DNA from: Branchiostoma floridae
Taxonomy: Eukaryota; Chordata; Leptocardii; Amphioxiformes; Branchiostomatidae
Assembly (NCBI RefSeq): GCF_000003815.2
Contig: NC_049995.1
Location: forward strand, 17,580,356 to 17,644,355
Direction: 5' to 3'
DNA: 64,000 nt
The notes beneath the pieces are model-generated. The model was not told where the DNA came from, ran no database searches, and worked only from the letters and a program-made list of their open reading frames with translations. Shown piece after piece: positions 1-64,000 of this stretch; position 1 is the stretch's first letter, and each line of letters opens with the position of its first letter. Both the position numbers and the translations under genes were made by a program.

Positions 1-344
1 CGAGCTAAATTCTTGATTTGTAAACGGGGCTTCATGGGGACCCTATCCTGCATCACTCCTTCCTTCCATCTAACGCTACCTGCCACAAACATCAAGACAC
101 TGTACATGTATGTCAGGGGGAAAAGACGCAGTAATGGAAGTAAAATTCAGACATGGCCGGTCAGTGGATGACAGGCTAATACAGAACATCGATATATTAC
201 TGCAAGTTAGCATAAAGAATGTAACAACCACTGCAGTTAATTCATAGCTTACGTTATAGTTGGTAAAACAAACTACCAATTTATTCAGAAGAGCATAATT
301 TCGTTAATTTCTTCATTTCAACAAACTGACCAAAAATTGGCCCG

Positions 345-552
345 AAGGGCGCGGTCACATGGGTCGTGCGATCGTCGTACGATTTTTTTGATGCCATAGG
401 ATTTTCAAGCAGGTCGTAACAGAAGATCCAAAACAGCTTTTTGTGTAGCATTAGACAGCTAGACTATGTCGGACACATGCATCACTGTCCCCAAAATGCC
501 CGAAGTTAGCGATCGTACGACGATCGCACGACCTATGTGATCGCGCCTTAAG
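345..552. mobile_element. Fold-back MITE
   Basis: Inverted ends: AGGGCGCGGTCACATGGGTC at the left and its near-complement ending GACCTATGTGATCGCGCC at the right, each continuing into CGTGCGATCGTCGTACGAT. About 200 bp, no coding capacity. Confidence 0.6.
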
Positions 553-604
553 ATGCAAACTGTATGCTCTGCAATACAGATACAGATCAAATCTTGGCCC
601 TCAC

Positions 605-2429
605 CTGACTCAGTCTTGTCTGCCTGCTGTACTGAAGACTGGACTGTCAGTCCCGTCAGTTCGAACTGAGACACGACAGCGGTCATGTCGGTGGTGACGG
701 GGCCGGGGGAGCTGAGGGTCTTCGCCGGTTGGAGGGGGAAATTCAGCCCGTTGTCTGCAGAAGAAACCGATAGAGTAATGCTAAAACAACACGTTAGAAC
801 CAGCGTTAGAACATAAAGTATACAATTTATTGCGATACAAGAAAATGTTCATTATACAATTATAGTAATAATAATGAGCAAAATGATAATTGTGCTAACA
901 ATAATAATAGAATTTTTGGCAGATGATGAAGATTTAAATACAATCCACCTCAGAAAACATCAAATAAACATAATTACTACCTGAGAGTATACATACAGTA
1001 CAAGATAGAGTCAGTACAATAGTTGCTTCATGATACAATTTAAAGAATGATTGAATATCCTTACATCCATGAAGTTTGAAGCTACACTCTTGTTTATCCA
1101 TGGGATACCTCGCCATACCGGGCACACACGTCAGGTAAAGGGCCCTCCTGTGGAGGGGGAAATTACCTTGTTGGCATAAGGAGCACTCGTACTTCTAATA
1201 CTGTAGCCCTTTGATATATATGCATAGCATTACATATATCGTAAGTGGTTCATACACATAACACAATTAGGTCCCGTTTTGTTGTCCTTTGAGGAATATT
1301 GAAGAAATTTTCTGAAAGACTCTTAAGATTCTAAAGATTGTCCCTTTTATATATTGAATTGTTTTATAGATATCATAGAGTATATAGATAAACATTGGGG
1401 ATGTTTTTACAAGTGTCTTTATCTTTTGCAGAGCATGAAGTGATTTCAGTCACAACTTAGCAACAGGGCAGGATTGCCACGTGTTGGTCAGCAGATACAA
1501 GAAGAAAACTCACGTCAGTTTGTGGACTAAGATTCCAGACGGATGGAGCCACATGCTGATGTCATGATTGTCTCCTCCTCTCCCTCTCTTGCTCTTCATC
1601 CTCCTAGTGACGTCAGCAGCCCTCCGCACGGCCGGTCCGAACGCCAGAGGAGGCGCCCACATCAAAGCTGCCGGCACTGGGGTCCATTTGGTGGTTAGGG
1701 CGCGGAGCCGGGGGTCTACCCAGGCCATGGTGTACTGTACCGTCACGGACAGGTTCTGTAAACAACAACAAAAACAACAACAACCAATTACATCAAAGGT
1801 GCCGGCACTGATATCGACCCAGGCCACGGTGTAATGTACCGTCACGGAGAGGTTCTGTAAACAACAACAACAACAACAACAACAATCACATCAGAGCTGC
1901 CGGCACGGGTGTCCAGCTGGTGGACAGGCCACGGAGACGGGGGTCAACCCAGGCCATGGTGTACTGTACCGTCACGGACAGGTTCTGTAAACAATAATAA
2001 CAACCCAAGTCAATAATTTTTAACCTCCTTAGGAAGCTCTGATTTTCAAAATGGGCTGAAGTTCTTTAATGCCTAAGTAAGGGAGTTTCTGGTATTTGAG
2101 AACCTTAGCCCATGTAGAAATTTGTGAATCAGCACTTCTGCTAGAAATTGTCTGCAAAAGAGACTAGATGAGGGAAACATTTCTCTGATTTTGAAGTACT
2201 GCTTAATGATAATAATAATGCTTGATAATAGCTTGAAGGCCAGGGAATAGGAGGGGAGTCCAAAGGCGGTGGGAACATGACACTGGTCTATATTCCCACA
2301 AAATGTCATGAAATTTCTGCTCGAGACCAAACAAGTGCAATGGATATCATAAGATACTGACCGCGTGCTCTTCAGACAGAGGTCCAACGTGAAGAATCGT
2401 CACTGTCGATGTCACTTCAAGTTTCTCTC
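605..2429 (-). CDS. Cys-loop (pentameric ligand-gated channel) ligand-binding domain, 4 exons
   Basis: Exons 2362-2429, 1514-1755, 1065-1147 and 605-754 join in phase. The first two give EKLEVTSTVTILHVG and then NLSVTVQYTMAWVDPRLR, matching the beta-1/beta-2 strands and W-x-D-x-RL of this family. The second also has LMWAPPLAF (loop A-like W-x-P) and HDISMWLHPSGILVHKLT. The third has the hallmark CVPGMARYPMDKQEC, exactly 13 residues between cysteines with YPMD inside. The fourth has YNGLNFPLQP and VVSQFELTGLTVQ. The transmembrane half would lie beyond the left edge. No vicinal cysteine pair of the nicotinic alpha type is seen in the part present. Family level is firm; ligand and ion selectivity cannot be told. 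Confidence 0.8.
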
Positions 2430-5400
2430 CTGTCAATGAAAAAAAAGAAGGTATCAAGGATGGTTTCAAACTGCAATACATTGGAAATATAAAAACGAAT
2501 ATAACGCTAGTTCACCTATTACCAGGGTTAACCTATATCCGTTATATCGACGGAAGGTGGTTTCTGATTGCAGATATTTTCAAAATATTACAGTTGAAAA
2601 CCACCATCCATCGACATCCATAGGACTGCTTGCCCTGTTTTTAGAGACAACGAATATAGGTTATCCTGCAGATAAAGAAGAACTAGTGTTAGGTTACCAA
2701 TTGAGCGGACAAAGGTGACTACCGTTACACAGAACACCGCCACATACCTACGCCAAATAGCAGTTATTCAAGCAACTGGATATGATTTAGCAAACGGTCA
2801 GACACTTCAGGTAGAACCCACTATCTTTCGTCGATGACGACTTCAGTGGTCACTGACGAAAGGTAGTGGGTTCTGTCTTAAACGTCTGAGTGTTTCCAAA
2901 ATCATATCCAGTTGGTATGAGTAACTGCTGTCTACTCTTATTACTGTAAATGCAGAAATGTTCGCGGTGGATTAACGTTTGCGGTTTTCGCGGTAACCAC
3001 TTTAACGCGAACTTAAAACCACCGCGAACATTTTTCTATCATGGTATTAGATTGCAGTCTATGGTGTTACCGCGAAATTAAAACACCACAAAAAGTCCTT
3101 TTTCCCGCTACCGCGAAATTAAATCCCCGGGAACTTAAATGCATTTACAGTACCTGGATACTTAAACCTTCATCGACCTGCAGCATACCTGTCTGGGGGC
3201 TGGCGTTGCTGTCGTACCCTCCGGGCATGCGCTGTCCGGATCTCCATCCGTCCCACTCTGCCTGTGTCGCGTTGTCCGCGCTCGCCAGCTCCGACTGGAA
3301 CGCCGAGACGTCTTCAAACATCTTCTTCAAGACGGTCTTCCTTTCTTCCTCCACTTCTGGCAGGACCGTGTCATCGAAAACTCCTGTGGTTGGTACCGAC
3401 GCTGATTCCGATCGCGAAGTGCTTTCCCCCGGTGTTGGCGACCTTGCCCCTAACGACGAGGTGATTTTGTTTGTGGCATGAGATGTACCAGGATGGGATG
3501 GGGTATACGTAGCAGCTGCTGTAGTAGCATCCGTAGCATCAGTAGTGGTAGTTTCAGTAGTAGTTGCTGCATCAGTAGAAGCAGCAGTGCTTGAAGGTGT
3601 AAAAGTGGTAGAATCAGTAGTTACAGTAGTAGTAACAACAGTAGTAGCTAATTCAGTGTAAGTAGCAGCATAAGTAGCGGCAGTAGTAGCTAAATCAATA
3701 GTAGAGGCTACACTAGTAGCAGCAGTAGAAGATGTAGTAGTAGTAGCAGTAGTATCAGCAGTAGTAGCTGGGTTAGTAGTGGTAGCTACAGTAGTATCAG
3801 CAGTAGTAATTGCAGTAGAAGATGAAGTAGCAGTAGTTTTAGTAGTAGTAGTAGTGATAGAAGCTGTAGTAGTCATTACCGCCGTTGTTCGTGTAGTCAT
3901 AGCCGTGGATGAAGGTAGGGCTATAGTAGTTTGGGCTGCAAATTGAAAATGAACAACAACACAGTTGAGGGAAATGTTCTCTGATTTTATGCATACAACA
4001 CGCAGAAAACACAGGGTAAGTCTATCGATTTGAGATACTCGATATTATGTAACTTGAGCGCACTAAATGTATAAGTTTGATTAGTAGACTATGACATGAA
4101 ATATTAGATATGATGTTGACCTTGACATTGCTGTGTCCCCTCCCACTGTCCGCCAGGGCCGCATGTCCTGATGACGTCACCTCCTGCGTCATGATATCCC
4201 GTGATGCACTTGTACCTGCATCTCTCGCAGGTGCATGCTGGGCCAGACTCGACAGTGTGGTCAACGGTTGGAGGCTCGGCACACGCTGTAAAGTCTTTCG
4301 GCAAAAAACGTATTGTTGATTGTCATACATTTGTGTAGAGTCACAGTAAATAAAATCTTCTTATAACAATTATCATTTTATATTCTAGAAAATGGATATA
4401 CTAGCCAGGCGTCTGGAGGCTTAAGAGCGAAGCTGAGTAGAGTACAATCATACTGTCTACTCATTTGTACTAGCCTCCTTCACCAGCCTCTCTGTTATTA
4501 GGCTTTGGTCACAGTAAGTTGTTGGGGGCATAAATATTTGTGGAACCACGTACAGATAGTATGACAACCAGGTTTTCGGAACCCTTCTCAGTTTTGTGTT
4601 CTCAATGTTGCACTTGCCTGTCCATTTTCTGATGTCGTCCATCTTTTCTGTTGTCTATACACAAAGAAAACAGTAACCTACCTGGACAACAGAAGCGGAC
4701 TTCGTAGTCCAAGCAGCTCCCGTCCGCCTGATGGGTATTGTTACAGAAAAAGCCAATTGTTGTGTCGTAGTAGACGAAGGTTTCCCCGGTGAGGGAGGCC
4801 TCCTGTTGGGTGGAGACGACGCGGGCGTGAACTCCTGTGGGATGGGGGCAGATCTGGCCGGGGTTTTCCCTACAGAGGTGGGACAGGAGTTCCCTGTCAC
4901 CTCTCCCACCCGAGCCATCTCGGTTGAACCAGACCGTCCAGTTGTCGCAAGGTTCTGAGATGGGAGAAAGTGCACAGAGTTTTATATCGATGGCTACACA
5001 CACCGGTGCAATGGCCGAGTGGGTAGAGTGTTTGCCTTGCATACGGTAGGTCGTGAGTTCGATCCCCGGCCGAGTCATACCAAAGACTTCAAAATGGTAC
5101 ATGCTACTTTCTCTGCTTAGCACTCAGCACTAATGAGGAAGAGTATGGAAGTTAAACACACATCACTACCAGCAGACCTGCCCCCTGCTGTAGTGACTTG
5201 CACAAATGTGTGGCCCAAGGGCTTCGAAGTGGAGATGGGCGCCACCCTACGCATCTTAGATGTATGGGCAAACTTTAACTTTTAACTACACACACGTTAA
5301 GATTACAATAAAAAAATAGATGTGATGTTCACCTTGACATTGCTGTGTTCCCTCCCACTCTCCATCAGTGCCGCATGTCCTGGTGACGTAACTCCCTGCG

Positions 5401-8016
5401 GCATTGGATCTCATGATGCACTTGTACGTGCAGATCTTCCCAGGCCAGTAGGGACAGGTACAGTCTGGGGCAGACTCGGCAGTGTGGGCAAGAGTTGGAG
5501 GCTCGGAACACACTGTAAAGTCTTTCGGCAGAAAAAAAAACAATGAATGTTACGCTCGGTCGTTTATTTGGTGGTTATAGGAACCGACCTTAGATTAAGG
5601 CACTGTGTCCACATTAGGGCGGGTCATTAACTCTTTATTATCATAAGAACTGTTCAATTGTCCTTCTAAAGCAACAGTTTCTTTCAGTCCCGGACAGCGA
5701 AGTTATGGAAATCTCTTGACGACTCTTGTTTCCCTCCTGTCTACAACTTATCAGCCTTCAAAACAATTTTCTGCCGCTATCTCCGTGCACAGTTATTTCC
5801 TTCTTTGTTCTTTTTACTTCTTAGTTCATTGCCTTGAAACGGTCTCTTGACCTTGCTTTGAACGACCTCGAAAAAAAAAGAAGTGGCTTATTACACATTG
5901 TGTACCACTATATATGAAATGCACCTACAAATTATGTTAAATTCCGTATTTCATTTTGATTTCGTTTACTACATGTATATGCAATGTGACCTCGATAACC
6001 TATGCTTATGAAAGGTGTTACGTCGCTTTTCTGTGCATAGAATCAACTTATGTAACAATAAGCAATATATGTATCTTGGACTATCTTTTCTTAATTATAT
6101 CGCACAGTCAAACCTACCCTTATTCCAATGGTTTCCTATAGTCAACAAAGTTGATGTTCTCGCATTCGGGAAAGTTGCATATTAAAAAACTATCGCCCGA
6201 ATCTGTGGCAATGACGAGTTAGTTTAATAATATTCCGAGTTGTTTGAGTAACTTCTATATTGTGAATATCTTACCTTGTGCACAGTTAAACCGGAACTGC
6301 CCATTCGGGTCGTTTGCCCCGTACCCCACGTAGTTGATTTCCTTGGGATTGTTGTCGGTTGTTGCCATGAACGGTTCAGTCTCTCCATCTCTCCCCACCG
6401 CTATGTACATGTTGTTGTTCCCCCTTTTCCAGCAGATCCAGAAGCGTCTAAAGTCGTTTGGCGACAGAATACCTGCATGGGGATAGAAATGGAATAATGT
6501 TTGATAGAACAAGGCTAGGGCCAATTCTGCAAGCATGAGTTAACACTGTCACTGTATCCAATTCCCATCATTTTAGAGTTTATAGACAATAGATACAAAA
6601 TCCGGAAATTCAGCTGCAGAACCAAAGTCAGCCGTCAGGAAGCGTCTTTCAACACACACAACACAAACAAGAGCTGAAACACACACGCGCACACACACAC
6701 ACATTCACATGAACACACAATACAGATTCAAACAGACACACACACTCCAACACACACACACAAGCGCACAGATACACAATCCAACACACACACAGAAGCA
6801 CACAGACACACAATCCAACACACACACACACAAGCACACAGACACACACACAGACACACACACTCCAACACACACACACAAATACGCACACACACAAATA
6901 CGCACACACACTCCAACACACAAGCATACCCACACAGACACACACACATACGCCACGGTGCATATGCACACGCACACACACCACACACACACACATGCAC
7001 TGAGACACACACACACACCAAATACTATGCCGCCATTTTTGTTGGAGATAATCAACTTGAGTATTTACCTGATGTATTTACTTTTTTCCAGCTTGGATTG
7101 ATGCTCGACCTGGTATTCCAGTCAATCCCGATGTGAACCTCATATTGCTGACCAACACCAAGGAACCTGTTCTCTGCAGACAGAGTGATGTGAATCCGGC
7201 CCTCACTACGTGCCTCGAACACAACAGGTTGGCGCACGGGTGAGAAGACGGTTTGCAAGTCAAATGCATAATTGCGCCACGAGTCGTTGTTGTAGAAGGC
7301 CTTTGTTTCTGTGCAGGATGCTGGACAAACGAAAATATGTATAACAACTCTACAAATCTTGACAAGCATGTTTAAATTTACAAAAATTGGAACTGTAACG
7401 TTAGATATGTACCTGTAGATGCCATATTTTCATTGTATTACAACAGCCTGTATTGGCAGGGTATACAACAAATATCATCAGTTAAATGTATCATTATAAT
7501 TTATTATTATTTAATCAAGAGTTGACAAATTGCATGGACAGGGTTTGATAAATTTGAGTTTGGTTGGAAGCCTTAAAAAGAAATCTTAAACCTTATAAGA
7601 AAAAATCTTAAACCCAGCAAAGTCTAATAGATGTCAACAAAGGGTTTTATTGATATTCTAAATGACGCGTAAATTCAAAATAAACAGCCTCTATGCGCTA
7701 ATGCTTTCACAATAGATGAGCAGGGAAATTTGTGAGTAATAAATTATTCACAAGCAGGTCTTTTCTTACACGGGAATTTCATTAGTCACGCAGGTAAAAT
7801 CACATCAAACATGGTGTAAAATACGTTTATGTGTGTGTGCGTGCGTGTACGTGTCAGTGTGTGTGTGTGCGTATGTGTGTCTGTGTGTGTGTACATATGT
7901 GTGTGTGTGTACATGTGTGTGTGTGTGTGAGTGTTTTTCTGTGTGTGTGTGTCTGTGTGTACATGTGTGTGTGTGTGTGTGTGTGCACATTGTGTGTGTG
8001 AGTGTGAGTGTTTTTC

Positions 8017-8059
<43 letters not shown>

Positions 8060-11000
8060 GTGTATGCTTGTTTGTGTGTGACGTTTTCACATTTTACATT
8101 TTGACAGAATGTTATGAAATTTATTTGATCTTAATACTACAGATATCTTTTTAAGAAACCTACTGTCTCTATTGCATCCCAAGAGCTCGACCCTCATGCT
8201 GATCCACTCAGACTGCCAAGTGAGAGGGTAGAACCGCACGTAACGTGCGTCTACCGGGTGGTCCAACAGGTTGGTTACGGGGGTGTCCTTGTCCGTGTTA
8301 CCTGGGAACACCTGCAAAACAGGTACAGGAGTTAACTCCGCTTCACCTTTATCCTTGGGGTAACCTATATCCGTTGTTTTTAAAGGGAGAGCATCTAGGT
8401 ACACCAAAACGACAGACGGTGTTTTAAATTCTAGCTATAGAACTGTAGTTATGTAGAAGCCATACTTTGTACCTTGTACAATTGTTGTGCGATAAAGTTA
8501 TTATTTAATGTTTTCAAACTATCGCAGTTAATTTTCAAATTTTATAGACACCATCCGTTTACCTGAAACATCAACATGCCATGTCTTTGAAAATGACGGA
8601 TATAAGTTACCCCACGGATAATGGTGAACTAGCGTTATATCGTCATTGGTTGGTTTCCATTTGGGACATCATAGTTCAAGCCCCGACCGGCCAAGCATCT
8701 ATGGTTGACTACTTTAGGTTAGGGACGTAACTCGGATATGGCGTTAGATGAAGTTCCTGTGTTTGAGGAGAGCCACACCTCGAGCACGTCATTAAAGAAC
8801 CCACCACACTTTTATCGTCAGTAAAAGACGACATGTCTTCAAACTGTTATTGTTATGTCAATGCAGAGATAAGTTGTACTTGAGCACCGACAACAACCAA
8901 ATCACTAATTACAAAATAAAGCAACAATTCTTTATTAGCTGGACTGTCAGTTCAAATGTTCTCCTTCCAAATATTTATGGAAAAATAAAAGAGAAAAGTA
9001 CAGTTTAAAGTTTAACGTTCTTCCAACAACAAAGTATACACGGACCACTGTCACCACGTTCAGGATCAATACTGTATATAACAGTAACTGTAGTATTGAT
9101 CAATACATCAGTATTGATTCTTTAGAATCAATACAAAATTTGATCAGAGCGCGTTGGAAGGAAGTTTGGCAATTTACTATATAATGATAAACACACATGA
9201 GCTTCCATCATGATGATAATAAGTGAAAAGTACTAAATATACGTAATGTCAGTGTCTGGGATACCTTTTCTTCGCCATTGTTGTGTCTGTAGATCTCCAA
9301 ACTGTCCTCCTCTATGCCATGCTGTAGTGCGAATGACGTCACCCACGCATCGTACCAGCCACGTCCCTGGATAATGGTGCCCGTCAGTCGCTTCACTTCT
9401 CCCAAATCCACCTGAAAAATTTGTCACGCAATATAATGCACATCATAGACGAAAATAGCTTCGAATAGATCTCCCTTTCCAGCCACTATCCTGGAGTATT
9501 GATTGGAATACTACGATTCTATTTTACACTGTAACCGTAGTTCACCTTTGTACGCAGGATACCTATATCCGTTTATTTTAACAGACTCTGAGTATCAGTT
9601 AGAGATATCAAGTGGTTTCAAATTACACTTTTTTCAAAACGGCATTTGAGGATATCAAGTCAACGGACGAAGGTTAGAAACTGCGATATTTTGAAAGTAT
9701 AGAGATTTTTAGGAGTTTGAAACCACCACATAATATTCCATCGCCTTGATAATTCCCTTCAAGCCCTGTTTGAAAACAAAACAATCGATATACTATAGGT
9801 GAACTTGAGCGTAATACATTATGAAACAATTTTAAACTTTATATCCAAACATAAAAATAAAGCCCTTACCAACAAGCTTTTGATCAGTCCTCTGATCATT
9901 TTTAAGTTCGAAAGCTAATTGTTGGTAAGCGCTTTATTTTTGTGTACGGTTATAAAGTTTTAAAAATTGTTTCATAATGTTGATTTACCGTCACAGACGA
10001 ACAAATACCCGAGTATAGTGTCAGTCTGTGTTATAACTGTTACAGTATATGGTCAAATGGGCAGACAAATGTTGGAATTGAAAAGAAGTCAATGTCCCAA
10101 CGTTAACTGTGAGCCGACACCTGTCAGTATCTCTAATATGTTAAGTTCATTAATATTGTGATATCCCTACCTGCAGCCACTGCCCGATGTTGTTATTTTC
10201 AGCTCGCCACGCCTTCATGTTCTTGTTTAACCGAGCGTAGTGAGACTTGTAATTGCCGTTAAATTCTGACGATGCGGTGATGCGTTCATCAGGTATGGCT
10301 CCAGATTCCATCCCAAGTGGACCATGGCAAGCTGGAAGACAAAGAGAGGAGTTACCCCTAAGATGTCTTGTGAAAAAGCACATGTGGAAAGAGTGATTTC
10401 TACACCGTGTAGTCTCAGGGAAGAGAAACAATAACCTGTAGCTTAAATACTGTGGCTTTTTAAGACATTCTTCACTCCAGAGAAGAGTGTTATTTTCTAA
10501 AAGACAACATTTTTATGAACACTGGCCAAGTTCAATGTCAAGTGGCCGATACAATTACGTTTTGGGATTCAGAAAAATATTACTAGCAGAAATGGAACAC
10601 TCTCCTCTGGAGTACATTAAGTCTTAAAGCGTCATTCTTTAACTAACTCAGGTTTGGGCATGAATTGTAAGAACCGAATACTGATGACTTCCAGATCAAC
10701 TTTGCCAGCGTAAAGTTTTAATCCTGCAAAGTAGAAATATATTTCAAAGTAATGTCAGAATGTCCTGAAATCGCTTCACAACAAAATAAAAGAGTGTCAT
10801 TTTCTAAATGCCTTGGAAATATGAATTGGCTGTTTCCACAACAGACGAGCCGGGTAATTTGTGAGCAATAATTTATTCATAAGCAGGTATTATCATTACA
10901 CAGGAAATGGCATTGGTACACAGGTAACAGTCGTCATCAAACATTCTGTAAGCTTCCGTTACAGAATGCTTGATCTGTCAGATACAGAATTTTTATAAGG

Positions 11001-14000
11001 TGTAGGCTAAAGGGTTAACACAACCTCCGTGACATTTTGCACACAAGTTAGTACAACAGACTCCGCTGGTATGACCTGGTGCAAAGAATGACCCATGAGT
11101 ATTGACAATTGGCCAAGAAAGGTCATGAACTTGTCTGTAGTGGGTCAGAATCCTCCTAGCCACCTCAAGATGAGATGGGTAGACAGTGTCAAGGAAGATA
11201 TTCGAAACTGAACATGCAAAAAGCCAAATATTCTTCTGGAGATCAGCAATAAGACCTAATGGCATCCCGTAATGTCCAACCCTTGCATGACACGGAACAA
11301 TCAATGCTAATCCTGGTAGTGAGTGAATCATCAAGGAATACACTAATACTACCAGGATTACATGCTGTATTCTTCCTTTCACACGAGAGGGGGAATGAGC
11401 CAGAACGCCGTCTGAATAAAAAATCTTTGTATATTCCAGCTGGATATTTGTAGTGCATTCTAGAAATTCTAACTCGTCCACAGTTGTGTACCTGTAAATG
11501 TACTACTTTGTACCTTGTACAATTGTTGTGCAATAAAGTTGTTGTTATTGTTGTCATTGTGCGGGCCAGGGGCTGAATTGCGAGGAGACTACAATAGGCG
11601 AGGATATAGAAGAACTTGCACGACAATTGTACATGGTACAATGTATGGCCACGACTATTACACAAAGTACAAATTAGATGTATAGAATGACTTAACATCA
11701 TAATTAACATAATGATAAGGGCTAATACAAGTTTTTGATATTTGTGACAAGGGTCTGGAGCGGCTGCAATTTGGCGCCACTCAGGTGACCTCAAAAGTAG
11801 TTGCGGTTATTACTAAGTATGAAATTATAAAACATTCCACTATAGCACACGTATACATAAACTGCTAGCTCACCTTCTTCGCAGTACTTTCCTTTCCATC
11901 CAGCCGGGCACGAACAGGAGTACAGCCCAGTGCCCGACCCCTCTGGGGTTACTGTTCCGCCATTTTTACAGCTTCCTGACAAAAATAAGTACAATGGAAT
12001 GGGTTGAATTATATTGTAGCATCTTCACATCCATTGTTTTTTCAGTTTGATCACTTCCCTGTCTAATCGTAGGAGTTAGCACTGCACGTACGACACATTG
12101 TATCACTAAAAACAAAACAAAAAGTTATTTCTAGTGTTGGAAAATATAGTTCACCTTTTTCCAGGCAACACTGAACATGTCGCGTATAATAATTAAAAGG
12201 CCCAATAATGAACCATAATGTAACACGGGGTACATTGTACGTTGCATTGTTAGGCTATGTCACCATTCGTGACAAGTAGCATGAAATAAGGGTTGGGGTA
12301 AGAGAAGCATTCGCAAGCAAATAATAATTGAAAAAATAAAGATTAGAAACAGAATGAAATAAAAAAAAAAACGATGAAAGAAAACTAGAGGAGAGGACAA
12401 CAATTGTGATATTTTCCTTCTATTCAACTCCACCCTGCCTTTAAGTTATCAATTCGAGCAGGTAAATATGATATCATTTGGCATAATGCGCGCTGAACCA
12501 AGGAATATTTTAGTGCGATGGTGTTATCAATTATGATAATATTTGTAAGGCGATATATTGCATACCGTGATCTAGTTGACAAATGAATGGATGCGTCTGG
12601 CTGCATGGCAGATCAATCCACGCAGACCCACTATACCCGATGGCAGCACAGTCTTCTTCATTGTTCACATTGTTTGGTTCGCCGATTCCCCAGAAGCCTG
12701 TTGACTCCAGGGTTTGTCCGTCCTCAAACACCCAACGGCCTTCGGTGTCGATGTCATTCAGGCCGATCCAGTGGATTCCGTTTCCTAGTCCGACGATAAA
12801 GTCGTTGGTCGCGCTGTCTCTCGGCATGGCCAACAGTCCCCCGTCTGAGGCACAGGTCTCTCTGGCCTGAAAGTAGGTCTCCCCCCCAGCAAAGTGCTTG
12901 TAGCAAACCCCGTTAAAACGACTGTAGCCTGGCTTTGGACACCCTGTAGTGTAGAGGGAAGAAAAAAATTTGTTATTTATTAAAATCTTTAGTTATTAGT
13001 AAGCATCACTCTTCGACTAAATAGGTGCGAAATGTAGGTTCCTTGCTTAGGAGGTAAATAGAGAGGTCAGAAAGTAGGAATTGTATATCAAAAGTGGGGC
13101 TACCAATAGTTAATAAATGATAATTTCATTAACGCATGTTTACAAAATTCCAATCTTTGTTGCAATCTATGGCAAATGTAACGTCTTTCAAGTACTTGTC
13201 TTGTAGTATTTGATTCGTTTGATTCGTTTGACACAAATGATGTACCAAACACACTTACATGGGTAATCAGTAGGCCTGATCATCACCATTACTTTCTTCA
13301 ATGAGTAACGGTACCCCCTCCAGGTTTTCCAGACGATGCCTTGAGCATGCTCGCAATTGGCGTTACATCCGGCCAGATACTGCCCGTTTAACATGGCGTA
13401 ACCACAGCTTGGCGGGTACCACCAACCACCCTTTCCATTTACGGCCGCACAGCTGTAAATGTTGTTGTCGTTGTCTTGGTCCTTGGTGCTGAACTTCTGG
13501 TTGTTCATGTTGAACCGCCCGTTGTCGTAGTTTGACGTTATGCTATCCGTGGCGTTGCCGCTGTACCCACTGACTGTAGCCGTGTACGTGCTTTCTGCAT
13601 TTGAATGAATGAATGAATGAATGGATGGATAGATGGATGGATGGATGGGTGTGTGGGGGGGGATGGATGGATGAATGAATGAATGAATGTATGAATGAAT
13701 GAATGAATGAATGAATGAATGAATTTGGGATACCAAATCGACAGGCGGTGTTTTCAAATCGCAATATTTTCCAAAAATTGCAGTTATTTTCAAAATGTTG
13801 CACCGTCCGTTGACTTGATACATCTAACTGCCATGTTTTTAAAAATGACAGATAAAAGTTACCCCACGGATAAAGGTAAACATACCTGCATCTCTCACAG
13901 AAAACTCGCTGTACTTCGCGAACATACTCTCTCCTTCCCAGTCCTCCAGAGAGATGTACAGTTCGTGACTTTGCTGTGCGGTGAGGCGGTGTAAACGGTC

Positions 14001-15629
14001 CAGTCCGAGCCAGAACTCTCCGCTGACGTTCCCGAATCCCTGCAAGTAATGGTTCGAAAGGGGAGTTAGAGAGGCAATATACGAGAAGAATGTACAACCC
14101 CATCCTTAACAGGAAAGGAGACCTACGGATCGAACTTTCCGGCACTTGGGACCTCCCCCCCCCCCCCCCAAGAGACAATATTAGTAATCTCTAGGCTTCT
14201 CTAGGCAGATGTGGCATAAGGAGTTTAGCTGGCCAAGGAGTGTTCTGAGCCACCAGGGCTCAAAACACTTCTCACCCAGCTAAACTCCTTATGCCACCGG
14301 TACATCTGCCTAGAGATTAAATATTTAGCTCCTGTACTCCAACAAAATAGACCTTGGTTTGCCTATTGGATCATATTGCCGGCCGAGTCCCCTGGCATAC
14401 TATTCAGTCTACTTGGCCAATTTCCATTACTTGCCCATCGATCCGCGGAGCCTGGTAGAGGCTATAAGTAACTGTTATTTGGCGTACCTGCACGTACTGG
14501 TCCCAGGTGTTGTCGAACGGCACCGACCCGTCTTGCCGTCGCTGTATGACCGTCCACCCGCCGCCATCCGTGTCCATGTCACAGGACACCTGGAACGGTT
14601 CCGGGTAGCCAACAGAGTACGTGCCGCTTTCCTGTACCCCGAGAATGTACAGATCCGCACAGTTCTGGGGAGCCACCCTTCCTACAGAAGGACACAAGAA
14701 AAGTCAACATTTTTCAAGATATAAAAGACGGCGATCGCGATGCGCTCTCACTGCGAACTAAATATGATATGTGTAGCCTCTGATTTCATACTGGGTATAT
14801 AGTACAGCATGTAAAAGTGTGACTGAGAGGACAGCAAAACGCACAAAGTGTAAAAAAAATCGTTTCTTTTCTCATGTTGTTGAGCGATCTGTCAAATTCT
14901 ATGTCGCAGAGAGAGCACAGCGAGAGCGCCGTCCTATTGGATATGGGATATTATTGATTTGACAATTATTAACAACATCCTTAATATTAACTTAAGTACC
15001 CATCATGACAAACTAAGTGTCTAAAGTCTTGTTGTACAGCGACGCAAGTCTGTGGCTAGAGTCTATATTTCATAAGATATCAATGTAATGCACTTTTACA
15101 GCCCGATGATCACTGAGGTTAGGGCCAACATCAAATACTTTGCTTCCTTAAACTAAGCAAGCTATGAAATGCTTTTCAGATTAATAAGGTGTAATTCAAA
15201 GATACAAAAATCTAAACGACCAATGTGAATACGAGTTACCCGACTTGAAAAAAAAAGTCTTGAGTACTTCGAGTTCTTGTGATTAACACCATGGAACACT
15301 GCAATATTTTTGTATAAAACTGAAGATTATTCAATGAACATAGAGACTGAATCCGGATCGATCATGGTTGAAACAAGCCAAACAAGAGAAAGAATCACTC
15401 ATTGGCTTAATTCTAAACTATTAGACAGGACAATTTTTAAAACTAAATGGCGGATGAAATTACAAACAGATCTTAACAAAAGCTGCAAACACTCGCACAA
15501 TAATGGAACAAAACTCGACACATTTATAAAGTACAGAAAACATTTCTTACCGGACGGTGGTTCAGAAGAGTCGACTAGAAAAATGGCAAACGCAACGGCA
15601 ACAGCCAAGCCTAGACCCAACCTGGCCAT
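605..15629 (-). CDS. Chimeric multidomain lectin/mucin protein with Cys-loop receptor ligand-binding domain (3' end outside window)
   Basis: Nineteen coding exons can be joined with GT-AG borders and matching phases: 15551-15629, 14488-14681, 13886-14039, 13259-13594, 12566-12943, 11874-11975, 10171-10331, 9265-9411, 8164-8311, 7069-7320, 6275-6472, 5333-5512, 4682-4954, 4121-4285, 3189-3935, 2362-2429, 1514-1755, 1065-1147, 605-754 (about 1350 residues). Order: signal peptide, fibrinogen C domain, C-type lectin, EGF, F5/8C, Methyltransf_FA, sushi, WxxW, sushi, Thr-rich stalk, pentameric channel ligand-binding domain. Nearly all module borders are phase 1, as expected from exon shuffling. No transmembrane segments or stop codon are seen before the left edge, so it may be a channel subunit with an adhesive ectodomain or a secreted protein with an acetylcholine-binding-protein-like end. 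I know of no named gene with this architecture. Not verified by transcript; fusion of two neighbouring genes is contradicted only by the phase match. Confidence 0.75.
1759..1990 (-). repeat. Two degenerate extra copies of a 3' splice site plus exon start (exon 1514-1755)
   Basis: Upstream of the real exon start at 1755, two more copies of 'CAG|AACCTxTCCGTGACGG' occur with exon starts at 1854 and 1984. The 1984 copy reads on through WTPVPA and then stops; the 1854 copy is internally deleted after W-V-D. CAA-rich runs separate them. They look like tandem duplications of an intron/exon edge. Confidence 0.8.
2502..2691. mobile_element. MITE, 'CGCTAGTTCACC' family copy 1
   Basis: Terminal inverted repeats AACGCTAGTTCACC and its complement near 2680, followed inside by AACCTATATCCGT. 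Same family as copies at 8338, 9534 and 33060. Confidence 0.65.
2764..2925. repeat. Imperfect palindrome
   Basis: Arms AACTGGATATGATTT / AAATCATATCCAGTT and an inner stem GAACCCACTATCTTTCGTC / GACGAAAGGTAGTGGGTTC. A partial relative lies near 54730-54780. Probably a fold-back MITE in an intron. Confidence 0.6.
2942..3152. mobile_element. MITE, 'TACTGTAAATGCA' family copy 1
   Basis: Ends TACTGTAAATGCA and TGCATTTACAGTA; interior has repeated CGCGGT / ACCGCG blocks. Related copies at 16991-17196 and, degraded, around 52010-52325. Confidence 0.65.
3189..3935 (-). CDS. Thr-rich mucin-like stalk plus N-terminal helix of the channel domain
   Basis: A 747-bp exon starting in phase 1 and ending in phase 1 at ACAG|GTATGC. 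About 150 residues are Thr/Ala/Ser-rich (for example TTTTTKTTATSSSTAITTAD), a probable O-glycosylated spacer built from imperfect ACT/GCT-like codon repeats. The last ~65 residues change character: FDDTVLPEVEEERKTVLKKM, then MPGGYDSNASPQTG, resembling the N-terminal helix and 'yD...rP' start of pentameric channel ligand-binding domains. A MITE lies just outside the donor (2942-3152). Confidence 0.8.
4121..4285 (-). CDS. Sushi/CCP domain 2
   Basis: A phase 1-1 exon: ACAEPPTVDHTVESGPACTC, CRYKCITGYHDAG, IRTCGPGGQWEGTQQCQ. Paralogous to the exon at 5333-5512. Sushi domains are common partners of receptor-clustering proteins (for example LEV-9 in C. elegans and Hikaru genki in flies, which act at cholinergic synapses), which is notable given the downstream Cys-loop domain. 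Confidence 0.88.
4682..4954 (-). CDS. WxxW domain exon (mucin/CILP type)
   Basis: One 273-bp phase 1-1 exon fits the WxxW module found in gel-forming mucins and CILP. It shows CDNWTVWFNRDGSGGRGD, then CRENPGQICPHPTGVHAR near the middle, GFFCNNTHQADGSCLDYEVR and FCCPG at the end. The W-T-V-W pair and the closing C-LDYEVRF-C are the diagnostic parts. A tRNA-derived SINE lies just upstream in the intron. Confidence 0.85.
5007..5278 (+). mobile_element. tRNA-derived SINE (family A)
   Basis: The head has tRNA-like A and B boxes (TGGCCGAGTGGGTAGAG and GAGTTCGATCCC) but not a foldable complete tRNA with acceptor stem. The body (GTGTGGCCCAAGGGCTTCG and GAGATGGGCGCC) recurs at 28541-28630, 45243-45558 (reverse) and 49620-49730 (reverse). 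Confidence 0.7.
5333..5512 (-). CDS. Sushi/CCP domain 1
   Basis: A phase 1-1 exon with the complement-control-protein pattern: CSEPPTLAHTAESAP, then CTCPYW, CTYKCI, TRTCGTDGEWEGTQQCQ. Cysteines and the WEG tryptophan are in place, with an insertion around CTCPYWPGKIC. Closely similar to the second sushi exon at 4121-4285 (same ends, EPPT and WEGTQQCQG), so the pair arose by exon duplication on either side of the WxxW exon. Confidence 0.88.
6275..7320 (-). CDS. Methyltransf_FA (farnesoic acid O-methyltransferase-like) domain, 2 exons
   Basis: Exons 7069-7320 and 6275-6472 (phases 1-1-1) encode a domain of the PF12248 type. Recognisable parts are VFEARSEGRIHITLSAEN, YEVHIGIDWNTRSSI, then FRRFWICWKRGNNNMYIAVG and NGQFRFNCAQG. 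Despite the family name, these extracellular modules in animals have no demonstrated methyltransferase role that I know of, so a binding or structural role is more likely. The intron between the exons contains a long AC-rich microsatellite. Confidence 0.75.
6649..7018. repeat. AC-rich microsatellite
   Basis: Interrupted (CA)n/(ACAC)n tract of about 370 bp in the intron between the two Methyltransf_FA exons. It creates long spurious reading frames on both strands. Confidence 0.95.
7829..8080. repeat. TG-rich microsatellite
   Basis: (TG)n with interruptions, about 250 bp, in the intron between the last F5/8C exon and the Methyltransf_FA exons. Confidence 0.95.
8164..10331 (-). CDS. F5/8 type C (discoidin) domain, 3 exons
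   Basis: Exons 10171-10331, 9265-9411 and 8164-8311 (phases 1-0-0-1) join into one discoidin domain of about 150 residues. It opens with ACHGPLGMESGAIPDERITA and SSEFN, has RAENNNIGQWLQVDLGEVK across the first junction, VTSFALQHG and LEIYRHNNGEEK in the second exon, and ends with VTNLLDHPVDARYVRFYPL and MRVELLGC. Such domains bind membranes, sugars or matrix proteins. MITE copies occupy the introns, including the stretches just upstream of 8311 and 9411. Confidence 0.9.
8338..8636. mobile_element. MITE, 'CGCTAGTTCACC' family copy 2
   Basis: Right end GGTGAACTAGCGTTA preserved, left end degraded (TCCGCTTCACCTTTATCC), with AACCTATATCCGTTG inside. Begins in the intron next to the 8311 exon border. 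Confidence 0.55.
8455..8510 (+). mobile_element. Retroposon 3' end fragment
   Basis: TTGTACCTTGTACAATTGTT followed by a poly-A-signal-like GCGATAAAGTTATT. The same tail occurs at 11509-11545 with AATAAAGTTGTTGTT, so it is the 3' end of a dispersed retroposon. Family not identified. Confidence 0.45.
9534..9812. mobile_element. MITE, 'CGCTAGTTCACC' family copy 3
   Basis: Left CGTAGTTCACCTTTG with CCTATATCCGTT inside; right ATAGGTGAACTTGAGCG. Diverged ends. Confidence 0.5.
10985..11560 (+). other. Intronic stretch with retroposon 3' tail
   Basis: In the intron between the EGF and first F5/8C exons. It ends with TTGTACCTTGTACAATTGTT and AATAAAGTTGTTGTT as at 8480. The rest of the stretch gives long frames on the minus strand but no domain I recognise. 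Probably a decayed retroposon. Confidence 0.35.
11874..11975 (-). CDS. Short EGF-like exon with four cysteines
   Basis: A 102-bp phase 1-1 exon encodes SCKNGGTVTPEGSG, then LYSCSCPAGWKGKYCEEG. The C-x-C and GWKGKYC signatures are those of EGF modules, but only four cysteines occur. In EGF numbering C2, C4, C5 and C6 are present and the C1-C3 pair is missing. The remaining pairs could still form. It sits between the C-type lectin and the F5/8C domain. Confidence 0.75.
12566..12943 (-). CDS. C-type lectin domain exon (EPN type)
   Basis: A single phase 1-1 exon carries a whole C-type lectin domain: GCPKPGYSRFNGVCYKHF at the start, WIGLNDIDTEGRWVFEDG in the core, then GIGEPNN, NNEEDC and WIDLPCSQTHPFICQ. 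EPN is the motif that in known family members goes with mannose-type, calcium-dependent binding. The usual WND is WID here, so one calcium ligand (D) is kept while N is replaced by I; binding therefore needs testing. The canonical cysteines are present. Confidence 0.9.
13259..14681 (-). CDS. Fibrinogen C-terminal (FReD) domain, 3 exons
   Basis: Exons 14488-14681, 13886-14039 and 13259-13594 (phases 1-0-1-1) encode a full fibrinogen-related domain. The first has NCADLYILGVQESGTYSV and GGGWTVIQRRQDGS; the second has FWLGLDRLHRLT; the third has the gamma-chain-type core YSGNATDS, FSTKDQDND, GGWWYPPSCGYAMLNGQY and GIVWKTWRGYRYSLKK. The aspartate-rich DQDNDN loop is the usual calcium site. In ficolins and related lectins this domain binds acetylated sugars, so a glycan-recognition role is likely but is inferred. 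A GAAT/GATG microsatellite lies immediately upstream of the third exon. Confidence 0.9.
13600..13722. repeat. GAAT/GATG tetranucleotide microsatellite
   Basis: (GAAT)n, (GATG)n and (GAAT)n again, right next to the 3' splice site of the third fibrinogen exon (13594). Length variation here could affect splicing of that exon. Confidence 0.95.
13730..13882. mobile_element. Partial MITE, 'CGCTAGTTCACC' family
   Basis: Contains AAGTTACCCCACGGATAAAG as in the copies at 8610 and 33250. One end missing. Confidence 0.45.
14182..14321. mobile_element. Palindromic MITE (hairpin family copy 1)
   Basis: TAATCTCTAGGC...GGCATAAGGAGTTTAGCTGG and its complement ending GCCTAGAGATTA. Shares the TTGGCC / AGCT core with hairpins at 57968 and 58455. 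Confidence 0.65.
15551..15629 (-). CDS. Exon 1: signal peptide
   Basis: The start ATG at 15629 opens MARLGLGLAVAVAFAIFLVD, a classic secretory signal (short basic start, hydrophobic core, then SSEPPSG). The exon ends in phase 1 at a GTAAG donor. The next exon has a matching 2-nt start and is the fibrinogen domain, so the protein enters the secretory pathway. No convincing TATA box is visible in the 100 bases upstream. Confidence 0.75.
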
Positions 15630-17669
15630 GTTCTTGCCTGTTCGGCTGACCTAAACGTCGCGGCCGAAAATACGACAAAATAACCTGCACAGAACAGCAC
15701 TAGTAACAAGCCTTTGTGCGAAGTGAGCACCTATATTCCCAGGGGAAATTATACAGACATCCTCTGGATAGTAACGCGTGTCTGGGGCCTAACAACTCCA
15801 TAGAGCATAATAAGTGTACAGGGATATTAATGGCCATATTGAGTAATGAAATTTGAAAGTTTGATGATGCCTAGTGTAGTTGCCAACTGTTGCATGCCAA
15901 GCTAACAATGGGGAGTTCATACCCCGTGGCAAATTCTATTTCATGCCCATCATTAGTGAGATGGCATGACGTATTGCTCTTTCTGAGAATACACATACAA
16001 ATTTAGTATTGTGTATATTAAGATATAATAACTTATATACATGAATAGGAAAGTTATATGCTTTTCATATATTAATTTCAATAAAAAAATGGCCCTTTGG
16101 AATGGTTTTTCTCTACCTTTATAAATTTCACGTGACGACATAGGTGTGCCATATGGGGGTGGTCACAGCTTTTTGTATACCAGTGAACCAGACTTCAACT
16201 GACAAGTGTCCAGAGATCTAGTGATCTTCTAACACTCTTGAAAATCCATATCCATTGTGCACAGCTCACTGAAATAACCACCATGTACCAGGATATCACA
16301 TAAAGCATGATGAAATAAATATAAACTGAACGAAATCCATTAAACATTAGATAAAACAAGTTCTGACCAGCATAATTCTTGAGAAGGTGATCTCATAGTG
16401 TCTCAAGACATGACTCAAACTAATGAGAAATTTCCCAATTTTCTTATGAAGACATTACAAAGTGGGCCTCACTCGGACCCTAGAAACAACTAGCTAAAAT
16501 AAGTCATGATTGACTTTGATTATGACAAATAAAAATTAATGTCCCTCATAAGCATTGAAAGGACAAAGCAATGTCTGAGTCATAATTTTAAAAAGACCAA
16601 TACATGTACATGTAAAACAATCATATGTACACACACACACATGCACAATGGAAATCCTGAATAAAAAAAAGAGGAAAATTCATATGGTGTTTTGCATATT
16701 TGATATTCATTTCAAGTTTCAAATACATGCATGCCACGATGACACAATAAGTGTTATTTTAGCATTAAATACCTACATGTATGTAGTTAACTGAATAGAT
16801 ATCAAAAACAACACTTTCCACTGAGATACAAGTATGGGCCATCACAAGTTTATTTTAATCACTATCATATTGAATTCTTTCATAATACAAACATATCCAT
16901 TCCATTTTCGTAAAACACAAAACATACCAACACTTATATTTCTACTGTCTTCTTTTCTACAAATGTTCAAGTTTTGAGGCTACTTGAGATTACTGTAAAT
17001 GCATTTAAGTTTGCGGGGATTAAATTCCGCGTTAGCGGGAAAATGGACTTTTTGGGGTGGTTTTAAGTTTGCGGTAGCACCATGCACTGTAGTCTCTTAC
17101 TGCCATGGAAAATTGTTTGCGGTGGTTAAGCAATGAAGCGGCCACTGCGTAAACAGCAAAAATCAAACCACCTTGAAAGTTTCTGCATTTACAGTACTGT
17201 AATTCACTTTGTCTTCTCGGTACCAAACTTTCAAGGTCTGACAAAATTTATCTTGTTCTCGGAACTAAATGTTCACGATGGCAGCATGTGCGCATAAAAA
17301 AAGTATGTGAATTATTTGTTATCTGTAATGATAAGTTCACGTTACAGTCGTCACAGTGAAAACCGTGAACATAAAAGTACAGTGAAAAAATCAGGAATTA
17401 CAGTATTTACCAAACTGAAAGGTACATATTACACATCACATAGCCATGCAGAACTGGATGTGGACCCTTCATGCTTTTATTATTCTGATACTGATTTTTA
17501 CTAGGCAGTGACTAGCAGCTCCCCTATAAACTGCTGCAGTTTATAATGAATCTACATTATCCTGAAGTTAAAGTCCTGTAAAAGTCTTGTTACTCATGTA
17601 ACAGGTTTGATTTGCAATCTAAACGTCACTTCTTAATCATTGAAGGTTTCATCATTATCATAACTTATT
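15630..17669. other. Intergenic region, no gene seen
   Basis: AT-rich sequence between the start of the chimeric gene and the 3' end of the MIC26/27 gene, both on the minus strand. Contains one MITE (16991-17196) and nothing else I can support. The promoter of the chimeric gene must lie in its left part. Confidence 0.6.
16991..17196. mobile_element. MITE, 'TACTGTAAATGCA' family copy 2
   Basis: Ends TACTGTAAATGCATTTAAG and TTCTGCATTTACAGTA, flanked by further A/T-rich DNA. Confidence 0.65.
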
Positions 17670-20113
17670 TTAACCGCCTCTCGTTGTGTACATGTCCTTG
17701 TCTTCAGGGTTCGACTGTCCAAAGTCACCCTCTACTGCAGGCTTTTCCTTTGCAGGTTCAGCTGCCGCAGGTGCAGATTCCTCAGCTGCAGGTGTTTCAG
17801 GTGCAGAAGCTTCAGGTGCTGATGGCACAACTTCAGCCTCCAGCGCTTTTTTGGGGGGCTGAAATTTGAAATCAGATCAATTATATATAGATACATTATG
17901 TATGAACTTAACAGAATACCCTTTGAATAAATGACTTTCTGTACTGATTGATTGATTGATTTGATTGATTGACTGACAGACTAACCTTGCCCCATTGGTT
18001 TGCCCCCTTGTTGTACTGCTCCAATATTAGATCCCAAACCCTGAGGTACTGATTGATTGATTGATTGACTGATTGATTGACATATTGACAGACTAACCTT
18101 GTTCCTAGGTTCCCCCCCCCCCCCCCTGCCGTAGGCTGTTATACTGCTCCAATGTTAAGTCCCTGTTACATCCTAGAATGTCGTCTATCCTAAAAGCGCT
18201 TTTAGGATAGAAGCACTTTTAGGATAGACCGGCATCCAAAATGTGCTTCTATCCTAAAAGCGCTTATGGGATATCCAGAACACGTCGCAAGCGAGGAGCG
18301 CATTCTGGATATCCTGAATGCGCTTCTGTCGGAGCGCATTCAGGATAAGCCGGCGTGTTTATCCAGAACGTGCACTTGTGGGAGGAGCTTAGTGTCTTAG
18401 GAGGCGGAGACTATCTTGTATGTGATTTTTCGTAGTCAACCTGAGGCCGCCATCTTTGTTCTCCCACGAGGTCACTTCCGGGTTTGATTGTGATAGAAGA
18501 TCGCATATACTTACACCAAATCAACGTAGTTTGCAAAAACCAAATCAGTTTTGGGGACTCCGTGGCCCGATCTAACCCTCACATAATCACGTAAAATCTA
18601 GGTTCAGCGCTTGCTTTATAAACTGCGTATTTCCATCACGTAGATTACGGCAGGTGTCGCGAGGTCGAACTAAATATGGAAACTTTGGTGTAAACAATCG
18701 CCAGAAGTGACCGCTGCCATTTTCTCGTGACGTGTTGACTGCATGGACCCAACACACCGAGGTAGTATCGCTATCTCCGGTTCGATAGTTCGAAACAAAA
18801 CCAGAAGCTGAAATTCAGGAAACCATTAACAAAGTCAACCTGCACAGGAGAAGACAGATGTCGGCCGCCTACGACAGGAGCGCATTCAGGATATCCAGAA
18901 TGCGCTTCTTCGCTTGCGACGTGTTCTGGATATCCTAGAAGCGCTTTTAGGATAGACGCAGATTTTGGATGCAGATCTATCCCAAATGTGCTTCTATCCC
19001 AAAAGCGCTTCTAGGATATCGAGAATGCGCTCCTTCGCTTGCGACGTATTCTGGATATCCCAGAAGCGCTTTTGGGATACAGCACATTTTATCCCAGAAG
19101 CGCTTTTTAGGATAGACGACAAGATACTTTTCTTGTTAGACGAACATCTGCTTCTATCCCAGAAGCACTTTTGCGATAGAATACAACCTGGGAACTGAAT
19201 GGCTTGGGGATTTGATCAATGTGCAGCTGGACGTTTTCACTGACTGTCATCATGTTTTATTATGGTACATTTTGTAATACATTTTATATGGTACATTTTG
19301 TAGTACATCTTGGGATGCACTATTGAGAATTGCTTTCTGTGTCTTCCATGCACAATTAGATTGATGAAAATCATATAGTGAGAATCAAAAGGACAAAATA
19401 GTGTTTAATCTGCATGGAATTAAGTTTGATAAATGTCCCATTATCTGTGTACACTGTATACATTGTATTCAGCAGTGTATAATTACCTCTGTGCATTAAC
19501 TTGCAATAAAGATAACTTCCATTAGAAGATTTGTCATCTTTTCTTTTCATATCCATGAAGGAGAAATAAAAGCTACTATACAGTACGACAGGGCTTTGAG
19601 AAATTTCATCACTAACTAAAAAGACTGTTGCAGATATATATCATCACATTCAGTCCCTCCATGCTTTTATTTCAGAAACAAGATGTCTTGAATAAATGAC
19701 TCTAAATGGTGGAATTCGCACATCAGCCAGCATTCAGCGCAATTATCGCAAGTAGACTGTCGCGACGTCTCGCGATCGCGAGGTCGAACCAAATATGGAA
19801 ACAATCACCGCTTGCGGTCCTGTCAATCACCATGATTGACGGCGACAAAGAAGCGCGTCTGGGATATCCAGGATGCGCTCTGACTTAGGGCGCTTTTAGA
19901 ATAGAAGCACATTTAGGATGCAGGCTTATCCCAGAAGTGCTTCTATCCTAAAAGCGCTTTTGGGATAGAGCACATTTGGGATAGTACAGTCCCTAAGCTT
20001 GAGGTACTGAATGATTGATTGACAGATTGACAGTCTCACCTTGCTCCTGGGTTTGCCCCCCTGCCGTATGTTGTTGTACGGCCCAAACTGTGAAGTCCCT
20101 CACCCTGAGGTTC

Positions 20114-20160
<47 letters not shown>

Positions 20161-23100
20161 CTGATTGATTGAATGACAGATTGACAGCCTCACCTTACTC
20201 CTAGGTTTGCCCCCCTGCCGTATGCTGTTGTACTGGTCCAGTGTGAAGTCCTTAACTCTGAGGTAACCACTCTGGGAGATGGCCACAGCCTGGTTAGGGT
20301 AACACAGGGAGGCTGCCGCTCCGGCAAGGGTGGTGGAGTAGACAGCCTTCTTTATCAAACCTCCTGTAGAGTAGGAACAGAGTAGTTAGTAACAGGAAAC
20401 AGAGTAGTTAGTAACAGAAGTGTACAGGTTAGGGTAACACAGGAAGGCTGCCGCTCCGGCAAGGGTGGTGGAGTAGACAGCCTTCTTTATCAAACCTCCT
20501 GTAGAGTAGGAAACAGAGTAGTTAGTAACAGAAGTGTACAGGTTAGGGTAACACATGTACAAGAAGGCTGCAGCTCCAGCAAGGGTGGTAGAGTATACAG
20601 CCTTCTTAATCAAACCTCCTGTAGAGTAGAGAACAGAGTAGTTAGTAACAGAAGTGTACAGGTTAGGGTAACATAGAGAGGCAGCTGCTCCGGCAAGAGT
20701 AGTGGAGTAGACAGCCTTCTTAATCAAACCTCCTGTAGAGTAGGAAACAGAGTAGTTAGTAACAGAAGTGTACAGGTTAGGGTAACACATGTACAGGAAG
20801 GCTGCAGCTCCAGCAAGAGTGGTGGAGTATACAGCCTTCTTAATCAAACCTCCTGTAGAGTAGGAAATGAAAAACAGTACTTGATAACATTTGTCAGTTT
20901 ACAAAATTAATGTTTATCTTCAGTCTTCCCTGATGGAGAACAATAGTGAGACAATAAACCAGATAGTGATTTAGTGAGTGAGTGAGTTTTAGGTTAAGAC
21001 TTTAACTCTAACAGAAGAAGACAAAGCGTAACATTAAAAAAAATTTGTTGTTACACTGATCAAGATGTACAAGATGATGGACAAGATGATAACGAAAGCG
21101 GTCCTCGTCGACTCGACGGACGAACAACACAACAACTACACTGGTCTGTTTCTGCTAAATTTGATTTCCTTGGCGTCGAGCTGTTTGTAGCCAGGTAGTG
21201 ATGAATAATCCTATATTGAAAGCACTTTAACATAGTTAACTTACCTCTGGCCCCCAGTACTAGTCCTGTCAGACCTGAGAGTGTGATCACACCGAGCCGT
21301 GGGAAGAACCCTTCTTCACTTTGGACATACTCCAGTCCATCTGCAACAAAGTCATATCATTAGTGCTGCATACCTAACGCCAAGGAGATTGATAAAAGCT
21401 CCTTGCCAACACTAACATCATGCTGCCGCGCCGCGTGCCTGCGAAGCTGGTGTGTTACGCCGAAGGGCGGTTAAACCGGCTATATAGATACAGATACAGA
21501 AGCTGGTATGTTACGCCGAAGGGCGGTTATACCAGCTATATAGATACAGATACAGAAGCTGGTGTGTTACGCCGAAGGGCGCGCTTATACCGGCTATATA
21601 GATACAGATACAGAAGCTGGTGTGTTACGCCGAACTTCAAGGTGGTCATACCGGCTATATAGATACAGATACAGAAGCTGATGTGTTACGCCGAAGGGCG
21701 GTTATACCGGCTATATAGATACAGATACAGAAGCTGGTGTGTTACGCCGAAGGGCGGTTATACCGGCTATATAGATACAGATACAAAGCTGATGTGTTAC
21801 GCCGAAGGGCGGTTATACCGGCTATATAGATACAGATACAGAAGCTGGTGTGTTACGCCGAAGGGCGGTTATACCGGCTTTATAGATACAGATACAGAAG
21901 CTGGTGTGTTACGCCGAAGGGCGGTTATACCGGCTATATAGATACAGATACAGAAGCTGGTGTGTTACGCCGAAGGGCGGTTATACCGGCTATATAGATA
22001 CAGATACAGAAGCTGGTGTGTTACGCCGAAGGGCGGTTATACCGGCTATATAGATACAGATACAGATACAGATGCTAACACTAACATCAGTTAGGTCGAG
22101 TCGCATTTTCAAACTGGTGCCATGCCATAGAAATGTATACGTAAAAATATGCACAAACAATGCCCACGACTATTCTCTTTATATCTTGTGCAATTTGTTG
22201 TCTTTTAAGTTTTATATCATACTTTTTGTTTCCCAAAGCTGCCTGGCTGCATGGGCCTTGGTTTGGAAATGTGATGAAAGCTTTACTTGATGGAACAGAA
22301 CATCGGGGACTAACTATGGTGTATACAGACATAAAATATCTAAATCACAAAACATTGAATAGATCAAACATAAGACAAAAGTTGTTTGTTCCAACTCCAT
22401 CCCATCAGTGGCATTAAACATTTTTGATAAATTGAATAACACCTTGGCTTCTGAAAAGTGAGACAAGAATGATTTGAAACAAAGAAAATTCTACATAATT
22501 ATATTACTCACCTGTGGTTTTCTTCTCTGCAATTCTGTATTTGTCAACAACATACACTCTTGTACCCTGCAATAGTGACCAATGGTTTCTATTAGTACTG
22601 GCAATGTAGTTGTGTTCTTGTGAAAGGCTCTTAACACGTCTTTTCCCACTCCAGCCAGGTGTGAAAAAATGGGGACCTGACTTTGGTTGGGAGGGGGGGG
22701 GGGGGTTAAAGGCGGTAGAAGTAGAGGGATGGGCTCAACCTACCAATACCGCAACCTAGACACAGTGGATAACAACACATTGCCCCTATGTACAGGTTCA
22801 GAAAGGGAATGGAACCCTCACAAACCCCTTTGTACAGCCTCAAGTCAAGGACTATGTGTAAATCAACCACTTAAGAAGACTTTCCTCACTCCACCCAGGT
22901 GTAAAAATAGGTACCTGACTTCGGTTGTTGAGGTAAAAAGTGGTAGAAGGACAGTGATTTCTCTACCTTTTAGTACTAAGCCCCAGACACACACACTCAC
23001 TCACTCACTATCCGGTTTAGCGTCCGTTCTTCCCTGATAAAAATCCACTGCTCCTAGGTAAGGCCTCTAGGACTATGGAACTTTACCTACATGTAAAGAC

Positions 23101-24783
23101 CGTGATATCAAACGAGTTTGACCCCTACCTCCATCTTGTCCAACCCCGTCCACACGGCCTGTCTGACCTTTGACACGTGCTGCCTCAGGAAGCCGACATC
23201 CTCCTCGATGTAGGTGTACTGTTCAAGGTCGGTGGGCTGGTCATAGATGGGCAGCTGGGGAACAGTGGTGTGAGACATTAGGAACAGTGGTGTGAGACAT
23301 AAGGAACAGCAGCATGTTATATTAGGAACAGCAGAGTGATGCATTACGGACATACAATGTATTACAGTCATTAGGAACAAGAAAGACTTTCTGAGGTGAA
23401 AAACACCACTANNNNNNNNNNNNNNNNNNNNNNNNNNNNNNNNNNNNNNNNNNNNNNNNNNNNNNNNNNNNNNNNNNNNNNNNNNNNNNNNNNNNNNNNN
23501 NNNNNNNNNNNACTAGTACTAGTACTAGGCAATACAACTCGAGTTTGGATGAAATACCTAGGAAGTGATACTCCACATTTATTGCTGCTTACTCTGGTGT
23601 TGGAGACCTAACTGAGACCTGAACTTGGCAGAGTCTGGTATTTGAATGGCTGTACATATGCATGTGCCTACTGTAGTGAATGGCCAAATGGCTATGAAAT
23701 TAGAGATGTACACAACCAGAGGGGCGAGTAGAACAGAAAGAAACAACATCCCGACTCCCGGGATTCGAACCCGTGCCGAACCCGGGCAGCCGGATCACAA
23801 ATCACGACTGCTATTGCTGTCGCCACAAAAGCACTAGTGCCCTTGGGCAAGGACGATAGGCAGTACTTGAACACCACTGTTACACTTACAAATGTAACTT
23901 CAAGTACAATGATGGCAAGAGTTGTACCGACCTCTGAGATGCCGACTGTTTTCTTCTTCTTGCCACATCCACAGTCCGTCTCCTCCTTCTTCACAGCCTC
24001 TGCCGCGTAAACCGCTCCCAGAGATGCACTGCCTGGGAGGGCCACTAGGGGGAGCAGTCGCCGGAACTGTGAGGGACAATTATCATTTTGTTATTATTCA
24101 ATTGTAATACTACATGTTATAGTACTTAGTCTTTAGTATCCCATCATGGGATTTGCTGCATTTAGCCCACATGGGCAGGAACATGCAAATAAAGATCATT
24201 CATTCATTATCATTAATGCTGGTTTATTATCTTCTTGGTTTTAATTTCTCCAAGCATGTTTTATGAAACATCTTTCATTTCTTGCTTCAGTGTATGTAAC
24301 CCGTTATGCACCAAATAACACAATTTAATACATTCTCCTACTACTTGCTGAAAAAGGAGTCAAACCCTAAAATGGCTCTAAAATGGCTCTACAATTTTAT
24401 TACAATAAATTCGTCATACATTTTAGCATGGCAATTTTCGCTTTTAATAATTGTAAACATGCGGTATAGTAATGTTTTGCCATGTTTGCAACTAGCTTTC
24501 GAACAATGTATTGCAATTATTTATGATTTATCATTATTTTATAATAATCAAGTTGATCATTGGAAATACTTAGATAGAAGTGGTCGTCGTCAATCGCATG
24601 TGACGGATTTGCGCCAATTTTGGGTACTTACTAACAAGAAATTATAACTTCTGATCATGAATTGTGCGCTTAAGGGTCTGTAGAATTCAATGTGGGTGTT
24701 TTATATCGTATGCCTTGCAAGGAAATGAATTTATGACAATAAAACATCACAAATATCAAAATTTCTCTCACCTTGGCGGCCAT
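17670..24783 (-). CDS. MICOS complex subunit MIC26/MIC27 (APOO/APOOL family)
   Basis: Seven exons join in phase: 24772-24783 (MAAK), 23932-24066, 23129-23254, 22512-22566, 21245-21340, 20194-20363, 17670-17858 with the stop at 17670-17672; 260 residues, the normal family length. Recognisable parts: N-terminal RRLLPLVALPGSASLGAVYA (targeting/first hydrophobic stretch), LPIYDQPTDLEQYTYIEE, then FLRQHVSKVRQAVWTG, and the conserved membrane block GFFPRLGVITLSGLTGLVLG followed by GLIKKAVYSTTLAGAAASLC and YPNQAV. An Ala/Pro/Glu-rich tail ends GQSNPEDKDMYTTRGG. The family sits in the mitochondrial inner membrane and shapes cristae with MIC60/MIC10 and cardiolipin. Whether it is the MIC26 or MIC27 side, or the unduplicated ancestor, cannot be settled here. 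Introns carry tandem exon-edge copies and a 100-N gap. Confidence 0.88.
17947..18170 (-). repeat. Two decayed copies of the 3' half of MIC26/27 exon 20194-20363
   Basis: Minus-strand pieces at about 17991-18045 and 18095-18165 resemble the exon end (real exon: FTLDQYNSIRQGGKPRSK). Both keep a GTTAGT donor-like sequence. One is broken by a run of 16 G/C, the other lacks the exon body. They are separated by (TGAT)n repeats, as is a third copy at 20040-20105. Splicing 20194 directly to 17858 keeps the frame, whereas the 55-nt copy would break it. Confidence 0.65.
18179..19121. mobile_element. Candidate DNA element with palindromic subterminal repeats
   Basis: Terminal inverted repeats TGTCGTCTATCCTAAAAGCG (left) and the complement ending TTTAGGATAGACGACA (right). 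Inside each end are many modules of the form TATCCxxAAGCGCTTTTxGGATA and GGATATCCxGAAxGCGC in both directions. A unique ~500-bp centre has no obvious coding frame. A related partial copy is at 19740-19985. It lies within the last intron of the MIC26/27 gene. Clear target duplications were not seen. Confidence 0.55.
19740..19985. mobile_element. Partial second copy of the GCGC-palindrome element
   Basis: Shares GCGAGGTCGAACCAAATATG with the centre of 18179-19121, followed by the same AAGCGCTT modules (CTATCCTAAAAGCGCTTTTG). Left end missing. Confidence 0.5.
20040..20105 (-). pseudogene. Decayed copy of MIC26/27 exon end
   Basis: CTCAGGGTGAGGGACTTCAC through GGCAGGGGGGCAAACCCAG and a GTGAGA donor parallel the real exon end at 20194-20260, but one extra base shifts the frame. 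Separated from it by a long (GATT)n run. Confidence 0.65.
20110..20178. repeat. (GATT)n microsatellite
   Basis: Uninterrupted GATT units followed by variants, between the real exon 20194-20363 and its decayed copy. Confidence 0.95.
20364..20870 (-). repeat. Tandem array of a 3' splice site plus exon start (MIC26/27 exon 6), 4 extra copies
   Basis: Exon-start copies lie at 20498, 20618, 20732 and 20852 next to the real start at 20363. Each has a TACTAAC branch-point-like motif, TACTCTACAG and then the coding start GLIKKAVYSTTLAGAAA. Spacings are 135, 120, 114 and 120 bp, all multiples of three, and the array reads open on the minus strand until a TAA at 20386. The copies near 20618-20852 keep CYPNLYTSVTNYSV in place of the true continuation. 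Confidence 0.85.
21425..22078. repeat. Minisatellite, ~57-bp unit, 11 copies
   Basis: Unit TGTGTTACGCCGAAGGGCGG followed by TTATACCGGCTATATAGATA and CAGATACAGAAGCTGG. Lies in the intron upstream of exon 21245-21340. Single dispersed copies of the same unit occur at 51719-51800 and, diverged, at 44668-44745, so the array grew from a dispersed repeat. Confidence 0.9.
23412..23511. other. Assembly gap (100 N)
   Basis: Exactly 100 undetermined bases in the intron between exons 23932-24066 and 23129-23254, next to (ACTAGT)n-like sequence. The round size suggests a scaffolding placeholder. Confidence 0.98.
23690..23890 (-). mobile_element. tRNA-derived SINE (family B) copy 1
   Basis: Minus-strand GGGTTCGAATCCCGGGAGTC (B box) with a tRNA-like head. 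The flanking text matches 46436-46610 (plus) and 58728-58925 (minus). Not a functional tRNA gene: no clean acceptor stem. Confidence 0.65.
24140..24215 (+). mobile_element. LINE-like 3' end with CATT tail
   Basis: TTAGCCCACATGGGCAGGAA followed by AATAAAGATCATTCATTCATT. A short tetranucleotide tail is typical of CR1/L2-type non-LTR elements. Confidence 0.45.
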
Positions 24784-25055
24784 CTTGGCTGGTGCACGAT
24801 GGGAAATGTACATCCGGGGTATGGGGCAACTCACTGATCAAGACCCCATAAACCTTTCGATAAGTCTAATGATTGAAATCCAAAGATATTGTTTGAAGAT
24901 ATAAACATTCGTTTTATATACAAATACACGTTTATTACGTGTTTAATTATATTTTGATTAATTAATAGGATGAAGAGAAGGTTATAAGCGTGAAAAAATT
25001 AGTATTGTTATGTAACACAAGAAAAGAGCTTTGGGTTCTTGCTATTGTTTCCAAC
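24784..25055. promoter_or_regulatory. Shared divergent promoter of MIC26/27 and SMNDC1
   Basis: The two start codons are 272 bp apart and point away from each other. The MIC26/27 start lies in AAGATGGCCGCC, one base from the YY1-type element seen at the starts of many nuclear genes for mitochondrial and housekeeping proteins. No TATA box is evident. Transcription starts were not mapped. Confidence 0.65.
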
Positions 25056-28000
25056 ATGGCCGACATGGGTGAGGATCAGATCACGACGTACAAAGCACAA
25101 TTACAGCAGGTTTGTGCCTTGAAATTACTCTTTATCGCTCAAAACTATCGTTTAGGTGTTACAGAAGAAGTTATGGAAGATTAATGTGTGAAAATTATGG
25201 CGGTTTAGTGCACATGTTAGCGTAGAATGGCCGTGTTTTGTTGGTGGAAAGCAACTGGTTGGCAGCTGTTTTCATCATATTTATGGCACGAAAAATGAAA
25301 ATAAAACCATTTTGTACCCTTTTACGTTGTAGATTCTGTTGTATTATGTGGATCCACAACTTTTGTCCCTTTCTGTTTGTAACTTAAAGATTAGATCGTT
25401 ACAAATTTGAGTAATATTTCATTCATTTTCTAAACCAATTTCTTTTAAAATATCAGAAGTTTCCTTTTGTTATCATCATCATCATTATAGCATCATAAAT
25501 TCATATTCAATCGCACCAGTTTCAAGCGCCAAAAGCATCTAACAAGAAGCCACCAGCATTCAAAGGTTGACAGTAGTGTGGAGTTTTGTATTTTTGTTGG
25601 CATCCTTCTGTCTCGGGAGACAATGGAATTAAGTGTGTATACTCAGTCATAATTCTAAATTTACAAATAGCAGGGATAAACAAGTCCACTAGCCCTATTG
25701 TCCAGGGCAAGTGAAAGTGCTGTTCGGGCAAGTGCATGTCCTACCCCACTTGTCCGATCGGGCAAGTAAGATTTTTCCATTGATTTTAGTGCAATTTTGA
25801 TATACTTGTTACTTTTTACAGTCATGACATCAAGCAATTGTCTACAGAGAATTCCATTGCTGGAAGTGAAAATGCATATACTAGTAACAGTGACATTTGA
25901 ATTTTGGGCAAGTGAAAAATTGGTTCGGGCAAGTACATTTTTTATGTGCTTGCCCGATGGGACAAGTGGATTTTAGAAAACTTGTTCAACCCTGATATAG
26001 TCTTATGTTTCTCTCTGTACAGGTGGAAGCAGCCCTGACCACAGACCCCAACAATGAAGACTTGTTAAAACTCAAGCAGGACTTACAGGTAAGACATGCC
26101 GGGGAAACTCATCATTTTCATCATAACTTAGGCCACAGCAAGTAAATTTTATGGATGACATCAGCGCGCACATTAATTTTCACCTGATTTCAGGAAAAAA
26201 AACTAGAATTTTTTTCTTCTGCAGGGATGTCAACATGACGATAAAGTACCAAAATGAGCAAATATATTGTGTTGTAGCCTAATGATTGTACTTGCAGAAG
26301 TGACACTTGCGAAGTACCCAGGGCTATAGTAACTGTTGTAGAAATGAAACTTATTGGATAGTTGTAATAAAAGTGACACCAATATGAAAGCCATGAGTAT
26401 GGTTACCAACTTTGTTGGTGATGCCAGTCTACCACACAAGTGTCACTTTTACCACACCAGTACATCATGTCTTGAATACAGGAATGAATACCTTGTTGGC
26501 TCTGATACCATGTTTTGTCCCTTTAATTCTTGTTACAACATTCATCACAACTTTATGGTGCCTATTTTTGAAAACCTAGCCATCTTGTTTTTTTTCGCCC
26601 TATCGCACTATTTTTGCAGTCTGCAGAGGATGTCATCCATAAAATTTACTTGCTGTGGCCTTATTATAGCAGACATAGAATATTTAGGAAATGAGGTCAG
26701 AAATTGCAATGGTAGATTGTGCTGTTTTCTTAAAACAGATTCAACTTAGAACATTAATTCTGCAAATTTGAAATGGCTATGTGAACTGTAAAAGAGGTTA
26801 AATGAGTTACTAGTAAGGGGACACTAAATGCTAATGATTGAACAAGAATAAAGAAAGAAATCTGTAACCTTATGTTTATTATCTACATGTGTGAACTAGA
26901 ACAAGTATTTAAAGTGGCTGATTGATGTGTGTTAGTTTAGAGGAAAAATCAGCACTGCAACCATATGCCACTTTAAGCAACTTGTAAAAATTGAATAGAT
27001 CATGTAGTATTGCGTCACTAATTTTGTGCATCATTCTAGATGTAAAATCTATTCTGTATATTGTCTCTAACTCTTGAGTCTGTCCATGATCCACAGGAAG
27101 TGATAGACTTGTCGTTAGACTTAGCGAAAGCCGGTCAGAGCGGCACCGGTCCGTCCGGGGAGGGCGCCGCCCCACAACCTGTCAAGGAATGGCAGGTGGG
27201 GGACATGTGTATGGCTCCGTGGAGCGAGGATGGAGGGTGAGTAGGCTTACCTTGCCTTACATAGTTACTATTGTACCTACAGTCCACAGGCTTTTGGCTA
27301 GGATTTTATCATAGGGTGTCCAAATTTCTTGCTGCTCGGCGAGCGCTGCAGGCGCGAGTATTGTAGGGGGTCTGGGGACATCCTCACTTAGAAAGTTTTG
27401 AAATTTATAACTCTCTGAAACACCATTTCCCACATCTTGAGTTGCAATTTTGGGGGAATGAAGCAAATTCACTGTCAGACAGGCCACATGTGACCCATAG
27501 CATCCCTGGTCAATCAGAATTTCATGCTTGTCAGAGGATGTGCTCCCCAGTGTAAGGGTGTACAATTTGTGCTATTCTTTTTAACAGGGTGTACATTGTA
27601 CGCCTGCCTGGCTAAAAGCCTGCCTACAGACTATCTTTGAAGGACACTTTGTGGTCACAGTAGAAGACTGTGACCACAAATGACCTGGTGGCATCCCTGG
27701 TCAATCAGAATTTCATGCTTGTCAGAGGATCTGCTCCCCAGTGTAAGGGCATCACGTGCATCCAATTTCTTGTTATTTTAAGAAAAGCCTGTTCAGATGA
27801 TGCCAAGACGCAAGCCTGGAACAGGACAGTATAAGCTAACCTTACCTTAGGATGGGCTCATGACGTTCATTTTAGTTGTTAAATATGTCATTTTAAGATT
27901 TTCAAAACGTGGGACTTCTGGATTATTGTCCAGCATTTGTAGTGGCATTGCAAAGTGGCGCACAATAAAAACAAACAAACGTGTTTCTAATAGTAGAGCA

Positions 28001-31000
28001 CTTGATGTGATGACTGTAGATGATAATTTTTGTTTGTTAATTTCAGGTTTTACGAGGCCACGATAGATGAGAAGCTTGAAGGAGGCAGAGTCACGGTCAC
28101 GTTTGAAGGTTGGGGAAACAGTGAGATAGCTCTGGTGAGGAAGACAATAGACTTTGGTCAATAGTTGTGATAAATGGTTTGAATGTAGGGGCAGGGTTGG
28201 ACAAGTCCACTAGCCCGATTGTCCTGGGCAAGTGAAAGTGTCCATCGGGCAAGTAAGATTTTTCCATGAGATTTTGATATACATGTTGCTTATCACAGTT
28301 ACTGCATCAAGCATTGGTCAACACAGAAAAATAGAGCCAATAATAAAAGAATTCCATTGCTGCACGTGAAAATACATAGTGAAAAATGTTAGTTAAATTT
28401 TTGGGCAAGCAGAAAGCTGGTTCGGGCAAGTAAATTTTGCATGTACTTGCCCGATAGGACAAGTGAATTTTTAGAAAACTTGTTAAACCCTGAGGGGTGG
28501 GTACCAGGACAGAGTATTCAGGTGCAGATACGGTTCAGGACTTCAGGTCCAGACTAAAGGTAGCTTCACTAGTGTGGCCCAAGGGCTACAAAAATGGAGA
28601 TGGGCACCGCCCTATGTACTAAACAGTATAACTAGAGAAGGATTTGAAATGTCATGGTAGTTTAACACATACCACTGCTTGTAGTGAAATATTCTTATTT
28701 AATAACTCTGTCCTCTTAGCAAAAGATCTGGACCACACGATCTTTGCTGTGATCTTTGTCAAAGATTTGTCTTAAGACTTTGCCATGTTTTTTCCCTTCA
28801 ATTTAATTCAGGACTACCAGCTGAAGTTACCAGAAGAATCCAGTAAAAGATCAGCATCAGAAGCCGGACTGGGTGGGGACTGGGACAAACCAAAATCAAA
28901 GTAAGGGGTGTCCGAGTCTAACACGTATGCACTAAACATGTAGTTTTGATTTACTGTACGTAGTTTATATTGGACTTGGGGTTTTCTTGTACACAACCAG
29001 TGAAGTAAGTTTGATTTGTCTTTTATCTGATAGACACCCAAAACGTAAGCAGGTCAGAGACTGGTTCTGTAGAAGAAAACTCCAAAATCCTATTTTCTTC
29101 TACCCACGTTCTCATTGCTTTTATTACCCTCCATTTTCCCTTACTTGGAAAATACATTGTTGTAGAGTGGAAGGCATTTACAGTCAGGGCTCGGAATTCA
29201 TTTTTGGCATTAGGTGCACTGGTGCGCCCAGCTTAAAAAATTAGGTGCACCAAAAATTTTTGGGTGCACCACTTAAATTTAAGTAGAATGTCAAAAACAA
29301 ACTAATAACAAAACATAGTAACAAGCTATCAAATTCTTAAACAAATAACATGACAGACATTTTTATTATCTTTCTAACATTAGATGTCCAGAATATGATG
29401 CATAATAGTATACTTGATATGTTTCCATGCATAAACCTAAGAAAATATTTGGATGCACCCTGTGCACCCACTGAAAAAAAATTGGGTGCACAGTTCCAAT
29501 TTTGGGTGCACATGCACCCAGTATTTCGAGCCCTGTACAGTATATTCTGAAGGAAAATGTCTGATCTTGTTTTCCAAAGAAAAGAAATGCTGAAAGCAAA
29601 ACAAGAATACAAGAAGAAGAAGAACATGAAGAAGGCTCTCCGGCTCAAGGAGATCGAAGAAGCAAGAGAGTCGGAGAAAAACAAATGGCAAGACTTTAAC
29701 AATAAGGTGGGTCATAAAGTAAATAAAAACATATAAATAAATAAACAAGGTGGGTGCTATTCATGGGAGGGGCATTATGCACATGTTTTTATTGTATTAC
29801 TACAATTTATGTTTTTTTCTACATACGTGAACTAACTGTTACTATGTTTTGTAGTCCGATGTTTTTTCCAGAACCATTTCTTTTATTCATTTTTTATTTC
29901 TGACTGATGCTCTATTAGATACTTGGATACTCAATTTAGCCCATATTGTTTTGCTGTTTTTAAAGAAAAGTGAAAAAACTTACTAAGTAATAATAGTTAC
30001 ATCGGAAAAAGTACTGTGACTGTTCAACACAAATTTGGAAGTCCTGGTATGGACTTCGCTTCTATAGAATGTATTTGACAAATATGTTATGTGGAGGATA
30101 ATGATCATCGGAGTCAGGTATTGTACTACCCTGGCCTCTCGCTGCAGACTTTACAAGGTGAGAATCATTATCACTTCTGTACTGATATGTGACAGATGTC
30201 TGTTCTTTCCATGCCTTTTATACTGTACAGTTTGAAATAGATGGAAGGCTCTTTTATGTAAGTATTGACTGTAAATATGAAAGATATAGCAAGCAGAATA
30301 AAAAGATACAACTACAACTTCTGATATGTTCCGTTTGGTGGAAGATTTAGACTGTTTTGTGCTGGTGCTTGTGCTTATAAGTTTTCAGCTTAACTGTCAA
30401 GGAAATGATATATAAGAAGCAAAAGTCCCAAAATCTACTAGTATACTTGTCTGGTATCCTTCTCAAAATTTGTTAAGCAAACTTTTTTTTTTGAAACTTT
30501 GAAAAAAATCAAAGTTGGTATTGTGCCCTTCTATTGTAAATTACCCCGACTGTCTACCACCAAAGTATGGGGGCAGAACTTAATATTACATTTTGGATGT
30601 TCCTGAAAATGTAAAAAGAATGTGAAGAAGCTATTTTGAAGATATAAATCAAAGACGAAAGTCTGGGGGTTGTCTTGTCAGATTGGCAAAGACTACTGTC
30701 CTGTGTTGTTCTATATTCCACAGTCCAGAAATGAGTAAAATCTCTGAGTGGGGGGATGCTGAACACCCCTGGAGAAGCAATGGTATGTCCCGACACAGGT
30801 GCTGTGTACTGTACTACTGTGTAGGTCTAACTTTTCACACTTTGCATGTAAGTTATCCTTCAGTTTGGGTGGAAGTAAATTTGAAATAAGACTGTACGTG
30901 GATTGAAAACAGTGTTCTTTTTGTTCTACTCTGGCTTTTAGGGGTTTAAAAGTCTTACACTAGTTACAGTGACTAAAACTTTACCCCAATGGTGATTTGT

Positions 31001-33035
31001 TGTTTTTGTTGCTTCAAAGAATAGGTTATCTTTTCAATGACACTATAGTAAGGATGATTAAGTTGCGGTGGGAAACATCTTTGGACAATTCTAGTATTTA
31101 TTAAGTAACGTTAAATTTTAAACATCAGTATAAGCTTAAGCTTAATACAGAGCTCTCAAAAAAGCCATTTGACAAAAGTTGTTTATACCACTACTGGTCA
31201 GTAGGATGAAATGTATTGTGGATCCGATGGCTTTGTTAGAGAGCCTTTATAAGCTTTGAATAAAGAGACTCTTTTTTACACAACCGTTGCTTTATTTCCA
31301 CTGACGTTTTGGTGACTGTTGTGTCAAAAGAGTGTCTTTAGTCAATGACTTACCAACCAGATGAAACTATTCACGGATATTTGTAAGTTTGTAACAAACT
31401 ATGAGGGGCGCAAAAATCCAGTAACCTCTGTCTTATTACGATCAGTGCTCTGATACAACCAAGGCTCATGGGACATGAAGAACAGCCACCTCGGAATGGG
31501 GTAAGGTCTATCAGGTACCAGGTAAGGCAGGTAAGATGGTAGCAGGTACAAGATTTAATGTAGTGCAGATTTTCTATCGTACAAAGATTTCTGCAGTTTG
31601 GTAAGCTTAGATGTTTAGGCCACAGCGATTTAATTTCTTGGTTCACGGATTCGCTCGCTCCTATTTTTTGGGAAAAAAAATAAAAATAAAAATTACTACT
31701 CAGCAAATTCTCACCATTAATGAAACCATTCACCAACTTTCTGGTGTAGCAAATTGGCCTTTATATTATAAGCTCCTTAAAGTGTGGGTACAGGTGCTGT
31801 TACTTTACAAAAATAGTGTTTTTATACTTTTTTCAAGCTGAAAACTTTTTTTCTTAATGTTTTGCATTAGCCATTACCTTTACCCCAACCATTTTACAAT
31901 TTTTATTTTTATTTCGCCCTCTCGCTCCATATTTTTTATGAAAAAATCAGTGAACCAAGAAATTAAATTGGTATGGCCTTATAGATGAGTTGCAGACTGT
32001 TTCAAGTGTTCAACATATTCTTTCGTGCTACTTTATAAGTCTTTTACTTAATGTCAATTTTTTACACTTTTAAGCTAGTAGAAATCAGTTTCCCAAAAAA
32101 TGTTCATATACAATTTGTAATTTGAAGAAACCGATTTTGTACAATTATGGCTTTAAAAAAGCAAGTTTCACAAAGTAACACTAACAGGATTTACTTGCAA
32201 TCAACCAATCACAAATACTCAGTCATATGCATCATACTTGAAGAGCCAATCACAAGCCAGCTCATCATATCCCTACAACCAATAGGAAACAAGCTAAAAA
32301 GTTGTATGACACTGACCAATGGAAAATGAGGTTGCAAAGGCTTACTTGGAAGCTGTATCACTAGTGCATGGAGCCTTTTCATTGGTCAGTGCCTTGTGCA
32401 GGATGTGCTGTGCATTAACGCCCCCTGGCTTCCCTCTGGTGTGTTGCAGGCCTTCAACAAGGGCCACAAGAAGGGAAAGGTGAAGAAGAGCATATTCGCC
32501 TCCCCGGAATCCGTAGATGGGCGGGTAAGTTGCCATGACAACTTGATTTTGAATATTGAAATTGTAATTGCTGTTAGACTAAGTGTTCATGACTGACCTT
32601 TTTGTGCTAATAACTGTATGCCATAGTTTGGGCCATAGGGTTCAAATCCACTTTTTTTTCGTATTTGCTTACTCAACTTTAACACTACAAGGAAGCTTTG
32701 CAGTAAAATGAAGAAAAAAAAACACAAACACAAACAGTCCTTAATGATTCAATGTCTACAGTTTGATTAAAAAAACAGATGTACTTCTGGATGTTTTGAG
32801 TGACATCCATCACTCTTCTTCAGCATCACTGGAATGGCAGTAAATCTCCTTCTTTCGAGAATTTGTAGGGATTGAATTGTATTTGAATATTTTGTACCTG
32901 GATGTCTAACCTTCATAAACCTAATGACACCTGTTGTTCCCCCAGGTCGGAGTGGGCACCTGTGGGATCGCAGACAAGCCGATGACCAAGTACGAAGCTC
33001 CTCCTCAGTACGCCAGATTCCTCCCTCCTCAGTAA
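25056..33035 (+). CDS. SMNDC1: Survival of motor neuron-related splicing factor 30 (SPF30)
   Basis: Eight exons join in phase: 25056-25109, 26023-26088, 27097-27236, 28047-28134, 28812-28900, 29580-29706, 32450-32524, 32946-33035 (stop TAA); about 242 residues, close to the usual 238. N-terminal YKAQLQQVEAAL and coiled region, Tudor domain with VGDMCMAPWSEDGGFYEATI and VTVTFEGWGNSEIAL, a basic segment KEMLKAKQEYKKKKNMKKAL, and the conserved C-terminus VKKSIFASPESVDGRVGVGT, CGIADKPMTKY. The Tudor aromatic residues expected to bind symmetrically dimethylated arginine are in place. SPF30 is needed for tri-snRNP joining the prespliceosome in the nucleus. A longer frame continues upstream of the chosen ATG, but the family start (MA...YKAQLQQ) favours 25056. 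Confidence 0.95.
25671..25994. mobile_element. MITE, 'GGGCAAGTG' family copy 1
   Basis: Ends CAGGGATAAACAAGTCCACT and CTTGTTCAACCCTG, with repeated GGGCAAGTG inside. In SMNDC1 intron 1. Target duplication not clear. Confidence 0.7.
27287..27622. mobile_element. hAT-like MITE, 'CAGGCTTTTAGC' family, degraded copy
   Basis: CAGGCTTTTGGCTAGGATTT at the left and TGGCTAAAAGCCTG at the right; internal sequence TCCCTGGTCAATCAGAATTT is repeated at 27690-27720 and in the copy at 34758. In SMNDC1 intron 3. Confidence 0.6.
28192..28492. mobile_element. MITE, 'GGGCAAGTG' family copy 2
   Basis: Ends CAGGGTTGGACAAGTCCAC and TTGTTAAACCCTG. Flanked on both sides by AGGGG, an apparent 5-bp target duplication. 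In SMNDC1 intron 4. Confidence 0.7.
28541..28640 (+). mobile_element. SINE family A fragment
   Basis: GTGTGGCCCAAGGGCTACAA and GAGATGGGCACCGCCC match the body of the SINE at 5007-5278. The head is missing. Confidence 0.55.
29185..29535. mobile_element. hAT-like MITE with CAGGGCTCG ends
   Basis: CAGGGCTCGGAATTCATTTT at the left and GTATTTCGAGCCCTG at the right. TACAGT directly repeated at both flanks (29179-29184 and 29536-29541). Interior rich in GGTGCAC / GTGCACC. Just upstream of SMNDC1 exon 6. Confidence 0.7.
31618..31978. mobile_element. PIF/Harbinger-like MITE copy 1
   Basis: About 40-bp inverted ends (GGCCACAGCGATTTAATTTC, complement at right ending AAATTGGTATGGCC). Flanked by TTA on both sides. 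3-bp duplications and GGCC ends suit PIF/Harbinger; no transposase inside. Confidence 0.75.
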
Positions 33036-33059
33036 CATGTCCGTAACCCGGAACTGTGT

Positions 33060-33274
33060 AACGCTAGTTCACCTTTCTCTGCAGGGTAACCTATATCCGT
33101 GGCTTTAAAAACTTTGTATTTTGGGGTATCAAGTCTACGAACTGTGGTTTAAAATTGCAGTTTATTGATGATATTGTGATTTGAAACCACAGTTCGTCAA
33201 CTTGATATTCCTGAATACACCGTGTTTGAAAAAAACGGATATAGGTTACCCCCGGATAAAGGTGAACTAGCGTA
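33060..33274. mobile_element. MITE, 'CGCTAGTTCACC' family, best-preserved copy
   Basis: AACGCTAGTTCACCTTTCTC and GGTAACCTATATCCGT at the left mirror ACGGATATAGGTTACC and GGTGAACTAGCGT at the right. Sits 25 bp after the SMNDC1 stop codon, so it is part of, or directly next to, the 3' UTR. Confidence 0.75.
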
Positions 33275-33670
33275 AACTCAGTAACATGTAACCCCGAACT
33301 ATGGACTGTCAGGGCTGTTTCTAGCTTTCACTAGTCTCTGCCAGACCGAGTAGACTGGCTATTATATGGAGAATATTTTGTCAGGGGGGTTTCCCACCAG
33401 ATTTGGTTTGGCCAGCTGCGCAGCAGCTGAGGAGAAACCTTAACCTTAGCGTGGACTGACTCCCTGGTCAATTTTCTTGATTTTTTTCCAAATTCTACGA
33501 TCGTTGTACTCCTGTGGGAATGCCTGGTGGAGGCTTAGCTTTCATGTTTTTTCTGTTTTCCGTCCCTCCATGTGTTTGGGAGCCCATTTTGTAGTTCATT
33601 TCTGTTGTAAAGTAGATGTCATTTTAAGCTTACAGTTTCATCAGTATCATGTCAGGAAGTTCAGACCTTT

Positions 33671-34030
33671 GGCCACACCAATTTAATTTCTTGGTTCACG
33701 GATTCGCTCGCTCCTATTTTTTGGAAAATAAAATAAAAATAAAAAGTACCAAATTTTCACCATTAATGAAACCATTCACCAGCTTTCTGGTGTAGCAAAT
33801 TGGCCTTTATATTATAAGCTCCTTAAAGTGTGGGTACAGGTGCTGTTACTGTACAATAATAGTGTTTTTGTACTTTTTTCAAGCTGAAAACTTTTTTTCT
33901 TTATGTTTTGGATTAGCCGTTACCTTTACCCCAACCATTTTACAATTTTTATTTTTATTTTTATTTCGCCCTCTCACTCCATATCTTTTATGAAAAAATC
34001 TGTGAACCAAGAAATTAATTTGGTGTGGCC
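33671..34030. mobile_element. PIF/Harbinger-like MITE copy 2
   Basis: GGCCACACCAATTTAATTTC and its complement at the right end; flanked by TTT on both sides. Confidence 0.78.
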
Positions 34031-34757
34031 TTTTGGACAGATAAAAAAATTTTGTCTGTCCGAACAAGCAAAATTGGGTTCAAGGATGGAGGTGCTAGAG
34101 ACAGCCCTGGCCATGACTATCCTTTATATTTTGTGAGTTTTTACCCTGCACAGAAGAGAACTTTGTTTTGACAAAAAAATGTGATTTTAGGAGTTACTTG
34201 CCAGATCTATTCAAATGTACATTATCCTTGCAGTCAGCTAAAATACGAAATTTGTCTATTTTTTTCCAAGTTTGAAGCTCAACTGTCCTTAATTTTTTTT
34301 TCTTATGAGCATCAGAATTTTAAGAAAGTTACCATTTACTTTTCCTAAGCCACAACCTCAGATTTTGTCTATTTTTGCCAAGCTAGATAAACATTGGTCA
34401 AAATACACAAAGGCTGTTGTCATATGCACTGCAATTAAGTACAAATGAATATTTTTGATCGAAAAAGAAAAGAATTCACAACCCCTTTACTGTATTATTT
34501 GACACTTAGTTGCATAGGTAAGAAGAGCATCTAGTAATACTTGTGTCGTGTCCATTCTCGGCTTTAAGTTTGGGCAACAGAAGCTAGATTCTAGTATGAT
34601 TGACGTATGTCAAAATATGTTAGAATGAGAGAACATGTTATGTCATAAATTAAAATAGAGATGCAAAATTTTCATCAGATTTTGGGTCCGTTAAACTCGT
34701 CCACAGGTTCAAGTTTATGTAGCCTAAGTGTATGTTGTTCAACTGAGTTCTAGTACA

Positions 34758-35113
34758 CAGGCTTTTAGCCAGACATGCGTCAACGCATCATCTGGACGCA
34801 CTTTTCTTAGAATAAGAAGAAATTTGACGCTCTGGACGCCCTTACGCTGGGGAAAAAATCCTCTGACAGGCATGAAATTTGATTGACCAGGGATGCTATC
34901 AGGTCATCTGTGGTCACAGTCTTCTACTATGACCTCTGTAACAGTATTTTTTACCTCTTTAAGGATACCTTAGAATGCACCATTTTAACTTAAAATCATC
35001 ACAATCTCTGCACCATGGAAGGTGGATGCCCCCGGACCCCCCTACAATAGTCACTTACCGTGACTCACCAATAAATTTGGACTCCCTATAATAAAATCCT
35101 AGCTAAAAGCCTG
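34758..35113. mobile_element. hAT-like MITE, 'CAGGCTTTTAGC' family, intact copy
   Basis: CAGGCTTTTAGCCAG at the left, TAGCTAAAAGCCTG at the right, with a perfect 8-bp target duplication CTAGTACA (34750-34757 and 35114-35121). Confidence 0.8.
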
Positions 35114-36001
35114 CTAGTACATGCACTTAGTACATGTCTATCACACTGGTCTTGTGTGTAGCCTTATAACATGTACGATGTATGATAGATTTGTGTATTG
35201 TCATTTTTCCATACGCAGTTCTATGTAAAAAAAAATTTGCAAGACCATCAGGCATATTGAGCCGTACTGACCATATGCCTGCGTACATAAACCAACAAAA
35301 AACAATTAACGTGCTTGTATTGTGCATACGACTGTGTATGAAAGTATTGCAAATACAGCTCCCTTAGATACAACTTTTACCTGTAGGACCTGGTTGTATA
35401 CCATGGCTGTACAAAGATGTGTCCCATAATGTATATACTTAAACCCCTTCCCACTTGAAGTAGTAAATGCACTGAGTCTCGTCAGCAACCAAATATATCT
35501 CAGATCATGTGACAAATTTCATATATATAAACTTAAGATTGTTCTGGGAAATGTTGTATTTTCTTGTTTCCTTTTGGGATTATACTTTTAAATCTTGCAT
35601 CATATTCTAGTTGTGACACGAAGCCAATTTTGGTCGCTGTTCAGTCAACCTGAGTGTTTGCTGTCTGTCTGGTGGAAAGTGGGTCTTAGAGATTAATTTT
35701 GTACCAAGTTGTATCCACCCCCCCCCCCCCCACACACACACATACATGTATACAATGTACACAGCCTTAAGCCAACTATATAGATGTGTCAGTCACTTGT
35801 CAGTCTTGAATAAGTATGTTTTTGTGGCCATCTTTGTGTCTGTAAATAATGTTCTACGGTATGTAAGTGACCTTATTTGTTTTCTATATGGAGTAAAATA
35901 AAATGAAAAAGTACAGACTGGTAAAATATGTGTCATTCTTGTTCAGGTTAACGCAGGCTTCTAGACAGCGTCCATCTTTTGATGGAATTTTGTACTCTCA
36001 A

Positions 36002-36187
36002 AGCAGAGGTTAGGCTCCGAGCCTCCGGCTGTTTTTTTTAGTCGTTTTTATCGGGCGTTCTATTTCTTATTTTATCTTGCTGTGTCAAAACCTTGGCTGG
36101 CGTACTTCAAGAAAAATGACAAAATAGAAAGCCCGGCAAAAACGACTAAAAAAAAGTTACAAAAACAGCCGGAGCCTAACCTCTGCT
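36002..36187. mobile_element. Fold-back MITE
   Basis: GCAGAGGTTAGGCTCCGAGC with CTCCGGCTGTTTTT at the left, and AAAACAGCCGGAGCCTAACC with TCTGC at the right. Confidence 0.65.
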
Positions 36188-36661
36188 TGGAGAGTAGGAA
36201 TTTTGTAGCTGGGGACGAACAAAAATCAGCATGTACCTGTACAGATATCAATTGAACCAAAATTTTCCTGGGGGAGCATGCCCGTGGACCCACTTGGATC
36301 ACAGTGCCTTCTACAGAATTTATTTCAAAATCAAGGGGAGAAAAAAACTTTTGGCTGGCAAGAACACTGGGCTTTAACGTTACATTTCCACAAACAGGCC
36401 TGGCGAGCAGTTTTTGGGAACAAAGGGTATGAATGAATGAATGAATGATTTTATTACTCTTCAATCGTACAGGGTACAATGTATGGCAACCAATAACAAC
36501 TAATGGCTATACAGACAATACAAGAGACAAAACGGACCAAAAATTATGCAACAGCAACTGGTAGATAAACTTTTTACTTTGACTTTGACTTTATTAAGAT
36601 CCACAATTTGAAATTCTTGTTACTGCAAAAAGGCCCCTGGGTAGGAATTATGACGTAGGCC

Positions 36662-37023
36662 CAGGGTAGTAGCCAGCACCCGTCCTTCAGTCCCTGAAGG
36701 AATTTTGCAGCTGGGGACAGAAAAAAATTTTGCCCATTCCGTCCTCTGTAATGGACAAAAATCTATATGTAAAGTCAGTAAAGATATAAAAAACTGTCTT
36801 CTTGTGTAATTTTAACAAAAACAGATGAACAGCTTAGTCTACCAGCAAAATCTACACCTCAAAATGCAGAAAACTGGGTTTAAGGTGGTCAAGATTTCAA
36901 AATTTTTCAGGGGAATATGCCCCTGGATCCCCTTAGGAACATTATGCCTTCGGCTCGACGTCTCGTTCTATTTGATTCAAAATCGAGGGGACTGAAAATG
37001 ATTTCAGGCTGGCTACAACCCTG
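36662..37023. mobile_element. hAT-like MITE, 'TAGCCAGC' family copy 1
   Basis: CAGGGTAGTAGCCAGCACCC at the left, GGCTGGCTACAACCCTG at the right. Flanks CGTAGGCC / TGTAGGCC, an 8-bp duplication with one mismatch. Confidence 0.78.
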
Positions 37024-37369
37024 TGTAGGCCTATTATTTATAAGGGCTATTAGCATGAAGTCATCCTGGGAAATAATCAGCTATTTGTACATGCTTTATT
37101 TTCAGCAAAACTAAAAGTGGCCCTAGCAACAGTGGGTCGCAGCTCTATGAATATAAACTCAGACATAAAATGCAGAAACTGCGGGCGCAATTATAACTGT
37201 GGTGTGATGCCGCAACCATTTCCTGGCACCCCATTTGCACGGGGCTGTGAGAATGTGAGACAGCGAGCTCCGTACCATACGTGCCAGTCTACCACTACAT
37301 ACTTTGCATATAGCTCGGGCCTGACAAGTTTAAACAATGTCTATAGTACAGGCTGATTGCATCAGGTTG

Positions 37370-37610
37370 GTACGTCACTGAATAAAGTGACTTTTTACAA
37401 CCATTGCTTTATTCACACCAACTATTCGGTGACTGTCTGTCCCCTTCTTCAGGCCAATTCTGACTTGTGAACTGTTAGCAGCGCCACCTGTCCTGCAGTA
37501 CAATGTGAACCTGTCAGAATTGCCCTGAAGAAGGTGACAGACGGTCACTGAAACGTCAGGGTGAATAAAATAATGGTTGTGTAAAAAGAGTCTCTTTATT
37601 CAGGCTGATT
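37370..37610 (+). mobile_element. Dispersed retroelement fragment with CTTCTTCAG / CTGAAGAAG motifs
   Basis: CTGAATAAAGTGACTTTTTA, CCCCTTCTTCAGGCCAATTC, then CCCTGAAGAAGGTGACAGAC and GGTCACTGAAACGTCAGGGT. A related piece occurs at 31253-31330. This wording recurs at ends of Penelope-like elements in other animals, but I cannot confirm the family. Confidence 0.4.
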
Positions 37611-38983
37611 GCATGTTGAAACGTACAGTCAAACATGTAACCACCTCTACAATGTACATATGGACCACCTGGCCATTGTGACACTTGACATTTTGTTTTT
37701 CGCAACTGACAGAAGCATTAGAAATCTCAGAGACCAGATTTTATAATAATAATGAAAGACCTTTATTGTACATTCATGCCTCGACGGGCTAGGTACAGGT
37801 CAGTGATAACAGACATATGCAGAGACAACAAGATACAATTTAACTAATTGAAGGTACTAGGCTAACAGGATGGTCGACATCTTCTCGCTTCTTTGTACAG
37901 GTGTAGATATAGGAACAGATAATGTTTGATATACAGGGTTTATCTAGGCGCATAAAATTAGTCATGCTCACAGTGCAAAAGAAGTCTTTTAAATAATTAT
38001 ATTTAGTTTGCCTCACCCAAGTCTGATCTCTTCAAATTTAGAAAGTTTTATGGTCAGCGTGTTGGTATCCTGGTGACATCAGCTCCCACATTGGTTCCCT
38101 TCGACTGCCACAGTGACTGGCATTAAAAAATCCCGAGGTCTGCACACTTTCAAGTTATACCTTTTTGAGAAGGCCTTGATGACAATGGAAGTCATAGGGT
38201 GATTTTTATAAGATAACCGATTTATGATAGATGAGTTCCTCTTAGGTTTGATACATTCTAAGCAATATACTGATGATTTTTGACTGTTCAAAATTCCAGT
38301 GTTTAAAACAATGTCAAATGGTATCTTAAAAGTTTGTATACATGATTTTCATAACCTTTAAGTCCTCTTCAAATTTTATGTGTTGATGAATATCATTTAG
38401 TTCTATTAGCAGCACTAAAGGCTACAGAGACTTATTTTTAGAGTGTTTCTTATCTCTGTCAGAATTATCAACAAATCAGAAATAGAAATACTGTCCCTGC
38501 CTTGAAATACACAACATAGAGGGCATGTAATCGAACAGAAATGCACATGAACTTGATAGGGGTGAAAAGTTCGCCACTCATAAACCATTTGCAGAGCGAA
38601 CGCTCCCGCCACGTGCTAGTGTGTCACATATAATGTCAGGGTTAACTGCTTCTCAAACACCAAGCCCAAGTTCATCAACACGACAAAGTTCGAGCCCAAC
38701 TGGCAATTGAAACTGACCCTGACCCCATGTCCCCAAAAGACAGGCTCGCCAAAACTCGGGTCAAACGAGACTTTGAAACAAGACCGTTTGTATTTGAGCG
38801 GGATGTTGATAGAAATAACTGGGTGTACATTGTATATTCCAATCAAAATGGCATCCCTAAATGGGGAAGGCATGTCATTGATGTATGAGGGAGTTTGTCT
38901 GAATCCAAACTGGCAATGATGTCACCCTGAAGTACTGTCAACACTGTCAAAACAGAGTCATCTGTCTTTGTCATGCAGTAGAG

Positions 38984-39348
38984 CAGGGTTGTAGCCAGCC
39001 TGAAATCATTTTCAGTCCCCTCGATTTTGAATCAGAAAGAATGAGACGTCGAGCCGAAGGCATAACGTTCCTAAGGGGATCCGGGTGCATACTCCCCTGA
39101 AAAATTTTGAAATCTAGACCACCTTAAACCCAATTTTCTGCATTTTGAGGTGTAGATTTTGCTGGTAGACTAAGCTGTTCATCTGTTTTTGTTAAAATTA
39201 CACAAGAAGACAGTTTTTTTATATCTTTACTGACTTTACAAATATAGTTTTTGTCCATTACAGAGGACGGAATGGGGAAAACTTTTTTCAGTCCCCAGCT
39301 GCAAAATTCCTTCAAAGGACTGAAGGACGGGTGCTGGCTACTACCCTG
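38984..39348. mobile_element. hAT-like MITE, 'TAGCCAGC' family copy 2
   Basis: CAGGGTTGTAGCCAGCCTG at the left, GGTGCTGGCTACTACCCTG at the right. Perfect 8-bp duplication CAGTAGAG at 38976-38983 and 39349-39356. Confidence 0.85.
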
Positions 39349-39747
39349 CAGTAGAGGGAAGATGTCCACGTGTTATAGAGAAGACTATCTGTTTTTTTCG
39401 GGTTTGCTTCCTCAATATTGTAGATGCACATGACACAAAAATATATATGTTTGTCAGATTGAACCACCATGATATGTTGATGGTACTGCAATATTTTTTA
39501 TTATTCAATTGTCAGCTAAACTTAAAAATGTTCAACAGGCCTTTTGAAGGAGCTTGTTTTCATTCCTCTATTTCTCTAATGTCAGTTCCTACAGATTTGT
39601 GGGGACTCGCTTTAAAGAATTGGACAACAGATTGCAAATATGTTGTGTCTTTCCAAACTTAAGTTAACATCTGCTTTTGCTGGCTCATATATGTCTGCTC
39701 TCCTAGCCCTACAACGAGAAACATTAACCATTATACATGCTTCCCTC

Positions 39748-40081
39748 CAGGGATAAACAAGTCCACTAGCCCTATAGTGCCGGGCAAGTGAAAATGCCAA
39801 TCAGGCAAGTGCATGTCCTTCCCCACTTGCCCGATCGGACAAGTTAGCTTTTCTCGATTGTGGGAGATTTTGATGTACTTGCTACCTTTCAAAGTCATGA
39901 CATCAAGCATTGATTAACACAGAAAATAGAGCCAATAACAAAAATTCCATTGAAGGCCATGAATATACATAGAAAAATGTCATTTAGTTTTCGGGCAAGT
40001 GAAAAGTTGGTTCGGGCAAGTAAATTTTTTAAGTACTTGCCCGATAGGACAAGTCAATTTTAGAAAACTTGTCCAACCCTG
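39748..40081. mobile_element. MITE, 'GGGCAAGTG' family copy 3
   Basis: CAGGGATAAACAAGTCCACT at the left, CTTGTCCAACCCTG at the right; CCCTC directly repeated at 39743-39747 and 40082-40086. Confidence 0.75.
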
Positions 40082-41351
40082 CCCTCTATCTATTGTAGAA
40101 GAGGTATGCTGCGACAATGACAACTGTATCACAGCAGTTAGTTCTTGGAAACATTTTGCATTAAATTTTGCAGATCCAACCATGACTAAAAACCACCACG
40201 AAAAAAAAGCAAAGTCATATGTACACATCCTTCGGTACATTGATATACATGTTTATTGCAATGCCATACCCCTTACATTAAAATTTTCTAATTTTTAAAA
40301 AACCTTCCTGTAGGTATAAGGGGACAGCACAATATTGTGCATGTATCTAGCTGTTACTTACCAGTATATTGAGGTACTAGAAACCTGGCATGTCTTTAAC
40401 TGTAGCAAATTTGGCGGTTTCTAATTCTATTTCAAGCAATACAATACGGATATGGTCTCGGAAATGTGTTTCACAAAATAACATTTTCCCTTCAAGCTTT
40501 TGTCTTAAATGTTGAAAGTACAAATCCAAGAGAAAATATACACACAGAATACATATCATGATGGCATGTTAAAAACTTCATCCCGTCAACTTTCCCCCTT
40601 AATCAAATCATATGTACTCGCATACAAAAACCATTGGTTAGTTAATATTAAGCACTTTTATACAAATTTCATAAAAACAATTTCCATCAAACATCTACAA
40701 TGCCATAATTCTAACTACTTAATATCATCAAGATATACATTGGCAAGATCATTAAAAGATACAGCAAGGCCATAAAATGATACTGACTTGCATACTGTCC
40801 ATTCAAAGAGCACTGTTCAACCTAATAAAATGGAAAATTTGTTGTTATCTTTTTCAAGTCTTGTTAAAACTTTCAAGTACAGTGCTTCATCACAAAAGAA
40901 TGACCGTCACAATACTTTCCAAAGCGACACGTTTTGAAGGCACCACTCATACTTGGTCACGGGTAACTTTGAGTGAAATTTTGTTACACTTTTTCTACAC
41001 GTACTTCAAATAATGTAACAGTCAGCTTAATACAAAACTGTAGTACATATCATGTATAGGCAAGAGGTTGCGGTCCAAGAGGTTTGTTTCCAAATTACTT
41101 TTTACAGAGTATTTAGCAGTAGATATAAAGGATGTGATAATGCGATACGTAACATTATCTATTAATTATAATGGTAACATTCAAAATTATTTTAAAATCA
41201 ATGTTGTAGCTATCTAAAGATGACCAAAGAAAACATTGTATACAGTTTGGTGCACGATCATGATTTCTTGCATCATGCATGCATAGGCACAACCAAATTT
41301 TGGCTAGCTTTCAGTTATAAAAACAGTGTGTTAAGAAACGTTATGCCACTG

Positions 41352-41692
41352 CAGGGCTCTAGCCAGCGTCCGTTTTTCCGTCAATTGACGGAAATGTGCT
41401 GCGTCTGACGGAAAATTTTTAAAACCAATCCGTCAACCTTGACGGACAAAAATCCTTGGTAGAAGCTACAGGCGGCTTGGGGACGCTGTCCACGGCCGTT
41501 AAAAGCCACACACTGTTTGTTTTGCTATTGTTATGATTGTGGACAATGTGTGTCGGCGCCCTTTCGCATACGATAATCTCATTAAAACCCGTTTTTCCAG
41601 GTCTCAGTTCAGTCCTTCTAATTAATTTTTGCGGTTTTCCCGACGATTGTAATTGGCTGACGGAAAAAAATTTCGAGCTGGCTAAAGCCCTG
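41352..41692. mobile_element. hAT-like MITE, 'CAGGGCTCTAGCC' family copy 1
   Basis: CAGGGCTCTAGCCAGCGTCC at the left, GAGCTGGCTAAAGCCCTG at the right; perfect 8-bp duplication TGCCACTG (41344-41351 and 41693-41700). Confidence 0.85.
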
Positions 41693-41864
41693 TGCCACTG
41701 GTATGCAACAATGTATGATTCTATAGGGCAAATTAATGCACCGCAAGAAGTCTTACTGAATCGCAAGGCGTCAACTATCAAAAATGAGAGGACCCATCTG
41801 GCTATCGTCAGTGATGATAATTATAAAATGCCTGTCATATCCTAATGTTGGTACTTTCTCACAT

Positions 41865-42216
41865 CAGGGCTCTAGCCAGCGTCCGCTTTCCCGTCAATTG
41901 ACGGAAATTTGTTGCGTCTGACGGAAAATTTTTTAAACCAATCCGTCAACTTTGACGGACAAAAATCTGATAAAAGCTCCTTGGTGGAAGCTACAGGCTG
42001 CTTGGAGACGCCGTCCACGGCCGTAAAAGCCACACACTGTTTGTTTTGCTATTGTTATGATTGTTGATAATGTGTGTCGGTGCCCTTTCACATACGATAA
42101 TCTCATTAAAACCCGTTTTTCAAGGTCTCAGTTCAGTCTCTCTAACTCCTGGAATAGTGTTTTCGCGACAAAGGAAATGGCTGACGGAAAAAAATGTCGA
42201 GCTGGCTAGAGCCCTG
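41865..42216. mobile_element. hAT-like MITE, 'CAGGGCTCTAGCC' family copy 2
   Basis: Same ends as the copy at 41352, same direction; perfect 8-bp duplication TCTCACAT (41857-41864 and 42217-42224). The two insertions are only about 170 bp apart. Confidence 0.85.
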
Positions 42217-43030
42217 TCTCACATCATATTCAGAATCTCAAGGGGGTTATATCATGATAATAACCCCATACCAATCGCAATCATAATTGAATATGGTTAC
42301 AGTGTACCTAATGGTTGTTTAACATCATAATTACTTAATGTCAACTTGGGCCAGAGTCACCACAGCACTGTGATCATCATGATGATTCTTTGTAAACTTG
42401 AAGGTTGCATTATGAAAGTCAACTATTTTCCTTACAATTTACATGATTAAGCCTTCAAAATTTACAAGGTACATGTATATGCTAGCATGACAGTGTTCCT
42501 TCTAGGTCTACTTCTGCTTCAACCCTAAGTAAAGTGAAAAGTCTCATTCAATTGAAATATTCAAGTTTTTTCTGACTGGTAAACGGAGGTCAACAAGTTT
42601 CATATTTCATGGCTGTATCTCCAGCCTTCTTCAGTTCGAATGATCCACTACCTGCAAGTGTCAATTTTGTGACAGGTCAGACAGTGTCATAGACAAGAAA
42701 CTGATAAAAATCTTTTTTTTACCTTAAAATGACAGATCTAACAATACAAACTAATAAGGTTCCCAAGCGAACGGTGGGATGGGGGAAAATTACTTCAGGA
42801 GACAACCCTGCGTGTCATGTGACTCAACCAGCAATGGTCATTCTACATGACGAAGGCCAGAGACATAATAGCCAACAATTTGGTAGGCCCTAGCACCATT
42901 CCATATGCAAGGGTAGAAAAATCTTATTTCGAAAATCGCATCTTTTACTGGACATGGGTGAACTTATGAAAATGCAAAAATGTCCTTGTTGGCTAATTAG
43001 TGCTAATTACAGAGCTATAACGAGTTGCCA

Positions 43031-46000
43031 TTAGCAACAGCTGCCCCGCCCTTCTGGCTCATCTGTGGTTGTTCCGTCCAGCATGATCTTGTCTTTGTCC
43101 ACTTGATCGTCGTAACTGTTCGCCTTGTCATTCGCTAGTATCTGTGATGGGAACACAACAAAATAACATCGTAACTGTTCGCCTTGTCATTCGCTAGTAT
43201 CTGTAATGGGAACACAACAAAATAACATCGTAACTGTTCGCCTTGTCATTCGCTAGTATCTGTAATGGGAACACAACAAAATAACATCGTAACTGTTCGC
43301 CTTGTCGTTCGCTAGTATCTGTAATGGGAACACAACAAAATAACATCGTAACTGGCCGCCTTGTCATTCGCTAGTATCTGTAATGGGAACACAACAAAAT
43401 AACATCGTAACTGTTGGCCTTGTCGTTCGCTAGTATCTGTAATGGGAACACAACAAAATAACATCGTAAGTGTTCGCCTTGTCGTTCGCTAGTATCTGTA
43501 ATGGGAACACAACAAAATAACATCGTAACTGTTCGCCTTGTCGTTCGCTAATATCTGTAATGGGAACACAACAAAATAACATCGTAACTGTTCGCCTTGT
43601 CGTTCGCTAATATCTGTAATGGGAACACAACAAAATAACATTGTAAGTGTTCGCCTTGTCATTCGCTAGTATCTATGATTGAGAACAAAATGAGATATTG
43701 TTCGAGAAAAAAAAATTTTCTCACATAAAGTGTGTACTTTTTTAACTTTTCAAAATTTGAAAGGTGTTGCAAGTTGTTGCCAAAGTTGGGGTGCATACTT
43801 TAAATGAGGTTAGCATCTACTGTACATATAGCTTTTATTTTGATCAGATGATATACATATATTTATAGGACCCATTCTAGAACTAAGGAACCTTGAAAAC
43901 ACCTCCCCCAAAAATAGAAATATCATGTAAATTTGTCATTCCCTTGTTTAGTTATCCTCCCTACGAGATTTCGACAAAACCACCCTTGCAGTTCCAGAGT
44001 AACCTGCTAGGGGGTCCAAACATACACCATGTATCTCTTATGTCACAAGCTAATGACAAACCAGGGGGCCCAAACTTGACCTTGACCATTTTTCATGAGA
44101 TAATAAGACCTACCCTTGTGACGAGATATCTGGCGGCCTCGTCTATGTTGATATTCTCCTTGGCAGACGTCTCGAACCAACCGATGAAACTTTTCTCCTT
44201 ACAGTACTCGTCCATCTGGGACGTGTTGTTTACCATGCCTTCCTTTGCCTGGTCACACTGAAACAAAAACATATACACAAACATAAACACAAATATAAAC
44301 ATCAACATAAACATGAGTCTATGTGAGATGTGTTGTTTACCATGCCTTCCTTTGCCTGGTCACACTGAGACAGAAAATTCTCAAATTAGAGTCATTTCTA
44401 CACAGACACAGTTTAAACAGATATAGGTACCGGCAACACAGATACATAATTATACAAAAGCCTAGCCTCCTTCACAGATTTCGATTGGGGATTCCAACAG
44501 GGCTGGCTGTACGCTGGTTCACAATTTTCAATGTTGGTTCTCTGATGTTGGGAAAGGAAGTATGCATAGGAAAGGAGTCTGCCGTGGAAGGGAGTTTGTA
44601 GGGGAATCAGGGCAAAACTCCCTTCCTGCCCTGCCCCCCCAAAGAAAGCCCGCTCAAAGTCTGCAAAGCCGGTGTGTTGAGCCAAGGGGCAGAAATACCA
44701 GCTAGTACATGATTGTATATATACATATAGATACAGATACAGATCTTGTAGAAAAGTTTTCTCACCTTATTGGCCAATAAGACAGCAGGAATGGACTGGC
44801 CGTTGGGAAGCTGAACTTTGCTGTCAAGGTCGTTTTTCCACTTGGAGACGGCCTCGAAGGTCGATGCTCTCGTGACGTCGAACACTACAAACGCCCCTAC
44901 TGCCTCCTTGTAGTATACTCTGGTCATGTTGCCGAACCGCTCTTGTCCTGTATTTTACACACAAAAAATAGTACACTTAAAGTGACTGTATCATTAAAAT
45001 GATGACATATTTTGCTAATAACAGTTGTGCCCAAGCAGAGTTCCGCATGTAGAAAAATGGTAAGTAGAAATTTCAATCTATTTGTGCTGAAATTTAAACT
45101 GACAAATATGTTGAAAACTCAGCAGCTATACTTCACATGATTCCAATCAATTGTAAAATGTGAAAATTTAAACTATCAATTTTTTTACAGTTGAAAAGCA
45201 GCTGTTCGCAAATGCCAAATTTCTACATTAAATCATTCAAAAAGGGTCAAGTTGCCCATGCATCTGAGTGTATTTGACAGATGCTTAAGCATGGTGCCAA
45301 TCTCCATTTCTGTACTAGTATGTGAGCCCTTGGGCCACGCATTTGTGCAAGTCACTATAGCAGGAGGCTGGTCCTCTCCTGGTAGAATTTCTAGTGCTGT
45401 GTGTTTAACTCCCACACTAGTACTCTTCATCATTAGTGCTCAGTACCAAGGAGAGAATGCAGCATGTATCATGTTCAAAGTGTATGGTATGACTCAGCCG
45501 GGGATCAAACTAAAGACCTACTGATCATGATCATGAATGCAAGGCAAAGACTCTACCCCAGGGTTGTAGCCAGCCCGAAATCATTTTCAGTCCCCTTGAT
45601 TTTGAATGGGAATCCTATCGAGCACCGGCATGGCGTGACGTTGCGTGTCATTTCTAGGGGGTCTGGGTCCCAGAAAATCTTTAAATCAAGACCGTCTGAA
45701 ACACTTTTTCCTGTATTTTGAGGTGCAAATTTTGCTTGTAGACTAAGCTGTTCAATGGCATTTGTTTTGGTGAAGAAGAACACATGGTTTTTTTTTTATA
45801 TCTTTACATATCAATTTTTGTCTGTCCCAGGGGACAGAATGGGGAAAACTTTTTTCAGTCCCCAGCTGCAAAATTCCTTCAAAGGACTTATTTCTTTTTT
45901 ATTATATACATGTAGGAGGACAGGTGCTGGCTACAACCTTGCTCTACCCACATGTCGACTGCACCAGCTATGTTTTATTTTGCTTTAAGAATCAATGGAT

Positions 46001-46993
46001 GAAACTTTTACCTGCGATGTCCCATAGTTGTAACCTGATCAGTGTGTCCGCATCCCAGTTGATGACCTTCAGGGCGAAGTCCACCCCAATCTGTGGTCTG
46101 AAGGTCAGGGACCACAAACAAAATATTGTACCATTCACTCATAATGACGTAATTTAGTTCCAAATTTTAACCTTTATGTGGTAACTAGCACCCTTATGAA
46201 ATTCATTCTCAAGTTTTGCAAACCAAAACTATCAAATGTTATAACATGATTGATTAAATTTTCATAACTCCATCCGGTGCCAGAATACTGCCACATCCAA
46301 AAAAAATTATGTCAAAGTTGATATTAATTCAGAGTAAGCTTATTACTTTGTAAGTTCAGTTCAGTTTGTCCTATGTGAAAACTTACCAAAAGGCAGAACT
46401 AGGATCTTCAAGAGCTCAACCATGAGACTGTAACAGAGTGGTATTCAAGTACCGCCTACTGTCCTTGCCCAAGGGCTCTAGAGCTTTTGTGGTGACAGCG
46501 ATAGCGGCCATGACTTGTAATCTGCCACCCCGGGTTTGATCCCGGGTGGGGGCATGTTGTTTCTTTCTGTTCTACTCGCCCCTCTGGTTGTTTCAAGGCT
46601 ACCAGGCTGAGGTTAGCTACAGGAACAGGCTTCCCTCGGAATCTATACCGTCAGTAATATATTTTGGAAATTTCTCCCAGTGAAAACCCAGTAGAAGGAT
46701 ACAGTGGCCCTGTAGTGCTGTGAGAAGAACAGGTGCACGTATCTCTTGATGATGGAAGTCTTCCTTAAGTTACTAGTATATTAACCAGACTTAAGCTACA
46801 GGGACACCCCTCTGAATTTATACCATCAGTAGTATTTACATGCACAGAAAACTTAGTAAAAGGATACAGTAGCCCTGTAGTGCTGAGAGAAGAACTGGTG
46901 CACGTATCTCTTGATGATGGAGGTTTTTCCCGTCCCCAGGTCTCCGATCACCAGGATCTTGTACAGGTGCTCCTTCTTGTCTCCTGAGGACGC
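43031..46993 (-). CDS. RAB32: Rab32/Rab38-type small GTPase (start exon uncertain)
   Basis: Five exons join in phase: 46868-46993, 46012-46090, 44766-44947, 44114-44257, 43031-43141 (stop at 43031-43033). Motifs in order: KILVIGDLGTGKTSIIKRYV (P-loop), RATIGVDFALKVINWD (switch I and the family-specific Ile-Gly-Val-Asp-Phe-Ala), LQLWDIAGQERFGNMTRVYY (WDIAGQ instead of WDTAGQ is a Rab32/38/29 hallmark), LLANKCD, GWFETSAKENINIDEAARYL and the prenylation tail GRGSCC. Rab32 works on lysosome-related organelles and at mitochondria-ER contacts. Closer to Rab32 than Rab38 by the MTRVYYKEAVGAFVVFDVTR block, but a single chordate ancestor is possible. The first listed exon begins in phase 0 without a Met; an ATG-only exon at 56366 is one candidate. 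Confidence 0.92.
43142..43690 (-). repeat. Tandem array copying the 3' splice site and start of the last Rab exon
   Basis: Ten 59-bp steps (exon-start copies at about 43141, 43200, 43259 and onward to 43672), each holding TTGTTGTGTTCCCATTACAG and then the start of the exon (ILANDKANSY). The period is not a multiple of three, so choosing an outer splice site and reading through would shift the frame. Confidence 0.9.
44326..44372 (-). repeat. Duplicate of the start of Rab exon 44114-44257
   Basis: GTGTTGTTTACCATGCCTTC and TTTGCCTGGTCACACTGA repeat 44222-44260, including the splice acceptor. Truncated, so non-coding. Confidence 0.75.
45243..45558 (-). mobile_element. SINE family A, reverse copy
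   Basis: Complement of the 5007-5278 SINE: GAGCCCTTGGGCCACGCATT in the body, and a decayed tRNA-like head GACTCAGCCGGGGATCAAAC at the right. Interrupts the intron next to a hAT-like MITE at 45559. Confidence 0.6.
45559..45941. mobile_element. hAT-like MITE, 'TAGCCAGC' family copy 3
   Basis: CAGGGTTGTAGCCAGCCCG at the left, GGTGCTGGCTACAACCTTG at the right; perfect 8-bp duplication CTCTACCC (45551-45558 and 45942-45949). It landed exactly at the edge of the SINE. Confidence 0.85.
46436..46610 (+). mobile_element. tRNA-derived SINE (family B) copy 2
   Basis: CCCCGGGTTTGATCCCGGG (B-box region) with GTACCGCCTACTGTCCTTGC upstream, as in the reverse copy at 23690-23890. Confidence 0.6.
46696..46766 (-). 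repeat. Duplicate of the 3' end of the Rab P-loop exon
   Basis: AGGATACAGTGGCCCTGTAG through GCACGTATCTCTTGATGATG repeats 46861-46925, covering SIIKRYVH.FFSQHYRAT and the GTATCC donor, but lacks the P-loop half. A duplication of a 5' splice site with its exon end. Confidence 0.8.
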
Positions 46994-47938
46994 CTGAAGA
47001 AACAGAGGAAGACGTCTTGGCTTAGAATAGGTGTGATGGGTTGTTCAGTACATTATTGTATATATTACAACATACAGCACACGTATAATATTTGTAACCA
47101 ATGGCTAGTTGGGTAATATTGGCTAATTGTACAGCCAAACAAATGAATCTGATTAGAAATGAATAAATACAATGTAACCAGCTGCTGCCTCTCTCTATGC
47201 CTTCAAAGCTGGTGTCACCAGAGGAGAATATTATTAAAATGAAAAAAGTTATTGACACATTGATATATGGGGAATGAGAGCATAATTAATATTGAGACAC
47301 AACACAAGACAGCTGCAAAGCAAAGGTATGATATTAAGTCAGAGTTTTTTTCTACATGCAAAATTGCACGATCAGAGTACCTTTACATAATTATAAATCC
47401 AACACAAACAGTTAATCTGATGAGCTAGTTACAGGTACATATTAATACAAAACCTATCAAAGTCACCTCCTTTCCCTTCCTTTTGAACATTTTCCAATTC
47501 TAGCCTGCTACTCTTTGTAGACAGGTAAAATGATAGAGAAGGAAAACCTTACAGTCTTACTTCCTTTAGATAATGTTACACAATGAAATGTAGACTTTGC
47601 TCCGACTATTGTCCCTTTAGAAAGGGCACTGAACTTTGCAACCCTTGACCTATGAAAATTACCAGTCAGAGCAGAGTTATCAGTTAACTCACTTGTATAA
47701 TACATAGATTTGGAATTTTGGAAATTAAATTACATTTTTTTCCAAGAAGAACTGTTACAATAATTGTCTGTTTGAACCTTTATTTATTCATGAGAAGCTC
47801 AAACCGACCTACAGGTTGCTTTTTAATGAGGTCACGAGGGAGGTAAGGGTCAGATAAAATACAACAGAGATACAGATTGCATCGAGTCCTAATAAATCTA
47901 CTAACAAATGTAGTAAATCTCTTAATCGATGTCCAAAA

Positions 47939-48179
47939 CTAAACCCTTAAACTGCCAAACCCGGATATATCCGGCACACATATACATGCCGTGTGCCGTG
48001 CCTGGATATATCCGGGATAGCGTATTCCCCCGAAGGAGCAACTTTGCGCCCGCGAAACGCACGAACCCCGGAAGTTAGGGACTTCAGCCTTGTTCGGGGG
48101 TTCTTTTTGGAGGTCAGCAGCCAACCCTGGCACTTATTGCATTTTATAGTGCTGAAACTCCAGCAGTTTAAGGGTTAAT
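47939..48179. mobile_element. Candidate piggyBac-like MITE
   Basis: Inverted ends CTAAACCCTTAAACTGC and GCAGTTTAAGGGTTAA. The right flank is TTAA and the left CTAA, which could be a TTAA site with one change. Two GGATATATCC palindromes inside. Confidence 0.5.
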
Positions 48180-49619
48180 GTTGGAAAAATGTAACAATTA
48201 TTAATTCTTACTATATATTGTGTATCTGTACCACCAGCGCTATATATAAGCCTTCCTATAGAGACTAACTTATAATTAGGTTAGGCAGTCTAGTATACAT
48301 ATTAAATACACATCAATTAAACTATCCCTCATTTAGACTGCGCATGTATATACAAATATACGTACATGTGTTGTTGACATATCCACTGGTGATTGGTGGG
48401 ACTGAATAGGGGTCAACGAACTTTAATTGCTAATAGTAATACAGGGGTCACTGAACCCTAGCTGACCCAGAATTATCTACTGGTACACCTGTACATAATT
48501 CTGTCATTTACTGGAAAGTTAGAATATATATTGATCCGCAAAAATTTATGATCATAGGGCCAAATTCTGAAAAAAAGGTTTTCTATGTAATTACAACAAT
48601 ACAGAGGTCACTAAACTCAAACTGACCTAGAATTACCTACACATGTGCATATATTTGTCATTAACTAAAACGTTAAAATCTAACGATCTGCAAAAAAATT
48701 ATGATTGTGGAGCAACTTATAATAGTTATATGTGAAAAGGTTGTCTAAAAACAACAGTTAGCATTGACACAGTAATGGTACGAATAGATTTGTACTGTTT
48801 TTGATGTTGGTATTAGCAGAACCAATAGCTGATGATTAGGTATAATTATCTAATTAATCTACTTAATCTGCTTTAAGTGGAGGGATTTCAAGAAAGCCTA
48901 AAGGGGGTTCAAACCAATGTAGGCAGCAGAACACAGTGGACTACTTTACAGACAAACACTAATGGTGACGAGGGCCTAGAATCTGTGTCATTAAATACAA
49001 AACATGTGTCTATAATTTGTTCAGAAAACAAATATCTTTCAAAGGACAAAGACAAGCCTTAGGGTGAACTACTGTGAATTTCTTATGGTTTATAGGAGAA
49101 GGAAAAAGCTGGCTTTCCTGTTGTTCAAATTTGGTTGAAACTATTCTGTTGCAGAGTTGTCATAGAAGGCTGACTTATTTTCATTTGACAACATTATGAA
49201 TTTGGGACGAAATAATCATAACAACTAAAAATACCGCAAAACTAGAAAGGCAACATTTTATAATTAATCAATTTACTGTACACGGAAAGCCTAACAAGTG
49301 TCATCTGCTAAAAATAGTTACACTCACAGTCTTAATTATAATGAAAAGAATCCTAATGGTATAATTAACATTCTTGTGTTAACGATATGCATCCTGTCCT
49401 GTGTAGGTAATAATTAAATGGCACACCTGTGGATTTTTTCCTTCGGGCACTTCTGGCCTGCCCTGACCACTGATGGGGGCCTCTCCTTATTTAGACAGCC
49501 ACTGAGTACCACTCAGATGTCCAATTTGAGAATCATGACAAATATTTTCTATTACAAGATCATTAATTACTATCTTCATTTGTGAACTGGTGCCACTTAA
49601 ACAGTGTTTATTTCTCTCA

Positions 49620-49730
49620 TCCTACACTTTTTGCCATATAGGTTGGTGCCCATTACTATTTCTGTAGCCCTTGGGCCACACAGTTTAGTGCAATCACTAC
49701 AGCAGGGGGCTTCATCAACTACCATAATCT
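49620..49730 (-). mobile_element. SINE family A fragment, reverse
   Basis: GTAGCCCTTGGGCCACACAG and the neighbouring CACTACAGCAGGGGGC match the SINE bodies at 5160-5240 in complement. Confidence 0.5.
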
Positions 49731-49805
49731 TTCATATAACAGCTACAAATTACAACACATAAATCATATAATAATATCGGGTGTATTTTGCAGCCAGTAC
49801 TAGTA

Positions 49806-50080
49806 GGCACCCAAAGTGTGGGCAAGGAGGTTAAAAAAAACATTTTTAACCTCCTTGGTGTGGGTAAGGAGGCTGTTTAACGTGGTCGAGGCACCTCCTC
49901 GAGCACGGGACCCCCGTTTTACGTCCCTCCCGGAAGACAATTTCGTGGAAAGCTTCATGAGGCTACAGCAATCCGGACGTCCTTGGTTGGGGACTCCCAT
50001 CCAAGCACTATCCGGACCGCGCGTTGCTTAACTTCCGAGATCGAGGGATCGGGTGTACCAACGCGCCACGTGGCAAGTGC
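49806..50080 (-). mobile_element. 5S rRNA-derived SINE
   Basis: The minus strand reads GATCTCGGAAGTTAAGCAAC and GTGCTTGGATGGGAG, the internal promoter and 3' part of 5S rRNA, with the stems altered (GATCCCTC before, CCCCAACC after). It continues into about 180 bp unrelated to 5S, which suits a SINE3-type element rather than a 5S gene. Confidence 0.65.
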
Positions 50081-51187
50081 TGAAATCATTACCATCATGA
50101 CTTGTATTCATCTTATAAGCTCAGCATAGTTACAAGAATTGTCCTATAAATACTACATGTAGTACCACTAGTAGTCATTCCTTGCACACCTGAAGTTGGC
50201 TGAACATACTGTAAACTATACTTCTCACAGTATCAAACTTTAAAGGTCTAAGCTGTCCCAGACCAGGTGAGATGAGGGAAGTGGTTGATACACCTGGTAA
50301 CCCGATCCTCAACTGCGTAACCAGACACTCTACTCCACCCGTATTTCCCACCCAAAGCTGATCTGAGTAAACTGTTGTGCGAGGAGCTTTGCTGCCACCC
50401 TCCCCTCCCCTTAACAAGGTCTTCTTTGTTCTCCAGAAAGGCTACAAGTATGGGAAACTGGATGGTGATGAATACTTTCATAATACAACTAGGTACAGAT
50501 ACTAAACAAAATTATCAGTATCTTGCTGTTCGAGTTAGATGGTATTTGTCATCCAGGGTCCCCAAAAAAACAGGCTGTAGCCCCAGGGAAAAATGAAATG
50601 AAACCTCAAAAAGCCTGTTGAAAAAGGAGATTTATTGCAGCAATGAATAACACTACAGCCTGGTATAAGAAACCATGTTATCTCAGATGACTCTAACTTG
50701 TAATTTTACTTTGCTCCTGACACAAGCTCAGTTATTCAGATTTTATTGAATCACACACAGTAAATCTGAAAATATTTACGGTGATTCGTCTTTCCTCTCT
50801 TAAGTGAAAATCACTTCCAAATGCATTTACATTGTACTATTGCATGTACACTTGACAACAATAATTGTTTCAAGTCTATGGTGTATGTTATTTATTATGA
50901 ATTTGCAGTTAAGTCACCCCAAAATCTGTGGTACTACAATGTGAAAGTCTCCCAATCCACATACAGTACAGTCGACCAGTGAATTCCCCCTACTGTGTTA
51001 CCCACACATCCCCCTGACCCTACCCAGGTTGGTGTCGGCTTACCAGGTATTTTGAGTACTTTCTCCTCAGGTGGAGCCAAAGACAAGGAGGTCTCTGTTT
51101 GGGGCAGGTTCTGTCTCAGGTGAGGCATGGCAGGGGAGGGAAAATATCATGGGAAGAGTGGGCTTCATCTGAAGGGGCGGGGCAACT

Positions 51188-51559
51188 AAGGCCCAATCTA
51201 GACACAGTTTTTACCGATATCTGTGGAGATGTCGGGAGGGATCTAGAACGTTGGGGACGGGACACCAGTGGCGCTTGCAGTCATAAACAGCTATATAGCC
51301 TAACGAGCCCGCTTTATAAGCTAATGAGCCCTCCTGAAGTCGGGACACATCTACACGCGCGCTGAAGCTGTCAGGGACCCCCGCTAAGCTATCGGGGACC
51401 CCTGCTAAGCTATCGTACGAATGGTCCGGACCTTTCGGGAGAAATTTTCCCGATATCTTTATGGCGATATTGCAGTTCCATCTAGACGCTGAAAAAAAGG
51501 TGTCGGCGAGAGGTTGTTGGCTCGCCGATATCGGGAAAAAACGTGTCTAGATCGTGCCT
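51188..51559. mobile_element. DNA-element remnant with long inverted ends
   Basis: AGGCCCAATCTAGACACAGT with TTTTACCGATATC at the left; GATATCGGGAAAAAACGTGT with CTAGATCGTGCCTAA at the right. Interior repeats CTAAGCTATCG and GGGACCCC. Confidence 0.65.
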
Positions 51560-51718
51560 AACCCAGAAGTGTTCACTTCATATAGTTCCTTCAGAAGTAG
51601 CCCCCTGTTGTTGTGCTAACAGTAGGGGCATCTTCTCTGGATAGGTTTAAAGAACGCTTGCAGATCGATGTGCAAAAGTTAGGTGTGACGGGCACTTATG
51701 TGTAATATAACCAGCTGC

Positions 51719-51800
51719 TGCCGCGCGGCGTGCCTGCGAAGCTGGTGTGTTACGCCGAAGGGTAGTTATACCAGCTATATAGATACAGATACAGATAATA
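51719..51800. repeat. Single dispersed copy of the 57-bp satellite unit
   Basis: GCGAAGCTGGTGTGTTACGC and CAGCTATATAGATACAGATA match the array at 21425-22078. Confidence 0.75.
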
Positions 51801-54228
51801 TCAACTAATCAACTAATCTGCCATCCATCCATCCATCCATCCATCAATCAACCAACCTTTCCTAGGCATCATAGTCTGAAAGACTCTGATGCATACTGGC
51901 TATACACAGACAGTTCGGTGCAGCTTGTTGGCCATACTCCCTACATGCAGCGCTTATGGTATCATAGATTATACTGTGAGGCCTATGGGCTATATAGAAA
52001 CCTGATATATTAGTAATTTAAGTTCGCAGGGATTCAATTTCACAAAAGTGGGAAAATGGATTTGACCTTTGAGTTCGCAGTAGTGCCATATACTAGTACT
52101 GTAGTCACACACTGCCATATAGGAAAATATTTGTGGTTTTGAGTTCACAGTGACGTGGCTTCTTCTTCTTCTTCTTCTTAGTGTTTAGGTGGCCACCATC
52201 AACTTGCTGATGTTTCTGCCACACTTAACAGAGGTTCTGGTACAGAAGGTTGTCTGTTGTAGTTGTGGCTACCAAAAAAATCGTGAACATAAAACTACCT
52301 TGAATGTTTCTGCACTTACAGTACTTACTAAATGGTGTGGGAAGAGCTTTTTTTAACCTAACAATAACCGATGGTACAGTGGACCTAACTTTAAACAGAA
52401 ATCATCTTAAAATTTAGAATTTGTACAATTTTGTCCATCCCAACATGTTCAATGGAAACAGCATATATTCGTGAGCAATTTGCGGTCGAAAGAAACCCAG
52501 CTCAACGCCTAAAATAAACCTGATCTAATGAATCAGAACTGCCCGCCTGACCAACGATCATGTCCTATTTTAAAAGACGACACTAGAGGGGGGCGGGGGT
52601 AATGAGTTTCCGTAGACGTGACCTGGCGCGACCTCTCGGCAAAGATCAACAGTCGCACCGGCCTGCCAAAAATCAGAGGAATGCCCCCGAACCTGCCAAG
52701 GACAAGTCACCACCAGAACAGGCCTGATGGGACAACATGACAAGACTTCCAGTACCATCGGAACATTAATTGTTTGCTTCATGCTTGTGTTATTGCATTT
52801 TCATGCCCATTCTGTGCTACTAGTAATGTAGCTATAACATATAAATATAAATATCAAAAAGTATTCTTTCTTCTGCTCATGTTTCTTTTAGTTTAACCCA
52901 GTTTCTTGGTACATTGCTATGATTTATCATTTAACTTTTAAAGTATAAAATTATAGTTTTCCTGAATACTTTTTGAAATCTGTGATTTACTTTGATATAC
53001 AAATAGATGAGTAAGGATTTGAGCCTGAATAAACTCGAAGCAATTTGACATGTATGCTGAACATATCACATGGACATGGATAAAATCTGACTGTTTTACT
53101 TTCCAAAATGTAGGACTTATTTATACAAATAGTATCTACTAGTATGTGTATAACATTATTATAATAGTAGTATTGTCTATTATCAAATGTTACTTGTATT
53201 ATAGAAAGCATATGGAACTATCTACACAATGCTGACCTGATATTTTAATAGTAATCAATATTTCCATATCTGGAAAACACAAGTTGTCAACAGAATACCC
53301 CTATTGTACCATTTTTAAGACCAAATTTCATGGTACATTGCTATGTTTTGTCATTTAGAAATTATAGTTTTCCTGGATACTTTTTAAAAACTGTAATCTA
53401 CTTTAATTTATAGCTGATTAAGCATTTGGGCCTAATTTTGCATACAAATGCGTGCAACATATTTTAGAGGTAACATTAGTAATACATGGATAAAAGTCTG
53501 ACTGCTTTAGCTTAAAATCAAATCATCCAAAAGGTAGGACCTGTTTTACAAACAGTAGATTATGTACATAGTAGTATTGAAGTCTATGATCATTGGTATT
53601 TGTCTAATAGAAATCTTTACTGCTGTATACACAAGATAACAATATTTTCATTCAATATTTCCAAAGCTGAAAAACACCTGGCACAGTGATGTCATAGACA
53701 TATGATTGGATCACATGATCTACATCAAACATGTTTCATTTTTGACTCCCCTAATAATAAAGAAAATCACATTTTGCAAGTTGGAACAACAAAAACACAT
53801 TGTGCAAAGACTTTGCCACTGAATGCAAATTGTATGTAAATGGTAATTAACACAAATAAGTTATATCTGATATACTATATAGCAAGGAATTTGGACCATG
53901 GTTTTAACACTTTCTCTTCTTTTAATTGATTTCTCAAGAGTATAATGCTTAAACTTTTAAGTGCTAACGATCAATTTACTTAAGACTCTTCATTAGAGGG
54001 GGCGTGGCACCGTAACCTTAAGTACACGTGAAAATGAAGGAAGTCGAGCGACACTAAATTTTAATATTGACTCGTGAAAGCAACGTACAGGTGGGAAATA
54101 GGATTTCGGTAAACAGTCGTAGCAAAGGAGTTTTAAAACAATTAATTGTACTTTAACAGAACATCACTGTGTGATAATCCAAACATCAAACAGGAGTACA
54201 GGAAATGCCTTTTACGGTATGAACCCAA

Positions 54229-54604
54229 CAGGGTTCTCCCCAGAGGGTGGAATAAGGGAGGCCCTCCACTATACTCTCAGCCAGCTCCACTATACTATTT
54301 TTCAAATTTAGTGTGTTTCTTCCCTATTTTCCCTAAAATTACTGACAATTCACAGATTTTTGTGCCAAGTGGCATCACATTTCCAGTCAGCATTGTCTAC
54401 AAAAACTTGTGAATGAGCAATGATCAAAACAATAGTCGTTTTGCCACTTCACAGCAAAGGAATCACAACAATATATTATACTTGTAGTATTTGACACCCT
54501 CTGTCATTGCAAAATGAACCCATTTTCATGAAAGTGCAGCGCGTTGGTGCGGGTTATTTTTGCCAGCCCCTCCACTATACTAAAAGATTCTGGGGAGAAC
54601 CCTG
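54229..54604. mobile_element. DNA element with CAGGGTTCTCCCC ends
   Basis: CAGGGTTCTCCCCAGA at the left, TCTGGGGAGAACCCTG at the right; CCCAA directly repeated at 54224-54228 and 54605-54609. CCTCCACTATAC repeats near both ends. Confidence 0.7.
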
Positions 54605-55497
54605 CCCAACCAAAAGGAGTTGAACCAAGCATTTTAGTTTTTACCAACTACAAATCAGCTGGTGTCTGATCATGAGTACCGTGAATGAAAGTTAGACATC
54701 CAGGTAGATGTACCAAAAGCAGTTAGTCTAGCAACTGGATACAATTTTGGAAACGGTCAGACGTTTTGACTAGCATCTACTAGTTTTCCAAAGTCATATT
54801 TCCGAAATTGAGTGACTCTTTTTTGGCGTATCTGAGTGTCTACTTGTATCAGACCATTAATATTGAACTTTCTGATATCCGTGTATCTTACTGAAATGTA
54901 TGTCACAGATCTATTTCTCTCTTCCTTTTCTGTAACAGAGGACCACACAGGCGAGGGAACATGTCGTGTTATTTGAAGCAACCGTGTCAACAAGAGTGTT
55001 TAAACAGCACACAAACAAGAAAGCACTAAAATAACAAACTAGCAAAAAAGGAAGCACACCCCTACACTGGGGGGATGGAAACACTTCTAAGAAAGAAGAA
55101 GACTCAAGTTTAAGAACGTTGCTATTTTCTTAAGACAAAAGAATTCCTTGTTTCAGACAACAATAGGTTGCACTGTGACATGACAAGAAGGAATGGCAAG
55201 CGAATCAGAGTAGAATTTGCATGAGAACCCGTGCCTGTTTGAAATGAACACTTAGGGAGGGAAGCGCCAAAACCACATCCTGAATGAACAACTGGACATA
55301 GTCTGGACTTCAAAGTCTGCTTGTTTGATTGTTTGACAGTTTCCGTAACTTTAAACCACTCCGATTCCGCGGGCAAAAAAGAAATACCGTCTCACATTCA
55401 GAGCAGAAAATGTAAAACATACTACATACTGCAAACATGCAGGAAATGTTGTACTTGTTGTAGTAAAATTCAGTGGTTTTTAAAACATCCTAGGAAT

Positions 55498-56090
55498 TTT
55501 CTGGGTGTTGGTGGTAGGTTTGATTTTATACAAGTCTTGGTTATAGTTGGATTTTCATGTTAGGTTAAAGTTAAACAGAAAATGTAAAATATACTAACTT
55601 TACATTCTGTTAGCGCAAACATGCAGCAAGAAGTTGTAGTAAAATTCAGAGGTTTTTAGACAGGGATCCTAGGAATTTTCTGGGTGTTGGTGGTAGGTTT
55701 GATTTTATACAAGTCTTGGTTATAGTTGGATTTTCATGTTAGGTTAAAGTTAAACAGAAAATGTAAAATATACTAACTTTACATTCTGTTAGCGCAAACA
55801 TGCAGCAAGAAGTTGTAGTAAAATTCAGAGGTTTTTAGACAGGTATCCTAGGAATTTTCTGGGTGTTGGTGGTAGGTTTGATTTTATACAAGTCTTGGTT
55901 ATAGTTGGATTTTCATGTTAGGTTAAAGTTAAACAGAAAATGTAAAATATACTAACTTTACATTCTGTTAGTGCAAACATGCAGCAAGAAGTTGTAGTAA
56001 AATTCAGAGGTTTTTAGACAGGGATCCTAGGAATTTTCAGGGTGTTGGTGGTAGGTTTGACTTCAGACAAGTCTTGGCTATAGTTGGATT
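55498..56090. repeat. 179-bp tandem repeat, just over three copies
   Basis: Copies start near 55501, 55680, 55859 and 56038 with TGGGTGTTGGTGGTAGGTTT. The first copy starts late and the last diverges (CAGGGTG). Non-coding. Confidence 0.9.
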
Positions 56091-56365
56091 TTTATGTTGG
56101 GTTAAACAGCAAGACAAGCGGTTTCTATTGGCACTGAGAACGAAAGGAAAACTTTGGCGGGTCCGAAAATATGGGGAGAGTCGCCAGAAACTTGGCACAG
56201 CGTCTTGTAATTATAAGACACAAAGTCTAGCCTTGACGACTTTTATTAAGACGCTGGAACGTCTTATAACTCTCCTTAGAACACTTCCACTTCCTAACCT
56301 TCAGGAAGACATGATCATGGTTCATCTTTTGTCGATAATTTGTCTAGAAAAGAAGGAAAACTCAC

Positions 56366-56520
56366 CATTTTGTAAGGATCCGATCACTAAGAAGTCCTGC
56401 TCCGTGCTAGGTGCGAGGTTTGTGATAGAATGTCATATGACACGCGCGAGGGGCAGGGGTCAGATTACCGCGCGCTGATTGGTCCAGACTTCATCAAATG
56501 AAGGCTAGTCCAACTTATAC
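56366..56520 (-). promoter_or_regulatory. Candidate promoter and ATG-only first exon of the Rab32-like gene
   Basis: On the minus strand, CCTTACAAAATG is followed at once by GTGAGT, so an exon would end right after its start codon in phase 0. The first certain Rab exon (46993) starts in phase 0 with ASSGDKKEHLYK. Upstream sequence is GC-rich (GCGCGCG-type) with an inverted CCAAT box (GATTGGTCC at 56477). Fits but is not proven. Confidence 0.35.
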
Positions 56521-56975
56521 GGTGGGGACTGAAAATTAAAATCGAAGAATTTTCGTTTAGTATTACAACAGATACAATGAAAAGGATATATATACATTAA
56601 CATACATCGTTTTAATCAGGCCTAAACCTAGATGCTAATGTTTCAAACTGGTTTTGTTGATCTGAATATTAGGAAAACCTACCCCCTAGAGTTAGAGTGA
56701 ACTCGCCGAAAGTCAACCTTTGACTTTTGACACCAGAAAGAAACACGGAAGTGGGAAAAAAGTTGCAGGTAAAAATTTAGGCTGCGCCTGTTTAAATAGT
56801 ATAGAAAACGGGGCTTACGACAGGTGGATCATTTATGTATGTGGATTATAGAGTTGGACATCCATAATATTTTAAAGTTAGAGTGTTGAATTTGTGTTTA
56901 TTCATGATTTAGTGTTTTGCACATGTGTCCTGGTCCAATGATTATGTAAGGATGATGTGGCACTTATGAAGTGGT

Positions 56976-57956
56976 AGCCGCAGAGTCGACTGTTGGCCTA
57001 TTATCGCTTATACTACTAACGCTCCCGGCCAACAGTCGCAGACTTCAACATTGAACGGAATTAAAAAATCGCCGAATAAACCAGCCGCTGCACTAATCCT
57101 CGGATCTCTGGGTGTCCCTCACTTCCTAACAGCCTTACCTAGCCAGCCGGAGCGTTTTCCGGCTCAAAAACCCCCTTCGCAAGCCGCGCCGGGACTAAAT
57201 GCACTCCGATCGCACTGTTTATACACACCGAGTGGCGGCCATATTGGAAATACCAGCTTAGCCGGCGCTCCGAATCAGCCGCGCGAATAAGAGACTACTT
57301 TTCTGATAAGCCATTCCTATGTGGGGAAAGTTGGGAAGTTCCCTGAAATTTCAAATAAACTATATTCAAGCAGAGTAACAAACTGGAAAGGGCCTTGGAT
57401 ATTCTTATATGAGTTCAACATGTTTTTTTTTTTTTTTCAAAACAAGTCACAAACATTAAAACATGAAACACTTTTGTCTCAAAATCACAATGGAATATTA
57501 TCAAAAACATATTGAACTCATTGAAAAAATATCCAAGGCCCTTTCCAGTTTGTTATTCTGCTTGAATATAGTTTATTTGAAATTTCAGGGAACTTCCCAA
57601 CTTTCCCCACATAGGAATGGCTTATCAGAAAAGTAGTCTCTTATTCGCGCGGCCGATTCGGAGCGCCAGCTAAGCTGGTAATTCCAATATGGCCGCCACT
57701 CGGTGTGTATAAACAGTGCGATCGGAGTGCATTTAGTCCCGGCGCGGCTAGCGAAGGGGGTTTTTGAGCCGGAAAACGCTCCGGCTGGCTAGGTAAGGCT
57801 GTTAGGAAGTGAGGGACACCCAGAGATCCGAGGATTAGTGCAGCGGCTGGTTTATTCGGCGATTTTTTAATTCCGTTCAATGTTGAAGTCTGCGACTGTT
57901 GGCCGGGAGCGTTAGTAGTATAAGCGATAATAGGCCAACAGTCGACTCTGCGGCTA
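56976..57956. mobile_element. Long fold-back element (Mutator-like MITE)
   Basis: A near-perfect palindrome: arms about 56976-57422 and 57507-57956 around an ~84-bp loop. Ends AGCCGCAGAGTCGACTGTTG and its complement. ATGAAGTGGT is directly repeated outside both ends (56966-56975 and 57957-57966). Long terminal repeats and a 9-11 bp target duplication are the marks of Mutator-type elements. The arms each hold the same ~79-codon frame in mirror orientation, most likely chance. Confidence 0.8.
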
Positions 57957-57967
57957 ATGAAGTGGTT

Positions 57968-58162
57968 GTATGTATAGGTAGTCTCCAAGCAGACCCAACG
58001 GTGCCTTAGAGATAGTATCAAAGCTGGCCAGGGACTTAGCATGGCACCAGGTGCCCGTTTGACTCCCTTAGCCGGCTATCTCCCTTTGGCCAGCTATACT
58101 CCTTTGCCAGCTTTAATATATTATCTCTAAGGCACCGATGGGTCTGCTTGGAGACTAGTATG
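57968..58162. mobile_element. Palindromic MITE (hairpin family copy 2)
   Basis: AGTCTCCAAGCAGACCCAAC and GCCTTAGAGATAGTATCAAA at the left mirror TATTATCTCTAAGGCACCGA and GGGTCTGCTTGGAGACTA at the right. Begins next to the fold-back element's target duplication. Confidence 0.75.
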
Positions 58163-58454
58163 TAGGTCCCGATTGGGGTGTGGGCAATGGTGATTTTTAC
58201 TGCCTGAAAAAAAATCTCCTTGTTTTGAATCAATCTTCTTTGCCCTACTCAGATTCTTTACAATTGACAATGTTGTTGTTGTTGTTGTTGTTGTCCTCAT
58301 TTAACGTCTATTATTTCGCTAGACGTGGTCTCTTGGTGCTGAAAGAAAAATTTTTCTGTGTCAGATAGAAACAGGAACCATGTTAAAGTTGTAAGACACC
58401 AACACACCAAATAAGGAGACTCATTAATACAATGCGTTCTGATCTATGTCAAAA

Positions 58455-58660
58455 GAATTATCTGGTGTAATCTCCAAGCAGATCCATGGTGGCGTAATAT
58501 AGTATATATCCCACCGTAATCTCCAAGCAGATCCACGATTGCGTAATATAGTATCAAACCCACCGGTGCCCGTTTGACTTCCTCTGGCCAGCTATACTCC
58601 TTGGCCAGCTTTGATACTATCTTATGGCACTGTAGGATCTGCTTGGAGATTATATCTGAT
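58455..58660. mobile_element. Palindromic MITE (hairpin family copy 3)
   Basis: GTAATCTCCAAGCAGATCC (twice at the left) and GGATCTGCTTGGAGATTA at the right; same CTTGGCCAGCTTTGATA core as copy 2. Confidence 0.7.
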
Positions 58661-58727
58661 GGACTAAACTGAATGTAAAATGTTCCATATCCCTGTGTGG
58701 CATCTCTTCTAGCCTGTTACTCCCAGG

Positions 58728-58925
58728 GTTTGTGTGGGAACTAATGTAAGAATTAGGATTAGAAACAGACAGAAACAATATCCTGGCTCCCAGGATTCGA
58801 ACCCGCGGCGAATCCGGGTCGCCAGATCACAACCCCCTGCACTAAACCGTAACGCCAAAAGGATCAGAGCCATTTGGCATGGTCTGTTTGGCGGTGCTTG
58901 AACCCCACTGTTATACAGATGACAT
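58728..58925 (-). mobile_element. tRNA-derived SINE (family B) copy 3
   Basis: CAGGATTCGAACCCGCGGCG (complement of the B box) and GGCGGTGCTTGAACCCCACT as in 23690-23890. Lies just upstream of the first transporter exon seen. Confidence 0.65.
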
Positions 58926-59043
58926 TTTTTTTCAGTGAGTGTCAGATTTCTTTTGATACTGATGATATTAAACACAATTGTTTCAAGGAACAAAATTATT
59001 TCAGGATATAATATCATATATTTCTGCAGAAGCAGGTGCTGAT

Positions 59044-62000
59044 ATGGCTGCCACAGGGGAAACTGCAGCCATGGATGGAGCATCAGGGTCAAAGGGTCAA
59101 GGTCAGGAAAGGTTAGGGGTCAACTTTCAACTTCTATGTCTCTTTTTTATTGTGTTGGCCAGCTATCAAGTTTTCTGTGGTACATGTGTACACATACATA
59201 ATTGCAGAAGTAAAATCAGCTTTGAATGTAAATGAAAACATGCTCATTCAAAATTTACCAATTGTTGCTTACCCAACATGTATGCTACGGAGAGGGTTGC
59301 TGTCTTTAGGATGGGACGTTAAGCTGTGGTCCACTGTTCATTGTGCTTGTCTTAAAGAGCTAGGGGGATTTCCCTGTACAATAACAAACCTGTAAATATT
59401 AAACATAGCATCTGCCATGACCTGAGTGGAAGACTGAGCTCTTGAGTCAGCTAAAACTGGATTGAGATCTTGTTTGATAACTTGTTATCACTAAATTACT
59501 TTCTAAATACGGACAATTCTATTTTTTTAATTCCAGCCATGAGGAAGAGCTGACATCAGCATCAGGTCTGCCCCCCTCCCAGAGGAAGCTGGTTCTGCTG
59601 ATGACTCACCTCAACATCGCCATGTACAGCACTTGTTTCTGGATCCAACAGGGGGCACTGCCGGTATGAACTCTATATGTATATAGAAAGACTTGCAAAA
59701 TTGCTTAGAAATCAAACAATACTTTGCACACTTCGTTGACATCCACTGGTTAACAACATTTCAAGGACAATTCATTCCCTACACCCTGATAAGATATAGA
59801 CTGAGATTTACTTCCGGATGTTTTGAGTGACATCCATCACTCTTAGCTTCTTCAGTGTCACCAGGATGTCCTGGCAGAACTTGATATTATCAGGGCTATT
59901 TTACTGGTTACCAGGTAGTGGTGTGTCTTTAACTCCCATTATATATAGTCTTTTACATACACGCTGAGGCCACACCAATTTAATTTCTTGGTTCACGGAT
60001 TCGCTCGCTCCTATTTTTTGGAAAAAAAATAAAAATAAAAATTACCACTCAGCAAATTTTCACCATTAATGAAACCATTCACCAACTTTCTGGTGTAGCA
60101 AATTGGCCTTTATATTATAAGCTCCTTAAAGTGTGGGTACAGGTGCTGTTACTGTACAAAAATAGTGTTTTTGTACTTTTTTCAAGCTGAAAAAATTTTT
60201 CTTTATGTTTTGGATTAGCCGTTACCTTTACCCCAACCATTTTACAATTTTTATTTTTATTTTTATTTTGCCCTCTCGCTCCATATTTTTTATGAAAAAA
60301 TCCGTGAACCAAGAAATTAAATTGGTGTGGCCTGAGTGTTAAGAAGTAAAAGCAGTGGCTATCTGTACCATTTTTCAAGTATTTGGTATTACTCGGCCGG
60401 GTATATAAAGATTCTAATAATTCTAACAAATCTGTGTTTTTCTGCAGTACCTGACCAAGAAGCTAGGAGTGGATCCCGTGGTGTACGGTTACCTCCAGAC
60501 GACCTTCGCGGTGGTGCAGTTGTGCGGCGGGCCGCTCTTCGGACGGTTTGTTTGTTTGTTTGTTTGTTTGTTTGTTTGTTTATTAGGATCTCCATTAGTT
60601 ACATCAAACTATTATTCCTCTATAGCTACATCATGTCTCGAAATACTTTTCTCTGCAAATCTGCACAGGTGCAGGTAACATTTGAAATGACCTGCACCAC
60701 ACAACTTTTACATGCACCTCTCAGATTTAGGAAGTATTGATCATACTAAAATCTGTTCAGAAAACATTGCCATTATTTCTCCATATGCGGTAACTGTCAA
60801 TACTAGTCATCATGAAACACACATAAACCCAGTACATGGACCAGTGCAGGTTAGGTGCAGGTAGACACCAGATATACCTGCACAGCTTTAATTTTACCTG
60901 CACTAATGTGCATATGCAGGTAGTATATCGAGCCGTGCACATCAATCCAAGAAAATACATTATAGTAAATTGCACATACAATGTCAATCAGTCAATTAGC
61001 GTCAGTCAATAACATCATTAAACATATCATATTATACGATACAATGAATTACACATCAATTGTCAATCAGGTTCGGCGATCTGTTCGGCACCCGGTCGGC
61101 GCTGGTGCTCGCCTTCTCTGCGGCTGCCATGTCCTATGGCCTTCTGGGAATGGCGGAGGGGATGCTGCTGCTGTTTCTGTCTCGACTCCCTTCGTTCCTC
61201 ATGCACTCCATGCAAGGTGGGTGATTGACTTATGGTCACGGTAAAGCTTGCACAGTGATTTAAACTGTTGAAATTGTGTATAGAGAAGTTTTCGAATCTT
61301 GGCCGGGTCATACCTTTAAAAACGGTACAGACTTCTTTTTCTCCTGGAGTCTGGTGTGGACGTTTTAACTTGACGGCAACTGATAAAAGATTATGTTGCT
61401 ATACATGTAGCTAATTAGTTTGATGAACATTAATGTGTTAACTTTCTTAAATCTCTCCTTTGCTTGTAGTAAATGTTACTTACTGACAAGAAAGGTGTAA
61501 AAAGAAACTATAACATTCAAATATCTGAACTAGACAAGATCAGGCAGAGGTTCAGGTCCAGCCCTGAACTTAAACCTCTGGAACTTAAAAACCTGGACCT
61601 GATTAATAGATACACCAAAGGCAAGTCTTTAGATAACTGAGAAATCACAGAAATGCCATCAAATATAACGCTTCTAAAATGCTTTCATTTATATTTAGTG
61701 TTGAACATGTTGAATGTTCTACCTGAAGTAAACCATGGCCCTGTGTATTTGTGTAATTTGCCAGGTGCCCAGATGATAGTGACGGACATCTCAGACGAGG
61801 GTAACCGTGCAGACGCTCTGGGGAAGCTGGGTCTCTCCTACGGCATCGGCATGATCGTGGGGCCGTTCTTAGGGGGACAGGTCACCAAGTACTTCAGGTC
61901 AGTTCTTAGGGTCACAGGTCACAGGTTAGTTCTTAGGGTCACAGGTCAGTTCTTAGGGTCACAGGTCAGTTCTTAGGGTCACAGGTCACCAAGTAATAAA

Positions 62001-63965
62001 GGTCAGTTCTTAGGGTCACAGGTCAGTTCTTAGGGTCACAGGTCACCAAGTACTAAAGGTCAGTTCTTAGGGTCACAGGTCAGTTCTTAGGGGGCAGGTC
62101 ACCAAGTACTTCAGGTCAGTCCTTAAGGTCGCAGGTCATAGGTCAGTTCTTAGGGGGCAGTTGTACTTCAGGTGTGTTCCTAGGGGGGATGCTAGGGGTG
62201 GATCCACATAGATCAAGTTTCTGAACTTCTATTCAGCCTGTCAAACCAGTTTCATTGCGTACAACTTCTTCGGGGGATAGAGCCTTATTGACACAAGTTT
62301 GTGAAGCTCTCTCTCTCTTAGCCTGATTAAATCTCGCTTATAGCAGCCCGCCAAACATCCGCCGGCCCTCTATTTACTGGTTTCCATGGTAATGTGGGCT
62401 CAACCTTAATCCTGGCCTACCATTGGTGTTGAAACATTCCACAACAGTTTCCTCAGCTTATAGCTAGTGGAGCACAAACTCCGCGGGAGGGGCCAGTTAC
62501 AGCCCTGGACAGCGGAGTTTGTGTTACACAGACTATCTCTCTCTGTTCATTCTGTTATATCTGACTCTTTCCCTCCTTCCATCCAGTGAACAACACTCTG
62601 CCTATCTAGCCATGGTGGGTTCCCTGGTCAGTATAGTGCTGGTGGTGCTGTTTATTCCTTTATATGTGACTCTTTCCTTCCCTCTCTCCAGTGAACAACA
62701 CTCTGCCTACCTGGCCATGGCGGGTTCCCTGGTCAGTATAGTGCTGGTGGTGCTGTTTATTCCTTTATATGTGACTCTTTCCCTCTCTCCCTCCAGTGAA
62801 CAACACTCTGCATACCTAGCCATGGCGGGTTCCCTGGTCAGTATAGTACTGGTGGTGCTGTTTATTCCTTTATATGTGACTCTTTCCCTCCTTCTCTCCA
62901 GTGAACAACACTCTGCCTACCTGGCCATGGCGGGTTCCCTGGTCAGTATAGTACTGGTGGTGCTGTTTATTCCTTTATATGTGACTCTTTCCTTCCTTCT
63001 CTCCAGTGAACAACACTCTGCATACCTAGCCATGGCAGGTTCCCTGGTCAGTATAGTACTGGTGGTGCTGTTTATTCCTTTATATGTGACTCTTTCCCTC
63101 CCTCTCTCCAGTGAACAACACTCTGCCTACCTGGCCATGGCAGGTTCCCTGGTAGTATAGAACTGGCGGAGCTGTTTATTCCTTTATATGTGACTCTTTC
63201 CCTCCTTCTCTCCAGTGAACAACACTCTGCCTACCTGGTCATGGCGGGTTCCCTGGTCAGTATAGTACTGGCGGTGCTGTTTATTCCTTTATATGGGACT
63301 CTTTCCTTCCTTCTCTCCAGTGAACAACACTCTGCATACCTAGCCATGGCGGGTTCCCTGGATCAGTATAGTACTGGAGGTGCTGTTTATTCCTTTATAT
63401 GAGACTCTTTCCCTCCCTCTCTCCAGTGAACAACACTCTGCCTACCTGGCCATGGCAGGTTCCCTGGTCAGTATAGTACTGGTGGTGCTGTTTATTCCTT
63501 TATATGTGACTCTTTCCCTCCTTCTCTCCAGTGAACAACACTCTGCCTACCTGGCCATGGCAGGTTCCCTGGTCAGTATAGTACTGGTGGTGCTGTTTAT
63601 TCCTTTATATGTGACTCTTTCCCTCCTTCTCTCCAGTGAACAACACTCTGCCTACCTGGCCATGGCGGGTTCCCTGGTCAGTATAGTTCTGGTGGCGCTG
63701 TTTATTCCTTTATATGTGACTCTTTCCCTCCCTCCCTCCAGTGAACAACACTCAGCCTACCTTGCCATGGCGGGTTCCCTGGTCAGTATAGTACTGGTGG
63801 TGCTGTTTATTCCTTTATATCTGACTCTTTCCCTCCCTCTCTCCAGTGAACAACACTCTGCCTACTTGGCCATGGCAGGTTCCCTGGTCAGTATAGTCCT
63901 GGTGGTGCTGTTTATTCCTTCTAACACCAAGGCTGGGAAAAAGGACTCAGATTCCAAGAAGGAGG
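59044..63965 (+). CDS. SLC22A18: SLC22A18-like major facilitator transporter (5' part; continues beyond right edge)
   Basis: Six exons join in phase: 59030-59111 (first in-frame ATG at 59044), 59537-59663, 60448-60545, 61071-61216, 61765-61897, 63847-63965, the last with a GTAAG donor near the window end. Features: a cytosolic start rich in Gly/Ser, first helix QRKLVLLMTHLNIAMYSTCF, YGYLQTTFAVVQLCGGPLFG, the MFS motif A as GRFGDLFGTRSA, LVLAFSAAAMSYGLLGMAEG, SRLPSFLMHSMQGAQMIVTD, then LGLSYGIGMIVGPFLGG and SAYLAMAGSLVSIVLVVLFI before a charged loop (STKAGKK-like SNTKAGKKDSDSKK). The AQM-TD block and the order of helices match SLC22A18 (organic cation transporter-like, an imprinted gene in mammals). 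Substrate unknown. Intron before the last exon holds a 13-unit copy array. The true first exon may lie upstream. Confidence 0.85.
59968..60332. mobile_element. PIF/Harbinger-like MITE copy 3
   Basis: GGCCACACCAATTTAATTTC and its complement; TGA on both flanks. In the transporter intron before exon 60448. Confidence 0.8.
61898..62170 (+). repeat. Tandem copies of the 5' splice site and exon end (exon 61765-61897)
   Basis: GGTCAGTTCTTAGGGTCACA repeats many times after the real donor TTCAG|GTCAGT; some units include GGTCACCAAGTACT and TTCAGGTCAG, copies of the exon end (QVTKYF) with its donor. Unit lengths vary (about 17 to 55 bp). Confidence 0.8.
62560..63846 (+). repeat. Tandem array of 3' splice site plus membrane-helix exon, ~105-bp unit, 12 extra copies
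   Basis: Exon-start copies at 62587, 62692, 62797, 62902, 63007, 63112, 63216, 63321, 63427, 63532, 63637, 63742 before the real one at 63847. Each unit has a pyrimidine tract, TCTCCAG and then SEQHSAYLAMAGSLVSIVLV with VLFIP, followed by LYVTLS, which is the intron part read as protein. Most steps are exactly 105 bp (35 codons); one is 104 and one 106. The last five acceptors (63427 to 63847) are all in frame and open. Confidence 0.92.
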
Positions 63966-64000
63966 GTAAGTTTCAATTCTTACAAATTACTATTACAGTG

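What the first reader, a model, noticed from the sequence alone, without database searches (positions are those of the whole stretch)
605..15629. A lectin/sushi/mucin ectodomain joined to a Cys-loop receptor ligand-binding domain
Seen: 19 exons with phase-consistent borders run from a signal peptide through FReD, C-type lectin, EGF, F5/8C, Methyltransf_FA, sushi, WxxW, sushi and a Thr stalk into a domain with C-x13-C containing YPMD. Known: sushi proteins such as LEV-9 and Hikaru genki act outside the cell at cholinergic synapses, as separate proteins. Inference: here the recognition modules and the receptor domain share one chain, either a channel that senses microbes or matrix, or a secreted acetylcholine-binding-protein-like effector. 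I know of no described protein with this architecture.
Basis: partly seen in the sequence, partly recalled or inferred. Interest (0 to 1): 0.88.

Follow-up and report, generated by a model that had tools for sequence, protein, structure and literature searches.

The report
Channel subunit with mosaic lectin ectodomain
An amphioxus gene appears to join a long chain of sugar- and surface-binding modules to a complete neurotransmitter-receptor-type ion channel, and several related genes in the same genome appear to do so with other modules.

Summary
All 19 exons have AG/GT borders and chain in phase to 1,352 aa; Pfam finds Fibrinogen_C, Lectin_C, F5/8C, Methyltransf_FA, WxxW and a Cys-loop ligand-binding domain (LBD). 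Beyond 4,143 bases of N left of the window lie, in phase, an 8-cysteine exon, TM1-TM2, TM3 and TM4 plus stop: 1,572 aa, or 1,521 without the 8-Cys exon. So it is a channel subunit, nearest among solved structures to GABA-A, GluCl and glycine receptors, not a secreted binding protein. Of 13 loci read, 11 carry the 8-Cys exon just before the TM1-TM2 exon, at loop C; 9 of these 11 have upstream extracellular modules that differ between genes (two of the nine were picked for that). The receptor part is under purifying selection (dN/dS 0.29). A published statement says extra N-terminal domains are not observed in eukaryotic members. No transcript or function was tested. Most likely: an anion-channel subunit whose ectodomain anchors it to, or senses, a glycan or matrix surface.

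The parts
15551..15629 (-). Exon 1: start codon and signal peptide (MARLGLGLAVAVAFAIFLV...)
   Evidence: hydropathy scans
14488..14681 (-). Exon 2: FReD part 1
13886..14039 (-). Exon 3: FReD part 2
13259..13594 (-). Exon 4: FReD part 3
   Evidence: Fibrinogen_C 3.8e-66 over the joined exons
12566..12943 (-). Exon 5: C-type lectin domain; has an EPN motif and WID where WND is usual (motif meaning recalled)
11874..11975 (-). Exon 6: EGF-like module (by eye; not called by Pfam)
10171..10331 (-). Exon 7: F5/8C part 1
9265..9411 (-). Exon 8: F5/8C part 2
8164..8311 (-). Exon 9: F5/8C part 3
7069..7320 (-). Exon 10: Methyltransf_FA (FA) domain part 1
6275..6472 (-). Exon 11: FA domain part 2
5333..5512 (-). 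Exon 12: sushi-like repeat 1 (by eye)
   Evidence: one search scored only the second repeat
4682..4954 (-). Exon 13: Mucin2_WxxW domain
4121..4285 (-). Exon 14: sushi repeat 2
3189..3935 (-). Exon 15: Thr-rich stalk (73 Thr and 24 Ser in 184 aa) and LBD N-terminus in one open exon
2362..2429 (-). Exon 16: LBD, first strand (VTILHVGPLSEEHA)
1514..1755 (-). Exon 17: LBD strands with WVDPRL and a loop-A region WAPPLAFG; partial copies lie just upstream of it
1065..1147 (-). Exon 18: Cys-loop (C-x13-C with YPMD)
605..754 (-). Exon 19: LBD strands up to loop C; ends in phase 1 and matches exons outside the window (L009 5205-5357 8-Cys exon, 4518-4732 TM1-TM2, 4051-4158 TM3, 3284-3469 TM4 + stop, all minus strand)

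Best explanation
This is a subunit of a pentameric Cys-loop-type, probably anion-selective, channel, with a mosaic recognition ectodomain (FReD, C-type lectin, EGF, F5/8C, FA, sushi, WxxW, sushi) on a Thr-rich stalk in front of a Cys-loop LBD and four TM helices. It belongs to an amphioxus family marked by an 8-cysteine module spliced into loop C, the loop that in classical receptors closes over the transmitter (recalled). Shown: exon chain, domains, TM exons, loop-C position, paralogs, purifying selection. Inferred: the modules bind a glycan-, lipid- or matrix-coated surface (own tissue, partner cell or microbe) and anchor the pentamer there. The 8-Cys module may serve as a protein-binding cap in place of the transmitter pocket, whose loop A lacks the W-x-P-D seen in GABA-A. 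The conserved Cys-loop, pre-M1 Arg and M2 would then pass the signal to a chloride-type pore, or set its resting activity.
For: 19 exons in phase and Pfam hits. 8-Cys, TM1-2, TM3 and TM4+stop exons in phase left of the window. PDB sequence matches to GABA-A, GluCl and GlyR. In the tandem paralog C17t the receptor exons from LBD to TM lie in the same order with no N run between them. No signal-peptide-like ATG between the last sushi exon and the second LBD exon, while the same scan recovers the true signal peptide. 11 of 13 loci read carry the 8-Cys exon just before the TM1-TM2 exon; LBD5 was identified before it in 9, and not found in C9 and C137. 9 of those 11 have upstream modules, on the sense strand in every match listed. 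Phase-1 module donors and phase-1 LBD acceptors fit in C2, C5, C19 and C137. dN/dS 0.29 (bootstrap 0.20-0.39) for the receptor part and 0.18 for the 8-Cys exon. Ala or Pro directly before the M2 Arg in 11 of 11.
Against: No cDNA. A 4,143-base N run separates exon 19 from the 8-Cys/TM exons of the window gene. In the tandem paralog a second, frame-broken copy of the signal-peptide exon lies between the lectin and F5/8C exons (L009 252-287; broken by eye), so its lectin may belong to another unit. A 100-base N run lies before its stalk and the stalk acceptor was not fixed. In both C4 genes the TSP1 exon does not join the LBD exon in phase directly; a 20-nt bridge was found for one only. In C5 an ATG with a hydrophobic stretch reads in frame into LBD2, a possible other start. 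The C9 modules were not spliced. Both C6 genes carry the 8-Cys exon but gave no module match. Some EGF copies in C19 and C2 have lost cysteines or hold a stop. The hydropathy scan flagged TM3, TM4 and the signal peptide but not TM1 and TM2, which rest on alignment. Only 13 loci were read. Binding, gating, selectivity and expression are untested.
Confidence: 0.6

Rival explanations
1. Two neighbouring genes read as one: a secreted lectin/mucin protein ending at the Thr exon and an ordinary Cys-loop receptor gene.
For: No transcripts were available; the Thr exon is low-complexity; in the tandem paralog a broken second signal-peptide copy lies among the modules; some hydrophobic ATGs lie before the LBD in C17t, C4b, C5 and C2.
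Against: Stalk and LBD N-terminus share one open exon; no signal-peptide-like ATG between sushi 2 and LBD2 in the window gene; other loci pair modules and LBD with matching phase.
Confidence: 0.12
2. Built-in synaptic or junctional organiser: the modules do in cis what separate sushi and TSP1 proteins (LEV-9, Hig, MADD-4) do, clustering the channel at contact sites; the channel itself answers GABA, glycine or a similar transmitter, perhaps as one subunit of a heteropentamer.
For: Modules overlap with known receptor-clustering proteins: sushi, TSP1; pentraxin and EGF (recalled). The receptor part matches GABA-A and glycine receptors and gating elements are kept.
Against: Loop A lacks the usual P-D and loop C carries an 8-Cys insert, so a classical transmitter site is doubtful; lectin-type modules are frequent.
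Confidence: 0.3
3. Pattern-recognition channel: lectin modules bind microbes or food particles and this gates an anion current in epithelial or sensory cells.
For: FReD, an EPN-bearing CTLD, SUEL lectin, F5/8C and pentraxin occur in the family and are common in innate recognition (recalled); between the tandem copies the lectin domain diverges faster than the receptor part (dN/dS 0.59 against 0.29).
Against: No binding or expression data; a long Thr stalk does not obviously transmit force or conformation to the LBD; members in which only TSP1 or EGF were found do not look microbial.
Confidence: 0.27
4. Secreted acetylcholine-binding-protein-like effector without a channel.
For: Only an LBD is visible inside the window.
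Against: TM1-2, TM3 and TM4+stop exons follow in phase; TM exons follow the LBD in the tandem copy too.
Confidence: 0.03
5. Decaying gene or non-conducting subunit kept only as an adhesion protein.
For: Partial duplicated exons around exon 17 and around TM3/TM4 in the tandem copy; altered loop A.
Against: All exons open, with purifying selection over the receptor part as a whole; M2 middle Leu and pre-M1 Arg kept.
Confidence: 0.1

Closest known systems
Anionic Cys-loop receptors (GABA-A, glycine, GluCl subunits)
   Same: LBD, Cys-loop, four TM helices, Ala-Arg at the start of M2; best PDB sequence matches
   Different: About 1,100 aa of extracellular modules and stalk in front; 8-Cys module at loop C; loop A motif altered; short M3-M4 loop
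DeCLIC and other prokaryotic pLGICs with N-terminal domains
   Same: Extra N-terminal extracellular domains in front of the LBD of a pentameric channel
   Different: DeCLIC has two jelly-roll lobes and is prokaryotic; the 2022 authors state that such domains are not observed in eukaryotic homologs
LEV-9, Hikaru genki, Hasp, MADD-4
   Same: Sushi or TSP1 modules acting on Cys-loop receptors at synapses
   Different: Separate extracellular proteins, with no receptor domain or channel
Acetylcholine-binding protein
   Same: A Cys-loop LBD (recalled)
   Different: AChBP has no TM helices (recalled); this gene model has four
Multi-domain lectins of amphioxus (for example fucolectin, CTLD, CUB, APEC proteins)
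   Same: Lectin modules in unusual combinations; B. [quoted passage not shown]
   Different: In that paper 'ligand-gated' and 'neurotransmitter' do not occur

Membership tests
Cys-loop (pentameric ligand-gated) receptor | LBD fold by sequence profile | tested here: met
   PF02931 8.2e-13, 48.7 bits against cut-off 26
Cys-loop (pentameric ligand-gated) receptor | Two cysteines 13 apart with the central P-x-D | tested here: met
   CVPGMARYPMDKQEC in exon 18; kept in 11 of 11 family members aligned
Cys-loop (pentameric ligand-gated) receptor | Four TM helices | tested here: met
   TM1-2, TM3 and TM4 exons in L009, in phase, beyond an N run; PF02932 1.1e-14; hydropathy alone flagged TM3 and TM4 only
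Cys-loop (pentameric ligand-gated) receptor | Classical transmitter site (loop A W-x-P-D, aromatic loop C) | tested here: not met
   Loop A WAPPLAFG against WVPD in GABA-A; loop C split by the 8-Cys exon and without aromatics at the junction. I treat this as not strictly defining (recalled: orphan members vary here)
Cys-loop (pentameric ligand-gated) receptor | Assembles as a pentamer and conducts ions | not testable with these tools
   Needs expression
Anion-selective subgroup | Ala/Pro-Arg and no Glu directly before Arg at the inner end of M2 | tested here: met
   VNARVQLG in the window gene; A or P before R in 11 of 11; an acidic residue lies four before the Arg in 7 of 11; residue meaning recalled, selectivity not measured
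DeCLIC-type N-terminal domain | Two jelly-roll lobes in front of the LBD | tested here: not met
   Pfam modules are FReD, CTLD, F5/8C, FA, WxxW; sequence profiles only, no fold comparison made
Acetylcholine-binding protein | LBD without TM region | tested here: not met
   TM exons present
LEV-9 / Hig type synaptic sushi protein | Separate extracellular protein, no channel | tested here: not met
   Channel exons in phase with the same chain; no transcript seen

The most novel reading that the evidence does not exclude
A eukaryotic pentameric-channel family, built by exon shuffling, in which large adhesive or lectin ectodomains together with a disulfide-rich module inserted in the transmitter loop make an anion channel respond to surfaces (microbe, matrix or partner cell) rather than to a small transmitter. 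This contradicts the published generalisation that eukaryotic members lack extra N-terminal domains.
Probability: 0.35. Interest if true: 0.95.

Novelty: new variant of a known kind. Interest (0 to 1): 0.82.

Why it matters
[quoted passage not shown] A chordate family with such domains, and with a cysteine-rich module in the loop that senses transmitter, would show that animals have rebuilt this channel fold for contact or glycan sensing, or for self-anchoring. It gives concrete constructs with which to ask how a distant ectodomain can gate, or position, a pentameric channel.

Tried and rejected
Secreted binding-protein reading: rejected because TM exons follow. Two-gene reading: I searched for signal-peptide-like ATGs between the last module and the LBD. 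None in the window gene; a first scan used wrong coordinates for it and was redone with a control. In other loci one search gave 11 hits in C17t (8 of them in a poly-Leu repeat), 1 in C4b, 2 in C5 (in frame with LBD2), 2 in C2, none in C4a, C19 or C137; these were not excluded one by one. Known family for the 8-Cys exon: Pfam on 11 members at E up to 1 gave 5 families, best Toxin_12 at 0.012 in 2 of 11 (for the first member 15.8 bits, cut-off 21); PDB gave two GAL4 chains at 0.41 and 0.67, taken as chance. FA statistics: 6 of 85 FA exons lie within 25 kb upstream on the same strand of one of 58 channel TM exons, against 0.1 expected and 0 for the opposite strand, but 4 of the 6 are in one cluster and the downstream control gave 3, so I give it little weight (the 85 are hand-thinned from 123 matches, the 58 from 101). 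Literature searches for such a fusion. Searches had no paper. For the rest I saw listings; others (20 of 828; 12 of 93) list only a part. None of the listed titles or abstract starts describes it. The library holds open-licence papers only.

Full report
WHERE IT IS. The window is contig C17 17,580,356-17,644,355 of a 513-Mb genome in 431 contigs.

OBSERVATION. I re-derived every exon on the minus strand. All 19 borders are AG/GT (exon 1 begins at the start codon), the phases chain without a break, and the product is 1,352 aa. Pfam finds Fibrinogen_C (3.8e-66), F5_F8_type_C, Lectin_C, Methyltransf_FA and Mucin2_WxxW in the first part, and Neur_chan_LBD and Neur_chan_memb in the receptor part. 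One sushi repeat passes its cut-off narrowly; the other sushi and the EGF of the window gene are by eye. The stalk has 73 Thr and 24 Ser in 184 residues, and shares one open exon with the start of the LBD.

LEFT OF THE WINDOW. The next 4,143 bases read N (assembly gap or withheld, I cannot tell). Beyond them, on the same strand and in matching phase, come an 8-cysteine exon (L009 5205-5357), TM1-TM2 (4518-4732), TM3 (4051-4158) and TM4 with a stop (3284-3469). The chain closes at 1,572 aa with the 8-Cys exon and 1,521 aa without it (the script's 1,573 and 1,522 count the stop). The receptor part matches 120 distinct PDB sequences at E up to 0.001, of which 60 are shown: best GABA-A beta-1 (7.2e-27), with GluCl and glycine receptors high in the list. 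A plain hydropathy scan flags the signal peptide, TM3 and TM4 but not TM1 and TM2; those two rest on the alignment. So this is a channel subunit of the anionic group by sequence, not an AChBP-like secreted protein.

A FAMILY, NOT A ONE-OFF. A genome search with the TM part lists 101 exon matches. I read 13 loci in sequence: 11 chosen from the top of that list, and two on C4 chosen because FA exons lie near them. Eleven of the 13 carry an 8-Cys exon: the window gene C17w, its tandem paralog C17t, C19, C2, C5, C9, C137, two on C6 and two on C4. The other two, C7 and C14, look by eye like ordinary glycine receptors and gave none. In the alignment of the eleven exons six Cys and one Gly are invariant (C1, C8, C15, C27, C30, G35, C37). 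The exon lies directly before the TM1-TM2 exon. In 9 of the 11 the preceding LBD exon (LBD5) was identified; in C9 and C137 it was not, and the exon lies between LBD4 and TM1-TM2. On the GABA-A alignment this place is the tip of loop C. Two further genome searches with 8-Cys exons gave 9 and 5 matches. Six of the 9 and all 5 lie close upstream of a TM1-TM2 exon listed; the other three of the 9 are weak (E 0.06-0.25) and do not. These searches are not exhaustive (one search missed C17t). They add five loci known by coordinates only (two more on C2, one each on C14, C5, C6).

MODULES DIFFER FROM GENE TO GENE. Of the 11 genes, 9 have extracellular modules upstream (7 of the 9 not picked for it); every match listed is on the sense strand (18 module queries, E up to 1e-3). 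C17t: C-type lectin, F5/8C, Thr stalk (Pfam). C4a: SUEL lectin, sushi (at its cut-off), EGF (below cut-off), FA, TSP1; C4b: FA, TSP1 (Pfam). C9: FA, Frizzled, SUEL lectin, F5/8C, pentraxin, F5/8C, on unspliced open frames (Pfam). C137: 9 TSP1 matches, one checked with Pfam. C5: 13 EGF matches, three checked with Pfam. C19: lectin, 12 EGF-like matches (two without the usual cysteines or partial), lectin pieces; C2: 12 EGF matches (one with a stop, one short): these two by tblastn only. The two C6 genes and the two others gave no match; in the looser C14 had one weak F5/8C piece (E 0.006). Module exons tested are mostly phase 1-1 and the LBD exon takes phase 1 in C17w, C2, C5, C19 and C137, the usual signature of exon shuffling. 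Exceptions: in C4a and C4b the LBD exon starts in phase 0; a 20-nt exon can bridge this in C4b, and none was identified in C4a.

ONE GENE OR TWO. No signal-peptide-like ATG exists between sushi 2 and LBD2 in the window gene, while the same scan finds the true signal peptide. The tandem copy has a closely similar signal-peptide exon about 4 kb from its LBD, a receptor part with exons 67-100% identical, and different modules in between. This favours one gene. Against it: a second, frame-broken copy of the signal-peptide exon lies between the lectin and F5/8C exons of the tandem copy (L009 252-287), a 100-base N run lies before its stalk, and its stalk acceptor was not fixed. In C5 an ATG followed by a hydrophobic stretch reads in frame into LBD2. 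There is no transcript evidence.

SELECTION AND FUNCTIONAL SITES. Between C17w and C17t the receptor part (454 codons) has dN/dS 0.29 (bootstrap 0.20-0.39), the 8-Cys exon 0.18, the lectin domain 0.59 and the signal peptide 0.71. In the alignment of the 11 genes the Cys-loop, an Arg before TM1, the TM1 proline, Arg at the start of M2 and the middle Leu of M2 are kept, and Ala or Pro directly precedes the M2 Arg, as in anion channels; in 7 of 11 an acidic residue lies four places before that Arg (numbering and meaning recalled). Loop A reads W-x-P followed by P, A, S or H, where GABA-A has W-V-P-D, and loop C is interrupted. The elements that couple the LBD to the pore are therefore kept, while the transmitter site is remodelled (inference).

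HOW IT MOST LIKELY WORKS. Shown: the anatomy above. Inferred: five subunits assemble; the ectodomains reach well beyond the membrane on a probably O-glycosylated stalk; the lectin-type modules bind a glycan or matrix surface and hold the channel there; the 8-Cys cap at loop C meets a protein or replaces the transmitter as the trigger. Whether surface binding gates the pore, or only positions it, is open, and I give the two about equal weight.

COMPARISON. DeCLIC, a bacterial pentameric channel, has two N-terminal jelly-roll lobes that influence gating kinetics; [quoted passage not shown] PMC12664993, passages). The 2016 inventory of the superfamily mentions Branchiostoma; the words lectin, fused, N-terminal domain and additional domain do not occur in its main text (PMC4795631, find). 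Sushi and TSP1 proteins that cluster Cys-loop receptors (LEV-9, Hig, Hasp, MADD-4) are separate proteins (PMC9083331, passages). B. [quoted passage not shown] Eight literature searches showed no description of this fusion among the papers listed; two of them list only a part of their hits. Subscription papers and protein databases were not searched, so automatic annotations of these genes may exist.

VERDICT. Real, larger than reported, and unusual: a new variant of a known kind of channel, with strong anatomy and untested function.

Noticed in passing
window 1654-2013: Partial copies of exon 17 (three 70-nt copies in all, spacing 99 and 130) sit just upstream of the intact exon.
   Followed up: partly
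L010 2487-3378 and 877-1729: In the tandem paralog the TM3 exon gives 7 matches and the TM4 exon 5 matches in tandem; by eye only the most downstream TM3 copy is complete to its donor. Decayed duplicates or alternative exons.
   Followed up: partly
L009 252-287: A second copy of the signal-peptide exon, split between two frames, between the lectin and F5/8C exons of the tandem paralog.
   Followed up: no
window 20300-20898: Five 78-nt copies (83-99% to the reference, spacing 114-135), several in one open minus-strand frame 20386-20898 (LIKKAVYSTTLAGAAAFLYMCYPNLYTSVTNYSV): a tandemly duplicated coding-like unit.
   Followed up: no
window 62438-63200: Seven copies at 105-bp spacing, largely in one open plus-strand frame 62468-63160 encoding a hydrophobic segment (SSEQHSAYLAMAGSLVSIVLVVLFIPLYVTLSL).
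   Followed up: no
L009 5714-9856 (directly left of the window): 4,143 bases of N end exactly at the window edge, between exon 19 and the 8-Cys exon.
   Followed up: no
L028-L029 (C9 gene): Frizzled, pentraxin and two F5/8C domains lie upstream of a Cys-loop receptor gene on the same strand; not spliced.
   Followed up: partly
L014-L017 (C6 genes): Two receptor genes with the loop-C 8-Cys exon but no module match upstream, with a classic-looking anion-channel M2 (PARVCLGVTTVLTM): possible ancestral form of the family.
   Followed up: partly
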